Assembly: GCA_947462335.1 (NCBI GenBank)
Contig: OX381716.1
Coordinates: 7,698,861-7,762,860 of the forward strand
Direction of reading: 5' to 3'
Length of the DNA: 64,000 nt
DNA from: Harmothoe impar
Taxonomy: Eukaryota > Annelida > Polychaeta > Phyllodocida > Polynoidae
Shown here: positions 1 through 64,000 of the stretch, piece after piece
How positions within the stretch are numbered: the stretch's first letter is position 1
How the letters are laid out: each line of letters starts with the position of its first letter
The notes under the pieces: generated by a model
The model's database searches: none
The model's input: the letters and a program-made list of their open reading frames with translations, nothing else
Told to the model about the DNA's origin: nothing
Program-made: the position numbers and the translations under genes

Positions 1-3000
1 GTACATTTCTTTTACTGCACTGAAATAAGTTTTGACAGAGACTTCCCCCTTATCTCTATATTACTACCACTGCTGTCCTGCAGTTAGACATATTCCCTCC
101 CTCCTTTTCAAAGGCTCGCGCTTGGTCTGGATATGCAAGTATTGCTGCTTTGCAATATTTTTATATGCAACCTTAAGTCCATGGGGCATCCGTTTGTTTA
201 CTCCCACTCAATATTATTGAGAGGATGTAAACAAATAACCTATTGTAACTTAACATGAAGAAATACGGAATATGATTACACCAAATACCACCGAGGTGAA
301 GTAGGTGATGCAGAATACAGGCCTGTGGCCACTGTAATCCACTCAATATAATAAATGGAATACTATACTATTAGGAGAACAGTACAAATCCTTTCTGCAC
401 AAAAAAGTACAGCCTATGGTATTTAGTGTATCCCTACTATGTTATCAGTCTCCCATGGGTGCTTAATGTAATATTTTCGTTAGTGCTGCACATTCATCAA
501 GGAGATCCATTCAGCCCCTCACAGTACATGGCAAGAGGCATTAAGGGGCTGTGAGTCTACTTGTACAAATGTCACACAGTGCATCCACACAATCTAAAGC
601 ATTTACCAGCCACTGACCACCTCGGACTCATGAAAAGTGCCCACAATGTTAACAGTTGCCTGATTCTATTTCTCAGTATCAATTTAACAATTTAACAATC
701 CATCTTGATACACAGTCTTTATGAACAAGGCACCCAATGTTGCAGATATCGATATAATGAGTCAGTTTCCTTTTTGTACGCACCATGTAAGTAACAGTAT
801 CTTTTAGTATGAGAGTCACTGACTCACTATATCAGACATTTGGTAATACAACTTGATGCTTTGCTGTCCTTATGTAGGGTTTGTATCTTAGAGATAATGC
901 ACCAGCTTCTTTCTCATCTGATAGAATTCATCCAAGTAAAGCTATGGGTATGCTTATTTTAGGCGGGATATTGTTTAATAAGAAACACTGTCAAAAAATA
1001 TGTGGCCCTGAATGGAATTGGGGAAATTGCATACACCACATGACCAAACATTTATTAACAGTCAATATTTCCACAGGCATAAACGGGAAATCAGTATGTT
1101 GCCAATATCCACACACCCTGTGCAGCAACAGCTTACACTGTCCATGTTTACTGGAGACAAATACAATCTGCAGAAATCTGTAAATACACAACACAACACA
1201 AGCTGCACCCAAGGAATTATCGATCTATGAATAAACATTAAATAGGAATTGATAATTGACGGCAATGAAACAGAATATCTTTTCAGCCCTTGTTAAAGAG
1301 ACTAGATTGCTACACAAAAAGGAAAACAGTACGTTTGGAGTTGATACAGAACAGTTATTATCTAAATATAACAGATGAATATGACAACAGCAAGTATTTG
1401 CTAACTAATCTATTCTAAAGAGGCCGTTACAGAACTATCATTTAAGTTCCCATTTTTATAGGGCCATCAATCCTTTTTAGCATAGTGAGAGCGTGATGGT
1501 TGATGAGCTACCTTATAACATCTTGCCATAAAATGGCCTTTAGTGACATCAGGCTGACATCGGGTAAGACCATCTCAGTGTAATGGAGTTGAGAGGTATT
1601 CTATTTGAAGTAGACATGAGTGCTCCAGGAATAGAATACTATAATGGGATGAAAGCTTGGGTATTTCTTTTTAAATCTTTTCCAAAAACAAGTTGATACC
1701 AGGAGAACCTTTGCACTCTAAACAATCCTCCATTGTCAACACACTCCTGAAGTCTCAATGTAATGCATGTACCACCTTGGTATATGTCTTTGTAGAGCAT
1801 TCATACAAAGTGTAATATTACTTCTTATTAAATTCACCACAATATCATACAAAGACAGCTTTTCAACAAGTGATAAGATGCACACTCCATCTATTAGGGA
1901 CATTTAAGTATTATGAGCTCCAGTACCCTTCATCAGTTGGTTAGTGAACATTTCCATCCATCACTCCCGGTGCAATATTTGTTAATTTGTAAAGGTAAAC
2001 AGAGTTTGTAGATCTCTTTTTATTCCACAGAAGAGGTATGCAAACATTTGTGTTGCTTCCACCTGGATATTGAATGCCAAATCAACAAGACAGAATATAT
2101 ACATTTGACCCACGGTGGAGGGCAAAGACAAAGCATTTCACACCTTGGTTATTTCTACATACCCGAAGGTTAAGTCAGATAGTATGAGGCCACCAGTCAC
2201 TTTGCAATGGTTATTTTGACTTACACACATGTACTAGCAGAGTAGCTACTACATATTCTGATATTATAAATGTCCCGCTGCCGTTCCTACAAAAATATAC
2301 ACAAAGAAGAAAAGAGGGTATAACTTGATATCCTGCCTATGAAGTAACATAAGCTAGATATGCTACAGATTTAAGATGATCTGTTGTGTCCCTATTTTGT
2401 GGACAACACATTAGTGTTGGATACGGACAAAATATAAATTGTGGACAATATGTGGACATTTGTGTTGCGGGGACAAAATGGGACGCAATCTCTCTCATCG
2501 TAGAGACATCCAGACATGATCACTAAGGAAGTGGTATTTTTTTAAATAACATTGGGTTTGGTGGATTACGGGGGGGGGGACCCAACAGATTGGATCTGTT
2601 GAAGGCCAGGAATTGCACTCCTCATGAGGAAGGGGCCAAAATTTGTTTAACCAGATCAAAGGGGGGGGGGGGGGCGGAAACATTTAGACCACTCCAGCCT
2701 AACTTGTGTATTAGCCACAACTAGAGTTTTTGCCGATGGTATAAGCCACATCAGCAATCTGGATATGGTGACTTTTAATACTGTATCATTGTAGCAAATA
2801 CTTGCATAGATATAAGCTGCACCCTGACCATTGGCCAATCATATAAGGCACACCACCAATCTGACTCGCGTCATAGCAAGGGCTTATATACGCAAGCTTT
2901 TACCATGTATAGTAACCATCATTAACTCCCTGTAATGCATCAGGAGCTATAAGTTAGCCTCAAAGGTACTTAAATATCTTAACTTATACTGTTCAAAATA

Positions 3001-3690
3001 GATTCACACCAGGTTTAGGATATACTACATTTAGCACCAACATTTTCCACACACACTCTCACTCTCTCTGCCTCCTTCTGTCTCAGAAGAAAGACACGTA
3101 ATTCATGCAGAGCGTTGTAACTTCTGCTTCGCACGTTCATATTATACATACTTGTGGGTCATCCTAGGTCCAGGCCCATTCAGTATTGAAGACCCTCAGG
3201 CAGAGTTCTAGATGCCTTAATAACTAAGAACCTGCCATAATGCCTGCAGGCTGAGGCTGGTTAGGGACCAGGAGAGGGGAAGGTGATAACTAAGTCTACA
3301 GTGTAAGTCAATTAAAAAGTGACAATCAAATGTTGTCACATCTAATGCCTCAAAGTAATGGCTTCTGATATAACAAGGGTTATCAGCACATCTAAGGCAC
3401 ATATAAAAAGGAAAAGAATTTGATGACAAAAGCCAGCCGATATTTTCTTGAGGTTAAATTCATAATGTTAGGCGATACATTTTCAAATTACCATATCCAT
3501 ATTTGGTTGTACAATTTGATTCAATGATAGCATTGTATAACTCATTCTCAGAAGCTAAATGTTGGTTATGAGATCAGGTGACCATGTGCTTTTCTCATAT
3601 CCTATCTTTTGAAAAATCACTGTCTGATAATAATCTTGATAAACAGCTTCTTGAGTAATTGGCCTCAGCTAACAATATAGGATATCCTTA

Positions 3691-3784
3691 GCACTGCCAT
3701 AGCGGGCCAATGCGTATAGTAAAAAGGGCCCTCTGAAAGCCAAGATTTTGCGTTTGCATTGGAAACAATACGCTATGGCAGTGC
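3691..3784. repeat. Imperfect fold-back (14-bp arms)
   Basis: GCACTGCCATAGCG at 3691-3704 is answered by its reverse complement at 3771-3784. The outer flanks (GATATCCTTA on the left, CCTAAGGATAT on the right, near 3813-3824) are also inverted but separated from the inner right arm by about 30 bases. This looks like a small, decayed inverted-repeat element (MITE-like). No coding capacity. Confidence 0.5.
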
Positions 3785-4292
3785 ACCTCCAGAAAGTACT
3801 GGCAGTCCTAAGGATATTCGATTTCACCTTCCCTTCTGCAGTGAAACCGAATTATTTCATTATCAAGCAGTCTCCATTATCAATAGGATGTGTCCAAGGC
3901 CAACTCATTAATATCCTGTAATGGCATTTTCCTTTGTCTCTGAGTTTCATATTACTGCAATCAGTCAAACTCTATAACAAAGATGGTGTCTACAGTCTTT
4001 TTAGTGAGTACTGACTTACAACCTTTCAGTGACCCCATTTCATCTTTCCTAGTGTAAATGGCTGCACAGCTCAGAATCTACCATCCCAACCATAATGACA
4101 CATAAATGTGAGAGAAGGCAGAAGTTTGGTTGAAGGTAAACAGAATTAGGATTAGGCGATCTGTCAACAGGCCTGTTAGTAGACGCTCAGCTATTGTCTC
4201 ACTGTATATCCCAGTTGTTTGTTTTAGGTGACGGAAGGTGGACAGTGGATAATAGAGTATTCAGAACAGTTGTGGGCAAACCAATTTATCAA

Positions 4293-4412
4293 TTGTCAAG
4301 GTTTGCTGAACTGTGCTGAATTGGCTACATACTATACACTGTAGCCACCAGATAGTGTGGAGGCTGATTGATGAGGGCAGAATGTGGTGAGTGATAATAG
4401 GGGCTTTTACCA
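4293..4412. repeat. Degenerate dispersed repeat, copy 1
   Basis: This stretch resembles 8934-9060 in the same orientation. Shared landmarks in order are AACCAATTT, CAAGGTTT, a central GCCACCAGA-AGTGTG block, and GTGGTGAGTGATAATA near the end. Divergence is high, so this is an old interspersed repeat of unknown class. Confidence 0.45.
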
Positions 4413-5203
4413 CCTAATTGATAACAGCATACTACTGACACAAGGTTACCATATGACCTATCCATTTACCACATAACTTCACTAGTCATTGACATTTGAG
4501 CACTTTACGATACAAAACACCAAGCATTGAGATTCTTAATTCTTTTACTTCATATGACAAGCACCCCCGTTTCTGTACGATCCAATATTCTGGTTTTTAA
4601 TATATAAGATTGAGGTATCAGTTTAGTTTTACTTAAGAATATTTTTCATCTACCTTTTTAAATTGGTTTACTCAAAAAGTCCTTAGCATAATACATATAT
4701 AAAATGGAGGCACAATGCAGGTAATAGACAAGTGCAATGCAGAAACACAGATCCTTTACACACTGTAGTCCCAGCCTACATTAGTGCATTAGTGTGCGAT
4801 CAATAAAATAGAGTACTGCTGTAGCTGTATCAGACCACAATCTACATTTATTCAGAGCAAAAAAAGAATCAGAGTATGATTGGTAAATACAATATGACTG
4901 GCCGTGTGGTAGGACAGTACAATAGTACTGTTTATACTGCCTACAACATCTAGTACTCAGAATGTGATGAATGTGACACAGCAAGAACAGTCTCAGGTGC
5001 AGGAATGAGGCGCATGGCGGAAGCTGCATCTACACACAATAAACATACAGAGTATTGCCTGTGTCAATGTTTTTGATGGATACTGTTGATTTAGGGAGAG
5101 ATAGAGTAGGTGTATTTGCAACTGGTTTGCATGAGTATGATTGCAGTGATACCTTTTTCAGAACGTTACCATAGGGAGATATTGGGTGGATGCCTTTGTA
5201 TCA

Positions 5204-5236
5204 GGTTCTCATGACTAAAGTTTAATCATGAGAACC
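5204..5236. repeat. Short hairpin
   Basis: GGTTCTCATGA at 5204-5214 is the exact inverse of TCATGAGAACC at 5226-5236, with an 11-base loop. It stands alone in non-coding sequence and no function is evident. Confidence 0.4.
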
Positions 5237-6753
5237 CTTATGTTAAGGGGACGAAATTGTGCTTTAGAATATTCCTATGAAATAATGTTCATGTGTGTCG
5301 GTCAACATAGATACCTATGTCATAAATGCTCACCATTCACCTAATTGTAATCATGGTGTCCATAGTTTGTCACACACTTTACTTACAAATACTTCATTTT
5401 ATCATCAGGACTACCAGGCTACTTCACTAGGTCTGTTATCGTAATGCACTGCCATAACAATGGGAAGTGTTTTGAGCTGATTATTCATTCATTAAGCTCA
5501 TCCCAATGCATTGGCTGTGGCTTAAGTCCCCGCCAATCCTAAACCCCTGAACTTAGTCCCCTAAACTTTAAACACGTCACTGAAGGTGCACCTTATGAAG
5601 TAGGTGTAAGGCTGAATGTAAAGGTTATCCACTTGCAGCTCAGTTAGTTTTAAAAATATGTGGAAATGATTCAGGAAAATAACTTGAACACAAGTTTAGA
5701 ACTGCTTTAACGATCTTTCAGGAATCCATGAGCGCATAGAGTACTGCCAGGCTTAGGGATATGAGATTTACACCCTGATCTTATTCAGGATCTTCAGACT
5801 ATGTAAGCAGGTGCTGCCTTTATCCTCAGCAACACACAGAACATGTCATAAAGATGTATGGTGTTTTCGATGGTGTAGCCACAGGTCTATGGCGGTTAGG
5901 GGAATATAATCAATGATATAATAATCAATTTCTGTTTGAGTGACATTTGTATTTGTCGGGCTTCATTGCAGCGAGGCTTAAATAAGTTCTCTAAAACCAT
6001 AATGGTTTATCAAAGAAAAGGGTAGTAGACATGATATTGTATCCCCAATGTCCCTCTTCCAATGATTTCTTATCCCTTGTGTGTCTATGTGTGTAAAGTA
6101 TGTGTTGACCCCTGGTGCTGTGTTTGTGGGACGTGTGTTATCTTGGTTACCAGTCTCCTCTCACTGACACTCAGCCTCATTCTGGATACCTCACTCATAG
6201 TTCTGTTTACACACACCAGTCCTACACACACCAGAGCACCAATGTGCTGTTATCCATGTATCATTTGATGAATTATATGACAACATGAACCCAAACATAA
6301 AATATATTCAAATATATTTGGTGAAGCTTAATATATCTCACATCTGTATAGCTTTGGAATTTATTTGCAGAAAATATATCAATCCAATGAGCTGCACTGC
6401 ACTTGCAAATGTCTGCCATCATTACAAAGTGCAGAACCTAATACTTTTCACACATTCTGTGCATGTTATGGATCATTCAAATGGTTATGTTACAGGTGAA
6501 TGCTAAATGACACTGTACATTGAAACAGGTCCAGCACACATAGTACTTGAAATGAAGGAGGATCAATGTTCATTAGGATATGAATGGGGATTTTACCACC
6601 CCCTCCCCTGTAACTACCTATTAATTCAGCATAGAATAAATTCTCATGACAAGTTCCATTACATCTTTTTAGGCATGTTCTCCCCAAGTACTGAAACATA
6701 AGTGAGCAGGCAAGCAGAAAGGATGCTCCCCGCGGGATTAGTTCCGATTTTAG

Positions 6754-6770
6754 CCACCAGGGGGCACCAC
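6754..6770 (+). promoter_or_regulatory. CTCF-like motif
   Basis: CCACCAGGGGGCACCAC matches the conserved bilaterian CTCF core (CCASYAGRGGGCR) at every position of the core, on the plus strand. It lies in non-coding sequence. A single motif match is weak evidence of binding. It points toward the two opposite-strand matches at 41704 and 42176. Confidence 0.4.
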
Positions 6771-8933
6771 TATGGCCTTTTAAGAATGAAACAGGCTAAA
6801 ATTTGCTCTAGGGTACTTTTTTCTGAAGAATTCAATAAGATTACACAAAACATTCCATTTTTGTTAAAAAGCTTCCATATTTGGAACATAAAAAGAACGT
6901 TTTGAAGCCTAAAAGGGTGCCTTTGTTGTTATGTGTTGCCATGGAAACAAGAATTTGATTCCAAATCGAGGAAAAAAAGATCCCCATTGATAGGATGATT
7001 CATGAGGATTGCTATGGTCAAACCAAAATAAAATTATCATTCTTAGATCAGATTTTATGCCCTAAAGACTGAAAATGTATCAATTTTCAATCATCTTAAT
7101 TATGCTAATTAGATAGGGATAACTTGGAAAGTATAAGACTTTGAGCTTATCGAGACTTTGGAAGGGGGAATACCCACACGCGTTCATGAAGCCATTTCTC
7201 AAAAACTAGAATGAATATATTCTAGAGTAATGTATCATTGGAAAGCTCATGACATAAACTTTAAAGTTGGCTTTTTACTTGGAGTACCCTTTTCCCTTGC
7301 CTGTACACATTATTAATGTCTCAAATAGGATTTGCTGAGATAGGATGTGCCCGTTGATGTGGTCTGAGTTGAATAGAGAGTCAACGTAGGAACCAATCCA
7401 GCTCGATATTCCTAGGTGGGCACCATTAAGCTGTATGCTGAATGGGAGAGCCTGTCACTGGGGATGTCTAAAATCTGGTTAACACGGTGAAACCCAAGGG
7501 GACTGGTGGGGCTGGTACATGGAGATGCACTCTGTCTCAAGTCTAGTCTCCTCACATCTTGTCTCAGTTAGATGTCCAGGGATAAGGTAGTGTTGGTGCT
7601 ATAATGTACAACTGTCCTTACTAAACTATACAGACATATTGGATGTTACTTCCAAGACTAGTGTCCAATATTGGTAATTTTCACAGGGTAGGCCAAAATA
7701 AGTATCAGGAATCATCCCCTTATGGGTACTGTGCTATACACATTAACTACATTATAAATGGACCTTGATATTATGATAATTTCATAATGATAGAGATATG
7801 CTGCAATGAAGAAAGATGACATCTTTTGATATGCATTATGGGATTTCCCACAAAAAAAAATAAAAAATTAATGGACAATGTGTATGTAATATCAGACTTG
7901 TCTAATTATTTTAATTATCAAAGAGATGCTGGCTGGGAATTAGGGATGGCAATACTGAACTTGAATATTATAATAATTCAAAAAGCTTTGCCTATCCGGA
8001 AGTTTTAAGCAAGTAAAGTGTGATTACAATCATATATATGTCATCCAAGTTGGTACCTGACATCATTTAGCATTTAGCTTTTAGCATTTCTGCATTTGTA
8101 GTAAATGGGTCATCTTAAGAAAAGACATTATAAACACAAATACATGAAAACTGGTCTAAGTTCCATGGGTTATTCATGAAAAGATATCTACTGTGCTGTA
8201 TAGACTTTATAACCCAGAATTGAAATGGCACTAACAGCAGCTGAATAAAATAAACCTCTATGGCATCAAGTACAAGTAGTCATAATTCATTTCCCTATGG
8301 AAGACCCTGAGTGGAGTGGTCTCTTCATACCATCTACAGGAGTAATATATCTGGTGCCACTATAGGAGGACTGCTAGGAGGTTAATGTTATAAGAGATAT
8401 AAAAGCCAGACCACTCCAGGGAAGGAGTGGTAGCTTTCATCTACAAGCTATTAATAGTAGTTTTGATCTACTCTTGTTCCAAGTAATGAGCACCTGTCTA
8501 ATGGTCTCCTGACACAAACATGTTCTATGTATGGTGTGACTTGAGGTGTACAAAAAACAAATTGTGGCTGATTAATATGTTCCAGGCACATAGTCCATAC
8601 TATAATTACATTAGATTCTTGATGGTTTACCTTACAAAGTAAAACATAGGCACACATTTAGAATATCCGGTTTTACCCTTGATTCATTTCCTATTTCTTC
8701 TGCATTAATAACTGTATTTAAGTCATTGAGGAGATTTTTTAATGGATTTTCTTGAGTCCTACATCTCTCCAAGGGCAATCTGATAACTGTGAGAGAAGAG
8801 ATGCTGCATTGTCAAAACTACAAAGTTTTTCAAAAGGTATTCCACTAGACCCCGTTATGTTACTCTGCTTGCGGCATATTCTGGTACTTTGTAGCAGATG
8901 AGGGAGGGTGCACAGTGCCATGTTTGAGTATTC

Positions 8934-9060
8934 AGGCCATTTGTGACTGAACCAATTTCACAAGGTTTCCTCCACAGTGGTATATTGGATACATGTTCCT
9001 ATGGAGAGCCACCAGACAGTGTGTGATATTATGGATGGGTTTGCCAGGTGGTGAGTGATA
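8934..9060. repeat. Degenerate dispersed repeat, copy 2
   Basis: Partner of 4293-4412, with the same order of short matching blocks, ending in GGTGGTGAGTGATAATA. No terminal repeats or coding capacity seen. Confidence 0.45.
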
Positions 9061-11547
9061 ATACAAGGATTTAACGGCTTGTGGGCTCCCAGTGTTCAAA
9101 TACAGCCATAGTCCTGCCATATAATACTTTAAAGGTACCCATGGATACAAACATGGGTTATACTCATATCTCCTCAAAACAAGAGAAAGTTGTGTGAAGG
9201 ACACTCATTACAAGTTCAGCACTCTCTCTCTCAAAGAGACATGTATGCCCTCTCTGATGTCTCACTCATAACACATTTCTTTTATTTCAGGTAATTCTCA
9301 ATTAAAAGAGAACCAAAGTAAAGAACAAGTCATTAGTCACAGTCCATCCTGAGGTAATAAGGCACTACGGTTGTTGTACCATATGTATAGATGCCATCAC
9401 TCCCTACTTTCACATCATAGCATAACCCAGGACTGAATAGCATAATCTATAGCATATTGAATGATCTAACATATTCGTCAAGCATCAACCTAATAAACTA
9501 CAATGCCTTCCACCCTTGCAGAACCTGTTCTTCTCCAACCTGAATCCTACCATCTTCATTTCATACTCAGTACATTGTGTGCATTGTATCCATGGCTCCA
9601 TTATACAGAACTCCTTTATACAATGTCGGACCACCCCCTGAATAGTCTCCACGTGCGTGCCTCAACAAAAGGAGATCAGCTCAGGATTGTTAGCTCTGCT
9701 CACAGCGGTATGAGCCGGATGAACAGTGAATGCATTGGCTGTGGGCAGCAGGTGGAAAGTAGCTGTGTCTTCGTTGTTATCATAATTGTAGCACCTTCAC
9801 TAGTTGATATTTTAATGTCCAAATTATACTAAAGTTGAGGTAAAGTAGTTTATATTCACTGGTGAACACATAGGTAGATCTTTCACCCCTTAATTTAGAA
9901 TAGAAGCATTGCTCGCTCTTCCAAAGCGAAGCCAATTGTTACAGGCCAATTTCCAAAAAGTGCTATTGTTTGCCTGTCATAAAGAACATTAGATGTTTTC
10001 ACTCATAGTCCGCCCTGGAATCCTCCCTATGAGTGAAGGGCCTGCTAGTACCTGCCCATACCTAGTCCAACTCATATATCCACATTACAGCTTGCTTAAC
10101 TAAGGTGTTCTAATGGCAAAATAACAATTGGTTCCTTACTGCATTGCAGTATTTTGTAGAAAAAAAAGAAAAAAAAGAAGCTAGGTTATTGTATGCAATA
10201 CCAAGTACCCAAGCTGAACTGTGAGCCATGATTGTCAAACTGTAGTCATTACTATTTTGGAGAAAACCAAACCTCCCAAAATTTGGCCACATCGGCCAAA
10301 GAAATATCCTCTCTACCAACTTTGGACATCCAAACCAAAAAAGGCACATCTAGTGGTCTACTTCTATCGCTGCTTCTGTTAGGAATCGATCCCTCCACCT
10401 TCAAATGTGACTCATGAGCTGAGTGTAAAAAAGGTAGGGTATACGTTTAAGAGAGTACGCTGCAAAACTGATGGGCCTCAAATGTGTGGGTGGGCGAAAA
10501 GAAGGGTGGAAATGTTGACGCTGAGGTGGCTGAGAGGTGAACTGATGATTTTAGGTGGAAACTTGCTAACCGGACGTTGGGCAGCTGTTGGTAGGGTAGT
10601 GGGTTTTCACCCTAGGTGGGGTGTGTAGTATGTAGACCCATGAGCACCCAGACCGCCTTTACAGTCATGAGCGACCAATCTTACATAATATGTTTGATTT
10701 CAAGTGCAAGTGATTTTTAATGCATATGAGTCCCTGATAAGCCTTTAACACGATTGATATCAGATGATGTCCATGTATAAGGGACTTATGTGTGAATAAC
10801 TGTAAGTTGGTAGTGGTCGATAGTCATTGTACAAGGTGCTGAGCAGAAGGCACTACACAACAGGACAGTACTGAAGGGGGTATCAGATGGCCTCATTAAT
10901 GCCTCCGGCGATATGGCTGGTTTTAGATTTACTTTTTCTTAACCTCCATACATGGCATGCAGTGGTGAAAGACAATCCATCAATGTATCTATTGAACTAT
11001 GGTATTATCCTCATTAGAACAAAATCAATATTCTTCTTAATGTTATTAAGAGATGTGATTTTGTACAGAATTCATGATTTTGTAAAGAATTTGTGAGTTT
11101 GTACAGAATTTGATTGTGTTTCTTTAAACCTGCTGGGATCGGTGATAAATGCAGCACTAGGGATACATTGTATCCATCAATTTGAATAGAAGCTCCACTG
11201 TGCTATCTTGTATTGGTGCCATTTATGAGTGTGTTCTGTGGCTATTGACGCCTGTGTTTGCTTGATGTTTTGACACTAATACAGCAAATGGTGAAGGCGA
11301 GCAGGGGAGGGAGTGGCTCTCTAGTTTTCCAGCAGAGGACCATTATCTATGTTCGGCAAATACAGACTGACAACCATGATATTTAACTTCCATAAAGTTA
11401 TATTTCAATGTATTGTATTTATGCTTATAGAAAATCCCCATACATCAAGAACCCTATGACATGAGTGTGTCTATCTTTTACATTCCACATAGACATACCA
11501 ATGTGTAGCTTGCAGAGTAATATGATATCCGATGTGGCTGTGGCCAA

Positions 11548-11733
11548 GCTCAATGAACATGGCATTGATTTTTCCGGTATTCAATATAGGTCAAACCCTC
11601 TCTGGTTATCATATTCAGTTTGGGAGTTATATCTCACAGGCAGGTTAGGGGCTAAATACATAGCACAGGTTCAGTGCCTAGTGTTGTAACTTTATGATTA
11701 GTGTAAACCATTGCATCACTGTACAAAAATACA
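11548..11733. repeat. Dispersed repeat pair, copy 1
   Basis: About 185 bases here match 13514-13711 in direct orientation, beginning GCTCAATGAACATGGCATTG and sharing a GGTATTCAATATAGGTCAA block and a later AGTGTAAACCATTG block, with one insertion in the second copy. It is a moderately diverged interspersed element of unknown family. Confidence 0.6.
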
Positions 11734-13513
11734 AGTATTTCTTTACGGTAAATGCACTTCTCTGCCATATATGCCTTGCCTACAAATCAATTTCAAATTT
11801 TGTAGATGTCTTCCACTGCCAAGTTTCTATCTCTTGTCCAACCATGTGGCTGCATCCATCCACAATGTTCGGCGGTATTCCTATTCTGCCCATCCCCTTA
11901 CACCTACCATATCACCCACTTTCCATGCGAGAAATATGCCAGGCCTGGAGTATACCCTAACCCTATGTCTTTATAATCTCCACAGTATCAATATAATACA
12001 GTTGCTAATCAGGAATTCATTAATGTATTGAGGATTAAAAGGACATGCCAGTATGGTTAACTTTCCCAATCAGTTTGAGTAGCTCCTGCATTGTTTACAT
12101 GTGCATCTACAAGTCTTTTCTTTCAATCTGTGTAATTATTGATTTTATCCACCAGGTTATTCACCATATATTAGTCTCTGATTGCTCCTTGATTCTTTGC
12201 TGTCTGTTCCTCCCTTTTTCCGACTCACACCGATATACAACTTCCCTCTTGCCTATTTAGCTCTATCTAATACACCTTAGGTCTCAATGCTTAACCTCAT
12301 TCACTATTTCCACATGCTTTTGTGCCTCCTCAACCATTCCAACCAAACTGTCAATAGCATTGAGACTGATTGATTACATTGATGTCCTTGATAAATGCAT
12401 AGGCTGAACATACAATCTTTCTTCACCTTTCCACTACATTGAAAAACACTTAGGAGCCTTGAATTAGGCATGTATGACTTGCTTGCACCTAACAAATAAA
12501 GGGGGGGGGGTTCTTTGATGAATAGTTGGTTGGACAGGACCTCAGGCAGCAAACTATACATTTAGATTTGTGATGCTGTTTGCTGGAATTCCCCTAGTGC
12601 ATGAAATCCCATTAAATCACCCTTTTTTGAGCTTGGTATAGGAGGCCCTAGGCAGAATGTTTTAATGTTACTGCCAAATTGTATGCTGTTGTTGCCTACT
12701 TTGTTACAGTAAGCTGTTCTTTAATTGTTTCATAAATCTAATAATTGCTGTTTCATTGTGCCCCTTCACTATTGAGAGTTTTCGCATTTGACATTGCCAC
12801 ACATATTCTATGGACTTAAACCAACAATCCAGTTAGCCTAACCAAGATTAATCAGCCTGCCTGAACCCCATTTACTATTTCAGGGATTGATATTCTCCCG
12901 GTACTGTTGTTTATTCACGCACAGAGAATTCCAGGCGATAAAAATAAATTCTAAATAAAATTAGTTTCACCCGGTTTCATTAAAATGTACACTTCAGCTA
13001 TGGGGAAGAAATATGTAGATTTGACCTGAATCTCACAGTGACATCCAAACATTGTACATCAAAATGTCATGTGGTCACATGTCATGCCAAGCATGTAATG
13101 GAGTGCCAAAAAAGCCTTACCTGTTCAGATCTGTGTGTAGTAGCGGAGGCAACACTCCTCGTCAAGTTTTCTCCCATTCACTATTTCAGTCATGCAGTAG
13201 GCAGTTCCAGGGGCATTCTGATGCTAACGCCGGATTTCCTCAATCTCTCTTGAGCTCAGAGGTGGCACTATGATTGAACTTATTGCCGGGCAGTATACTA
13301 ACAACTAACTGTCCTGCCTGATTAGAAAAAGTCTGCAGGTAGAGTGGGCCAAATTAAGAACATGTAGTAAGAGCAGAGGTTGAAGAAGCGATGATTATGA
13401 TAAATATCATGGATGTTGAATCTAATTAGAAAATTATGTCTCTAATGGCAATAATAGCACATTTCCCTCATTCATATTCTGAGAGGAAAAATGAACTGTG
13501 CTCAATATTGAAA

Positions 13514-13711
13514 GCTCAATGGACATGGCATTGATTTTTCTGGTATTCAATATAGGTCAATACCTTTCTGGATATCATACTGTAGGGCATTCAACACCTT
13601 TAAAGTGCTGTATATCACGTACAGGTTAGGGTTTTAATACATAACACAGGTTCCGTGCTGAGTGTTGTAATCTTATGATGAGTGTAAACCATTGTTTTAC
13701 TGTACCAAAAT
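13514..13711. repeat. Dispersed repeat pair, copy 2
   Basis: Second copy of the repeat at 11548-11733, about 2 kb away, same orientation. It carries an extra segment of roughly 15 bases in the middle. Neither copy codes for protein. Confidence 0.6.
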
Positions 13712-16700
13712 GTTATCATTTCTCCATTGTTTATCGGTCAGCCTGAAACACATTTACCACTTTAGTCACAGTTGCCTCTTCCATGTTGTGAAAAGTTGCT
13801 CAATGCTTAAAGTATCCTAATAAAAAAAATGTCAACATAAAAAGTTATCATATATTATCCTAGTAGAGGAAGGTATAGATATTGTAAAAGGAATATTGAA
13901 TGAGGGAGGAGCACAACATCTATCATGTAGTTTGCTCATATAGTGGCCTTTCTCATTGGATTGCATGTGTCTGCACTTTTGCCTTATATGGCCTTTATAT
14001 TGTTTGACTGGAAGGGGATGTTTAGCTTTCTCCAGAATATATTCTCTTTGCCTCCCTTAAGTTTGTTTTCTGTGCCTCCCTTAAGTTTGGTTGCCTTTCA
14101 ATGCCCTGCACCAGAGCTAATCCTGAACACTGCCCCTGCCTGAAGACTCAACTCCAACTTTGATTGATTGTAGTCCTTTATACATAGCCTGTCAATAATG
14201 AATACCCCTGGGTCTTTCACTGGATTAAACCATGATTAAAGGCCTTACAAAGGTCATGTGTCAATGCTCATGACTGCACCATAACTGGGTTGAAGGCAAA
14301 AATGATAAATGAGCTAATGTCAGGGGTCAGGAGCCTTCAAACATCAAGCCATACACCTAGGTGGCTTTCTCTATCATATTTCTCTGACATAGTTGTCTAA
14401 GGCATATAAAGGCCAATTATCACACCACTCACATTAGATAAAAGGGGTTACTGGGTTGTGTAATTAAAAATACTTTCAAAATGAGCGTGGTAAACAGGCT
14501 TAAACTTTCTTATTTACCAAAAGTTCTGTATGTGACCTAAGCACTTTGTATGCCCAAAGAAATCAGCGTAAATATATGTAATATAACCTTAATTATTTGG
14601 TGTCAGATATTGTCAAAAACTTTCACGAATCTCTTTCAAATTACTGGAAATTATGCTTGTTGAGTGGCAAGAGTGTGGAGGAGTAGAGGAGCAGAGAAGC
14701 AGAATGATATAGCTGTCTCTGTAGTATTGGCCTATGACCACTTTACAAGGGTGTAAATACACAGAGGCATACAGCACATACACAGGATGTAGGACAGGCA
14801 CTAACAGTCAATAACTGGCCTCAGTCAGGACTCTGTAAGCTCTGCTCTGTCAGGGCTAGAACCATTTTATTCAGTGTGCGGGGGGGGGGGGGTCGACAGT
14901 GTAGCTGGGTTAGGGTGGTGTAAGATTTATTTGAGAAGTGGTTCGTTATTCAGGATACAGATTTGATGCGATATACATTTCTTACTATATAATTTGAGAC
15001 TTTTTAATGTATTAAGCATTTATCAAAGTGAAAGATGTATACCATATCACAAGCAATCATCTAGAAGGCAGCACAAACAACACACACTGGCTGATATCTG
15101 CGGAGCATGTATCAAACCAGATTGGCCTCTTGTTATCTTGAGACATTTTTCACCTGATCCTGCTGAGATCCACAGAAACAGATAGCTAAGGTACCTATAG
15201 ACAAATCTCTATACACATCAGTTAGGATTTGGGTTATCTAACAAGCTGTGAGTGGGGCCATATCCCGTGAAGCCATAGATGGTGTGGAATGCTGCCCCCA
15301 TCTTTACAAGTTAAATTGCTCAATTCCCTGAACTACACAAGGCATTATACTGCTTCTGAGCAGTCAGGCTATATACTGTCTGTATACTTGGTATAACTTT
15401 AGAACCAGGGGTATGTTGGTAAAAACCTATCTCAGGCATCCTTCCTGTCATGTCCTGTATATATGCTGACATAGAGGAATGTGGCATTAACCCATCAGTC
15501 CTGGTTTACAGGCAGCCTTTAAGATGGATGGTACAGCTAGGCTGAGGTGGCATCTCTGGTATTCTGGGTTGATGTCTCATAGCAGGAAATATTTCAGAAT
15601 CTAGACAGGGAGGATGATGAAATCATCAATGCTGGTGAACCATTATGTACATGTGGAATTTTGTGTTCATTGTTTTACCATGCAGGCCGAATATTGTGAC
15701 ACATCAATTTTAGCAGCATACAGTTCTTTAATAACAAGGTTTTTCATTCAACATCAAATGCTTTCAATTGGTAGTTTTTTTTTGTCATTTGTGAGCATTC
15801 TGATTCATCTTAAGAAAAAGGAAATGCTTGTCCCATAAATTAGATGTACTAAGATTTATTGAGGTATCATCTGAATACTTATTTCAAGGGATTGTTACTT
15901 CATTGTGAGAGGACCAATCAAATGTATTGTAAAAAATATACTATAGATCTGTATGACCAACAGTAAAGACATTTGTAGTCAAAAAACATTTGTGCTTAAA
16001 AGCCACATGTGTAGTGTTAAGATCCGTGTAGTGTCTTTATGCAACAAATTAGTATCAATTTGTAGTCTAAAGACTGATTTGTAGTGTAAAGACCACACAA
16101 ACAGGATATCACACGTGGCATGGAGCAGGGATGGATTTTATAATTCTCTTTTTCATGCTGAACAGCTCAATATGGGTGAGTTTTCCAGGCCATGCAGACC
16201 CATCAGTAGCATTAACATACTCAAATCTTTTTTTTCTTACAGCTATTCTACTAATATACTATGATGATTATGATCACTCTCTCACCTGTAATTAAATGTG
16301 AAACATTGTCATTTAGATAACAAAGGCTGAACTTCGTGTAGTATGTCTTTCAGGAGGCAGAGTAATAGGATAGCTCATTCCCATTGACAACAACTTAGTC
16401 TAGGAGAGGGTAAACTCACAGATGCGGACAGCAAATACAGGAGATTGGGCAAGCACTAAGAGGTCAATGGCTGACTGCACCCTGTCAGACGATGGCTGGT
16501 CTGCCAGAGGGTTAGTGGTGTAGGACAGGAGGAGATGAAGGGAAAAATGGTGGTTTAATGATATGTAAAGTTTGGATGTGAGATCTAAAGCAGCTTAGTT
16601 CTATTCACCTCATTTTACAAAGTTATACAGTGTGTGTACTGTATTTCCTATGGTTGCCATGCTAATCTACAGTCCAACCTGTAAGCAGGTATCAAAATAA

Positions 16701-16910
16701 CAACATACAGTTGGACCTCAAAACCTCTGGTCCCATAACCACTTATAGAACTCCTACTTATTTTGATTAGAAGTGCATTTAGATAATGACTACTATGTTT
16801 ATTCCGTGCCATCAAATGATCCTTGTTGTGACAGCAAACTAAGCTTTCCTTTTAAAATGAGCTATACTACGCTGAGATGACCATTGAGTAGTTATGGTCA
16901 ATATCAAAGA

Positions 16911-17115
16911 GTTGTGCCTGACAAGGATATTAAATAGCGGTGGCAATCTCTAAACTGTAGTGGTGTACGCAGTCTTACTAAGGCTGAGGGTGTGAGTGGT
17001 CACACGGCTACTTAAGTCACCCACTTCCCCAGTAACGTGACCAGGCAATGTGTGTTTAGGTATAAGCCACACACTGAGTTGGCCCCTGGCTGACTGAGTG
17101 TCACACACAACTAGT
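16911..17115. repeat. Dispersed repeat (partner at 41369)
   Basis: Starts GTTGTGCCTGAC and shares with 41369-41570 a series of blocks in the same order: GTGGTG, GTCACA, TGCTTAAG-like, GTGACCAGGCAA, TGTGTTTAGGTAT and CACACACAACTAG. The copies lie on either side of the giant transposon, about 2 and 3 kb from its ends, in the same orientation. It is an old interspersed repeat. Confidence 0.55.
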
Positions 17116-17226
17116 CATAACACACACAGATCTATAAGACCTATAGTAGAGCATCAACAACTGAGTGTCACACACGACTAGTAATAACACACACAGATCT
17201 ATAAGACCTATAGTAGAGCATCAACA
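17093..17226. repeat. Tandem duplication, 67-bp unit x 2
   Basis: Two adjacent 67-bp copies (17093-17159 and 17160-17226) beginning ACTGAGTGTCACACAC and ending GAGCATCAACA, nearly identical. It lies immediately downstream of, and overlaps, the dispersed repeat at 16911. Confidence 0.85.
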
Positions 17227-18582
17227 ACTTGTACTCAAGCTATCAGGGTACATAGAACACAGTCTATTACTCTTCCCATTCTTTGTCCTAGTATAGACAC
17301 TGCATTGAGGCTGAAATCAGATTTTTGCCTTTTGGCTAGAAAATATTAAGTGTCAGTCCTATTGTAATTAACTACCCTTGCAGATTTTGTAAAGTGCATC
17401 AGAAATTAGAATTTACAAAATGTATTATTTACCTGAAAAAATGTCTAATACATATCATATATCAAGGGAATCACCATGGTGTAGTAATGATGCCCTTGGA
17501 GTGCATGATTTGTAGAATTCCAGGCTCAATGATGCTCAATGATGCTCAATAATTCTAATGCAAGAACTAAATTGTACAATAAAGTGAGCCAAACTTAACA
17601 CCAGCACTGTGTTACCAATCAGCCCCAATCACCGCAGTCTCACTCTGATCAGCCAATCTCCCACTGCTATGGTCTTCTATTTAGCTGCTTATTAGCATAT
17701 TCATTACATGTAGGGCCTGGTACTATATGTTTATCCTTATGACTGGCTTGCTTAATCACATATAATCAGTACGTCTCGTTCTGTCATCAGTGTCATGGCA
17801 ACTTCCTCTCACCCCAATCACATACAGGTAATCTCCAGTAACACTGTAGGCAGGGTTTTCATAATTTCCTAGTTCTGGGACCATCACATATTCATGAGCA
17901 CGTTTACTAGACACCTTTCATCACTTAACAACTATGTCATCAGCTATGTTACACACTGCCTCTGGACCTTACTGGTCACGTGGATGAAGGGGCAGCTGGC
18001 CACCACACACACAGCCTCAGTCAGACTCTGCGCTCCACTACAGTGTAGAGATCACCACTGCTATATGAGATGCTGGTCAGGCACAACTATGCATTTGCTA
18101 TAGAGTACAAACCATGGATCAGATTCTGAGCATAAAAGGTAAATGGTCACATCAGGGTGTCAGATGCTACAAGTCTTCCACACCGTTTTGACAAGAGTAT
18201 TTTCATGAAGTCCACCAATAAATATTTTTTGACACTAGCTCACCCACTCCTATTGAACCCCCATGACCTAAGCAAAGTATAACTGATGGCACTGAGGATC
18301 ATATCACAATACTGTCATACATTGGGCCACATGCTGAAACCCCATTGTAGCTCTTGTACCTCATCAACACAAATCGGTTACATTTAAAACATTTGAGTCT
18401 GATAATCGGTTTTGCGAACTAGGATAGAATTCCTATATATCCTCCAATTGTCTAGGATAGAAATCGATGATAACAAGTATAGGTACCTTAACTATTATAT
18501 AGTGTGCAACAATGCGCCACTATAAAAAAGAAGGCATCCTATTCTATAGATGAATATTCAACAACAGCAGCACTTCAAATAC

Positions 18583-18644
18583 TTCATGCTTATTGCTCAT
18601 ATATCTGATCATGTTCATGCTTATTGCTCATATATCTGATCATG
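18583..18644. repeat. Tandem duplication, 31-bp unit x 2
   Basis: Two perfect adjacent 31-bp copies starting TTCATGCTTATTGCTC, ending CTGATCATG, about 190 bp outside the left end of the giant transposon. Confidence 0.85.
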
Positions 18645-18828
18645 TATGTAATATGCTATGGTGGCTGTCATGATGACGCCAATGGGTGGCTGGCTGTCGT
18701 TCCTGCCAGACTAATGAGAAACAATGACATGCACAGAATACCTAGAAGTGTAGCACGACCATCACTATGAATCACTAATACAGCTATCTTTTGAAGAGCT
18801 GGCCATATGAGTACTATCCATGGTTATG

Positions 18829-18832
18829 TTGT
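18829..18832. repeat. Left target-site duplication TTGT
   Basis: TTGT directly abuts the left inverted repeat and recurs directly after the right inverted repeat at 38327-38330. A 4-bp match can arise by chance, but it sits exactly where the 96-bp inverted identity stops. Confidence 0.7.
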
Positions 18833-18928
18833 GGCTGTGTCTCATGACCTTGGGCCAATGTTTTTGTCTCTGACCGGGTGCCGTCTCTGACCGGCTGCCG
18901 TCTCTGACCGGCTGCCGTCTCTGACCGG
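18833..18928 (+). repeat. Left terminal inverted repeat (96 bp)
   Basis: A unique 36-bp outer part beginning GGCTGTGTCTCATGACC is followed by four copies of GTCTCTGACCGG spaced 16 bp apart by short GTGCC or CTGCC linkers. Identity with the right end stops after the last CCGG, where the sequences become TTTACAA and CAGTCAG respectively. Confidence 0.95.
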
Positions 18929-19619
18929 TTTACAACAATAACGTCTAAATAGGGGACAAGGAGATTAAAATGTAGTACAGAAGTGGAAATATTTTTCAAA
19001 GGATGGAATAAAGGAATGGAATTTCATTCATTTTTGAGTTAATTCTGTATACTAGTAGTGCAAAAATAACAAAAATAGGCCTATTTTACCCCTGTAGAAC
19101 AGGGTAGATTAAGGTTAACTGAGATAGGAGGTATAGCAGTTGTACATAGTATTGCAAATGAGACGGATTATAGGTTGTCCATATATAACATATATTAAAA
19201 TGTGAACCGATTTCCTTAAAGAAAACAGTAACCCCTAGAATAGGCCTATCCAAAATGGAGTAAAAAGAAGAAGCTACTTTATGTCTCTGACCGGCAGTAT
19301 AATAATCACGTAGAGACACGCAATGAAATCATATAAGTGGTATTTTATTGAACAGAACTGTTCCCAGAACACTTGTATATAAAATTTCAAAAAAATTCTA
19401 CCCAAAAAAAGCATTTATGTCTGCTAATTTTGCCTGCTACCCCTTATACACATGAACAGTGATGTCTCTGACCGGCTAACGAAATTATTTATTGTGGTAT
19501 TAATATTAACATATAAGGTGCATATTCTACATGAATGGAGTGTATATAGTTTTACTCTAATTATCCAATTTAAAAAAAATTTCCATCCCCCCCCCCTTAC
19601 CCACTGATATACTATATGC
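18929..19619. other. Left subterminal region of the transposon
   Basis: AT-rich non-coding sequence holding further single copies of the TIR 12-mer near 19283 and 19462, all in the same orientation as in the left TIR. A C-run follows at 19588. No supportable gene. It is likely binding-site and promoter-upstream sequence (inference). Confidence 0.6.
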
Positions 19620-19779
19620 AGTGTGCGGGTCGCTCAGAGACGTCTGTGACCGGTCTGTACGAGGCGGGAAAACGCTACCTGCACGCCGTCTGGCGGATAT
19701 TTCGGACTTCCGGTCTGTTGGCTTGTTCCCGGCGAAACCAATTCGGCCAGAATTGCCATTCCTACCGGCATCGCACATG
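19620..19779 (+). promoter_or_regulatory. Candidate promoter and 5' non-coding exon
   Basis: A GC- and CpG-rich island in an AT-rich surrounding, beginning with two 12-mer variants (one inverted, one direct) near 19632-19655 and ending at a strong donor (CATG|GTGAGT, donor at 19780). It would be the first exon of the gene whose coding exons begin at 21395. Joining at 21395 in frame with the terminal ATG gives a stop after about 31 codons, so I treat it as 5' UTR. A recognisable copy of part of this region (TGCACGCCGTCTGG..) lies within the inverted repeat at 23012-24255, which supports a functional module rather than random sequence. The TSS is not identified. Confidence 0.45.
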
Positions 19780-21394
19780 GTGAGTTCAAGGGTATTTTAC
19801 CAAATTTCACCCCAATAGTATGCGTTATTTATCAGAGTATCTTATTATATGGTACTGAAGGTGCACAGGAAGGGGCCACGCACCGAATTTTCCTTTCAAA
19901 TAGTGTAAAATTAGAATTTGACCTACGCAAAATCGTTACCCCCAAGGGACTGTTGTTTTTCTGTAAAAGTGAGGCGACGAAACTTTGCCGATCAGAGACA
20001 TACCAGCCCTAAATGATACGATATACAATGGTTGAACATACAAAGGTTTTCACGTCTCTGACCGGAGTCACGCTTTACCCCCAGCCCCCCCCCCCCGCCC
20101 CCACCTTAAGATATCTCACAATTTGTTAATTTTGATTGTTACACAGAATCCACTAAATGTAGACAGAGGCAACCCTATTATTTGGTAATTTGTGGTTCTC
20201 TAGTAAAATAACTATTTTGGCACGGTTAGAAAATACTTTTGAATATCTTCCCCCGCCCCCCCCCCCCCAAAAAAATTCATGGTGGTATATATCATTCATC
20301 AATACACGTGCGCCGTTTATACAAACTGTGGAAATTGATGGTTTTAAATATCTATATTTCTCTAAATAAATAACCCGGGTCCAATGTAAAGTCTTTGACC
20401 GGCACCCATGTGTCAGTGTTATGTACACAAAGTATTACGGAGTGCTCATTTTTTAACAACAGGGGGGGGGGAAATTATTTGTACCCCCCTGAGGGGGGGG
20501 CGGATAAAAAATTTACACCTATCTTGGGGGGGGGGGTCAAAAAATTGTTGTGCCCTAAGCAAGAAATTTTGAATAATATCCGCAATCTGATACGCCTTAT
20601 TCTACATTTTAGTGGTCAACAAGTAATTTTTTTTTTTATGAAAATTCAGGAATAAAATCTCGGAGGGGACAGGTAAAAAACAAAAAAAAAATCGTAGCCG
20701 GATCTGTAATCCAAATTATAAAAATACAACGGCGTTAGGCCACACCGAAAAAAAAAAATGGTCAATGGATTTCAGTTTTCAAAAAATTGTGCGACCCACC
20801 AAAATCTTTTTTTTTTTAAATTTAATTTAGTCAATGGATTTTCTAAACTGGAGCGAGGGACAATTTTTTTTTTTAAACAGCCTCCAACAAAATTCTTAGT
20901 GGACATAAAAGTTGATTGCTTGATCTGGGCCAACAACTGCAAGAACATTTTTAAAAAACAAAAATTTCTCAATGTTTAACAAAATGAGCCAACCTAAATC
21001 TATACTATTTTTTTTTTTCCAAAAATCAACAAATTTCCCATGTAAAAAATATGGTGGGTGAAATCCATTGAGCAAATTTTTTTTTTTGTCTGCCCTTAGG
21101 TCCCCTTTTCTTGGATCGGGTGGCACGGAATTTGGGTTTTAACAAAATTACACAATTTCCCCCCCCCCCCCCCACACAAAAAAATTATAAAAAAAAATAA
21201 AAATTTAATAACCTACTTTCAGAAAACCAATCACGTAAAACTTTCTTTTTTCCGTGTGGCGTTATCCTTAAAATATGGCTCCCGACAGCTAATCCTATCC
21301 ACCCAGTCTCCCCTCCCCCCCTATGTACTGTATATTTGTTTCCAAAAATTATTTTTTATGTAATGTAACTTACATTGCCTTTCACTTTTTGCAG
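19780..21394 (+). other. Candidate intron 1, rich in homopolymer tracts
   Basis: About 1.6 kb between the donor at 19780 and the acceptor at 21393-21394. It contains single TIR 12-mers (about 19994, 20054, 20388), poly-C and poly-G runs (20083-20097, 20252-20268, 20462-20541 clusters, 21160-21173) and many A or T runs of 9-12 bases between 20630 and 21200. A TCAATGGATTT motif occurs at about 20761 and 20831, and inverted at about 21060. No coding evidence. Confidence 0.5.
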
Positions 21395-21419
21395 ATCTAC
21401 CACTATTCTGCAGTTCAAC

Positions 21420-24400
21420 ATGGTGAATTTCCCCTTTCCAACGAACCCCATCCAAGTGCCACCCGACAAATCGCCTATCCCGGATATTGAGGAATGGCTC
21501 GCACTGTACAAGGAATATCGGAAGTTCTTGTCCCCAAGCGACCAGGCCTTGTATCAGGCAGTAAGGCATAACAAGAATTCCCGCAATAGTACAGCCCGCA
21601 AAATGAAAACGGAAAAGGGACGTTAGGCCTTAGCTGCAAACAAGAAGGTAAATTTACGTAAAATTAAAATACAAATTGTAAAATTTAGATTTTCTTGAAT
21701 AAAACTATATTACTAAGTTATGGACCCGTTCATCCATTATCTTTTTTACAGTCAGTGACATCAATACATATTATACACATACAAATATTAAAATCTAAAT
21801 GTTACCCTATTTCTCCAGAAAAATCGAGGGGCGGTAGGGAGTAGCAAGTATGAGACCGACAGGAGTGTTAAGGTGTTAGCACGCAAGCGACAGGCTGAAC
21901 AAGCCAACACCAGCCAACAACCACCACAACGGCGACAATCCCAGCGTGCTGAGAGCTCCACCCCCGCTGACAGTGGTAGTGCTTCACGCCACATCACCTT
22001 GCCAGACCTGCCCGACACCAAGAGGCGGGGGAGAAAACGGGGCCCACCGCTACAACATGACAGCCATGACGACTATGTGCCCCCCCACCCAGAAGCACCG
22101 GTCAACAAACGCAGCCCCCACTTCAGGCCCAACACGGCCAATCGCAGAGGTATTTATTTTGTGGCTATTTAGGTGCTAATTTAGATGCAACATAATATAC
22201 TGATGCAATAATGGCTTGTGGGGAAAGCATGCGTAAGGTACATCTGGCAATAATGAAGGAGCTTAAAAAGGTTGGCTTATCATACAGGTTTTACGGTATT
22301 CCTTTAAGCCCCATGTAATACGTCACAGACACCACACATTAGAACTGCTCTTTCTACCTTCAAAAAATAACTAGTTTTTTTAACTATCCTGGCTGTAGGC
22401 TGTGTCTCACGAACTTGGCCCAATCTTTTTGTCTCTGACCCGGTGCCCTCTCTGACTGGGTGCCTTGTCTGACGAGCTGTCACAAAAAAACTTTTTTTGG
22501 TAGCCTCCCAATTCTCAATGGCTAACGTCTATGACCGGTATATATATGTAACTGCCTCAACTGTTATAAAGTGTCACTTAATATTATTAACTTTCTTACA
22601 GCTCCATCAAAATCATCGGTACCCGATAAACCCAACCCCCCCAAGATCGCTCCACGGAAGTCGGCACCATCTACAGCAGGTACTTATTTTTGGCCTATTA
22701 GATCCAACAATATCTAGGCTGTGTCTCACGACCTCCACCCAATGTTTTTGTCTCCGATAGGCTACAGCAGTAGTGACGTCTCTGACCGTTTCATAAGATG
22801 GGGTATATAGGTAGAAACAAAACTATATAAGGTCTGCTTTATACGCCATTCCATTATGTATTATAGTACTGTTTGTAGAAAATTTTGTAAAAGTAAAATC
22901 CCCCCGCCCCCTTCGTACAAATATACTATGTACATTTTGGGGCCGGTCAGAGACGTATCTCACCAGGGTTGGAGTGGCTGGAAAAGGGCACCTGCACGCC
23001 CAAGCTCCCACCATTTCCACCTCGTTTCCCGAGCGTCATCCCTGGCACCAAACGTTCCTGCTCAAAGTAGTTCCTGTGCGCTTGGTGCTGTTCCATTAAA
23101 AGTGCAGATGGGTACCGCGTGCAAATCCCCCCCAATATACGGGGGAAGTGATGCGGTGATGGCCTCCTAAATACCACCGATGTCCCTCCCACGCGTCCAA
23201 GCGCAAATTGCGGCCAGCTTGCTGCACGCCGTCTGGGGGATAATACGGACGTCCTGTCATTGCGCTTGTTCGCCCCAAACCTATTTGCTGGTGTACCGTC
23301 TGTGGTCTCTGACCGGTTGCCGTCTCTGACCGGGTGCCGTCTCTGACTGGGTGTAACAAATGATTTAAAAAGTAATCAAGTAGTACTATCTAAGTTATAA
23401 TCTTAACAATTTAACTTCTTTTAAAGCTACCCGATCAAGCTGTGCTAATTCTTCACAACCAGGACTCAAAAAAGGTGTAAGCAAGTCCACATCCGCAGTG
23501 ACAAGTGCTTCAAAGACAGGTAATATACAACTATTCATATTCTTTGATATTATTTATATCCTGCTTTTTGTAAGCGTAACCATTTCAAATTATCTAAGGT
23601 CGTTACTCATGCGCTAACAGCTTCTTATTCAGGTCATTGTTTGTTGCACGCCTCCCCATCAACAAATAGTACTATCAGACTTCTAATGTTTACAATTTAA
23701 CTTCTTTTAAAGTTACCCGATCAAGCTCGCGTAATTGTTCACAACCAGAAACGAAAACAGGTCGAGCACAGTCAAAATCCAACAGCGGCGACTCCCCACG
23801 TAAGTACAGTGTTACATTGTTTAACACAATTCACTAAAAGTTACTGACTTAAGAAATGTCAACTCAAGCTGGCCCCAACTCCAATCATTTGTTACACCCC
23901 GTCAGAGACGGCACCCGGTCAGAGACGGCAACCGGTCAGAGACGGCAACCGGTCAGAGACCACAGACGGTACACCAGCAAATAGGTTTGGGGGGGAACTA
24001 GCGCAATGACCGGACGTCCGTATTATCCCCCAGACGGCATGCAGCAAGCTGGCCCTAACTCGCGCTTGGACGCGTCCGAGGGACATCGCTGGTATTTAGG
24101 GGGCCATGACCGCGTCACTTCCCCCGTATATTGGGGGGGATTCCTACGCGGTACCCATCTGCACTTTTAATGGAACAGCACCTAGCGCACAGGAAATATT
24201 TTAACTAGCAGCCTTTGGTGCCAGCAATGAGGCTCGGGAAACGAGGTTGAGGTGGTGCGAGGTTGATCTCAACTTTCCACCGCAGGTGACGTCTATCACC
24301 GGCTATTATAATCTACATCCCAGGCCCCTTGTAACTTTCAATACCATAGAAGTTGGGTTTCCATAAAGATTTAATTTTAATTCTCTTCTTTCAAACACTG

Positions 24401-25351
24401 ACTTTGGTAACAGTGCTGACATAGCAATCATTGTCATTCTCAAAATCGTTTTCGGGTGACCCCTGGAGGGTCTGGAAATTGAACACCCTCAACCCCTTTC
24501 ACCTATAGTATTGCGGTGGTTTTGGGGGTAAAAATGGGCAAATTTCTGTAATTTTGCATTCCGTAGAAGGTGTTTCATTAAAGAAGTGGGAATATTTTAA
24601 ATCACTTATTAAAAACACACACTTTGGTTAGGGCCAACCTCTCTGACCGCTATAGTTTGTTCTTTCTTCAGCTCCAAAGAAGAAAATAAAACAGGAGGTG
24701 ATACTGCCGCTAGGATTGTCCTGCATGCCCACGCCTCCTGCTCCGGTGCAAGAGCTAACTGAGGAGGACTTTGCGTTATTGGCAGGATGCCGCTCCCCCA
24801 CACCGCTCATGAGCGACGAGTTCTCGGACTCCGAGTCTGTGTCGTCCCGCAATCTCTATGAGGTGTCCAGTAGGTGAGTACTGCTCATTGGTTACATATT
24901 TGTGGTTTTGCTTTTAAGTTTTAACAATGACGAACAATTTCCCAGCATGTCTTCATTTTACTATTAAGTGTACTGATATTGGGTGTTTTAAGGGAGAGTT
25001 TGTGGGCACGTTTTTAAGGGAATTTTTCACTACATCTTTAAAGCACTTTTACTTAAATCAAACCTGTAATATAACATATATGGGGAGCTGCAGGGTTGCA
25101 GCGTTTCCTTACAGTAGGATGCCAATAGCCTGGAGACTTTTTAAATAACCTGGAGAGAAACACAACTTTTCCTATTAATGTTCCCATCCCCTTTTTGCGG
25201 GTTGTTTGGAGGTTACAACATGTAGGTATTTACTTGGAATTAATAATGAGCCTATTTGATATTTTATTACAGGACCAGGTCCAATGATATCATGTCGGAG
25301 TATCGTCATGATCCGGATGAAGTGATCTGCCTGTGGCGGATGTGGCATTAG
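21420..25351 (+). CDS. Multi-exon transposon gene (AT-hook-like, acidic C-term), in-frame stop
   Basis: Seven coding exons, all with GT-AG borders and compatible phases: 21395-21647 (ATG at 21420), 21819-22149, 22602-22679, 23427-23519, 23713-23799, 24672-24873 and 25273-25351 (stop TAG 25349). Phases run 0,1,1,1,1,2, which is hard to obtain by chance. The product would be about 300 residues. It has an N-terminal segment with E-E-W-L-A-L-Y-K-E-Y, a basic Gln/Arg region with an AT-hook-like KRRGRKRGP, Ser/Lys-rich short exons, a KKKIKQE basic patch, an acidic DEFSDSESVSS stretch, and a last exon ending W-R-M-W-H. One in-frame TAG (21624-21626) interrupts exon 1 seven codons before its donor, so this copy is broken or relies on readthrough. 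I do not recognise the family. A nuclear DNA-binding accessory protein of the element is the likeliest reading. Confidence 0.6.
22398..22482 (+). repeat. Degenerate solo copy of the left TIR in an intron
   Basis: Begins GGCTGTGTCTCACGA and follows the left TIR almost base for base (outer part, then three imperfect GTCTCTGAC repeats) with several substitutions. It lies in the intron between 22149 and 22602 in the same orientation as the left TIR, as a relict of an older insertion or an internal duplication. Confidence 0.8.
22717..22766 (+). repeat. Second degenerate TIR fragment
   Basis: Begins GGCTGTGTCTCACGACC and keeps the CCAATGTTTTTGTCTC part of the TIR before diverging. It lies in the next intron (22680-23426), same orientation. 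A further 12-mer follows at about 22778. Confidence 0.8.
23012..24255. repeat. Large internal inverted repeat (about 350-bp arms, 533-bp centre)
   Basis: The left arm (about 23012-23357) is matched in reverse complement by about 23891-24255. By eye the arms are nearly 90 percent identical, with small gaps. Inner ends carry three and four GTCTCTGACCGG-type repeats and end in GTGTAAC / GTTACAC. The arms also contain a copy of the candidate 5' exon at 19.6 kb (TGCACGCCGTCTGG). The centre holds two short coding exons (23427-23519, 23713-23799). The structure could be a nested non-autonomous derivative or a palindromic duplication of the element's control region. Confidence 0.85.
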
Positions 25352-25429
25352 GAGAATCATGAAGAAAACTGAAACATACTGAACATAGTGGCTTCTAAAG
25401 AGTAACACTAGAAATCACAGTGTACATAA

Positions 25430-27110
25430 ATAACCTCTAATTTCTCATCTATATTGTTTTAAAGGAAACTGTATTTATTTAGTGAGGTACTGAACTAGTT
25501 TTTGACGTAAAGAGAAGGCATGTGCCATGGCCGGTCAGAGACATCACATTGGCGTTCTGATGTCTCTGACCGGTTCACAATTGATCATGTTTAGCTTGAT
25601 AAATACATAACAAGTTGTGGGTAATGTTTATCTGTATCGTGTAAGTTGTTTTAAAGGAAATTCCATGTATTTATTGAGCTCCTTAACTAGTTTTTAAGGT
25701 AAATAGAAGGCATGTGCCATGGCCGGTCAGAGACATCACATTGCCATTGTGATGTCTCTGACCGCTTAAGAATTTCTCATATTTAGGTGCATAAAAACAG
25801 AACAAGTCGTGGGTAATGTTTATGTGTATGGTGTATATTATTTTAAACGAAAATCCATATATTTATGAAGGTGCTTAACTAGTTGTTAAGGTAAAGAGAA
25901 GGCATGTGCCATGGCCGGTCAGAGACATCACATTGCCATTGTGATGTCTCTGACCGCTTAAGAATTTCTCATATTTAGGTGCATAAAAACAGAACAAGTC
26001 GTGGGTAATGTTTATGTGTATGGTGTATATTCTTTTAAACGAAAATCCATATATTTATGAAGGTGCTTAACTAGTTTTTAAGGTAAAGAGAAGGCATGTG
26101 CCATGGCCGGTCAGAGACATCACATTGGCGTTCTGATGTCTCTGACCGGTTAACAATTGATCATGTTTTGGTTGATAAAAACATAACAAGTTGTGGTTAA
26201 TATTTATGTGTATGGTGTATATTCTTTTAAATGGAAATCCATGTATTTATGAAGGTGCTTAACTAGTTTGGAAGGTAAAGAGAACACATGTGCCATGGAC
26301 GGTGAGAGACATCACATTGGCTTTCTAATGTCTCTGACCGCGTAAGAATTTATCATATTTTCGTGCATGAAAACATAACAAGTCTTGCTTAATGTTTATG
26401 TGTATCGTGTATATTCTTTTAAAGGAAATCCGATTTATTTATTAAGGCCCTTTAAGGTAAAGAGAACGCATGTGCCATGGCCGGTGAGACACATAACACT
26501 GGGGTTCTGATGTCTCTGACCGGTTAACAATTTATCATATTTTGGTTGATAAAAACAAGAAGTAATGGGTAATGTTTATGTTTATCGTGTATATTGGTTG
26601 AAAGGAATTTCAATTTAGTTATGAAGGTGCTTACCAAATTTGTAATGTAAATAAAAGGCATGGGGGATCGCCGGTCAGAGACATGACATTGGCGTTTTCA
26701 TGTCTCTGACCGGTTAAGACTTTCTCATATTTACCTTGATAAAAACATAAGAAGTCGTGGGTAATGTTTATGTGTATCGTCTATATTGGTTTAAAGGAAA
26801 TTTCCATTGACTTATTTAGGTCCCCCATTACTTTTTAAGGTAAATAGAAGGAAAGGGTGATGGCCGGTCAGAGACATCACATTAGCGTTGTCATGTCTCT
26901 GACCAATTAACACTTTCTCATATTTCCCTTCATGACCACATAAGAAATGTTTGGTAATGATAAGTTTCTGTTCTATATTGTCTAAACAAGAATCCAACGA
27001 TTTATTGAGGTCCTCTCCTCGGTTTGAAGGTGAATTTAATTGATTTTTTATTGCCGGTCAGAGACATAACTTTGGGGTTGTGAGGTGTGACCGTTTGACA
27101 TGTTGATATA
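25430..27110. repeat. Tandem array, about 190 bp x 9, each with an inverted pair of 12-mers
   Basis: The conserved core CCGGTCAGAGACATCAC starts at 25531, 25723, 25915, 26107, 26299, 26481, 26671, 26863 and 27053, with steps of 182-192 bp. In each unit it is followed about 28 bp later by the inverse GATGTCTCTGACCGG, so every unit can form a hairpin and presents the TIR 12-mer in both orientations. Copies toward the right are more degenerate. It lies between the two coding blocks of the element and has no coding capacity. Confidence 0.9.
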
Positions 27111-27945
27111 TTTTGATTGATAAGCGGAATAAATATTTGTAAGTGGTGTACTAGTGTCAGGTAAATACAAGACCTCTCAATTAGGCAGTACTACAGCTCC
27201 CAGTTTGTCCAGTATATACAAAAACAGCATGTGATTTATAACCGGTTTGATTATAAAATGTTGCAGCTGTTATTGAGGTAATCATCAATAGTATCATGTG
27301 ATGAATCTACAATGATGTTTACAAAGATTACCCATCCCGTTTTTGTGGTGGAACTGTAATTTATACCGTGGTGATGGCATGTACATGCGTTACAAACTTT
27401 TAGTATGTAGGTAAACTGCGTTTTAATGAATACAAACTAATTGGTTATGTTTAGTGCCGTGTAACATGATCAACAATTTGTCTTTCTATGAATGTGAGTT
27501 CACTTTTAATTGCATGAAAGGCTTTCCCAAAGGTACATTGTTTGGTTGGAATGGAAATCATTTATTGTTGGTCATATTATCTAAAAAAGGCAATAATAAA
27601 CGGGTAATAAATCATTTATTTCATCCCTCATACCAGTGTTACTGTATTGATTGACTAAATCATTTGCAAATCACCATTTATATGACACTGCACCAATAAT
27701 ATCTTCTGTTTGTATTGACTAGGGTGGAGGATAAACCTACTTAGCCCTTGAAATTAACGCAATATTTGAACATGTAATTACCATCTGAAATTCTGTTATA
27801 ATTTCTTCACATTTACAGTCTACAGCTATCACTCTGCAAAGAATGAAATTATTAAAAAAGCTTAAGCTAATATTGTTCGACATGAATTTGAATATTATTA
27901 TAAATTGTAAATTTTTTTTCCCCATTACTTTTAAACAATTTACAG
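27111..27945. other. Non-coding spacer before the long frame
   Basis: AT-rich, without TIR 12-mers or repeats I can recognise. A 66-codon frame at 27454-27654 has no supporting features. It ends in a strong acceptor: a run of T and C from about 27910 followed by TTTACAG at 27939-27945. Confidence 0.55.
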
Positions 27946-29944
27946 TCCGCCTCTACGCTTGAAGCTGGGTAAATTGATAATGGAACACAGACTTCAGAAA
28001 CATGGTCAGAAGGTCCAATGTACCACTACACCAGCTTCATCAGCTGACTTGGAAGCAGATGAAGACAGTGACATGGGTAACGTTAGTTATGGTTCACCTG
28101 TAGAAAGTGATTCTTCGGACTTGAGGCCTGTCATTGATCTGACACAATCCATCAAGATAGAACCAAATCAAGATGTGCCTTCCTCCAGGGAGGTTTTGAA
28201 AGAGGTAAACCAGTACACAGATGACCCCCAACAAATTAAAAGGTTATGGCACATGTGGCATGACCATACTGAACATGAAGAAGCCAAACAAGCTGACACA
28301 GGTAACACCAACGACATGGACATCCCCACAGAGTGCTCCAACCTCAATGCGACTACCGCCGAAGAAGCGTTACAGCCTCAAGTGGGTGTTCACGTTCAAG
28401 AAGCAAGAGACGTTGACACAGCCAACACCAACGACATGGACATCCCCACAGAGTCCTTCAACCTCGATGCGACTACCAAAGAAGAAGCCTTACAGCCTCA
28501 AGTGGCCGTTGACGTTCAAGAAGCAAGACGGCTTGACACAGCCAACACCAACGACATGGAAACAGATGAGGACAGTGACATGGGTAACGTTAGCTATGGT
28601 TCACCAGTAGAAAGTGATTCTTCGGACTTGAGGCCTGTCATTGATCTGACACAATCCATCAAGATAGAACCAAATCAAGATGTGCCTTCCTCCAGGGAGG
28701 TTTTGAAAGAGGTAAACCAGTACACAGATGACCCCCAACAAATTAAAAGGTTATGGCGCATGTGGCATGACCATACTGAACATGAAGAAGCCAAACAAGC
28801 TGACACAGGTAACACCAACGACATGGACATCCCCACAGAGTGCTCCAACCTCAATGCGACTACCGCCGAAGAAGCGTTACAGCCTCAAGTGGGTGTTCAC
28901 GTTCAAGAAGCAAGAGACGTTGACACAGCCAACACCAACGACATGGACATCCCCACAGAGTGCTCCAACCTCAATGCCACTACCGCCGAAGAAGCGTTAC
29001 AGCCTCAAGTGGCCGTTCACGTTCAAGAAGCAAGACACGCTGACACAGCCAACACCAACGACATGGACGTCCCCATAGAGTACTCGAACCTCGATGCGAC
29101 TACGGCAGAAGAAGGGTTACAGCCTCAAGTGGCCGTTGACGTTCAAGAAGCAAGACACGCTGACACAGCCAACACCAACGACATGGACGTCCCCACAGAG
29201 TCCTCGAACCTCGATGCGACTACGGCAGAAGAAGGGTTACAGCCTCAAGTGGCCGTTGACGTTCAAGAAGCAAGACACGCTGACACAGCCAACACCAACG
29301 AGATGGACATCCCCACAGAGTCCTCGAACCTCGATGCGACTACGGCAGAAGAAGGGTTACAGCCTCAAGTGGCCGTTGACGTTCAAGAAGCAAGAGACGC
29401 TGACACAGCCAACACCAACGACATGGACATCCCCACAGAGTCCTCGAACCTCTATGGGACTACGGCAGAAGAAGGGTTACAGCCTCAAGTGGCCGTTGAC
29501 GTTCAAGAAGCAAGACACGCTGACACAGCCAACACCAACGACATGGACATCCCCACAGAGTCCTCGAACCTCGATGCGACTACGGCAGAAGAAGGGTTAC
29601 AGCCTCAAGTGGCCGTTGACGTTCAAGAAGCAAGACACGCTGACACAGCCAACACCAACGACATGGACATCCCCACAGAGTGCTCGAACCTCGATGCGAC
29701 TACGGCAGAAGAAGGGTTACAGCCTCAAGTGGCCGTTGACGTTCAAGAAGCAAGACACGCTGACACAGCCAACACCAACGACATGGACATCCCCACAGAG
29801 TCCTCGAACCTCGATGCGACTACGGCAGAAGAAGGGTTACAGCCTCAAGTGGCCGTTCACGTTCAAGAAGCAACAGACCCCGTTCTTGTTGAAGGGCGTA
29901 CAGATCATGAAGAATTCTTCAGCATTGAAGAGTATACGGCATAA
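27946..29944 (+). CDS. Acidic repeat protein, N-terminal part of the long frame
   Basis: It opens at the acceptor TTTACAG/T (27945/27946); the first internal ATG is at 27980. Residues include E-D-S-D-M-G-N-V-S-Y-G, the SUMO-consensus-like S-I-K-I-E-P and a Y-T-D-D-P-Q-Q-I-K-R-L-W-H-M-W-H block, which resembles the last exon of the upstream gene (Y-R-H-D-P-D-E-V-I-C-L-W-R-M-W-H). A 507-bp segment (28055-28561) is duplicated in tandem (28562-29068). From 28801 to 29880 run exactly nine 120-bp units encoding 40 residues each (D-T-A-N-T-N-D-M-D-I-P-T-E..), very similar to one another. It stops at TAA 29942 but the same frame continues downstream. Exon 24672-24873 ends in the phase required here. 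No known domain; likely disordered and acidic. Confidence 0.6.
28801..29880 (+). repeat. Coding minisatellite, 120 bp x 9
   Basis: Nine consecutive 120-bp units (40 codons) with few substitutions, such as variants of the P-T-E-S-S-N-L segment. Two more units lie in the preceding duplicated block at 28292-28531. The low divergence points to recent expansion or homogenisation. The unit length is a multiple of three, so the frame is kept and a second frame also stays open by chance. Confidence 0.9.
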
Positions 29945-32638
29945 TTTGTTGAATATTGTACATATCCACAAGATGGAATATCCACTTCACCTGTACAAAT
30001 GGATAACCTGCCAAATGTATTACATGATGATATGGATACAGCATCTCTTACTATGCAGAACCCCTTACAAGCAAACAGTGATTTGGAAATCACCGTTTCC
30101 CCCTACAGTGGTACCTCTTCAGAGGAGGAGGAGGTGCAAGAATTCAATTTTAATCTATCATGCAGCCCATCTTCTTCCAGTAATGAAAGTGAGTCAACAG
30201 AGACCAGCCAATGTGCTTCCCAGTCTTCACAGCAGGATGAGCTTCACACAGGGACACAAGTACAAGAGAATAGTTGTGGGGTGATGAAGACAGAGTCGTT
30301 GGAGGTGGATGGTAGCAGCGCAGAAGAAAGGTTACTGGCTCAAGTGGGGGATAGCGTTGAAGAAGGAACAGACCTTGAGAGTGGCAACACCAACAACATG
30401 GAGACGACTAGCCAAGTAGCAGACAATACTGATGGGTTGGAGTCACCGGAAGTATTGGCACAGATCCCGAAGGAGTCATTGGAGGTGGATGCTAGCAGCG
30501 CAGAAATAAAGTTACTGGCTGAAGTGGGGGATAGCGTTGAAGAAGCAACAGACCCCGAGAGCGCCAACACCAACAAGATGGAGACGTGTAGCCAAGTAGC
30601 AGACAATAGTGATGGGTTGCAGTCACCGGAAGTATCGCCACAGATCCCGACGGAGTCGTTGGAGGTGGATGCTAGCAGCCCAGAAAAAAGGTTACTGGGT
30701 GAAGTGGGGGATAGCGTTGAAGAAGGAACAGACCCTGAGACAGGCAACACCGACAAGATGGAGACGTCTAGCCAAGTAGCAGACAATACTGATGGGTTGG
30801 AGTGACCGCAAGTATCGGCACAGATGCTGACGGAGTCGTTGGAGGTGGATGCTAGCAGCGCAGAAATAAAGTTACTGGCTGAAGTGGGGGATAGCGTTGA
30901 AGAAGCAACAGACCCCGAGAGCGCCAACACCAACAAGATGGAGACGTGTAGCCAAGTAGCAGACAATAGTGATGGGTTGCAGTCACCGGAAGTATCTCCA
31001 CAGATCCCGACGGAGTCGTTGGAGGTGGATGCTAGCAGCCCAGAAAAAAGGTTACTGGGTGAAGTGGGGGATAGCGTTGAAGAAGCAACAGACCCTGAGA
31101 CAGGCAACACCGACAAGATGGAGATGTCTAGCCAAGTAGCAGACAATACTGATGGGTTGGAGTCACCGCAAGTATCGACACAGATGCTGACGGAGTCGTT
31201 GGAGGTGGATGCTAGCAGCCCAGAAGAAAGGTTACTGGGTGAAGTGGGGGATAGCTTTGAAGAAGCAACAGACCCTGAGACAGGCAACACCGACAAGATG
31301 GAGACTTGTAGCCAAGTAGCAGACAAGAGTGATGGGTTGGAGTAACCGGAAGTATCAGCACAGATCCCGACGGAGTCGTTGGAGGATGATGGTAGCAGGC
31401 CAGAAGAAGGGTTACTGGCTCAAGTGGGGGGTAGCTTTGAAGAAGCAACAGACCCTGAGAGCGCCAACACCAACAAGATGGAGACATCTAGCCAACAACC
31501 ACGCAATAGTGATGGGTTGCAGTCAACGGAAGTATTGGCACACATCCCAACGGAGTCGTTGGTGGATGGTAGCAGCGCAGAAGAAAGGTTACTGGCTCAA
31601 GTGGGGGATAGCGTTGAAGAAGGAACAGACCCTGACACTGGCAACACCGACAAGATGGAGAAGTGTAGCCAAGTAGCAGACAAAAGTGATGGGTTGGAGT
31701 CACCGGAAGTATCGGCACAGATCCCAACGGAGTCGTTGGAGGATGATGGTAGCAGGCCAGAAGAAGGGTTACTGGCTCAAGTGGCGGGTAGCGTTGAAGA
31801 AGCAACAGACCCTGAGAGCGCCAACACCACCAAGATGGACACATCTAGCCAACAACCAGTCAATAGTGATGGCTTGCAGTCAACGGAAGTATTGGCACAC
31901 ATCCCGACGGAGTCGTTGGTGGATGGTAGCAGCGCAGAAGAAAGGTTACTGGGTGAAGTGGGGGATAGCGTTGAAGAAGGAACAGACCCTGAGACTGGCA
32001 ACACCGACAAGATGGAGACGTCTAGCCAAGTAGCAGACAAAAGTGATGGGTTGGAGTCACCAGAAGTATCGGCACAGATCCCAACGGAGTCGTTGGAGGT
32101 GGATGGTAGCAGGGCACAAGAAAGGTTACTGCCTCAAGTGGCGGGTAGGGTTGAAGAAGGAACAGACCCTGAGAGCCCCAACACCAACAAGATGGAGACG
32201 TCTAGCCAACAAGCAGGCAATAGTGGTGGGTTGGAGTCACCGGAAGTATTGGCACAGATCCCGACGGAGTCGTTGGAGGTGGATGCTAGCAGCCCAGAAG
32301 AAGTGTTACTCCCTCAAGTGTCAATTACCATTGTAGAAGGAACAGACCCTGAGAGTGGCAACACCAACAAGATGGAGACGTCTAGCCAAGTAGCAGACAA
32401 TACTAATGGGTTGGAGTCACCGGAAGTATCGGGCAAGATCACAACGGAGTAGTTGGAGGTGGATGGTAGCAGCCCAGAAGAAGCGTTACTCCCTCAAGAG
32501 CCCGTTAGGGTTGAAGAAGCAACTCAGGGTGAATCCCCAAATACAGATGACAACAGTGCTGTAAAGTACACGGTATTTGTTTATGAAAATGAGGAGGACG
32601 TAACCTCTTCGGAAGAGTCTGTGTTTGAAAGGGCGTGA
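29945..32638 (+). pseudogene. 60-residue-repeat segment of the long frame, broken by stops
   Basis: The same frame as the segment before and after it. It begins after TAA 29942 (an ATG at 29999 could restart) and holds about 12.5 copies of a 177-183 bp unit from about 30290 to 32536. Each unit encodes a Thr/Pro-x-E-S-L-E-V-D-x-S-S motif, an L-x-x-V-G-D-S-V-E-E-A-T-D-P-E block and an N-T-N-K-M-E-T block. Three stops inside the array (TGA 30803, TAA 31343, TAG 32450) fall at TCA or TCG Ser codons of the unit, each explained by one substitution. A fourth (TGA 32636) separates it from the transposase-like part. Very acidic, probably disordered; no known domain. It may be translated in pieces, read through, or dead. 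Confidence 0.6.
30290..32536 (+). repeat. Coding minisatellite, about 180 bp x 12.5
   Basis: ACGGAGTCGTTGG or a close variant recurs at about 30290, 30470, 30650, 30830, 31010, 31190, 31370, 31550, 31727, 31907, 32084, 32264 and 32444. Two units are 177 bp, having lost one Glu codon. Higher-order similarity is visible: the unit pair at 30470-30829 is repeated almost exactly at 30830-31189. Confidence 0.9.
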
Positions 32639-32659
32639 CGGTATGAAGGATTGGGAAAA

Positions 32660-32892
32660 ATGGCTAACGTGAATAGTAGTTCCCAGCACATGACACACTC
32701 TACGGAAAGCCTCTGTCCAGAGTGGGTGGAGAACCCCGAACACCAAATTGATTTAGAGAAGATAGATTCTCGCGATTCTTCCGAAAGTAACAACAAAGTT
32801 GAAGATCCACTACAATTACCGAGTTTAGACCTTTGCCCTGCATGGGTTGAGAATCCCTATATGAGTTTTGGTCCTACGGAAATTTATCAGAG

Positions 32893-32923
<31 letters not shown>

Positions 32924-35620
32924 CACCAAACACTATGCCCTGTGTGGGTAGAGAATGCCATACACGATTTTTTACTATCAGAATGTGAGACGTTGCCGTG
33001 TGACGATAATTCCAGTGGATGTCCTACGTGGGTAGAACATGCGGAACACGACTATGACACAGAGAGTAGCCACTCCAATGACATATCGCATCATTCCACA
33101 GGATGTCCTTCGTGGGTGGAAAACGCTGATCACAACGGTGATACTGACAGTACCAACTCGAATCAGATGTCAAATGACATCTGTGATGTGTGTCCCGTTT
33201 GGGTTGAGCTCCCCCTTAGGGGTTCCTCCGACGAGGAGAAATCTTCCAGTTCAAAAGCATCCCCACTTTATGAAAACACAAATGATGAATCGGAAACCCA
33301 ACACGGTAACTTAGGTGATGGAGAAGGTGCATCTGGTAGACCTGACAAAGAAGCTCTTAATGATGCACTATTTGGGCAGACTTTGGAGTTCCTGGAAGAT
33401 GTTGGTGCCCCTGAACCTGAAGAACAAGTGAAGAAGGCAATACATCTGTTTGAAATAGTCAATCAAATAAAGTATTCTTCTTTAGAAGCGAAGAAGGACA
33501 TGTTCAGCGAGCGGGTGGGTGCAGCGCGAGTAAGATACGCTCAAAAGGCAGCAATAGCGAAAGCTATACATCTTTCCCGTAAAGCAGTGTTCCCCAACAA
33601 GAAACCACCAAAGGAGGAGGGCTCTCGTCGACGCATGGCTGACTATAAGCGCCGTGCTGTCGACGAGTTCCTGAGACGGAGTGATAACAGCTACACCCTG
33701 CCGGATAAAAAGTACTACCGGAAAGATCTGGGCGTCCCCATCGTTGCGCTAGTCGACTGCATGCGTAACCTACACCGCAAGTTCGTCGTGGAGACGGGCT
33801 TGGCGCTGTCCTTTGCTACCTTCTGCAAAGCAAGGGACAAGCGCACCGTGAAGACTTCGGTCTTCCTTAAACGGTCGGTCTGCCTCTGCAAACCACACGC
33901 CAACATAGGGATGATGCTCGAGGCTGTGGACGGCTTGCCAAACCGCACCTCTGAGCTGGTACTTTTGTCCGACCAAGAAATAGACTCTGCCCTTGACAAA
34001 CTCCCGGGAGATATGGTCAAGTTCAAGATGTGGGACAAGGAGAAGAGGTGGTACGCAACGTCCGCAAACAAAAAGCCCCGGCCCGTATTTCACACCATTC
34101 TGTCGAAGCAGTGTATCAGCAAGAAGGACTTCATTACCAAATTCAAAATTGATTTAAAGACTTTTAGGGAACATCAGGCACGTGTCGAAGCTCAATATTC
34201 TGCAATTAAAGATCTAAAAGAAAACCTCCCAGAAAACCATGTTGTGTGCCAAATGGATTACGCCGAGAATTGGTGCACCTCCTTCCTTGCCGAGATCCAG
34301 TCAGCGTTTTTCGGGAAAGACCAGCTTACACTCCATCCAATGGTGCTGTATACCCGACTTCCTGAAAACCTACCTTCTGACCCCCAACCCGAAGACCCTA
34401 AGGTGAAACTGACTAACTTCAACTACGTTGGAGTTACTAGTGTGAGAAACCACAAGTTCCCAACCACTTTTTCATTCCTCTCTCTTCTCATTGTTAAAAT
34501 CCGTCAAATACTCCCTTCCGTTGAACACCTCCATCTTGTCACGGACTCTCCATCATCCCAATATAGGAATCGCTTCGCCTGTGAAATGATGCGTAGGGCC
34601 GCTGCCATCTTCGGCATAGGCATCAGCTGGAACTGGCTGGAGGCGGGCCATGGGAAGGGGCCATGTGATGGGATTGGGGGGGCCATTAAAGGTATGGCGG
34701 ATAGATCTGTGAAGTCCTGTGGTGCCATACAAACGGTCGACGAGTTCATCGAAGTGCTCCAACCACAAACAGTCAAGCTGACTCTGCTCAAAGGGGAGAA
34801 GGAGGTCATCGCTGCAAATGAGGAGGAGATTTCCAAATGGAAAAGTGGGGATGTGCATGGTATCCTTTCAGCCCACCACGCCACTGTGTACAAGGACGAG
34901 CTCTATTTGCGGGAGACCTCTTGTTACAGGTCATGCTGCTTCAGGGACGATCTGAGACCGATGTGCCCGGAGTGGATCCTGTGCCCAAGACATGAACCTA
35001 CTGCTCCCAAGAAGAAGAAGAAGAAGCCCCCTGCTGCTACTGACAAACCTGAAAGGCCCCAAATTCCATCAGGAGATGATGCAGAAGAGGAGAGTGACAG
35101 CGGGGAAGGACCATCACACATCGAGCAGGTGGTGGGGTGTGACGAGGCAGGAAGTGGGGAGGAACCGTTTTCGAGTGATGCAAACGAACAGTTGGACACC
35201 GTACATAACACTCACCGCACCACCATCAAAAGGGAACGTCTCAGCCAAATGACTATGAGGTTTGCACTCAGGAAACAGCGAGAACGTGACGCGGCCAAAA
35301 TAGTTTCACAAAATGAAATACCAACATCTTCACAGGAGCAAGTGAATCTCCCTTCCACTTCAGGAATATCATATGACAGCGAGAGCGATGAGGATGAAGA
35401 GGAGAGCTGTCTGTCGGTTCCAAATGCGAGGGATAAGGCTTGTGACGAGCGGATAGCTAGGGAGAGGAGGAAGGGTAATTTCGTCAACGACTTGCTTGAA
35501 GACGGGGCGTTCACTTCTGGAGACGATTGGCCATTGGCTGACAATGTGACCCTCCAGCGATTCAAGGAATTGGGCCTACATCTCAACCGCGAGAAATCTC
35601 CTCCTGCAAACCAGGAATGA
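32660..35620 (+). CDS. DDE-like transposase candidate with CPxWVE repeats
   Basis: About 986 residues from ATG 32660 (the frame itself is open from 32639, in register with the upstream segments). The N-terminal 190 residues carry six C-P-x-W-V-E motifs in acidic linkers, including a run of ten Asp at 32893-32922. A seventh related C-P-E-W lies near residue 769. A basic helical region follows. The core has V-C-Q-M-D-Y-A-E-N-W (D533), T-D-S-P-S-S-Q-Y-R-N (D629) and L-E-A-G-H-G-K-G-P-C-D-G (E661, H664, D670), preceded by strand-like segments, as expected of an RNase H-like fold. The same motif set occurs in a multi-copy family of uncharacterised invertebrate proteins (my recollection, not checked). 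The C-terminal part is charged with a poly-Lys patch. Position inside perfect TIRs supports a transposase role. This ORF itself has no internal stop. Confidence 0.7.
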
Positions 35621-35809
35621 TCCTTTTGTGTAGATATAAATATATCATGATTTTGGGGAAATGTCATTCACTGGGGGTGATTTTCCAGAGGGTGGGGTGT
35701 TTCAGTGGGTGTGCATTGAAGGCATTAAGTATTTGGGCATTTTGCTCCTATTGTGGGGTAGATAAAGGTTTACTGTTTATCCCGTTGACATATGGCACCC
35801 ACTCACATT
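35621..35809. other. Short spacer after the transposase-like gene
   Basis: Non-coding sequence between the TGA at 35618 and the 155-bp array. No polyadenylation hexamer occurs right after the stop; AATAAA-type hexamers first appear within the array (near 36101), which could serve as the 3' end (inference). Confidence 0.4.
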
Positions 35810-36590
35810 TGGCAGCCCCTCAAATATGTGATTCCGTCACATACATAGTCATTGGGGCGACATGGAAACAGACGGTTTATGATTATTTGAGAACCGTCTC
35901 TGACCGTTCATAGATAGAAAGAGACGTTTCATTATGAAGAGAAGAAATGCAAAAGTGTCTCTGACCCTTTATATATGTGATGCCGTCACATACATAGACA
36001 TTAGGGCGACATGGAAACAGACTGTGAATGATTATTTGTTAAATGGAGAACCGTCTCTGACCGTTTATAGATTGAAAGACACGTTTCATTATTGAGAGAA
36101 TAAATGCAAAAGCGTGTCTGACCCTTGATATATGTGATGCCGTCACATACATACACATGGGGCACACATTGAAACAGACGGTGCATGATTATTTGTTATG
36201 GAGAACCGTCTCTGACCGTTTATAGATTGAAAGACACGTTTCATTATTAAGAGCAGAAATGCAGAAGCGTCTCTGACCCTTTATATATGTGAGGCCGTCA
36301 CATACATACACATGGGGAGCACATTGAAACAGACGGTGCATGATTATTTGTTATGGAGAACCGTCTCTGACTGTTTATAGTTTGAAAGACACGTTTCATT
36401 ATTAAGAGAAGAAATGCAGAAGCGTCTCTGACCCTTTATATATGTGAGGCCGTCACATACATACACAGCGTTAATGATTTGTAAAAAAATGGAGAACCGT
36501 CTCTGAGCGTTTATAGATTGAAACACAACTTTAATTATTACAGAGGAATTGCAGAAGCGTCTGTGAGCCTTTAAATATCTCTACAATGAG
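35810..36590. repeat. Tandem array, about 155 bp x 5, with TIR 12-mer variants
   Basis: CCGTCACATACATA recurs at about 35834, 35983, 36140, 36295 and 36450 (steps 149-157). Each unit holds one GTCTCTGACCGTTTATA and one GTCTCTGACCCTTTATA, both in the left-TIR orientation. The last unit is truncated and diverged. Non-coding. Together with the 190-bp array it supplies most internal copies of the 12-mer. Confidence 0.85.
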
Positions 36591-36660
36591 GGGTTTAAAA
36601 GTATATGCTGTGTATATAAGAGCTTTGCCGGTTATATTTGTATTTAGTATAGTGAAGGTG

Positions 36661-36873
36661 ACCACGCCCCCTTATATAGCACACTCTGACGCAGGGGTCA
36701 TGCTAGTGTGCTTTTCACCCACTTGGTGGGAGGTGGGTGCTCGCTAAGGAAGCCGCAGCGTGAACCACATTTGCATTGAAAAGCAAGTTTGAGAACATGT
36801 TTTTGTTGAAATGTGTCTTCTTTCCAGGAAATTAAAGTATCTGTGCATAAAACATACTGGATGTCTCTTTTTT
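36661..36873 (+). promoter_or_regulatory. GC box plus TATA-like box, possible short transcription unit
   Basis: CCACGCCCC (36662-36670) is followed at once by TTATATAGC (36672-36680). Downstream is a locally GC-richer stretch with a self-complementary AGCACACT/AGTGTGCT pair, and a run of six T at 36868-36873. The spacing would fit a promoter for a roughly 160-nt transcript or for an outward-reading RNA. I do not recognise an RNA family, and the whole may be coincidence. Confidence 0.25.
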
Positions 36874-38230
36874 GAATTTTTACCAATAATTGTGGAAGTC
36901 TATGACCGGCAACAGGGCTTAAGGAAAAATGAAGTCTCTGACCGTTTATTGCTATTCAGTAAAACTTTATAAAAAGTATCTAGAAATTTTTAAATAATAA
37001 ATTTTTTAATTATGCTGACACTTTCATACTATGCGCAAAGATCTATGTGAACATTAGTTCTTATATAGTAAAATATATATATTTTTTTAATCATACCAAT
37101 TAAAAAATTTAAAAAGTAAAAAAAGGGTATTACACACTTATTTTTTTATACTTAAACCACACGTATTTAAGGAACTTCCAATACGGTATTATATTAACGC
37201 AATACCATTATTCACTTAGATTTTTTTTTTAACAAGATAGTTCAACGAATAGATAGGTTTCCCTTCAATTACATATACCTGTGTCACGTCTCTGACCGGC
37301 ATGAGGATAAATGAAATGTGATGTCTCTGACCGTTTGCTACTAATTCAAGTAAAACCCTTTAAAAGGTATCTATATATTTTTTTTTATCCCAGTATTAAT
37401 TCTACACTCACTTGGATACTATTGGAAAGGATCTATGTCAATATAGTAATGTTAGCAATTTTTTTGGTTGCCATAAATAATTATGCAATTTAAAAAACAA
37501 CAAAAGGAGGAAACTAGGTTTTTTTCTATACATTTTATTAGAGTGAAACAACACGCATAAAAAAAAAAGTAAAATCAGTTTCATATTAAAGCAATGGGAA
37601 GTTTCAGTCATATTTAATGAATAAGCACACACTTAAACGAATACATGTTTCCGTGCATTTACATATATGGCTGTGATGTCTCTGACCGCTTCAGCATTCA
37701 TTAGGGATTCAGGTGATGTCTCTGACCGGCAGCACGAGTATATTCATCGGTCTGTAAGGGAGCAAATAATAGCAATTTCATGACTTGAATACCTTACATA
37801 CTTACTTTAGGCACCACAACACTTTACCTATTCAGGATTAGATGAAAGAATTAACAGCCGCTCGTTTAAAATTGAAATCTAAATTCCCTTTTTCAAAACA
37901 TCATGATATGTTACATTTCACAGAATTTCCAACACTTGGGATAATTACATTTTTACATTTAAGGAATGTTGTGTAAACATTGACATGTGTCCCCCCTTCA
38001 CAGAGCAGCCTTATTTTTTCCGGAACCCCAGATTGAATTTTGCTAACCATATTTGGCCCTTTTGTTGTTGCCGGTCAGAGACATCACTTTCGGACTACAC
38101 TTTTCTTCTAACAACTCCATCAGGGTAATTACAATTATATAACAACCAGCATAATTTTTAAACAAATCCGTATATATATCACAATATTAAAAAATTAAAA
38201 AAATTACAAAAAAACTACTTTTACTGACTG
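36874..38230. other. Right subterminal region of the transposon
   Basis: Very AT-rich non-coding DNA with scattered 12-mers, mostly in pairs about 35-40 bp apart: about 36898 and 36933, 37287 and 37322, 37676 and 37717, and an inverted one at about 38070. Runs of A or T of 8-10 bases are common. No supportable gene. Confidence 0.6.
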
Positions 38231-38326
38231 CCGGTCAGAGACGGCAGCCGGTCAGAGACGGCAGCCGGTCAGAGACGGCACCCGGTCAGAGACAAAAACA
38301 TTGGCCCAAGGTCATGAGACACAGCC
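38231..38326 (-). repeat. Right terminal inverted repeat (96 bp)
   Basis: Exact reverse complement of 18833-18928 by eye: four CCGGTCAGAGAC units, then the outer part ending GGTCATGAGACACAGCC at 38326. Confidence 0.95.
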
Positions 38327-38330
38327 TTGT
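38327..38330. repeat. Right target-site duplication TTGT
   Basis: Matches TTGT at 18829-18832, immediately outside the right TIR. Confidence 0.7.
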
Positions 38331-41300
38331 ACTATTTGTATAATTGGCTCAATAAATGACAAATTATATCCATAGATGACTGGTATTTTAGCTTCTATGT
38401 CCAAAGCAGACTCAGAATGGTAAAGTAAAAAATATATAACTGTTCAGTTCTTGCTCAGACTGTCGTCAAAGGACATGGAAAACCCACTAGTAGCGTTCCC
38501 CTCCCTTCCTATAAATGTACAACATTTATATTAATTATTTACTGTATCCATACACACTTTGTAACCATAAAATAAGATTGATCAAATAGTCAAGGCAACT
38601 CTCCAACAAATTTGGTCGATATTTTCCCTTACTTTGCTGTGTGATAATGTCTTTCTTCTGCACAGCCCTCACACCTTATACAAGAGAGTGGAATTATGTA
38701 TTATACATTTTGAATTTTAGCCCTCCATGGCCAGATTTATCTGTCAGATGCATTAGAGTAGCCCTGTCATGTCCTCTTGCCATGGCTGGAGTAATGGATC
38801 TGGCTGACAAAGTATATAACACACAACGGCAGTAGTCGGCCCTAAAACAGTTCTGTAAAATATGCCTCAATATATAAAGTTGGTTTAACAGGAAGTCAAT
38901 TCAAAGCTTAGGCCATCTTATCTTACTTTCTCTCACTCTAGAATTAGTAATAAGATCCTTTAATATAAACCAACAAATAATGGCCAATGTCCAAACCTTT
39001 AATTTACTTACTTTGCTTGTCCAAAAGACAAAGACTTCTCATCTACTGAGGACATTCTCAATATGATGAGAATAATCAGATCATTGAGACACACCTCACA
39101 TGTCCCTGAAGCAGTTTCAATATGTGGTCAGACCCTTACAAAGTGAGGGGGGCTCATATCAAATCCCCCCTCCCCCCCCCCCCCCCACTATATCCTAATA
39201 ACAACTCCCTTAGCACAGAAACTGTCACATTCACTGAATGAGACAAGAAGACGTTCTGCCATTTAGCTGTCACAACCTGCTGCCCTATCGCACACGTCAC
39301 TAATGACTCCATCCGAGCAGCACAGTCTGACTTAAAGGTAAAGGTTAAACTTATCATTCCTTTTGGGATGTTATGTTTCTTTCTGCAAACAGTCATAATC
39401 TTTTAGCACAGTTCATTTAAACCCGCTGACAAGATAAACCCACCAAGTCCAATGACTCTAATATGATAAATGCTGGATATACCTAATTGTCACTACAAAG
39501 CTGTTTATGATGTTGGGAAATGGCCTGCAAAGTCTAAAAAGGGAACAAGAATATATCTGTAATCAAGTTTCGCCCAGGAATTTTACCATGAGTTAATTCA
39601 ATATGCTCAAAGAACTTCAAGCATATGTAGTTCAATCAAATGCTACTAAAAACTACTTGAATGTCTTTATGACCTTCCCCGGGACATTAACATGCTATTA
39701 TTAAACTTAAAGCTGCTGATAGTCTTTATTTTAGACATCCTTAATTTGATTAAATGGAAACCTTCATTCAGAAGATAGAAGTGATAATGGCATCTTAGGT
39801 ACCACAGACACAGCTCTGCTTATAAATGTATGGTGAGCCTTACTCCCAAAGTGTATTCCTCATAAATTTAGATACTTGTTATAAATGTTCACTACTATAA
39901 ATATGACATTATTACAGCTCTTAACCTCATGCACTTTAATTTTAAGAACCAGATTGCAACTCGAACTCTGGGTAGAGTATGGCACCTGTATTTGCCAACT
40001 TCTCTATTACGTTAATGGAAAGCTAAGTGCTGTATTGTAACCTGACCCTGGGTAAGTCGTTCAAGAGACAAAATATGAAGACTGCAAACATGTTTTGATT
40101 ATACAAACAATATTACTTTAACTCATTAAGTAAACCCTGATTTGACTATTTAATATCTCACCAAGAACTGCTAGTCTGATGCCATCTTTATACTACTAAA
40201 CTGCTGCATATTTGTTAGCTTTCTCTCTAGTGCCAGCGAGTTTTCTAAAAACGGAATTTAAAAAATTCACAAAGCAAAGCACTGCTTTTTTTAATAACAT
40301 CTGATTCGTTATGAAGTTGTTACAAACCAATATTATGTTCACAGTTCTAATATGAATCAATATGATTACAAAATAACTAAGTTTGTGGCATTGGACATTT
40401 ACCATGTAGGGTCACTAATAAAGATGATGCAGAGGTTCCAGCAGGAGCGGCTATTGTCACTGTCTGTCTCCTACCTTTGTCTCAGCAGACACTCAGGTGG
40501 TAAAGGCTGAAGCAGAGACTGCACACACTGAATACAAAGGACCCTATTTGCACTGATTACTAGATGGAAAAGTAGCGGCTATCTGTCAATACTGTTATGT
40601 TTTCTTTTCATTATTTCTCTTACAATTAACACTTTTTGCTAAGAAAATGTTCTATCAAGTTCTCTAGATTCTAGATAATGCAGTAAACCCTTCACAAATA
40701 CTCTCTTAATGTGAATATATTACTATCACTACTTTTGAAGATTGTTGAATGCGTAATTCAAAAAACTGTGTTTTTTAAAATTACACATTAGCCAAACTAA
40801 TTTGACTGAGCGTTTCGTTGTCTGAATGTCTCCGATAAACTGTTGTAGTTGTTTAGCCCTTTTCTTAATGAGCTAAAAAAATGTCTGACACATGCCAGCA
40901 GTTAAGTGAGGCATTAGGAAATCACCACTACGAAGTAAAGACCTTGTTACTATGAAGTACATGTCTGGCCAAATTAGTAAGTGGTGAGAAGTTATTGGTG
41001 AAAATAAAGGTGTTCTGAAAGGTGAACGACCCCAAGACCTGAGATGACATAGCAACTAACTATGCAATTGAGATTTTACTTACTTATGCTGATTAATTAG
41101 GAAATTAGAGCCTTGAATTACAATTCTTTTCTTATATAACAAATATGAATAAAAGTGTAATTATAGACTAATGTTGCAAAAAGGCTTGCTGAAGCACCTG
41201 TAATTTCTTGAACTGATGGATGACATGACACCCAGATTTGGGGACCATTTTTAGGTTTAGAAATGCAAATTTTTCTTAATAGCAAGTGAATGCACGAGAC

Positions 41301-41368
41301 TGGTGACATTTAATACACTAAGGTGACTGTTATCGGTTCATAGGTTAGTGTTGTATTACAAATAAAAA

Positions 41369-41570
41369 GTTGTGCCTGACCAGCATTTCATATAGCAGTG
41401 GTGATCTCTAGACCGAAGTGGTGCACACTGCCTGACGGAAGCTGTGTAAGCGGTCACATGGTTGCTTAAGCTTCATCAGTGACGTGACCAGGCAACATGT
41501 GTTTAGGTATTACTGACTTTTCATCCAGGTCTCCAAGTGTCAGTCACACACAACTAGCCTAGTGAAATGC
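41369..41570. repeat. Dispersed repeat (partner at 16911)
   Basis: Same orientation and block order as 16911-17115, moderately diverged (GTTGTGCCTGAC start, GTGACCAGGCAA and CACACACAACTAG later). No coding capacity. Confidence 0.55.
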
Positions 41571-41703
41571 AACTAATATGTGAACTGTCTGGATAGCAAG
41601 GCTTCACACTGCTTCTCCCTCACCTCTTTATTTCTGAGGTACTACGCATGTATTTATCCTAATTCTGCACAAAATACCACAGTTTGTTTATGACTACTTT
41701 ACA

Positions 41704-41720
41704 CTCTGCCCCCTGGTGCA
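41704..41720 (-). promoter_or_regulatory. CTCF-like motif, minus strand
   Basis: Read on the minus strand, TGCACCAGGGGGCAGAG fits the CTCF core ACCAGGGGGCA. It lies about 0.6 kb upstream of a CpG-rich promoter-like region. Confidence 0.4.
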
Positions 41721-42175
41721 AACTAGGTTCATTAGAAAGCTGTGCTATATGTTGAACTCCACAAAGGCTATTGCATGGTGAAGATTTACTCCTTACTGCT
41801 TGTGGCTGTTGTTGATCCAGGTGTAAAACAGATTTTCACATATCATGTGCCCCATTACGAGTTCTTACAATCTTTGGGAAATTAATTTGGCAGAGTGCTA
41901 ATGCTTTGACGAAAAGGAAAAGGTACCAAAGGAGCAAGCATTGATTATATGCCATATCTATGAATGGGAATTGCTCTCCATCCATCTCGCCTACCATTAT
42001 CCAACCCCACTGCTTCTGAACCTGTCTAGCCCCATTATATCCACCCTGGCAGCACAGAGAGTGTAAAGGCCCCTTAGTGTCCCTGAGGTATGGCCACCAC
42101 TGACGCCTGAGTCTCCCTACTTGGTGGCCAATTGCCCCCAGACACCAAATCAGACACACTGGGTACTCTCTGGTT

Positions 42176-42193
42176 ATGCCCTCTAGTGGGCAC
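42176..42193 (-). promoter_or_regulatory. Second CTCF-like motif, minus strand
   Basis: Minus-strand GTGCCCACTAGAGGGCAT matches CCASYAGRGGGCR fully. Two same-strand matches 470 bp apart next to a promoter-like region are more suggestive than one alone. Confidence 0.45.
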
Positions 42194-42339
42194 TTGTGGT
42201 TTTCAGGTTGGCAGTGTAGAATCCTTCATACATGATCTGACTTCTAAGTTGCCTTCATCACTTGGTATTTGCAGCCCTCACCAGACTGAGCCCAATATGT
42301 GTGTGTTGAAGAAGTGAAGGTGTTGGAGGGGGGGGGGGC

Positions 42340-42709
42340 TCAGGCCGAAGCAACATCCCAAATACTGCATCGACGTATATACTAAATTCGCTGTGCGCTT
42401 TGGCGACGGTCTAAGATAACACGGCCCGACGCAGAAGCCAGCCTTGGTGCAGTACTCGGCGTCGCGCGGGGCAGGACACGGCGTCGCTCTCACACTCTCC
42501 AGGCGCAGTGCGGCTGCTGTGCAGGCTAAAGCTCAGGGGGGAGTGTATGAGGACCTGCGCATGCGCACCACTTACTTCCTTTCACAAAACCAGGTCAGTC
42601 AGATCGTCAACAACAACTTGAACTAGCAAGGTCGCTCGTCGGTTTGCAGGAAAACATCACACAGAACAGCAGCCAGACTGCCCAAGGATCGTGTAAAACC
42701 TCCCCAAGA
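42340..42709 (+). promoter_or_regulatory. CpG-rich promoter and first exon candidate
   Basis: CpG density rises sharply at about 42370-42700 relative to the flanks. A perfect palindromic NRF1 site TGCGCATGCGCA lies at 42556-42567. Two donors follow: CAG|GTCAGT (donor at 42594) and AAGA|GTAAGT (donor at 42710). The first, with the ATG at 42547, gives a 47-nt coding piece in the phase required by the exon at 45920. The second would make it 5' UTR. The plus-strand gene at 45920-48349 is the obvious target. Confidence 0.5.
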
Positions 42710-45700
42710 GTAAGTACCCTCATGGCAGTTCCATTACTAGGCCGATCATTCACACAGTAACAATTTGTGGGCAGTTTTAATGGCACTGACTATTAAAGGC
42801 CGGGAATTCCCCTCTGACTCTGTCCCTACTACCAGTAGTACACTACTACTAGTACTTGTGACCTGAGGTGACCCCACCTATTTGCATTTAAAAAAGAGCG
42901 AATATGTGTTTGCAGTTATGTGATATTTGGTTTTTGCTTTTGTTAATCTGTGTCCTATGGGTTAGTAACTCTTGGGTCAGAGAGAATTACACTAAGGATG
43001 AGGGTCGGGTCGCGGTGTAGAGGTAGTTGAAGGCAGTCTAGTGCAGTAGTGGTGGTGCAGAGCGGTCCCCCCCCCCCCCCCCCCCGAGGTCGGAAAGTCG
43101 CCGAAATTAAGGCCCCCAGGTTGCAAGGTCGTTTCAAATACCATTTTTTTAAACCATTTATCCTATACTAAATTTTGGACAAAGCCGCCAGGTCGCTATT
43201 ATTATTGTTCCAGGTCGCCTGGAAAACGGCCCAGGTTGCCAGGTACAGTACTAGGCTAGTACTAGTAGGGGCGGCAGGGGAGTTAGGTCTACCCTGGGGG
43301 TCTACCCCTCCTTGTCCGATACCTACTAGGTTGTTATAGTGGGCTCATTTGGTATGGCTAGCCATGTTTAATACTGCCTATCTTATAGCCATGTTACTGC
43401 ATATCTTGTTACATATCATTTAAGCTCTAGACTATGTCGTTTTCAATAAAATAAATGAACAGGTCTTATAAATATTATTGTCTAATGAACAAGGCATGTA
43501 TGGCAGGCCCAACGGAGAGGGCCAACTCTGATATGGCATATGCCCCCAACTTCCGTGACTGTTGGCCCCAACTTATGAGACTGCTGGCCCAAATATTAAA
43601 TCACATTTGTCATATATATACATTAACTTCATTGCCACAAATATTGTCATTTGCAGTTGACTACTGGGGATATTGTAGCACAAGTTCATAAGCGTTTTGC
43701 TAACCCCCCCCCCTCTTCTGAGCAGCATTTTCCTGTGTTATGGTATTAGTCATTAGCATTCACACAGTCCGGCATTCCTAAGCTATGGGTGGGTCAGGCA
43801 TCGGGAGGGGAGAGGGTGGGAGGCCTTGGTATTTTACTGCTCCTTAGTCTTAGCCTAAGTTAGGTATTCAGACGTTCAAGGGATACCAGTTGCCTTTCAA
43901 CACATGTAGTCATATTTTCTAAGAAAAAAACAAGAAAAAAAACAATATTTTATTGAGTAAAACTACTTAATATATTATAATGCCATACAAAAAGTAGCAG
44001 GTTCCTACATTGGTATGATTTAGATCTCCATTGGCACAACAGGAGAGGGACCGGTGAGAGACTTATTTAGAGGGATAAAATTCATTGTATAAGTGAAGGT
44101 CTCCAGAGGAATATCATCCTGACGACTTATCTCCATTATCAAACCAAACTGAGACCAAATCCGAATCAGTTAATAGTTGTGGGAATACCGGTGGGGGTGT
44201 CTCTCACCCATTGTCTTGGGTATAATAGCTAGTCTAGACAGCAACCAACATTCTATGAACGTGACTGTGTTGGTTTAGCACCTACGTGTAGGAGTAGGAG
44301 AATCCAGCTGTGGTGTTGTAGGAGCAGCAGGCATAATCTATACTAACCCCTCTTCCACACACACACACCACCAACGTACCACCCACATGCCCCCATTGTC
44401 ATTGTGGCTAAAACAACACTTATTCATGTTGAGAATTTACTATACTCTAAGATTCTTTAAAAGTGGCCTCACTAGGCATATGAACCAATTTGCTGACTGA
44501 GTTCTATATTTAATTGTGTTTATCGTAATTCCTGCTATTCTCATTGCATATTCAATTCTTACTGACATGCCCTATTTACAAAAATGTATTGTTTTCCTTT
44601 AATATCGTCCCCCATGTTCTAATATGATTATATTCCGACTTGACCCATGAAACGACACATGCCCCTGCATGTCACCCCATGAAGAGATGGTGAAAGGCTG
44701 GTGTGATAGAGGTCTGACTTTAGGTCATCAATATCAGCTCAAGACTGTAGGTGTGGGGTGGTCCGTTATTGAATGCATAAAGACAACCGGTCACTGGTTT
44801 AGGATAAAAACCCACAGTATGACTAGGGAGTCCCATTAGGGGCCATCCATTATTTACATGAAATATATAATATGGCCCAATATATACAGACACCCCCCCC
44901 CCCCCCAAGGAAAAAGAACTCATCAGGGAGAGCGCAGATTCTTTTTTGTTCTTTTTTTTTCGGGGGGGGGGGGGCTGTAGTCTTTCTAACCCGATGCCTG
45001 GACACTGGACACTGCACATCTCTAATCTCTCATGAAATAGGTACTGCTATCTCAGAAAAAGGTGGGGGGGGGGCAGTCAAACACATGAAGCCCCTCCCCT
45101 CCGTACAAGATAAAAGAATTAAAAAAATTGATTAAAAAAATGAAAGATTTTAAATGCTAGTGGTAACTATATGGTACACATACTTATATAATGAACTAGG
45201 TCATTTACCCACAAAGCACCCTTAAATTGCACCAATTGTCTATGGTGCCATGCCCCCTGACCCCCTCCATTCCCTCCAGTCCAGCCTCGATTCTGACAGT
45301 CGGCATTATTAGCCACCCTTCTGAACTTGATCTGGTTTTGCATTGTACCCCCCCTCCCACAAGCTTCTTCCAACACCCCTGTATTAGTTTAAAAAATAAA
45401 AAGAAAGAGAGCAGGGGTATTGCCCCCTCCCGTCCTTACAAAGAAAACAGTCTCACCGGCTCAGACCTGTGTACCATAACTTTGATTGGTTTGTTTTTCA
45501 TCAATAAATACAGGATTTTTGGCCTAATTTTTTGGCATTATGCATATGATTTAGTACAATTTAGAGGTATCCAGTACGAGTTTTAACATATTTTGCTGTT
45601 ATTTCACATATATATTGAATACACAAATTGGTCATGGAAATTTCAGGCTGCTTTGAAACAATTATTATCATGGCAAAGAAAATTTAGTTTCTAGAATAGT

Positions 45701-45919
45701 TAGAAATACCTAATTGTCATAGACATTTTACACTGCATTGAAATATGCGTTTTCATGTATAAATAAATTAGTTTTGGAATCTACCGTCTAAACTTGGTAG
45801 AAACTAAACATGGATACTGGGTTCTGATTCATCACTGCTGGAAGTAAAATAGTAAGAATTTAGCCATGGAGAAAATAGAAATAATAACTAATATGCATTC
45901 TCTTTGTCAATATTTACAG
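42710..45919 (+). other. Probable first intron with poly-G/C tracts
   Basis: About 3.2 kb without coding evidence between the candidate first exon and the acceptor TTTACAG (45913-45919). Notable are homopolymer runs: C at 43067-43085 (19), C at 44893-44906 (14), G at 44962-44974 (13). A single CCGGTGAGAGAC at about 44050 resembles the transposon 12-mer with one mismatch and is probably chance. Confidence 0.4.
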
Positions 45920-48349
45920 GTATGAAAATTGGCATCCCTTCACAGGACCTCACATCGTAGAATATGATTCTAACACCACATCACGACGGAGAAGAAGGAA
46001 TGACAGGCGGAAGACTCTGACTAGGCGCAGCCATGATTTATCCGTTATATGTGGGGGCAAGGTGTTTATGTTGTTCATCGATGACAACAACCAGCACTGG
46101 TCCTACTGCAGCGATGAAGGGCTATACAACACATTCCGAACAACTGGTGAGTTAAAGAAAAATGTACCTGCAAAACTATTATGCACGATCTAAACTTTTT
46201 TTTCCCCCTAAAAGATGGATCTTATTCACCAAAGTAGGGGTCTTCTTAAGGCTGTGTTTTCGACAATCCTGATTTGAAAAAAAATGTCTGAAACAAGGCT
46301 ACAAACTGGTACTATTCATGAACATACCATATCTTTGGAAAAACTCGTGAACTTGGATGATCTGAAAAGAATCTAGCGGTTGGCAGGGTTGCTTAAAGCA
46401 TTGAAGTCTTATCTCGACTCTAAAGGCACATACACAGGGCCTGATGGGTCATGCAGCCCTGGTGAGGAGACTTGCAAGAGCTGCATTCAGTTTTAGATAG
46501 TTTCTCCACATGGGAGATACTTAGATAATAATTAGAAGTGTTAATTGATGATTGGGATAACATTTTTATTCAAAAAGGGTACAAATAACATGGTTGACAA
46601 GTTCTGGTAGCCAGTATGAATATTTTCGATTTTGTGTATTGCCTGTATGATAACCCAGCTAACAAAGAAACACTATTTCACGTCAAAATAACATTTCAAC
46701 GTTTTATAACCTTTTGCCATAGTAAGGAACTTTAGGGAAACGTTATATAATGTTATAACATATTGTATAACGGTTTTTTTGTTTACTGGGAATCCCATCT
46801 ATAATATCATATGTATATACACATTTTCTCAAAATATGTTTTATTATTTCCAGGCCTTAAACGAGATGTTGGAGATAAGCGGTATGATGAGAACAACACC
46901 CATCTTGTTGATGGACGACCTACAAGGCCAAACGTAACTGCCAATCAGTCAAACATCAGTTGTGTGACGGATGCAGCTGGCCTTACAGGTCTAGACCTCA
47001 ATGTAACGCCCAGTACCATGAACGTAGACCTCCTGACATCAACACCTAGGACAGGGTCTGAACTCATGGCAGCTCCACAAAACCAGGCACCTCACCGCTC
47101 CACTTCGGCACCACAAAACCAGGCACCTCACCGCTCCACTTCGGCACCACAAAACCAGGCACCTCACCGCTCCACTTCGGCACCACAAAACCAGGCACCT
47201 CATCGCTCCACTTCGGCACCACAAAACCAGGCACCTCATCGCTCCACTTCGGCGCCACAAAACCAGGCACCTCACCGCTCCAAGTCGGCTCCACAAAACC
47301 AGGCACCTCACTGCTCCACGTCAGCTCCATACTACCAGACATCAGACCAGCCTGCATTGGCCCCATACTACCAGCCCCCACACTACCAGCCCACGTGGGG
47401 TCGGTACTGCCAGCCCCCACACTACCAGCCCAGTTGGGGCCAGTACTACCCTCCTCAATACCCGTCCGGATCTTCCGAGTACTACCAACCACCACATCAG
47501 TCAGCATCAGCCCAGCAGGACCAGTCAGCTCACCAGTTTGTGCCAGGTCACCAGTTCACAGGGGGGCCATTCTACCAGCAAGCTCACCAATCTACATACG
47601 CAGACAGTACTCGCTGTGAGTCAAACTATGCGCATATGCAGGGCTTTAACCCAATGCCAGTGCAGTGCCCCCCAGAACAGGACAACACAGCAGTCCAGTC
47701 TGGTCATGAGGAAGACGACTCAGCACCTGTGTCCTCTAGTCCATTACCATTGGACCCTCTCCCAGAACAGGAGAACTCAGCAGTTCCCGTCAATGCTAGT
47801 CTTGATGAAGAGGACTCAGTGCAAATGTCGCCCAGCCCAGTCCCAGTGGAGCCTAGTTCACAACAGCAGAACTCAGTTTCAATCCAGCCTGTTCTAGACA
47901 AAGAGAACTCAGTTCCTGTGTCGTCCAGCCCAGTCCCAGTGGAGCCTAGTTCACAACAGCAGAACTCAGTTTCAATCCAGCCTGTTCTAGACAAAGAGAA
48001 CTTAGTTCCTGTGTCAGCTAGCCCAGTGCCAGCAGAGCCTAGTTCACAACAGCAGAACTCAGTTCAAATCCATTCTGGTCCTCCACAGGTCGATAGAGTA
48101 GCACTGCAAGACAAGACAAATACACCATGCACCTCCACACCCAAGCCAAAAGTCTCCAGTGGTAAGAATGTTAAGACGTTCTATCCACAAAACAACAAGC
48201 CCAAAGTCAAGAGGAAACTTGCCCCTGCTCTGATCTCACCCCCTCCAAAGAGGACCCTCCGTCAGCACAGGAAGGTTTCCAAGGCATTTGAGAGGATAAA
48301 GGCAACTCTTGTCACAGCTAGGAAATCAAAAAAGACTATTCATCTTTAA
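45920..48349 (+). CDS. Pro/Gln/Ser-rich nuclear protein with possible MADS-like exon
   Basis: Two exons in matching phase 1: 45920-46146 and 46854-48349 (stop TAA). The start is uncertain: ATG 42547 with the donor at 42594 joins in frame (MRTCACAP..), but earlier exons may exist. The first exon contains RRRRRNDRRKTLTRR, then S-H-D-L-S-V-I-C-G-G-K-V-F-M-L-F-I-D-D. This aligns with the MADS-box K-x-T-F-x-K-R ... E-L-S-V-L-C-x-x-x-V-A-L-I-I-F, but lacks about seven residues of the first helix. The long exon has seven 12-residue S-A-P-Q-N-Q-A-P-H-R-S-T repeats, Tyr/Gln/Pro-rich sequence, repeated N-S-V-S-I-Q-P-V-L-D-K-E units, and a basic C-terminus with K-P-K-V-K-R-K-L. It looks like a nuclear regulator with a low-complexity activation region. 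The MADS assignment is tentative. Confidence 0.6.
47071..47322 (+). repeat. Coding minisatellite, 36 bp x 7
   Basis: Seven nearly identical 36-bp units (12 codons: Ser/Ala-Ala-Pro-Gln-Asn-Gln-Ala-Pro-His-Arg-Ser-Thr) in the last exon. The sixth ends in Lys and the seventh has Cys for Arg. Near-identity implies recent expansion and likely length polymorphism. Confidence 0.9.
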
Positions 48350-50395
48350 TGTGAAGGGTCAAGGAAATGTGACATCAACACGTGGCCTGCATACAGGTCA
48401 TTGGATAATGCAGCTTGGGGGTGTGGGCTATAAAATGTATTTCTAAATATCATATGATATTGAAGTACACAATGATAATAACCCATGTGTAAGCATATGG
48501 TTTGGCTAATGCAGCTTATACTCGAATTGTAGGTTATATCAATGTGTTGAAATTTACAATAATTGGATCCTGTGTTGCATTTTGGTTACTTGACCGGTTA
48601 AAGGGGCCATATTTTATCTAATGAAACATTATAGTCCCCATGTCAAGACTGTCAAGTATTCGTGGTATAAATAAGATGGTAATGTAGTCCGTGACACTAG
48701 TCTGTTTGTAAGTTATTCATGACACAATTTCGCATATAAAAATGCCAAAATATGAATGTGTTTTCTATGGTCATGAAAGTACTGTGTATAACCCTCCAGT
48801 GCTGGTTATAAAATATTCTCAAAGTCTATGTCTAGGTGAAATTTTGTAAGTACACGTATGGGTTGTAAGATTCTCCCAAAGTCTGAGTACTAGTTATACG
48901 AGAGATGCGGGTTATACGTAGAAATTTACGATAGTTACTTTTAAAGAAATCTCTCCTACATCCGTCCAACATCTTACAGAACTGTGATTTATTAACTTGG
49001 TATTCCATCCACTCTCAGATGCACATCTTTAAAAAAGACTAACCTATATAAAAGAAACATTTCTGTGATTCACACACTGATACACCGTCCACTATCAGGC
49101 TGTGCACTTATTGAAACATCATTTTTAAACAGGTTGACTGAACATATTATTTTATTAATATGGTTACTGTGACATTAATTGTAGCGCTGTATGATTGTTT
49201 ATATTTTACATACTTTATATTTATAGATAGACCCATAAAATGATACAGGGCTGTCAAGTATTACGAGTTAATCATAATATTAAGAATTCCAACAGTTCAT
49301 AGGGCCATTATTATTTGCCCTACTTGAATTCCGATTTTTAAAGTTTGTGGGGAAGGATATGCATTGGTATAGATTTTTTTGGGATGAGGATCTATCAACT
49401 GTTGAATGTTCCCGAAATCACCAAAAATGAAGATTCATGTTTTGATTTGCTTGCTATAAAGATCTTGAAACTTTAAGAGATGTATTTTGTCAATACCTCT
49501 GTTCTCGTTCCTGTTAATCAAATGCTTTCAGCCTAAAAGTATATGTTTTTGATGGAAATTTACATTAAGAATTCAATAGGTGAAATAATGATCTTATGTG
49601 AATTTTCTGTCACATGTGTATTACAAATTTTAAGGATTAGAGCTTTGTAGGTCTGTTGACCAAGATGCACCATCACAGCACCGTCAATTTACTTGTCAGG
49701 TAGCATTGGTGCACTTTGATGGCAAATGCTGCCTTTTAGCCTTAAGGAGTTAAACGTTCATTATTACCTTGTAAATTCTGACATTTTATTTTCATTTTCT
49801 TTCTTTCATACAGAATGTTTTATATGTGATTTGTGATATTCCTTCAATTAATTCAGACCGATAGTGTACATATAATTATAGACATTTGATAATGTCAATA
49901 CGTGGTAGTAATCCTGCATGCAGTGACCATGCTTTACAATTCGATTGTTGGTGTATGTGGTTGTTCTAGTTGGTGACGGAAAGTATTAACTAATGAAATT
50001 ATTTTAAATTTAATGTGAAGTGGCACTCATGAAATCAATGTCAATTTCATTTCAAAATGAATCTATTCTATGAATCGCTTCCTTTAATAAAAACCCACTT
50101 TACCAATGACATATTTGTCCATTATCATTTTACATATTGATTTCCAATGCATGGTTAACGCTAAGCTTTATTTTGATCATAATGCAGTTCAATGATGATT
50201 ATATTCAGAATTACAAACCCTATATCTGGATGGCTTAATTCTTTTATATTTAAAAGAATATGATTGCTGTACAGATTTTGGAGAGAGTGAAACCAGTTTT
50301 TTGACTGTGGATGCAAGAAACAGATAAGTGGGGGAGTTCATGGGAGTATTCTAAAAAGCAAATCTGGGGTTTGATAACAGCTACTTTTGTACTGT
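48350..50395. other. 3' UTR / intergenic sequence
   Basis: No supportable gene. AT-rich sequence downstream of the plus-strand gene; an AATAAA hexamer at about 50088 could end a long 3' UTR, but nearer hexamers are not evident. No repeats recognised. Confidence 0.4.
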
Positions 50396-50397
50396 TA

Positions 50398-50680
50398 GGC
50401 CACTTAAAATCAATTATCAGCTTTGCGGACACTTTTTAGAAAAAATGGGTGTGGGAGTGCGCTCTTTATATTACTTTGTTTCACTTTTTTCTGGGGGGGC
50501 AGGAGTCTAGTCCTATTATCGGCTGAGATTTTGATAATTTTGCATCTTGTATTCTGATTTCTCTTAGATGCGTCCATTTTAGGCCTATTTTTTATCAAAA
50601 TGTGAAAAAAAGCACCAATGCGGCCCTTTTTGGAGAATGCGGGCGGTGTCCGCAAAGCTGATAATCAATTTTAAGTGGCC
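50398..50680. mobile_element. TA-flanked MITE, 283 bp
   Basis: The ends are inverted over about 35 bp: GGCCACTTAAAAT at 50398 and ATTTTAAGTGGCC ending at 50680, continuing through ATTATCAGCTTTGCGGACAC with two mismatches. TA dinucleotides flank both ends (50396-50397, 50681-50682), as for Tc1/mariner-type insertions. Non-coding and non-autonomous. A relative of one end lies at 55002. Confidence 0.8.
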
Positions 50681-51347
50681 TAATATACTTCCAAAATTTA
50701 GGCCCATCTTTAATTCAATACAATATTAGATTAAAGCTCGGTCTGACTCTCTTATAAGCTTGAGAATCTATCAATTAATTGAATAAAAGATAACCATTAA
50801 ATCCCATATACAACACACTCAACTTTGATAGAGTGTCAGATTTAAAGTACACATTATGTAACAATTGATAAACAATCACAACAACTGAGAAACGTTTTCC
50901 AAATACAGTTTTTATTTGATAATTTCATTATCAAAGAACTGGTTTCCCGAGCACATGGACATTACAAAACAGCCCCTTTGGTCCCAAGTTGTGCTTGCTG
51001 TATGTAACTTTACCTGGCTGGACCAGTAGAAGACAGCATCCTGCATTCAAACTGATGTACTATTCAATAGTGAATTTCCTTTATCCTATTTGCTTCTCTT
51101 ATGTTCTTATTCCTAGTTTTAAAAGATTCATGGAAACCTTTACAGTAGGAGCCATGACACTTAGACAAGATTTTTCATTGCTATCATAGCCGTTATACAA
51201 TTCAGAAATTTCTAAGATTTGTTTCTGTAAAAATCCCAATGATCATAATAATGTCAAAAAGTCATGACAATTACCGGGGGTATAAGCACATCATCTCTGG
51301 TCATACAATCCTGACATGATATACTGAAATTATTTAGATATAATCAT

Positions 51348-51426
51348 TTAAAGGCGCACTGAACCCACGACGTCATTTGCGTACACAACTCGGCAGGGTT
51401 AGGTCCTGGGTTCAGTGCGCCTTTAA
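51348..51426. repeat. Short hairpin element, 79 bp
   Basis: TTAAAGGCGCACTGAACCCA (51348-51367) is the exact inverse of 51407-51426. The 39-bp loop includes ACGACGTC. The TTAA at the outer ends could be part of a duplicated target. MITE-like or structured regulatory DNA. Confidence 0.7.
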
Positions 51427-51831
51427 TGGTGGTAAGTTACTAAAGAAGAAGCAAATGTGTTGCCATGATGCACCAACGCAACATTTCTGTATATGTTTAT
51501 CATGCCAACCCTTTGGAAAAGTGTCTACCCAGTAGGACTGTCATCGATACCCCCCATGTACTCTTCTACCCTGCACTAAAACGGGACATGCTAATTTGAG
51601 TACCTATGCTAAAACGGGTGAATACGGTATTACAGGAGCTGTACAGCAACATGTTTACTCATAAAAAATGGTAAAATGGTAACATTTTCAGTTCTTCTTG
51701 ATGGAATTTCAAATTCAAAAACCTAGGGATAGCTAAAATCAGACCGGCAGCTGATAACTTGATGCCAGTGGTAAAACCACCGTCAGAATAGGCAGGTTGA
51801 TACTGGAATAGACATGGGAAGACAACGTTTG

Positions 51832-54750
51832 CTATAAGGAAATGCCATCTGGACTCTGTTCACTTTCTGTGGACACTGGAATTGGAATTGTCAAGTCCTG
51901 GTATTCCTCTATGATTTCATAGAAGTCAATATAGTCACGCTTTCTCTTTCCCTTTTTTGACAGGATTTCAACTTCAAAAGCTTCTATGAAATCCTTCCTG
52001 GTAGCCTCATCTTCCAATTCATCAATCTTCAAATTGATCAGTAGCACCAATTCCCGGACACTCTTATTCTCAATGTTTTCATACTCAAGTCGTTCGTCTG
52101 GTGTTAGGAACACTGGTGGCTCATTGAAGGGCACCGATGTCTTTTGCATGAAGCCTCCTGTCCGTTCATGTTTGAGGAAGCTTTCAAGGTAGATGGCCTC
52201 CTTCTCTGCTGCAGTGGTTGCAAAGTTGATAAGTTCATCATCTAGAGGGTGGTCTCCAAAGGATTTAAGAGGCCTTTCCTTGTCATGGTCAGAGATGAAG
52301 CTACTCTCTCTTATGCGAGTGCGAAAGGCAGCCACTTCAGGTTGAATGTCAGGCGTTGATTTGGAGGACTCTTCCCGTCTGTCCTTCTGTTCCATTTCAT
52401 GAAGCGCTGTTCCTTTAAGATCCGACAACTTCTGGTGGTTTGCACATGCCTTCTTCCAATCCTTCTGGGAAGGCACAGATGGAAGCCAGTGCTGGATGCC
52501 CTTATTCACTTCCTCAAGCTTGAAGTCTGCACCCTCACCACTGTAAGGAGCTCCACTCAGGTTGATGGATTTGGTTTTCTTATTAAAGTCGAGGACTGGG
52601 GTCGGCATGCACATCGTCATGATTGTGTCGTACATTACTAGTTGTCGGTACATTGGATGTTTTCGAGCAAACCACATACGGGCAAAGATTGCACGGCCCG
52701 CCTCAATCATTTCGATGTCTCCACTGCGGAGACCAGCTCGATAGAGAAAAATGGCGTCGAGTATTGTGAAGGTCAAGTTCATCATCAGGATATAGTTTGA
52801 TGATTTGGCTGTGTCTGCGGAGAACTCAAGATACCCTGCTACAGACAGCTTACCATCTCCTTGAAGCTTTTGGTGTCTGACATAAGGGAGGACCAACTCT
52901 TTCGCAAATGACTCACGAGCAATTTTGGCAAGGGTCATCCCTTTGTGGTGGTCGCTCACATTCAATGCTGACCGCTTGGCATTCTCTGATTTGAAGTTAA
53001 AAACCTCAACCATGTCTTCCCAGAAGATTGGCCAGGAGAATTTAACAAATGCCTTTACCATGTTCATCTCGATATGACCGGGCCCTGGCTGGAGAAGGAC
53101 CCAGTCAAACTCTCTTGTGTACCTGCAGTCCCCCTCATTTTTGTTGTTGTGTTCCTTCTGGTGTTCTTGGCATTCACTGAGCCCACTGACTGAGAAGTCG
53201 CACAAGCTGCATTGAAAGGTTCTTTCGATGATTTGGTAACCGAGAACATACGGAAGGCCATCACAGACAACTGTCACCCATTCCCGATTCCCTCCATACT
53301 TTCTGATACCAGCCTGCTGTCCAATCCTTCTGAACACCTCTGCCACGGCTTGATATGAGCAGGGGTTCACAAAGATGGGGTCACTGACTCGTAGTTTTGG
53401 AGGATCATCTGGGTGGTGCTGTTGCAAGTGATCATAGTCAGTGGTCGTTTTTGTAGATCTCTGGTACTTGAAGCTGTATTTGGCATCATCCATCCGATCT
53501 ATGAGGACTCTAACATCACCTGCAGAGAAGATGGGAAAAACTTAGCAGAAAACAATGACCACAGTAATGTCAAGCATATGATGCAACCCATAGCAATTTT
53601 AGACAACCCTTTAAGCGACACAGCAACCAAAAATGATTAATAAACAAGACATTTGATCTCTTAATATAGGGATAATTAAATGATTTGCTTTTACATTTAA
53701 AAAAATCAATAACTTTCGGAACTGGAATTCTGATCAAATCAAACCATCAATTAACAGCCTCTAAGAACGATTCAACACAGTACATCATTTTCTCAACACA
53801 CCTTGGCGTCTCTCTGCTTTTTTTGGTCGACTCTCTGTCTCTGTCTCTTTTTCCCTTTCTGCCTGAGCAGTAGGAAGACGTTCACCACAAGAAGGGCAGA
53901 CTCGCTTACGTTTGCCAATGTCCGTGATCCCACATGCTGTGCAAGCCTTGAACTGCTTTGCTTGTTTGTTTGATGCAACTTCTTTGTCAACATCGTCCAC
54001 ACACTTCCCATCAATAACTCTCTGCTCTTGTGCCACCTACAAAATTCAATTTTATCAGATAAAGGTGGCTCAAATATATTTATAGATTACTATATTACAG
54101 CCCATATGCACGAAACTTTCTAAAATATTTATCTCAGTCTCCGCACAGGTTATATGGAGGTAGTATAAATCATGGCATAGATGTGCAATTGGTGAACTAG
54201 GGATGATGAAACTTGAACGTTTTTAGAATTCCTCCAAATCATTCAGAATGAAATGTTGAAGAAGAATTTAAAAGATATGGGGATAAGGGGTTGGAGATGG
54301 CTCTTGTTACGTTTTATATATCATATTTTGATAACTTTGATTTCTATCTAGAAATTTAAAACTTTGTCATAAACACTATCCAAAAATATACAAAACATCT
54401 CACAGAGAATGCTCAGATCCTCAGATTTATTTTCATGAATAGGTGATATGGCATTCTTAGAAAAGGGTTCAAGCTTGAGTAGAAGGTACAAATGAATTTT
54501 GCATCTGACATAATATTATTATAATCCACATAATGTGCCAAATACTATTAAATAACCCACGATAAAGTGTGATAGTGACACAGACCTGTGCAAGTATGCC
54601 GGTAAGCCATGGGTGAAAGTGCTTCAGGTACCAAGTATGTTGATGGACAGAGTTTGTATGCCCCTCTTTCAATGTAGCCTGCTTCGCTTCATCTAATCCA
54701 TGCCACATCCAGTTTCGTGGTTTGAGCTCCTCTTGGAATTGAAGAGTTCC
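51832..54750 (-). CDS. Uncharacterised multi-copy invertebrate protein, three exons (5' incomplete)
   Basis: Exons on the minus strand: 54750-54586, 54036-53802 and 53519-51832, with GT-AG borders and phases 0 then 1 that join correctly. The start exon was not found. The product (about 695 residues here) has W-M-W-H-G-L-D-E-A near the start, a zinc ribbon C-x2-C-x13-C-x2-C (CTACG..CPSCG), a Glu/Lys-rich linker, V-V-C-D-G-L-P-Y, a C2H2 finger (C-x2-C-x12-H-x3-H), and the signature P-G-P-G-H-I-E-M-N-M-V-K followed by V-S-D-H-H-K-G. From memory these signatures recur in a large family of uncharacterised, probably transposon-derived proteins of cnidarians and invertebrate deuterostomes. I saw no TIRs around it. 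It could be an element's gene or a domesticated copy. All three exons are open. Confidence 0.65.
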
Positions 54751-55001
54751 CTAAATGGAATAGAGGACAGTGATCAATACGATTTTCTTTTCTGTTTTAA
54801 AACTTTGACTGCATAGTCGATAACAACAAGGCCATCTTATAAGCTGCAGCAGCGATCTGACTTGCATGCAATTTACATGCATTAGATAAACATAATAGTT
54901 AAAATGTGCATAAAAGGATTGTGTCAAAATGTCTCTCTATGCTAGATGAACAAAGACTTAGCCCAGACATTTCTTGAAATGTGACGATTGCGCACACCTT
55001 A
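54751..55001. other. Non-coding sequence upstream of exon 54750
   Basis: Intron or upstream sequence of the minus-strand gene; no exon with a matching phase-0 donor was recognised. Confidence 0.35.
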
Positions 55002-55125
55002 GGCCACTTAAAATGGATTGTCAGCTTTGCAGACACCGCATCTATCCTTTAAAAAGGGCTGCATTGGTGCTTTTTTTCATTTTTCAAGAAAAAAAAGGCC
55101 AAAAATGGCAGCATCTAAGAAAACT
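55002..55125. mobile_element. Truncated relative of the 50398 MITE
   Basis: Starts GGCCACTTAAAATGGATTG and follows the inverted right half of the 50398-50680 element, including a shared AAAAAGGGCYGCATTGGTGC block and GCATCTAAGA, for about 125 bases. The second terminus is missing. Confidence 0.7.
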
Positions 55126-55129
55126 CTAA

Positions 55130-55203
55130 CAAGAAAAATGTGGCTTTGACCACGGTCGGGTTTGCTGGCAAACCCGACCGTGGTCAAAGCCACATTTTTC
55201 TTG
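55130..55203. repeat. Perfect 36-bp-stem palindrome with 2-nt loop
   Basis: CAAGAAAAATGTGGCTTTGA.. from 55130 to 55165 is exactly inverted at 55168-55203 with only TG between. It abuts the truncated MITE. If transcribed it would form a 74-nt hairpin. It may be a snap-back replication product or an extremely short fold-back element. Confidence 0.9.
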
Positions 55204-55899
55204 CATCCGCCACGTCGCAACATAATGCCGTGACGTGATTTGTAACTTGCATAATGTTAAATGATCAAGTGATATCCAAACACATGCAATGTGTTTCTTC
55301 AAAATTCAGGTTCCCCTGGACTAGACTGGTTCTATGGAAGTACAATTACTTCAAGTTTATCAGTTAATTACACTGCAACCATGATTCTTTTCCTAGATAA
55401 AAGCTGCAGTGTTACCTACGAATTTCTATTTGCATTAAAAACTTCATCATTACAAATTTGTATCAGTATTTACGTTTCAAATAAATTTAGGATATGTTGA
55501 CATTTTTAAGTTCAGTATCTCATAGGAAAAGTATTAAAGTTTCAAATGAATTTGGAATATGTAGACTTTTTCATGTAAAGTATTTTATAGAATGAGGAGT
55601 TTAATGAACCAGTCTAGTTTCGGCCCTTGACATGTTAGGGATCCATAGCAAATACCCAAGGCCTCTTCAGCAGAGAGGTACGCCATAAAGAATCCAACAA
55701 AATCAATGTATGGAAATGTTTCACTCCATAAACAAACAAAAAAGTCCAGTTACTATGTATTCACTGGAACTTAGCCTAATTAAACAGTTGTTAGTGCCTT
55801 ATGTAACTTGGCATTAATCACCAACATGACAGGTGGGGTCAACCCCATGCTGAAATGATCTATGACCAAGAAAAATGTAGAAAAAAACTGAAACCTATT
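55204..55899. other. Non-coding AT-rich spacer
   Basis: No gene supported. CTAGACTGGTTC near 55321 recurs inverted at about 55608, and a GTTTCAAAT-AATTT-GGATATGT segment occurs twice in tandem at about 55474 and 55538. Confidence 0.4.
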
Positions 55900-56915
55900 A
55901 CTAATATACCAGGTGTGAGCAACCCCATACTGAAATGATATTTGTCAGGTAAAGTGTGTGATGACAGTACTATTTCATTGAAAGGGGGGACAGGCATGGT
56001 TACCCGTTGATCCCCAAACTCTTTCTGTGTCTAGAAGCTGTCTTGAGTGTGTATAAAGGAATGAGCAGTGTCAACTTATACATGATATCTATCACCAATA
56101 TGCCAGGTAGGAGCAACCCCATACTGAAATGATATTTGTCTGGTAAAGTGTGTGATGACAGTACTATTTCATTGAAAGGGGGGACAGGCATGGTTACCCG
56201 TTGATCCCCAAACTCTTTCTGTGTCTAGAAGCTGTCTTGAATGTGTATAATGAGTAGTGTGAACTTATACATGATATATATCACCAATATGCCAGGTAGG
56301 AGCAACCCCATACTGAAATGATATTTGTCAGGTAAAGTGTGTGATGACAGTACTATTTCATTGAAAGGGGGGACAGGCATGGTTACCCGTTGATCCCCAA
56401 ACTCTTTCTGTGTCTAGAAGCTGTCTTGAATGTGTATAATGAGTAGTGTGAACTTATACATGACATCTATCACCAATATGCTAGGCAGGAGTAACCCCAT
56501 ACTGAAATGATGTTTGTCAGGTAAAGTGTGTGATGACAGTACTATTTCATTGAAAGGGGGGACAGGCATGGTTACCCGTTGATCCCCAAACTCTTTCTGT
56601 GTCTAGAAGCTGTCTTGAATGTGTATAATGAGTAGTGTGAACTTATACATGACATCTATCACCAATATGCTAGGCAGGAGTAACCCCATACTGAAATGAT
56701 GTTTGTCAGGTAAAGTGTGTGATGACAGTACTATTTCATTGAAAGGGGGGACAGGCATGGTTACCCGTTGATCCCCAAACTCTTTCTGTGTCTAGAAGCT
56801 GTCTTGAATGTGTATAATGAGTAGTGTCAACTTATACATGACATCTATCACCAATATGCCAGGTAGGAGTAACCCCATACTGAAATGATATTTGTCAAGT
56901 AAAGCATGTTGAGAC
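55900..56915. repeat. Satellite-like tandem array, 189 bp x about 5.3
   Basis: AAAGGGGGGACAGGCATGG recurs at 55981, 56175, 56364, 56553 and 56742; the first step is 194 bp and the other three are 189 bp. Units are very similar, with the ends more degenerate. No coding capacity. It lies downstream of the NADAR-SGNH and Helitron genes on their strand, where Helitron-type elements often carry minisatellites (family knowledge; association inferred). Confidence 0.9.
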
Positions 56916-57168
56916 AGTGTCTAGATGTTTTTTTAAATTATGCTAGTACTAGTATAAATTGCTTTGCACTACTTGCAGGCTATGTATAACTTAATGAAGA
57001 TGACAGTGCATTAATAAATCATAGATTGTCTTGGTGATATTACATTCTATGTTAAAAGAATCCCGTACTAACATAGAGGAGAATAGACACAGGTACTTCA
57101 TATAATCAAAAAGGCTCTGTTGAAATGGTGTAAAAACACAAATAAGGATGAAACTGAATTTAACTAAC
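56916..57168. other. Non-coding, probably intronic
   Basis: Lies directly after the GTTAGT donor of the SGNH exon, so it should be intron or cryptic 3' UTR. No further exon recognised. Confidence 0.35.
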
Positions 57169-58862
57169 CATCAATGACCATCCACACAATTGTATCTCCT
57201 GGGTGGTGTGAAAAGAAATTGGATCGCCTGTAAACATAGGTCATGCCGGTCAGCTTGGTCTGTGTGGGAAAACCAAAGGCAGTAAATTTATATGCAAAAA
57301 TCTCACGCAACTTAATAGCAGCACGTTTACTTAAATGAAGTTGGTCATGGACAAACATGTTCGGAACAGGATGACCATGCGATAAAACAACTTTGAAGGA
57401 TGGGATGAAGTAGGGAAATGCATTTGTAAGTGCAGTGTTGAGTAACTTAATTTTCTGAGAAGTAAATGCAACATCACAAAGTCGAGGCAGAATACTGGAA
57501 ACAATGAATTTGCTGTTTGGATAAAAAGATGAGGCACAAGCAATCAACTCAGTTAACAAATCAACAATCTCTTTCGAAGAATTAACAGAAAGGTTGTTGG
57601 TGCCAACATGAAAAATAATACATGAATACTGAGAAAAAACTCTCGAATCATGTGAAATTATAGAAATAATGTCTTCAATCTTGGCACCCCGATAACAAAA
57701 AATGTCTGTATCATTCAGGTGCCTTACATTCCCAATTATCGAGTCTCCAATGATGGCTCGTGAAGACATCATCTGTAAATGAAATGAATAATGAATAGCA
57801 GTTAACATACAGGTAATAAATGAAAAACAAATCATTTCATACCTGATCCCTAAGACTCATGAGCATCTTTGCAAAAATGTCCCTGCCCTTCCCGTGAGAC
57901 CCAGTTCCCCAATATGAATCTGGAACAGAATGTATCAACTTTCTTCCTTTTGTGGATAGTAACTTGGACCTGAATTCAGGAACAGAATTGAACTTAATGT
58001 AAAGAAGATCTTCCATGATGGAGCATTTGACTGCATCCCATGAAGATGGGTGACGCAAATGAAATGTAAGCCGCTTGGCATCTCCAGCTTTATACGTATC
58101 CATAATATTGTCATATGTCGAGAAATCTTTGAAATAAAGACATTTTTGACATTGATATGCATGCTCAACAGATCGAAATGGGACACCCTGGAAAGTGATG
58201 GGAGTTTGTGAAATATAGAAATTTGACAAAATATCCTGAGGCCCTTGGACATTTAATGGAGTGAAATGAGCATTGTACTCTTCTGTTATATGTGAACACC
58301 ATGATGCAAAACGGTGTAGTACACCCTCAGGCAGAGAGGCATAGCGAACTTGAGCCCACTCTATGGCCTTCTGCTGGCACTTTTCGATATTGTGGGATGG
58401 CATCATGGCAACTGTAGCAGATCGAGTAGTGTGCAAGATGGAGTGAAGGTGATATGATAATGCACTTTGCAGTTCATGAGGTGGTGCTGTTGACTTGGAT
58501 TCTAATAAACTTTTAAATTCTGGGCTAACATGGCTTTCATCGATGAAATCATACCAACAGGAAGTCAAAACAAAAGAAGAGTCTTGTAGCTGGTGTAAGT
58601 GATGAAAGCTTTGCAATGCCTTGAACAGAAGCTTGGTAAAGGAGGGAACAGAAGATTTTGCTTGTGTCTTCACGAATATTTTGGAGCGTGGCATGGCCAG
58701 ACCTGAGGTTAAAAAGAAAGGTACAATTGAATAATTTATTCAATATATCATTAGATGAAATAAGGGAACATAAACATATGTTTTATACATGCAATAAGTA
58801 GGACCTACCACCTGTTGTCCTTGTCTTGGCCAGTGCCTTCAGTACGAGGATCATTGTCAAAC
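57169..58862 (-). CDS. NADAR-SGNH fusion protein, three exons (3' end open)
   Basis: Minus-strand exons 58862-58812 (ATG 58854), 58702-57843 and 57772-57169, with GT-AG borders and phases 1 and 0 that join in frame. Residues about 150-290 form a NADAR domain: L-S-N-F-Y, F-R-S-V-E-H-A-Y-Q, A-K-R-L, S-S-W-D-A-V-K, L-L-Y-I-K-F, and S-Y-W-G-T-G. NADAR proteins remove ADP-ribose from guanine or cleave related N-glycosides (family knowledge). The third exon is SGNH-hydrolase-like: I-I-G-D-S (nucleophile Ser), H-V-G-T-N-N, and the terminal H-D-Q-L-H-L with Asp and His three apart. The frame ends at a donor (GAT G|GTTAGT), so a further exon probably exists, or a stop two codons on is used. It lies 583 bp downstream of the Helitron helicase, same strand, and may be cargo. 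Confidence 0.7.
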
Positions 58863-59445
58863 CTGAAATAGATGTAATGGAACGCAAGCTTGTTATATAT
58901 TGCTATACAGGAACTAAGAGTGTAAAGAGAGTAATGTTGTTTATACTATAAAGTGTATAACTTTGGATATGGTAATGCTTATAATTTTTCGAGGGGATAC
59001 ATTGAAATCATATAACAGAAAGTGGTTATTGTTTGAATCTAAATTGAGATTGATTTGAAAACTAAATGGTGTAAATTCAGAAAAGGTGGAGCCTTTTTCC
59101 CGCAAGCACTGAAATAATATAACATAATCAAAAAAGCAGTATTGGAAATATTAAATGAGATTGTAAGCTGACAACAAAATAAACTCTCTTACAAATTAAA
59201 CTTGTGACCTGCAAATAAATGAAGGGCAAATGATAATTAGATGCATGTACATATGAATTATTTGTCTTCTCGACCTTAAAAGAAAAAAAAAGGTTAGAAA
59301 TAGCAGAGAAATTTTAATATGAACTAAGCATCTTTGAAATAAATGTGTTTTCCCCTGAAAATAAGTATAATTATAACACTTAAAAGTAGTATTTTACAAA
59401 ATTGCAAACGGTCAAGTGACAAATTTTAGAAACCATACTTTATAA
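58863..59445. other. Spacer between Helitron helicase and NADAR gene
   Basis: AT-rich, non-coding. It presumably contains the 5' region or promoter of the NADAR-SGNH gene. I could not identify a CTRR end or terminal hairpin here that would mark the Helitron 3' boundary. Confidence 0.4.
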
Positions 59446-62400
59446 TTATTCTTCTAAGTTGTTTTTCTGGTGCAAGCGGTTCATTTCCTCATCAACAGAT
59501 TTGCACACCATTTTAACAGAGTCTGAATTAAAATCTATTAGATGCAGACCCTGCAGGGAAGTTATTCGACTCAGGGCCACATATGCCTGTCCTTCAGCAA
59601 AAACTTGACATCCTAAATCAATCACTGCACTGTCTAAAGTTAGCCCCTGCACTTTATGAATGCTTGACGCCCATGATAGAGTAAGCGGAAATTGGGTTCG
59701 CTGCAACAATGTTGCATTCTTCCCATAGAAATAAGCAGACATAGGTTCAATGGAAACTGAGGAATGTGAGCAGTCAGCCTTTGAAACATTCCCAACTGTA
59801 CTATCAAAAAACTTAACATCAACTGAATCTGGCATTAAATCATTTTCATTCCAGTTAATAGCGGTGATAACCCCCCTTGCTCCATTTACAAGGCCCTCAG
59901 ATGTATCTATATTCCTTCGCAGCATGACAACTGCACCAATACCAAAACTGAATATTTTTAGGAGCCCAGCACAGTCTCTGTCATCATCAGGCAGTAGTGA
60001 CTCAGGAACCTTAGCATTTCTATTAAAATATTTGCCAGTAATTGTGTCCTGTACCATGACATGCTGTGCTGAAACATTGTAAACATTTGTTTTTGAACTG
60101 AGAATATGAAGCATGTCAAGGTTATGCTTGTCGCATTGTTTGATTCTAGGGAATAAATCAAGTGGTGGACTCTCATCAGAGGAAGGTGCAGCTCTAATAA
60201 CTCTGCTTAAAAGTGTATCTATATCATCATCTGTTGGAGTACCAGTTCTTACTCTGTTGAGTATATCTCGATAAATAATATCACCTTTTTGACGCTCAAC
60301 CGTAGTTAGTTCTATAAGTGAAAAGTAATCTCGCCAAAGATGTTTACACAGTGCAGTTTTAATGTGCTTAGAGTAAACAGACTGTCCTTTCACTGGTGGT
60401 AGCTGATAGAAATCTCCAACAACTAACAGATTGAGATTACCATAAGGTACTGAGGGATCAAGTATTCCAAATATTTCATTCAACCTAAGACTTACATGTT
60501 GAAGGGTCTCATATGATACCATACTTATTTCATCTATTATTAGCGTACTAACAGATTTCCAAAATGTCCTCATTGCATGCAATCTTTCACCAGATAGTGG
60601 TAAATATTTTGTTCTAGAACGCTTGTTACCTGTATTATTTTCAACTGGAAGGTTTAAAGCTCTGTGTAGAGTTATACCTCCAATATTAAAGGCAGCCACT
60701 CCAGTAGGAGCAGTGGTTATGGATGGATTGTCTGAATCTGACATTCTGTGAATCAATTCCTGGATGATAGAAACAACATGACTCTTCCCTGTACCTCCTG
60801 GTCCACTCATGAATAAATGAAAGGGATCTGGGCGTGGTTGTGTTGGATCTCTTTTGTAACTAGCTACTGATGAAAGATGTTCTTTGACAAAATCATAAAC
60901 TTTCCTCTGCTGAATATTCAAACCATTAACAGCCTTCAAATAAGCCTCATCCGTCATTTTAGTTTTCCTGAATAAAAGAATATCTTCACCTTCTTTCAGA
61001 CCAACTTCAATGTCTAAAGCTGTAGCTTCATTTATCTCATTGGGATGATCTAGATTGTCGTCTAAAAGCTCACCCCCTAAGACATTGAATACTGACAGCT
61101 CGGGTGGTTGATGCTCATTTTTTTCTAGATCGTTATCTACAGCTTCAATATTTGGGGCAACTACTGGTGCTATATAATTATTTGTGACTATGTCATTAAG
61201 GTTTCTTATTTGGTTCACAGCATTCTCTAGATCATAGGAAAATGATGGTGCATTCAGAGAGTTGGAAAGTTTACTACCATAAGCCTCTTCTGCTGTGGAA
61301 TAACCCGAAATTAAATCTTGCTCATTGCGCCATGGAACCCGCAGAATTAATTGGGAATAAAAGTACATGTCACCATGCTTCTCAGGGGTCAATTTTGGGG
61401 TTCTTATAATGGCTGCATGGTGCCGTTTGTGTATGAACCCATTACCATTTAAAAGAGGGATAGAAACAGATGTCTCAGAGCTAGTGGAATAGTTTGCCAC
61501 AAAATCAAAAAGTGACATATTTTCAAAATTAATTTCCTTTGGCCGATTGCTGTAACGATCATATACGTTTTTAACAAATACATTTGTGCTTTCATCATCA
61601 CGGTCATTGAGGTGATATGCAGGCAACAGCAGCCTGGTTCTAAGCTGGCTCGGGCGTACATCTAAATATAACACAACTACACTAGCAGACTTTAGAGGAA
61701 GAGAACACATTTTGAATGCTGCTTCTTGGGCACTCAACTGGCGATGGGTTAAAACGGTACTGCATGTTTTCATAACTTTAGAACGGAAAGTTGCATCTGG
61801 GGCCATTTTTTCTTGAACTTCAGTGAGAGCTCTTTTTAAACCGTCAGCCTCACCTTTACATATATACCCACATACATACTTGGCAGTACCATAAACCGAG
61901 CCAATGAATTGAAGATCCATGTTCGCATTCCAAATGGACAGAATTGTCGGATTATACGGGTTGATGAATTCATTTCCAATATCCCGTTTCAATGTGTAGC
62001 ACTTAGGATTTGTTAAAATGTCTACTTTGGATTTAAGTATAGTTGTTTTTGATGGTGCCTGGGGGAAATCAAAGCGACACTTTTCTTTACCATGAGAAAA
62101 GCGTTTACATGTGTGAGTGTGGCTATGGGTTTGAAGGCGCATCACTTTGTTTCGGAGCTGAATGTCCTCTTCTACAGTTGGAACATGGGTGCTAATGTAT
62201 CTATCAATAAAAGCTGGGGCATCTCTGATGCCCTCATCTGTCGCTATATCCGGTGCCCCTTTCACCCACCAGAGGGAGTGGATGTGCGGGGAACCTCTCA
62301 TCTGGAACTCCACTCTCCAGAAATAACTTGAGATCTCACCTAATGGTTGACTGTCAGATAAAATAACAGTTTTAACAAATTCAGAAAATCTATGGGAAAA

Positions 62401-63354
62401 GTGTCTTGCAGTAGCTATTGGATTGTTATTCATGAGTTGGACTTTAACATGCTTAGGCATAGACTGAACATCCTCTAGTGAAGATGGCATGCCTTCTGTT
62501 TTGCAAAGAACAATCATAAGATCTTCCCAGTTCATATCATTTGCAGATAATGTGAGAAACCATGTTGGTGGACCTTTTTGGCGAATCATAGCAAGTAAAT
62601 CAAATCTAACGGAATTCCAATATCCTGGGGTACCGCGGATAGTGCGCAAGCACCCAAGATAGTTTTCAGGTAGGTCAGGATTATTTGCTATGTCTTTTCG
62701 GATCTGACCTGCAGTTAATGGTTTAGTTCTTGTGGATGTTGTTGATGGACGTTTTTTCATAGCTATTGAGATGTTGTCAGACAGTAGTTTCTTTTCTAAA
62801 ATATTGGTTGCCCAGAATAAGTAGGGTAAGTTGGAACTAAACCTTTTTTCGGATGATAGTAATCTTGACTGGAAATATTTAAGGTGAGTAAGCTTCACAG
62901 GTCGTGGATAAAGCAAACCATTTCTACCATGAGGGAAGAGATCAGCAAATGCAGACTCTTCTATTGTTACTTCTTTGAAAGAATTAAGTGGTTTCTGTTT
63001 GTTCCACTTCATTTCTACTTTTGGTGGGGCTTTTTCCCCACATACCTTTTCCTTGAAATTTATATTAGGGAGGCTTGGAATGTCTAAGGTAACACTTGTC
63101 TCTAAAAGGGGTACATCATCACCTGGCATTTCAGTTGTTTCTGTACAGTCACCTTCTAACTGAATTATTGTTGGTTGAACCTCTGGTAAATAATATACAT
63201 TAGTGTTTTTGTACATTGGGTTATTTTTACTGAGCCATAAAAGAGCTGCCCTAACTTTTGCCATGTCAGCCTTATATTCTTTTGGTATAGCATTACTGCC
63301 TGGGGTTTGGATGATAACAATATTTGAATCATTAATATTTTCCTTACTCATCAT
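59446..63354 (-). CDS. Helitron replicase-helicase (Rep-Hel)
   Basis: A 1,302-codon frame from ATG 63354. The N-terminal half is the Helitron HUH replicase region: F-P-x-G-R-N-G-L near 141, T-W-F-L-T-L-S-A-N near 264-272, R-G-S-P-H-I-H-S at 353-360 (metal-binding H357 and H359), and Y-V-C-G-Y-I-C-K at 493-500 (two candidate catalytic Tyr, Y493 and Y497). The C-terminal half is a Pif1/SF1 helicase: G-P-G-G-T-G-K-S (849-856), P-T-G-V-A-A, I-I-D-E-I-S (937-942), V-G-D-F-Y-Q-L-P-P, K-V-Q-G-L-T and Y-V-A-L-S-R. It replicates and strand-transfers single-stranded transposon DNA. All key motifs look intact. The first about 205 residues sit in the overlapping upstream frame. Confidence 0.92.
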   Translation of the reverse strand: MMSKENINDSNIVIIQTPGSNAIPKEYKADMAKVRAALLWLSKNNPMYKNTNVYYLPEVQPTIIQLEGDCTETTEMPGDDVPLLETSVTLDIPSLPNINFKEKVCGEKAPPKVEMKWNKQKPLNSFKEVTIEESAFADLFPHGRNGLLYPRPVKLTHLKYFQSRLLSSEKRFSSNLPYLFWATNILEKKLLSDNISIAMKKRPSTTSTRTKPLTAGQIRKDIANNPDLPENYLGCLRTIRGTPGYWNSVRFDLLAMIRQKGPPTWFLTLSANDMNWEDLMIVLCKTEGMPSSLEDVQSMPKHVKVQLMNNNPIATARHFSHRFSEFVKTVILSDSQPLGEISSYFWRVEFQMRGSPHIHSLWWVKGAPDIATDEGIRDAPAFIDRYISTHVPTVEEDIQLRNKVMRLQTHSHTHTCKRFSHGKEKCRFDFPQAPSKTTILKSKVDILTNPKCYTLKRDIGNEFINPYNPTILSIWNANMDLQFIGSVYGTAKYVCGYICKGEADGLKRALTEVQEKMAPDATFRSKVMKTCSTVLTHRQLSAQEAAFKMCSLPLKSASVVVLYLDVRPSQLRTRLLLPAYHLNDRDDESTNVFVKNVYDRYSNRPKEINFENMSLFDFVANYSTSSETSVSIPLLNGNGFIHKRHHAAIIRTPKLTPEKHGDMYFYSQLILRVPWRNEQDLISGYSTAEEAYGSKLSNSLNAPSFSYDLENAVNQIRNLNDIVTNNYIAPVVAPNIEAVDNDLEKNEHQPPELSVFNVLGGELLDDNLDHPNEINEATALDIEVGLKEGEDILLFRKTKMTDEAYLKAVNGLNIQQRKVYDFVKEHLSSVASYKRDPTQPRPDPFHLFMSGPGGTGKSHVVSIIQELIHRMSDSDNPSITTAPTGVAAFNIGGITLHRALNLPVENNTGNKRSRTKYLPLSGERLHAMRTFWKSVSTLIIDEISMVSYETLQHVSLRLNEIFGILDPSVPYGNLNLLVVGDFYQLPPVKGQSVYSKHIKTALCKHLWRDYFSLIELTTVERQKGDIIYRDILNRVRTGTPTDDDIDTLLSRVIRAAPSSDESPPLDLFPRIKQCDKHNLDMLHILSSKTNVYNVSAQHVMVQDTITGKYFNRNAKVPESLLPDDDRDCAGLLKIFSFGIGAVVMLRRNIDTSEGLVNGARGVITAINWNENDLMPDSVDVKFFDSTVGNVSKADCSHSSVSIEPMSAYFYGKNATLLQRTQFPLTLSWASSIHKVQGLTLDSAVIDLGCQVFAEGQAYVALSRITSLQGLHLIDFNSDSVKMVCKSVDEEMNRLHQKNNLEE

Positions 63355-64000
63355 GTCCTCAGTATAAAAGGGAAATTAATGACCTGCCCTTGCATGGCTT
63401 TTTGGCCATGTGGCAACAAAATTAGCTTCATATAAGGATGGACTTGACATATAAGCCTACGTTCTATGGAATTTAAAACTTCCAATTGTTTGGGGACAGG
63501 AGGAAGTTGCAAGTTATTTAACAAACATTGTGGTGGCATTTTCCCAGACTTTAATTTGTTATGACATGGGTTGCATACTGTGAATTCTTTAGATGTTATT
63601 AAAGAATCCAATCTATTCAACACATACTCAGGTGCAGTTTCTTTTGTGTATGTGTTTAAAGTAGTAGATGGATAAAATAGCTTGGTACATGAGACACATG
63701 CAATAGTTGCTGCTACAGTAACTAACTGGTTGAATATTTCTTGTGTCACTTTTAAAGGAACCTTTTTTGGTGGACGCTTGGCTGTGGGGACTGGGAGTTC
63801 ATCTTTTTTGGGTATATTAGCTGATATTGGGTCTATGACAACCTCATTTGAAACTATGTCAGGAAGGGAATTCTCAGAGTAGGTGGGTGCATCAGAACAG
63901 TACATTTCAGAAGTCAGTATATTTGGGTCAGTGAAAATATGAGCATCAATGTGTACATTGTGTGACATGTTAGCATCCTTGGCATCTAGGATATATTCTT
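63351..64000 (-). CDS. Helitron Rep-Hel N-terminal part (frameshifted, partial)
   Basis: From ATG 63968 to TGA 63351 it encodes 205 residues with C-x2-C (CVSC) and C-x2-C (CNPC) zinc-finger-like pairs and the block I-L-L-P-H-G-Q-K-A-M-Q-G-Q-V-I-N-F-P, typical of the region before the Helitron replicase domain. The frame stays open from the ATG to the window edge, so the start may lie outside. It overlaps the main frame by ATGA, so stop and start share bases. Together the two parts have the usual Helitron length (about 1,500 residues), suggesting a one-base frameshift or a recoding/reinitiation site rather than two genes. Confidence 0.8.
   Translation of the reverse strand, partial: EYILDAKDANMSHNVHIDAHIFTDPNILTSEMYCSDAPTYSENSLPDIVSNEVVIDPISANIPKKDELPVPTAKRPPKKVPLKVTQEIFNQLVTVAATIACVSCTKLFYPSTTLNTYTKETAPEYVLNRLDSLITSKEFTVCNPCHNKLKSGKMPPQCLLNNLQLPPVPKQLEVLNSIERRLICQVHPYMKLILLPHGQKAMQGQVINFPFILRT

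Follow-up and report, generated by a model that had tools for sequence, protein, structure and literature searches.

Does a 19.5-kb segment of the Harmothoe impar genome, framed by long terminal inverted repeats (TIRs) and a repeated TTGT word, represent a DNA transposon, and if so, does its enzyme belong to a superfamily that already has a name? We analysed a stretch of 64,000 nt (GCA_947462335.1, OX381716.1, 7,698,861-7,762,860, forward strand; hereafter the window), in which the segment occupies 18829..38330, both TTGT words included. It very likely belongs to a young, autonomous-type animal family of cut-and-paste DNA transposons, in which gene 2 would supply a DDD transposase and gene 1 a helper protein, and the enzyme probably falls within the named superfamily Sola. 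The borders are made up as follows:

18829..18832, no strand: left copy of the target duplication, TTGT, read in the sequence and by comparing the flanks of full-length copies
18833..18928, + strand: left TIR, 96 bp, beginning GGCTGTGTCTC and closing with a 17-bp unit repeated 3.7 times (18866-18928)
38231..38326, - strand: right TIR, the exact inverse of the left, with the iterated 17-bp unit at 38230-38293
38327..38330, no strand: right copy of the target duplication, TTGT, read in the same way

The TIRs are 100% complementary across 96 bp, identity stops abruptly at either edge, and TTGT lies beside both ends, so that the borders stand as first drawn in the original prediction. A chance match of the ends is ruled out by the 96 identical bases.

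Searching the host assembly (1.51 Gb) with the TIR, we found six more full-length copies of 20.7-21.5 kb, giving seven with the window copy (19.5-21.5 kb), all with the termini GGC..GCC. The full-length copies are nearly identical, and short elements of 300-400 bp that retain both ends are also present. The 30-bp flanks differ among the seven full-length copies, which rules out a segmental-duplication artefact. An exact 4-bp duplication flanks six of the seven, and the seventh matches at three of four bases. Among 26 other places, one has no partner end, while the 25 paired copies carry an exact 4-bp duplication in 17 cases, three matching bases in six, two in one and a single matching base in one, where the choice of partner end is doubtful. 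When lengths of 2, 3, 5 and 6 bp were tried on the same 25 copies, an exact match appeared at length 2 alone, twice. Neither of the two outcomes named at the outset as fatal to the prediction, the lack of any further copy or flanking duplications of random length, was seen, and a 4-bp duplication, as originally proposed, holds. TTGT as a fixed target does not: the 23 exact duplications comprise 18 distinct tetramers, 14 of the form NTAN, with TTAA once and with words that are not AT-rich such as AGGT, CTCA and TGGT. An empty site, also suggested at the outset as something to look for, was found in paralogous form for one copy, in the adjacent repeat unit. Borders, copies and 4-bp duplications together support the identification as a DNA transposon.

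The transposase is encoded in the right half of the element:

32660..35620, + strand: gene 2, transposase, 986 aa, intact frame (ATG 32660, stop 35618-35620), from ORF reading and comparison of copies
34232..34780, + strand: RNase H/integrase-like catalytic core by predicted fold, residues 528-710 of ORF 32651-35620
34256..34258, + strand: D536, putatively catalytic, D in 161/161 sequences
34544..34546, + strand: D632, putatively catalytic, D in 160/161 sequences
34667..34669, + strand: D673 within HGKGxxDG, putatively catalytic, D in 158/158 sequences

Given the RNase H/integrase-like core and the conserved D536, D632 and D673, we take gene 2 to encode a DDD transposase, with catalysis inferred from these sequence features. 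The protein had been described as DDE-like; its transposase character was upheld, while conservation gives D rather than E as the third catalytic residue. Between residues 633 and 710, one column alone exceeds 60% E, at 664, where 134 sequences have E and the rest include A in 17, G in 3 and V in 2. By sequence, the PDB gave no informative match to the transposase, and Foldseek with the whole model gave none at E<=0.001 (best E 0.012). The resemblance of the core comes from structural re-alignment after Foldseek, in which some similar families may be missing; with retroviral integrase cores such as PDB 1cxu it shares the fold alone, at 13% identity. Comparing the transposase gene of the window copy with that of another copy (C10) gives 15 nonsynonymous and five synonymous codon differences, and recent constraint among copies is therefore unsupported.

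On placement, we lean towards a new family within Sola, a superfamily said to go back to Bao et al. 2009. The parts of the published descriptions available to us give Sola a DDD transposase, 4-bp duplications, lengths mostly of 2-9 kb with some >15 kb, and TIRs of very variable length, 11-1124 bp (PMC10741241), and give Sola2 AT-rich 4-bp duplications (AWWT; ATAT, AAAT, ATTT) and an 888-aa transposase (PMC3627910). Compared with these descriptions, the H. impar family agrees in its D-D-D triad, its 4-bp duplications, its length and its 96-bp TIR. Against the AT-rich Sola2 targets the picture is mixed, with 14 of the 23 exact duplications of the form NTAN but others, such as AGGT, CTCA and TGGT, not AT-rich. 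Its transposase family is spread over animals, with sources named as molluscs, lancelets, echinoderms, insects, a coral and a rotifer, and is for that reason likely to be in Repbase already. In contrast, Sola has also been reported from bacteria (PMC10741241, as far as the available part goes), whereas pattern-based scans of a bacterial and archaeal contig collection confirmed no relative; a search of a viral contig collection was likewise without result. The 17-bp iteration within the TIR, the motif copies inside the H. impar element and its gene for acidic repeats go unmentioned in those same parts of the Sola descriptions.

That the element instead represents an unnamed DDD superfamily widespread in animals seems unlikely to us. 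Such a reading draws on Pfam, where the window transposase matched no family at E<=0.1 even though its family is widespread in animals, and where, in a set of 44 members (A1, window included), four families each matched a single member at E<=0.01, none of them a transposase model. A further Pfam search gave no useful match among the 25 families listed out of 34. The reading also draws on the literature searched, in which no paper links HGKGP with a transposase. The missing Pfam match says little, however, because several of the superfamilies in Repbase are not known to be covered by a Pfam model, and the general features agree with Sola. Equally unlikely is the fuller form of this reading, in which an animal-wide superfamily would carry two genes, the transposase and a giant, spliced acidic-repeat helper in frame with it across a single stop, and use dozens of internal motifs as a recruitment scaffold for 20-kb transposition.

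Descent from some other named superfamily (Academ, or Chapaev/CMC, Ginger, Kolobok or piggyBac) is less likely still, although their duplication lengths are compatible. Academ X makes a 3-4-bp duplication. Chapaev, an animal cut-and-paste transposon with non-autonomous derivatives, shares a 3-4-bp duplication but is described, in the part available, with 5'-CAC..GTG-3' termini and with C(2)C and H(3-4)H between the second D and the last E (PMC4079192); the H. impar element has GGC..GCC, and CxxC..HxxxH between D2 and D3 occurs in 0 of 157 sequences, so we rejected Chapaev/CMC membership. Kolobok, whose hosts include animals, has a 4-bp duplication and 5'-RR..YY-3' termini that GG..CC satisfies, yet its duplication is given as TTAA only, with C/DxxH between the second and last catalytic residues, and piggyBac is likewise TTAA-specific (both from the part of PMC9587614 available); with TTAA in one of 23 duplications and C/DxxH in four of 157 sequences, we set both aside. 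Ginger, with 4-6-bp duplications and 5'-TG..CA-3' termini in the available part of PMC10741241, fits in duplication length but not in its termini, and membership was likewise rejected; as for its gypsy-type integrase, the window protein has no integrase-core Pfam match at E<=0.1, yet its fold resembles integrase cores.

We return to the family as a probable member of Sola to consider its second gene, which lies upstream of the transposase. An intron-rich gene had been anticipated here, and comparing copies resolved seven exons with GT-AG introns and consistent phases:

21420..21647, + strand: exon 1, ATG 21420, with an in-frame stop at 21624 in the window copy (copy comparison)
21819..22149, + strand: exon 2 (copy comparison)
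22602..22679, + strand: exon 3 (copy comparison)
23427..23519, + strand: exon 4, within a stretch duplicated around exon 5 at 82% (copy comparison)
23713..23799, + strand: exon 5 (gene model)
24672..24873, + strand: exon 6 (gene model)
27946..32638, + strand: exon 7, acidic repeats of 40-aa and 60-aa units, to TGA 32636 (gene model and C10 comparison)

The TGA at 32636 is common to the window and C10 copies. Ahead of it, five stops interrupt the frame in the window copy, which may for this reason not be autonomous. The stop in exon 1 was not found at that place in two other copies, and those in exon 7 (29942, 30803, 31343 and 32450) are missing in C10; wherever gene 1 was read in other copies, it is open. 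Decay of the whole element is argued against by the intact transposase frame and by the lack of these stops at the same places in the copies read. No homologue of gene 1 was found among 166 proteins compared locally, and the repeat units give no clear sign of constraint from their sequences (pN/pS was 1.51 among the twelve 60-aa units compared and 0.66 among the ten of 40 aa).

In C10, exon 7 and the transposase lie in one frame, separated by the equivalent of TGA 32636 alone, and the window has the identical TGA between its two genes, which raises the doubtful prospect of a single translation unit with partial gag-pol-like read-through of that codon. However, an ATG follows the window TGA by 24 nt, the nearest relative (P0001) starts with a similar N-terminal stretch, a shared frame arises by chance one time in three, and the frame relation was read in two copies only.

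Repeat arrays, also part of the original prediction, are present within the element as tandem arrays with periods of 192, 120, 180 and 155 bp, and all 41 occurrences of the motif GTCTCTGACCG in the window fall inside the element. The main repeat features are:

22398..22479, + strand: 82 bp of intron 2 that repeat the left end in diverged form, at 85% (self-comparison)
22717..22757, + strand: 41 bp of intron 3, a second diverged repeat of the left end, also at 85% (self-comparison)
23001..24265, no strand: inverted repeat within the element, its arms (23001-23353 and 23912-24265) matching at 90% and each bearing an array of the 17-bp TIR motif at its inner end
25450..26925, no strand: 192-bp unit repeated 7.7 times in tandem within intron 6, with six palindromic pairs of the TIR motif (repeat and motif scan)
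35824..36467, no strand: 155-bp unit repeated 4.2 times in tandem, downstream of gene 2 and containing TIR motifs (repeat and motif scan)

We rejected the end copies at 22398 and 22717 as whole nested elements, since a search of the window yielded no right end to pair with either; both could be remnants of earlier left ends. A search for the iterated motif in viral contigs was without result, Rfam and tRNA scans were empty, and a promoter scan did not rise above shuffles.

This element is unusual in how large it is, in the number of end-motif copies it carries inside and in having a long, repetitive gene for a putative helper. To our knowledge, few full-length animal cut-and-paste elements of about 20 kb with near-identical copies are known, which makes this family a good test case for how long DNA is paired and moved. 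That large size, described at first as rare, signals novelty is not supported, because a 20.5-kb multi-exon CACTA element of soybean, Tgmt* (PMC2613891), and Sola elements >15 kb (PMC10741241) are already described in the available parts of these sources. Tgmt* is similar in its length of about 20 kb, its many exons, its pairing of a transposase with a spliced accessory protein and its reiterated short sites near the ends. By the same partial account, En/Spm and Tgmt* differ in having 13-bp CACTA termini and a 3-bp duplication, against 96-bp GGC..GCC ends, 4 bp and a transposase without the CMC motif in H. impar.

We suggest that the transposase would recognise the 96-bp ends, the inner portion of which repeats a 17-bp site with the core GTCTCTGACCGG; the bases GTCTCTGACC of the 17-bp unit are a putative part of the recognised site. 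The two ends would be paired and the element cut out, then inserted at a new target across a stagger of 4 bp and with a preference for NTAN, and gap repair would leave the 4-bp duplication. The motif copies that recur tens of times in introns and spacers, along with the gene 1 protein, probably gather or regulate the transposase, an arrangement that may be likened to TNPA and the subterminal sites of En/Spm; internal end-motif copies and a spliced repeat protein in the transposase frame make direct predictions on recruitment. The elements of 300-400 bp with both ends would be mobilised in trans.

The original prediction of two 96-bp ends that are exact inverse copies held, with 18833-18928 and 38231-38326 matching perfectly; TTGT occupies the four bases outside each end, where identity stops and the next bases differ, and a 17-bp unit in 3.7-3.8 copies makes up the inner two thirds of each TIR. 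When the 96-bp end was searched against the host assembly (1.51 Gb in 736 contigs, with 40 of 566 first-look candidates scored), we found at least 47 matches. The second copies proposed as a check on the element were recovered: counting the window copy, at least seven facing end pairs delimit elements of 19,494, 20,999, 21,539, 21,038, 21,038, 20,662 and 21,453 bp. For the six full-length copies outside the window, we retrieved the flanking sequence and read the left and right 4-bp words.

Flanking words (left/right) of the seven full-length copies
Window element: TTGT/TTGT
C10: AGGT/AGGT
C7: TGTA/TGTA
C4b: CTCA/CTCA
C4a: TTAT/TTAT
C3: TTCT/TCCT
C2: CTAT/CTAT

The duplication is an exact 4 bp in six of these seven copies, with three of four bases alike in the other. 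Among the 26 remaining full-end places, also retrieved, 25 gave end pairs (303-382 bp in 24 cases and 3,387 bp in one) and only L027 had no partner end found. The 4-bp words flanking these pairs agreed exactly in 17, at three of four bases in six, at two in one and at one in one, and when alternative lengths of 2, 3, 5 and 6 were tried on the 25 pairs, exact matches appeared at 2 only, in two pairs. Of the 23 exact duplications, 18 have T at position 2, 16 have A at position 3 and 14 read NTAN, an excess (binomial 6e-11) measured against the window TA frequency of 0.073 and ignoring the local AT-richness of the surroundings.

Copy C2 lies within a local tandem repeat, and its flanks, joined with a single CTAT, align to the adjacent repeat unit over 49 bp ungapped at 90%, with CAAT at the place matching CTAT, so the insertion added the element plus 4 bp. 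The empty site that had been called for is available as a paralogous repeat unit, not as an orthologous empty allele. This empty site, the TIRs, the DDD integrase-like core and the 4-bp duplications favour a cut-and-paste mechanism in which the target is cut with a 4-bp stagger; the excision step is inferred.

Over the 0.4-1.5 kb read, end sequences of the other six full-length elements match the window at 98.0-99.8% identity. The C10 transposase region agrees with the window at 99.3% across aligned positions and contains in-frame insertions, one of 3 bp and one of 84 bp. C4a and C4b, of equal length, lie 123 kb apart on contig C4 in opposite orientation and differ in flanks and duplications; judged by length, position and flanks, they look like a local jump.

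Upstream of the transposase gene, six exons of gene 1 (21420-24873) splice in consistent phase into the frame starting at 27946. In the window copy the spliced frame is interrupted once in exon 1 and four times in exon 7, ahead of the TGA at 32636. The exon-1 stop is a sense codon in C7 and C4b, where exons 2-4 are open with conserved splice sites (the aligned part lacks exon 1's opening bases and does not take in exons 5 and 6 in full). Exon 7 of C10 has 1,544 open codons up to the TGA equivalent to 32636, after which the transposase follows in frame with exon 7. Given these open frames in C7, C4b and C10, comparison at the sequence level makes it very likely that the predicted gene is real and that the window copy is damaged. 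Its exon-7 product consists of acidic repeats with 40-aa and 60-aa units and, by eye, the putative SUMO-related motifs VIDLT, IKIE and IKQE; no relatives of gene 1 were found among 166 proteins compared locally. The five nonsense changes in the window (21624, 29942, 30803, 31343 and 32450) are absent from the copies read there, and the exon-7 frame holds phase throughout, a ratio of stops to frameshifts that is odd for plain decay.

All 41 occurrences of the end motif GTCTCTGACCG in the window (0.00 expected) fall within the element, in TIRs, introns and spacers and never in exons. The 9-mer GTCTCTGAC occurs 49 times inside the element and nowhere else in the window, and the shorter 8-mer TCTCTGAC has 51 of its 54 occurrences there. 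Six motif pairs form palindromes, 29 bp apart, in a 192-bp array, two diverged left-end copies lie at 22398 and 22717, and 23 short copies differ among themselves in how many units each end carries. By analogy, the internal sites and gene 1 may play a part like that in En/Spm, in which TNPA reportedly works through subterminal motifs (PMC2613891).

For CMC/Chapaev, Kolobok, piggyBac and Ginger, the element lacks at least one published defining feature of each. Sola features described in PMC10741241 and PMC3627910 fit the element, compared by description. From these comparisons, we consider the element a new family of unusual architecture, probably within Sola. Bivalve transposons include Sola1, Sola2 and Academ, according to PMC10294476. 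C-terminal modules differ among transposase relatives (P0029, P0049, P0117-P0119 and P0131) and include PF02902, as well as stretches that by eye are PHD-like and Tudor-like, with PHD matches in 4 of 26.

Elsewhere in the window, a Helitron at 59446-63968 (-) has ORFs matching Helitron_like_N (2e-32), PIF1 (1e-22) and DUF6570 (1e-10) in Pfam. Close beside its genes are a NADAR-domain ORF (8e-25, Pfam; 57164-58694, -) and an adjoining ORF that is SGNH/GDSL-like by eye and has no Pfam match, both possibly Helitron cargo. At 50556-55126, a 553-aa ORF whose DUF6589 match is sub-threshold (0.0054) lies between inverted repeats of 128 bp, 83% alike. This is perhaps an older DNA transposon; inspection by eye of the repeat edges showed no clear flanking duplication. 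A 512-aa ORF at 46811-48349 (+), with no Pfam match, carries coding repeats of 12 aa (36 bp) and 31 aa (93 bp). A tandem array at 55895-56904 has 5.3 copies of a 189-bp unit (96% matches), and an interspersed repeat of about 150 bp has three copies, 73-81% alike, at 16906-17063, 17951-18124 and 41332-41510.
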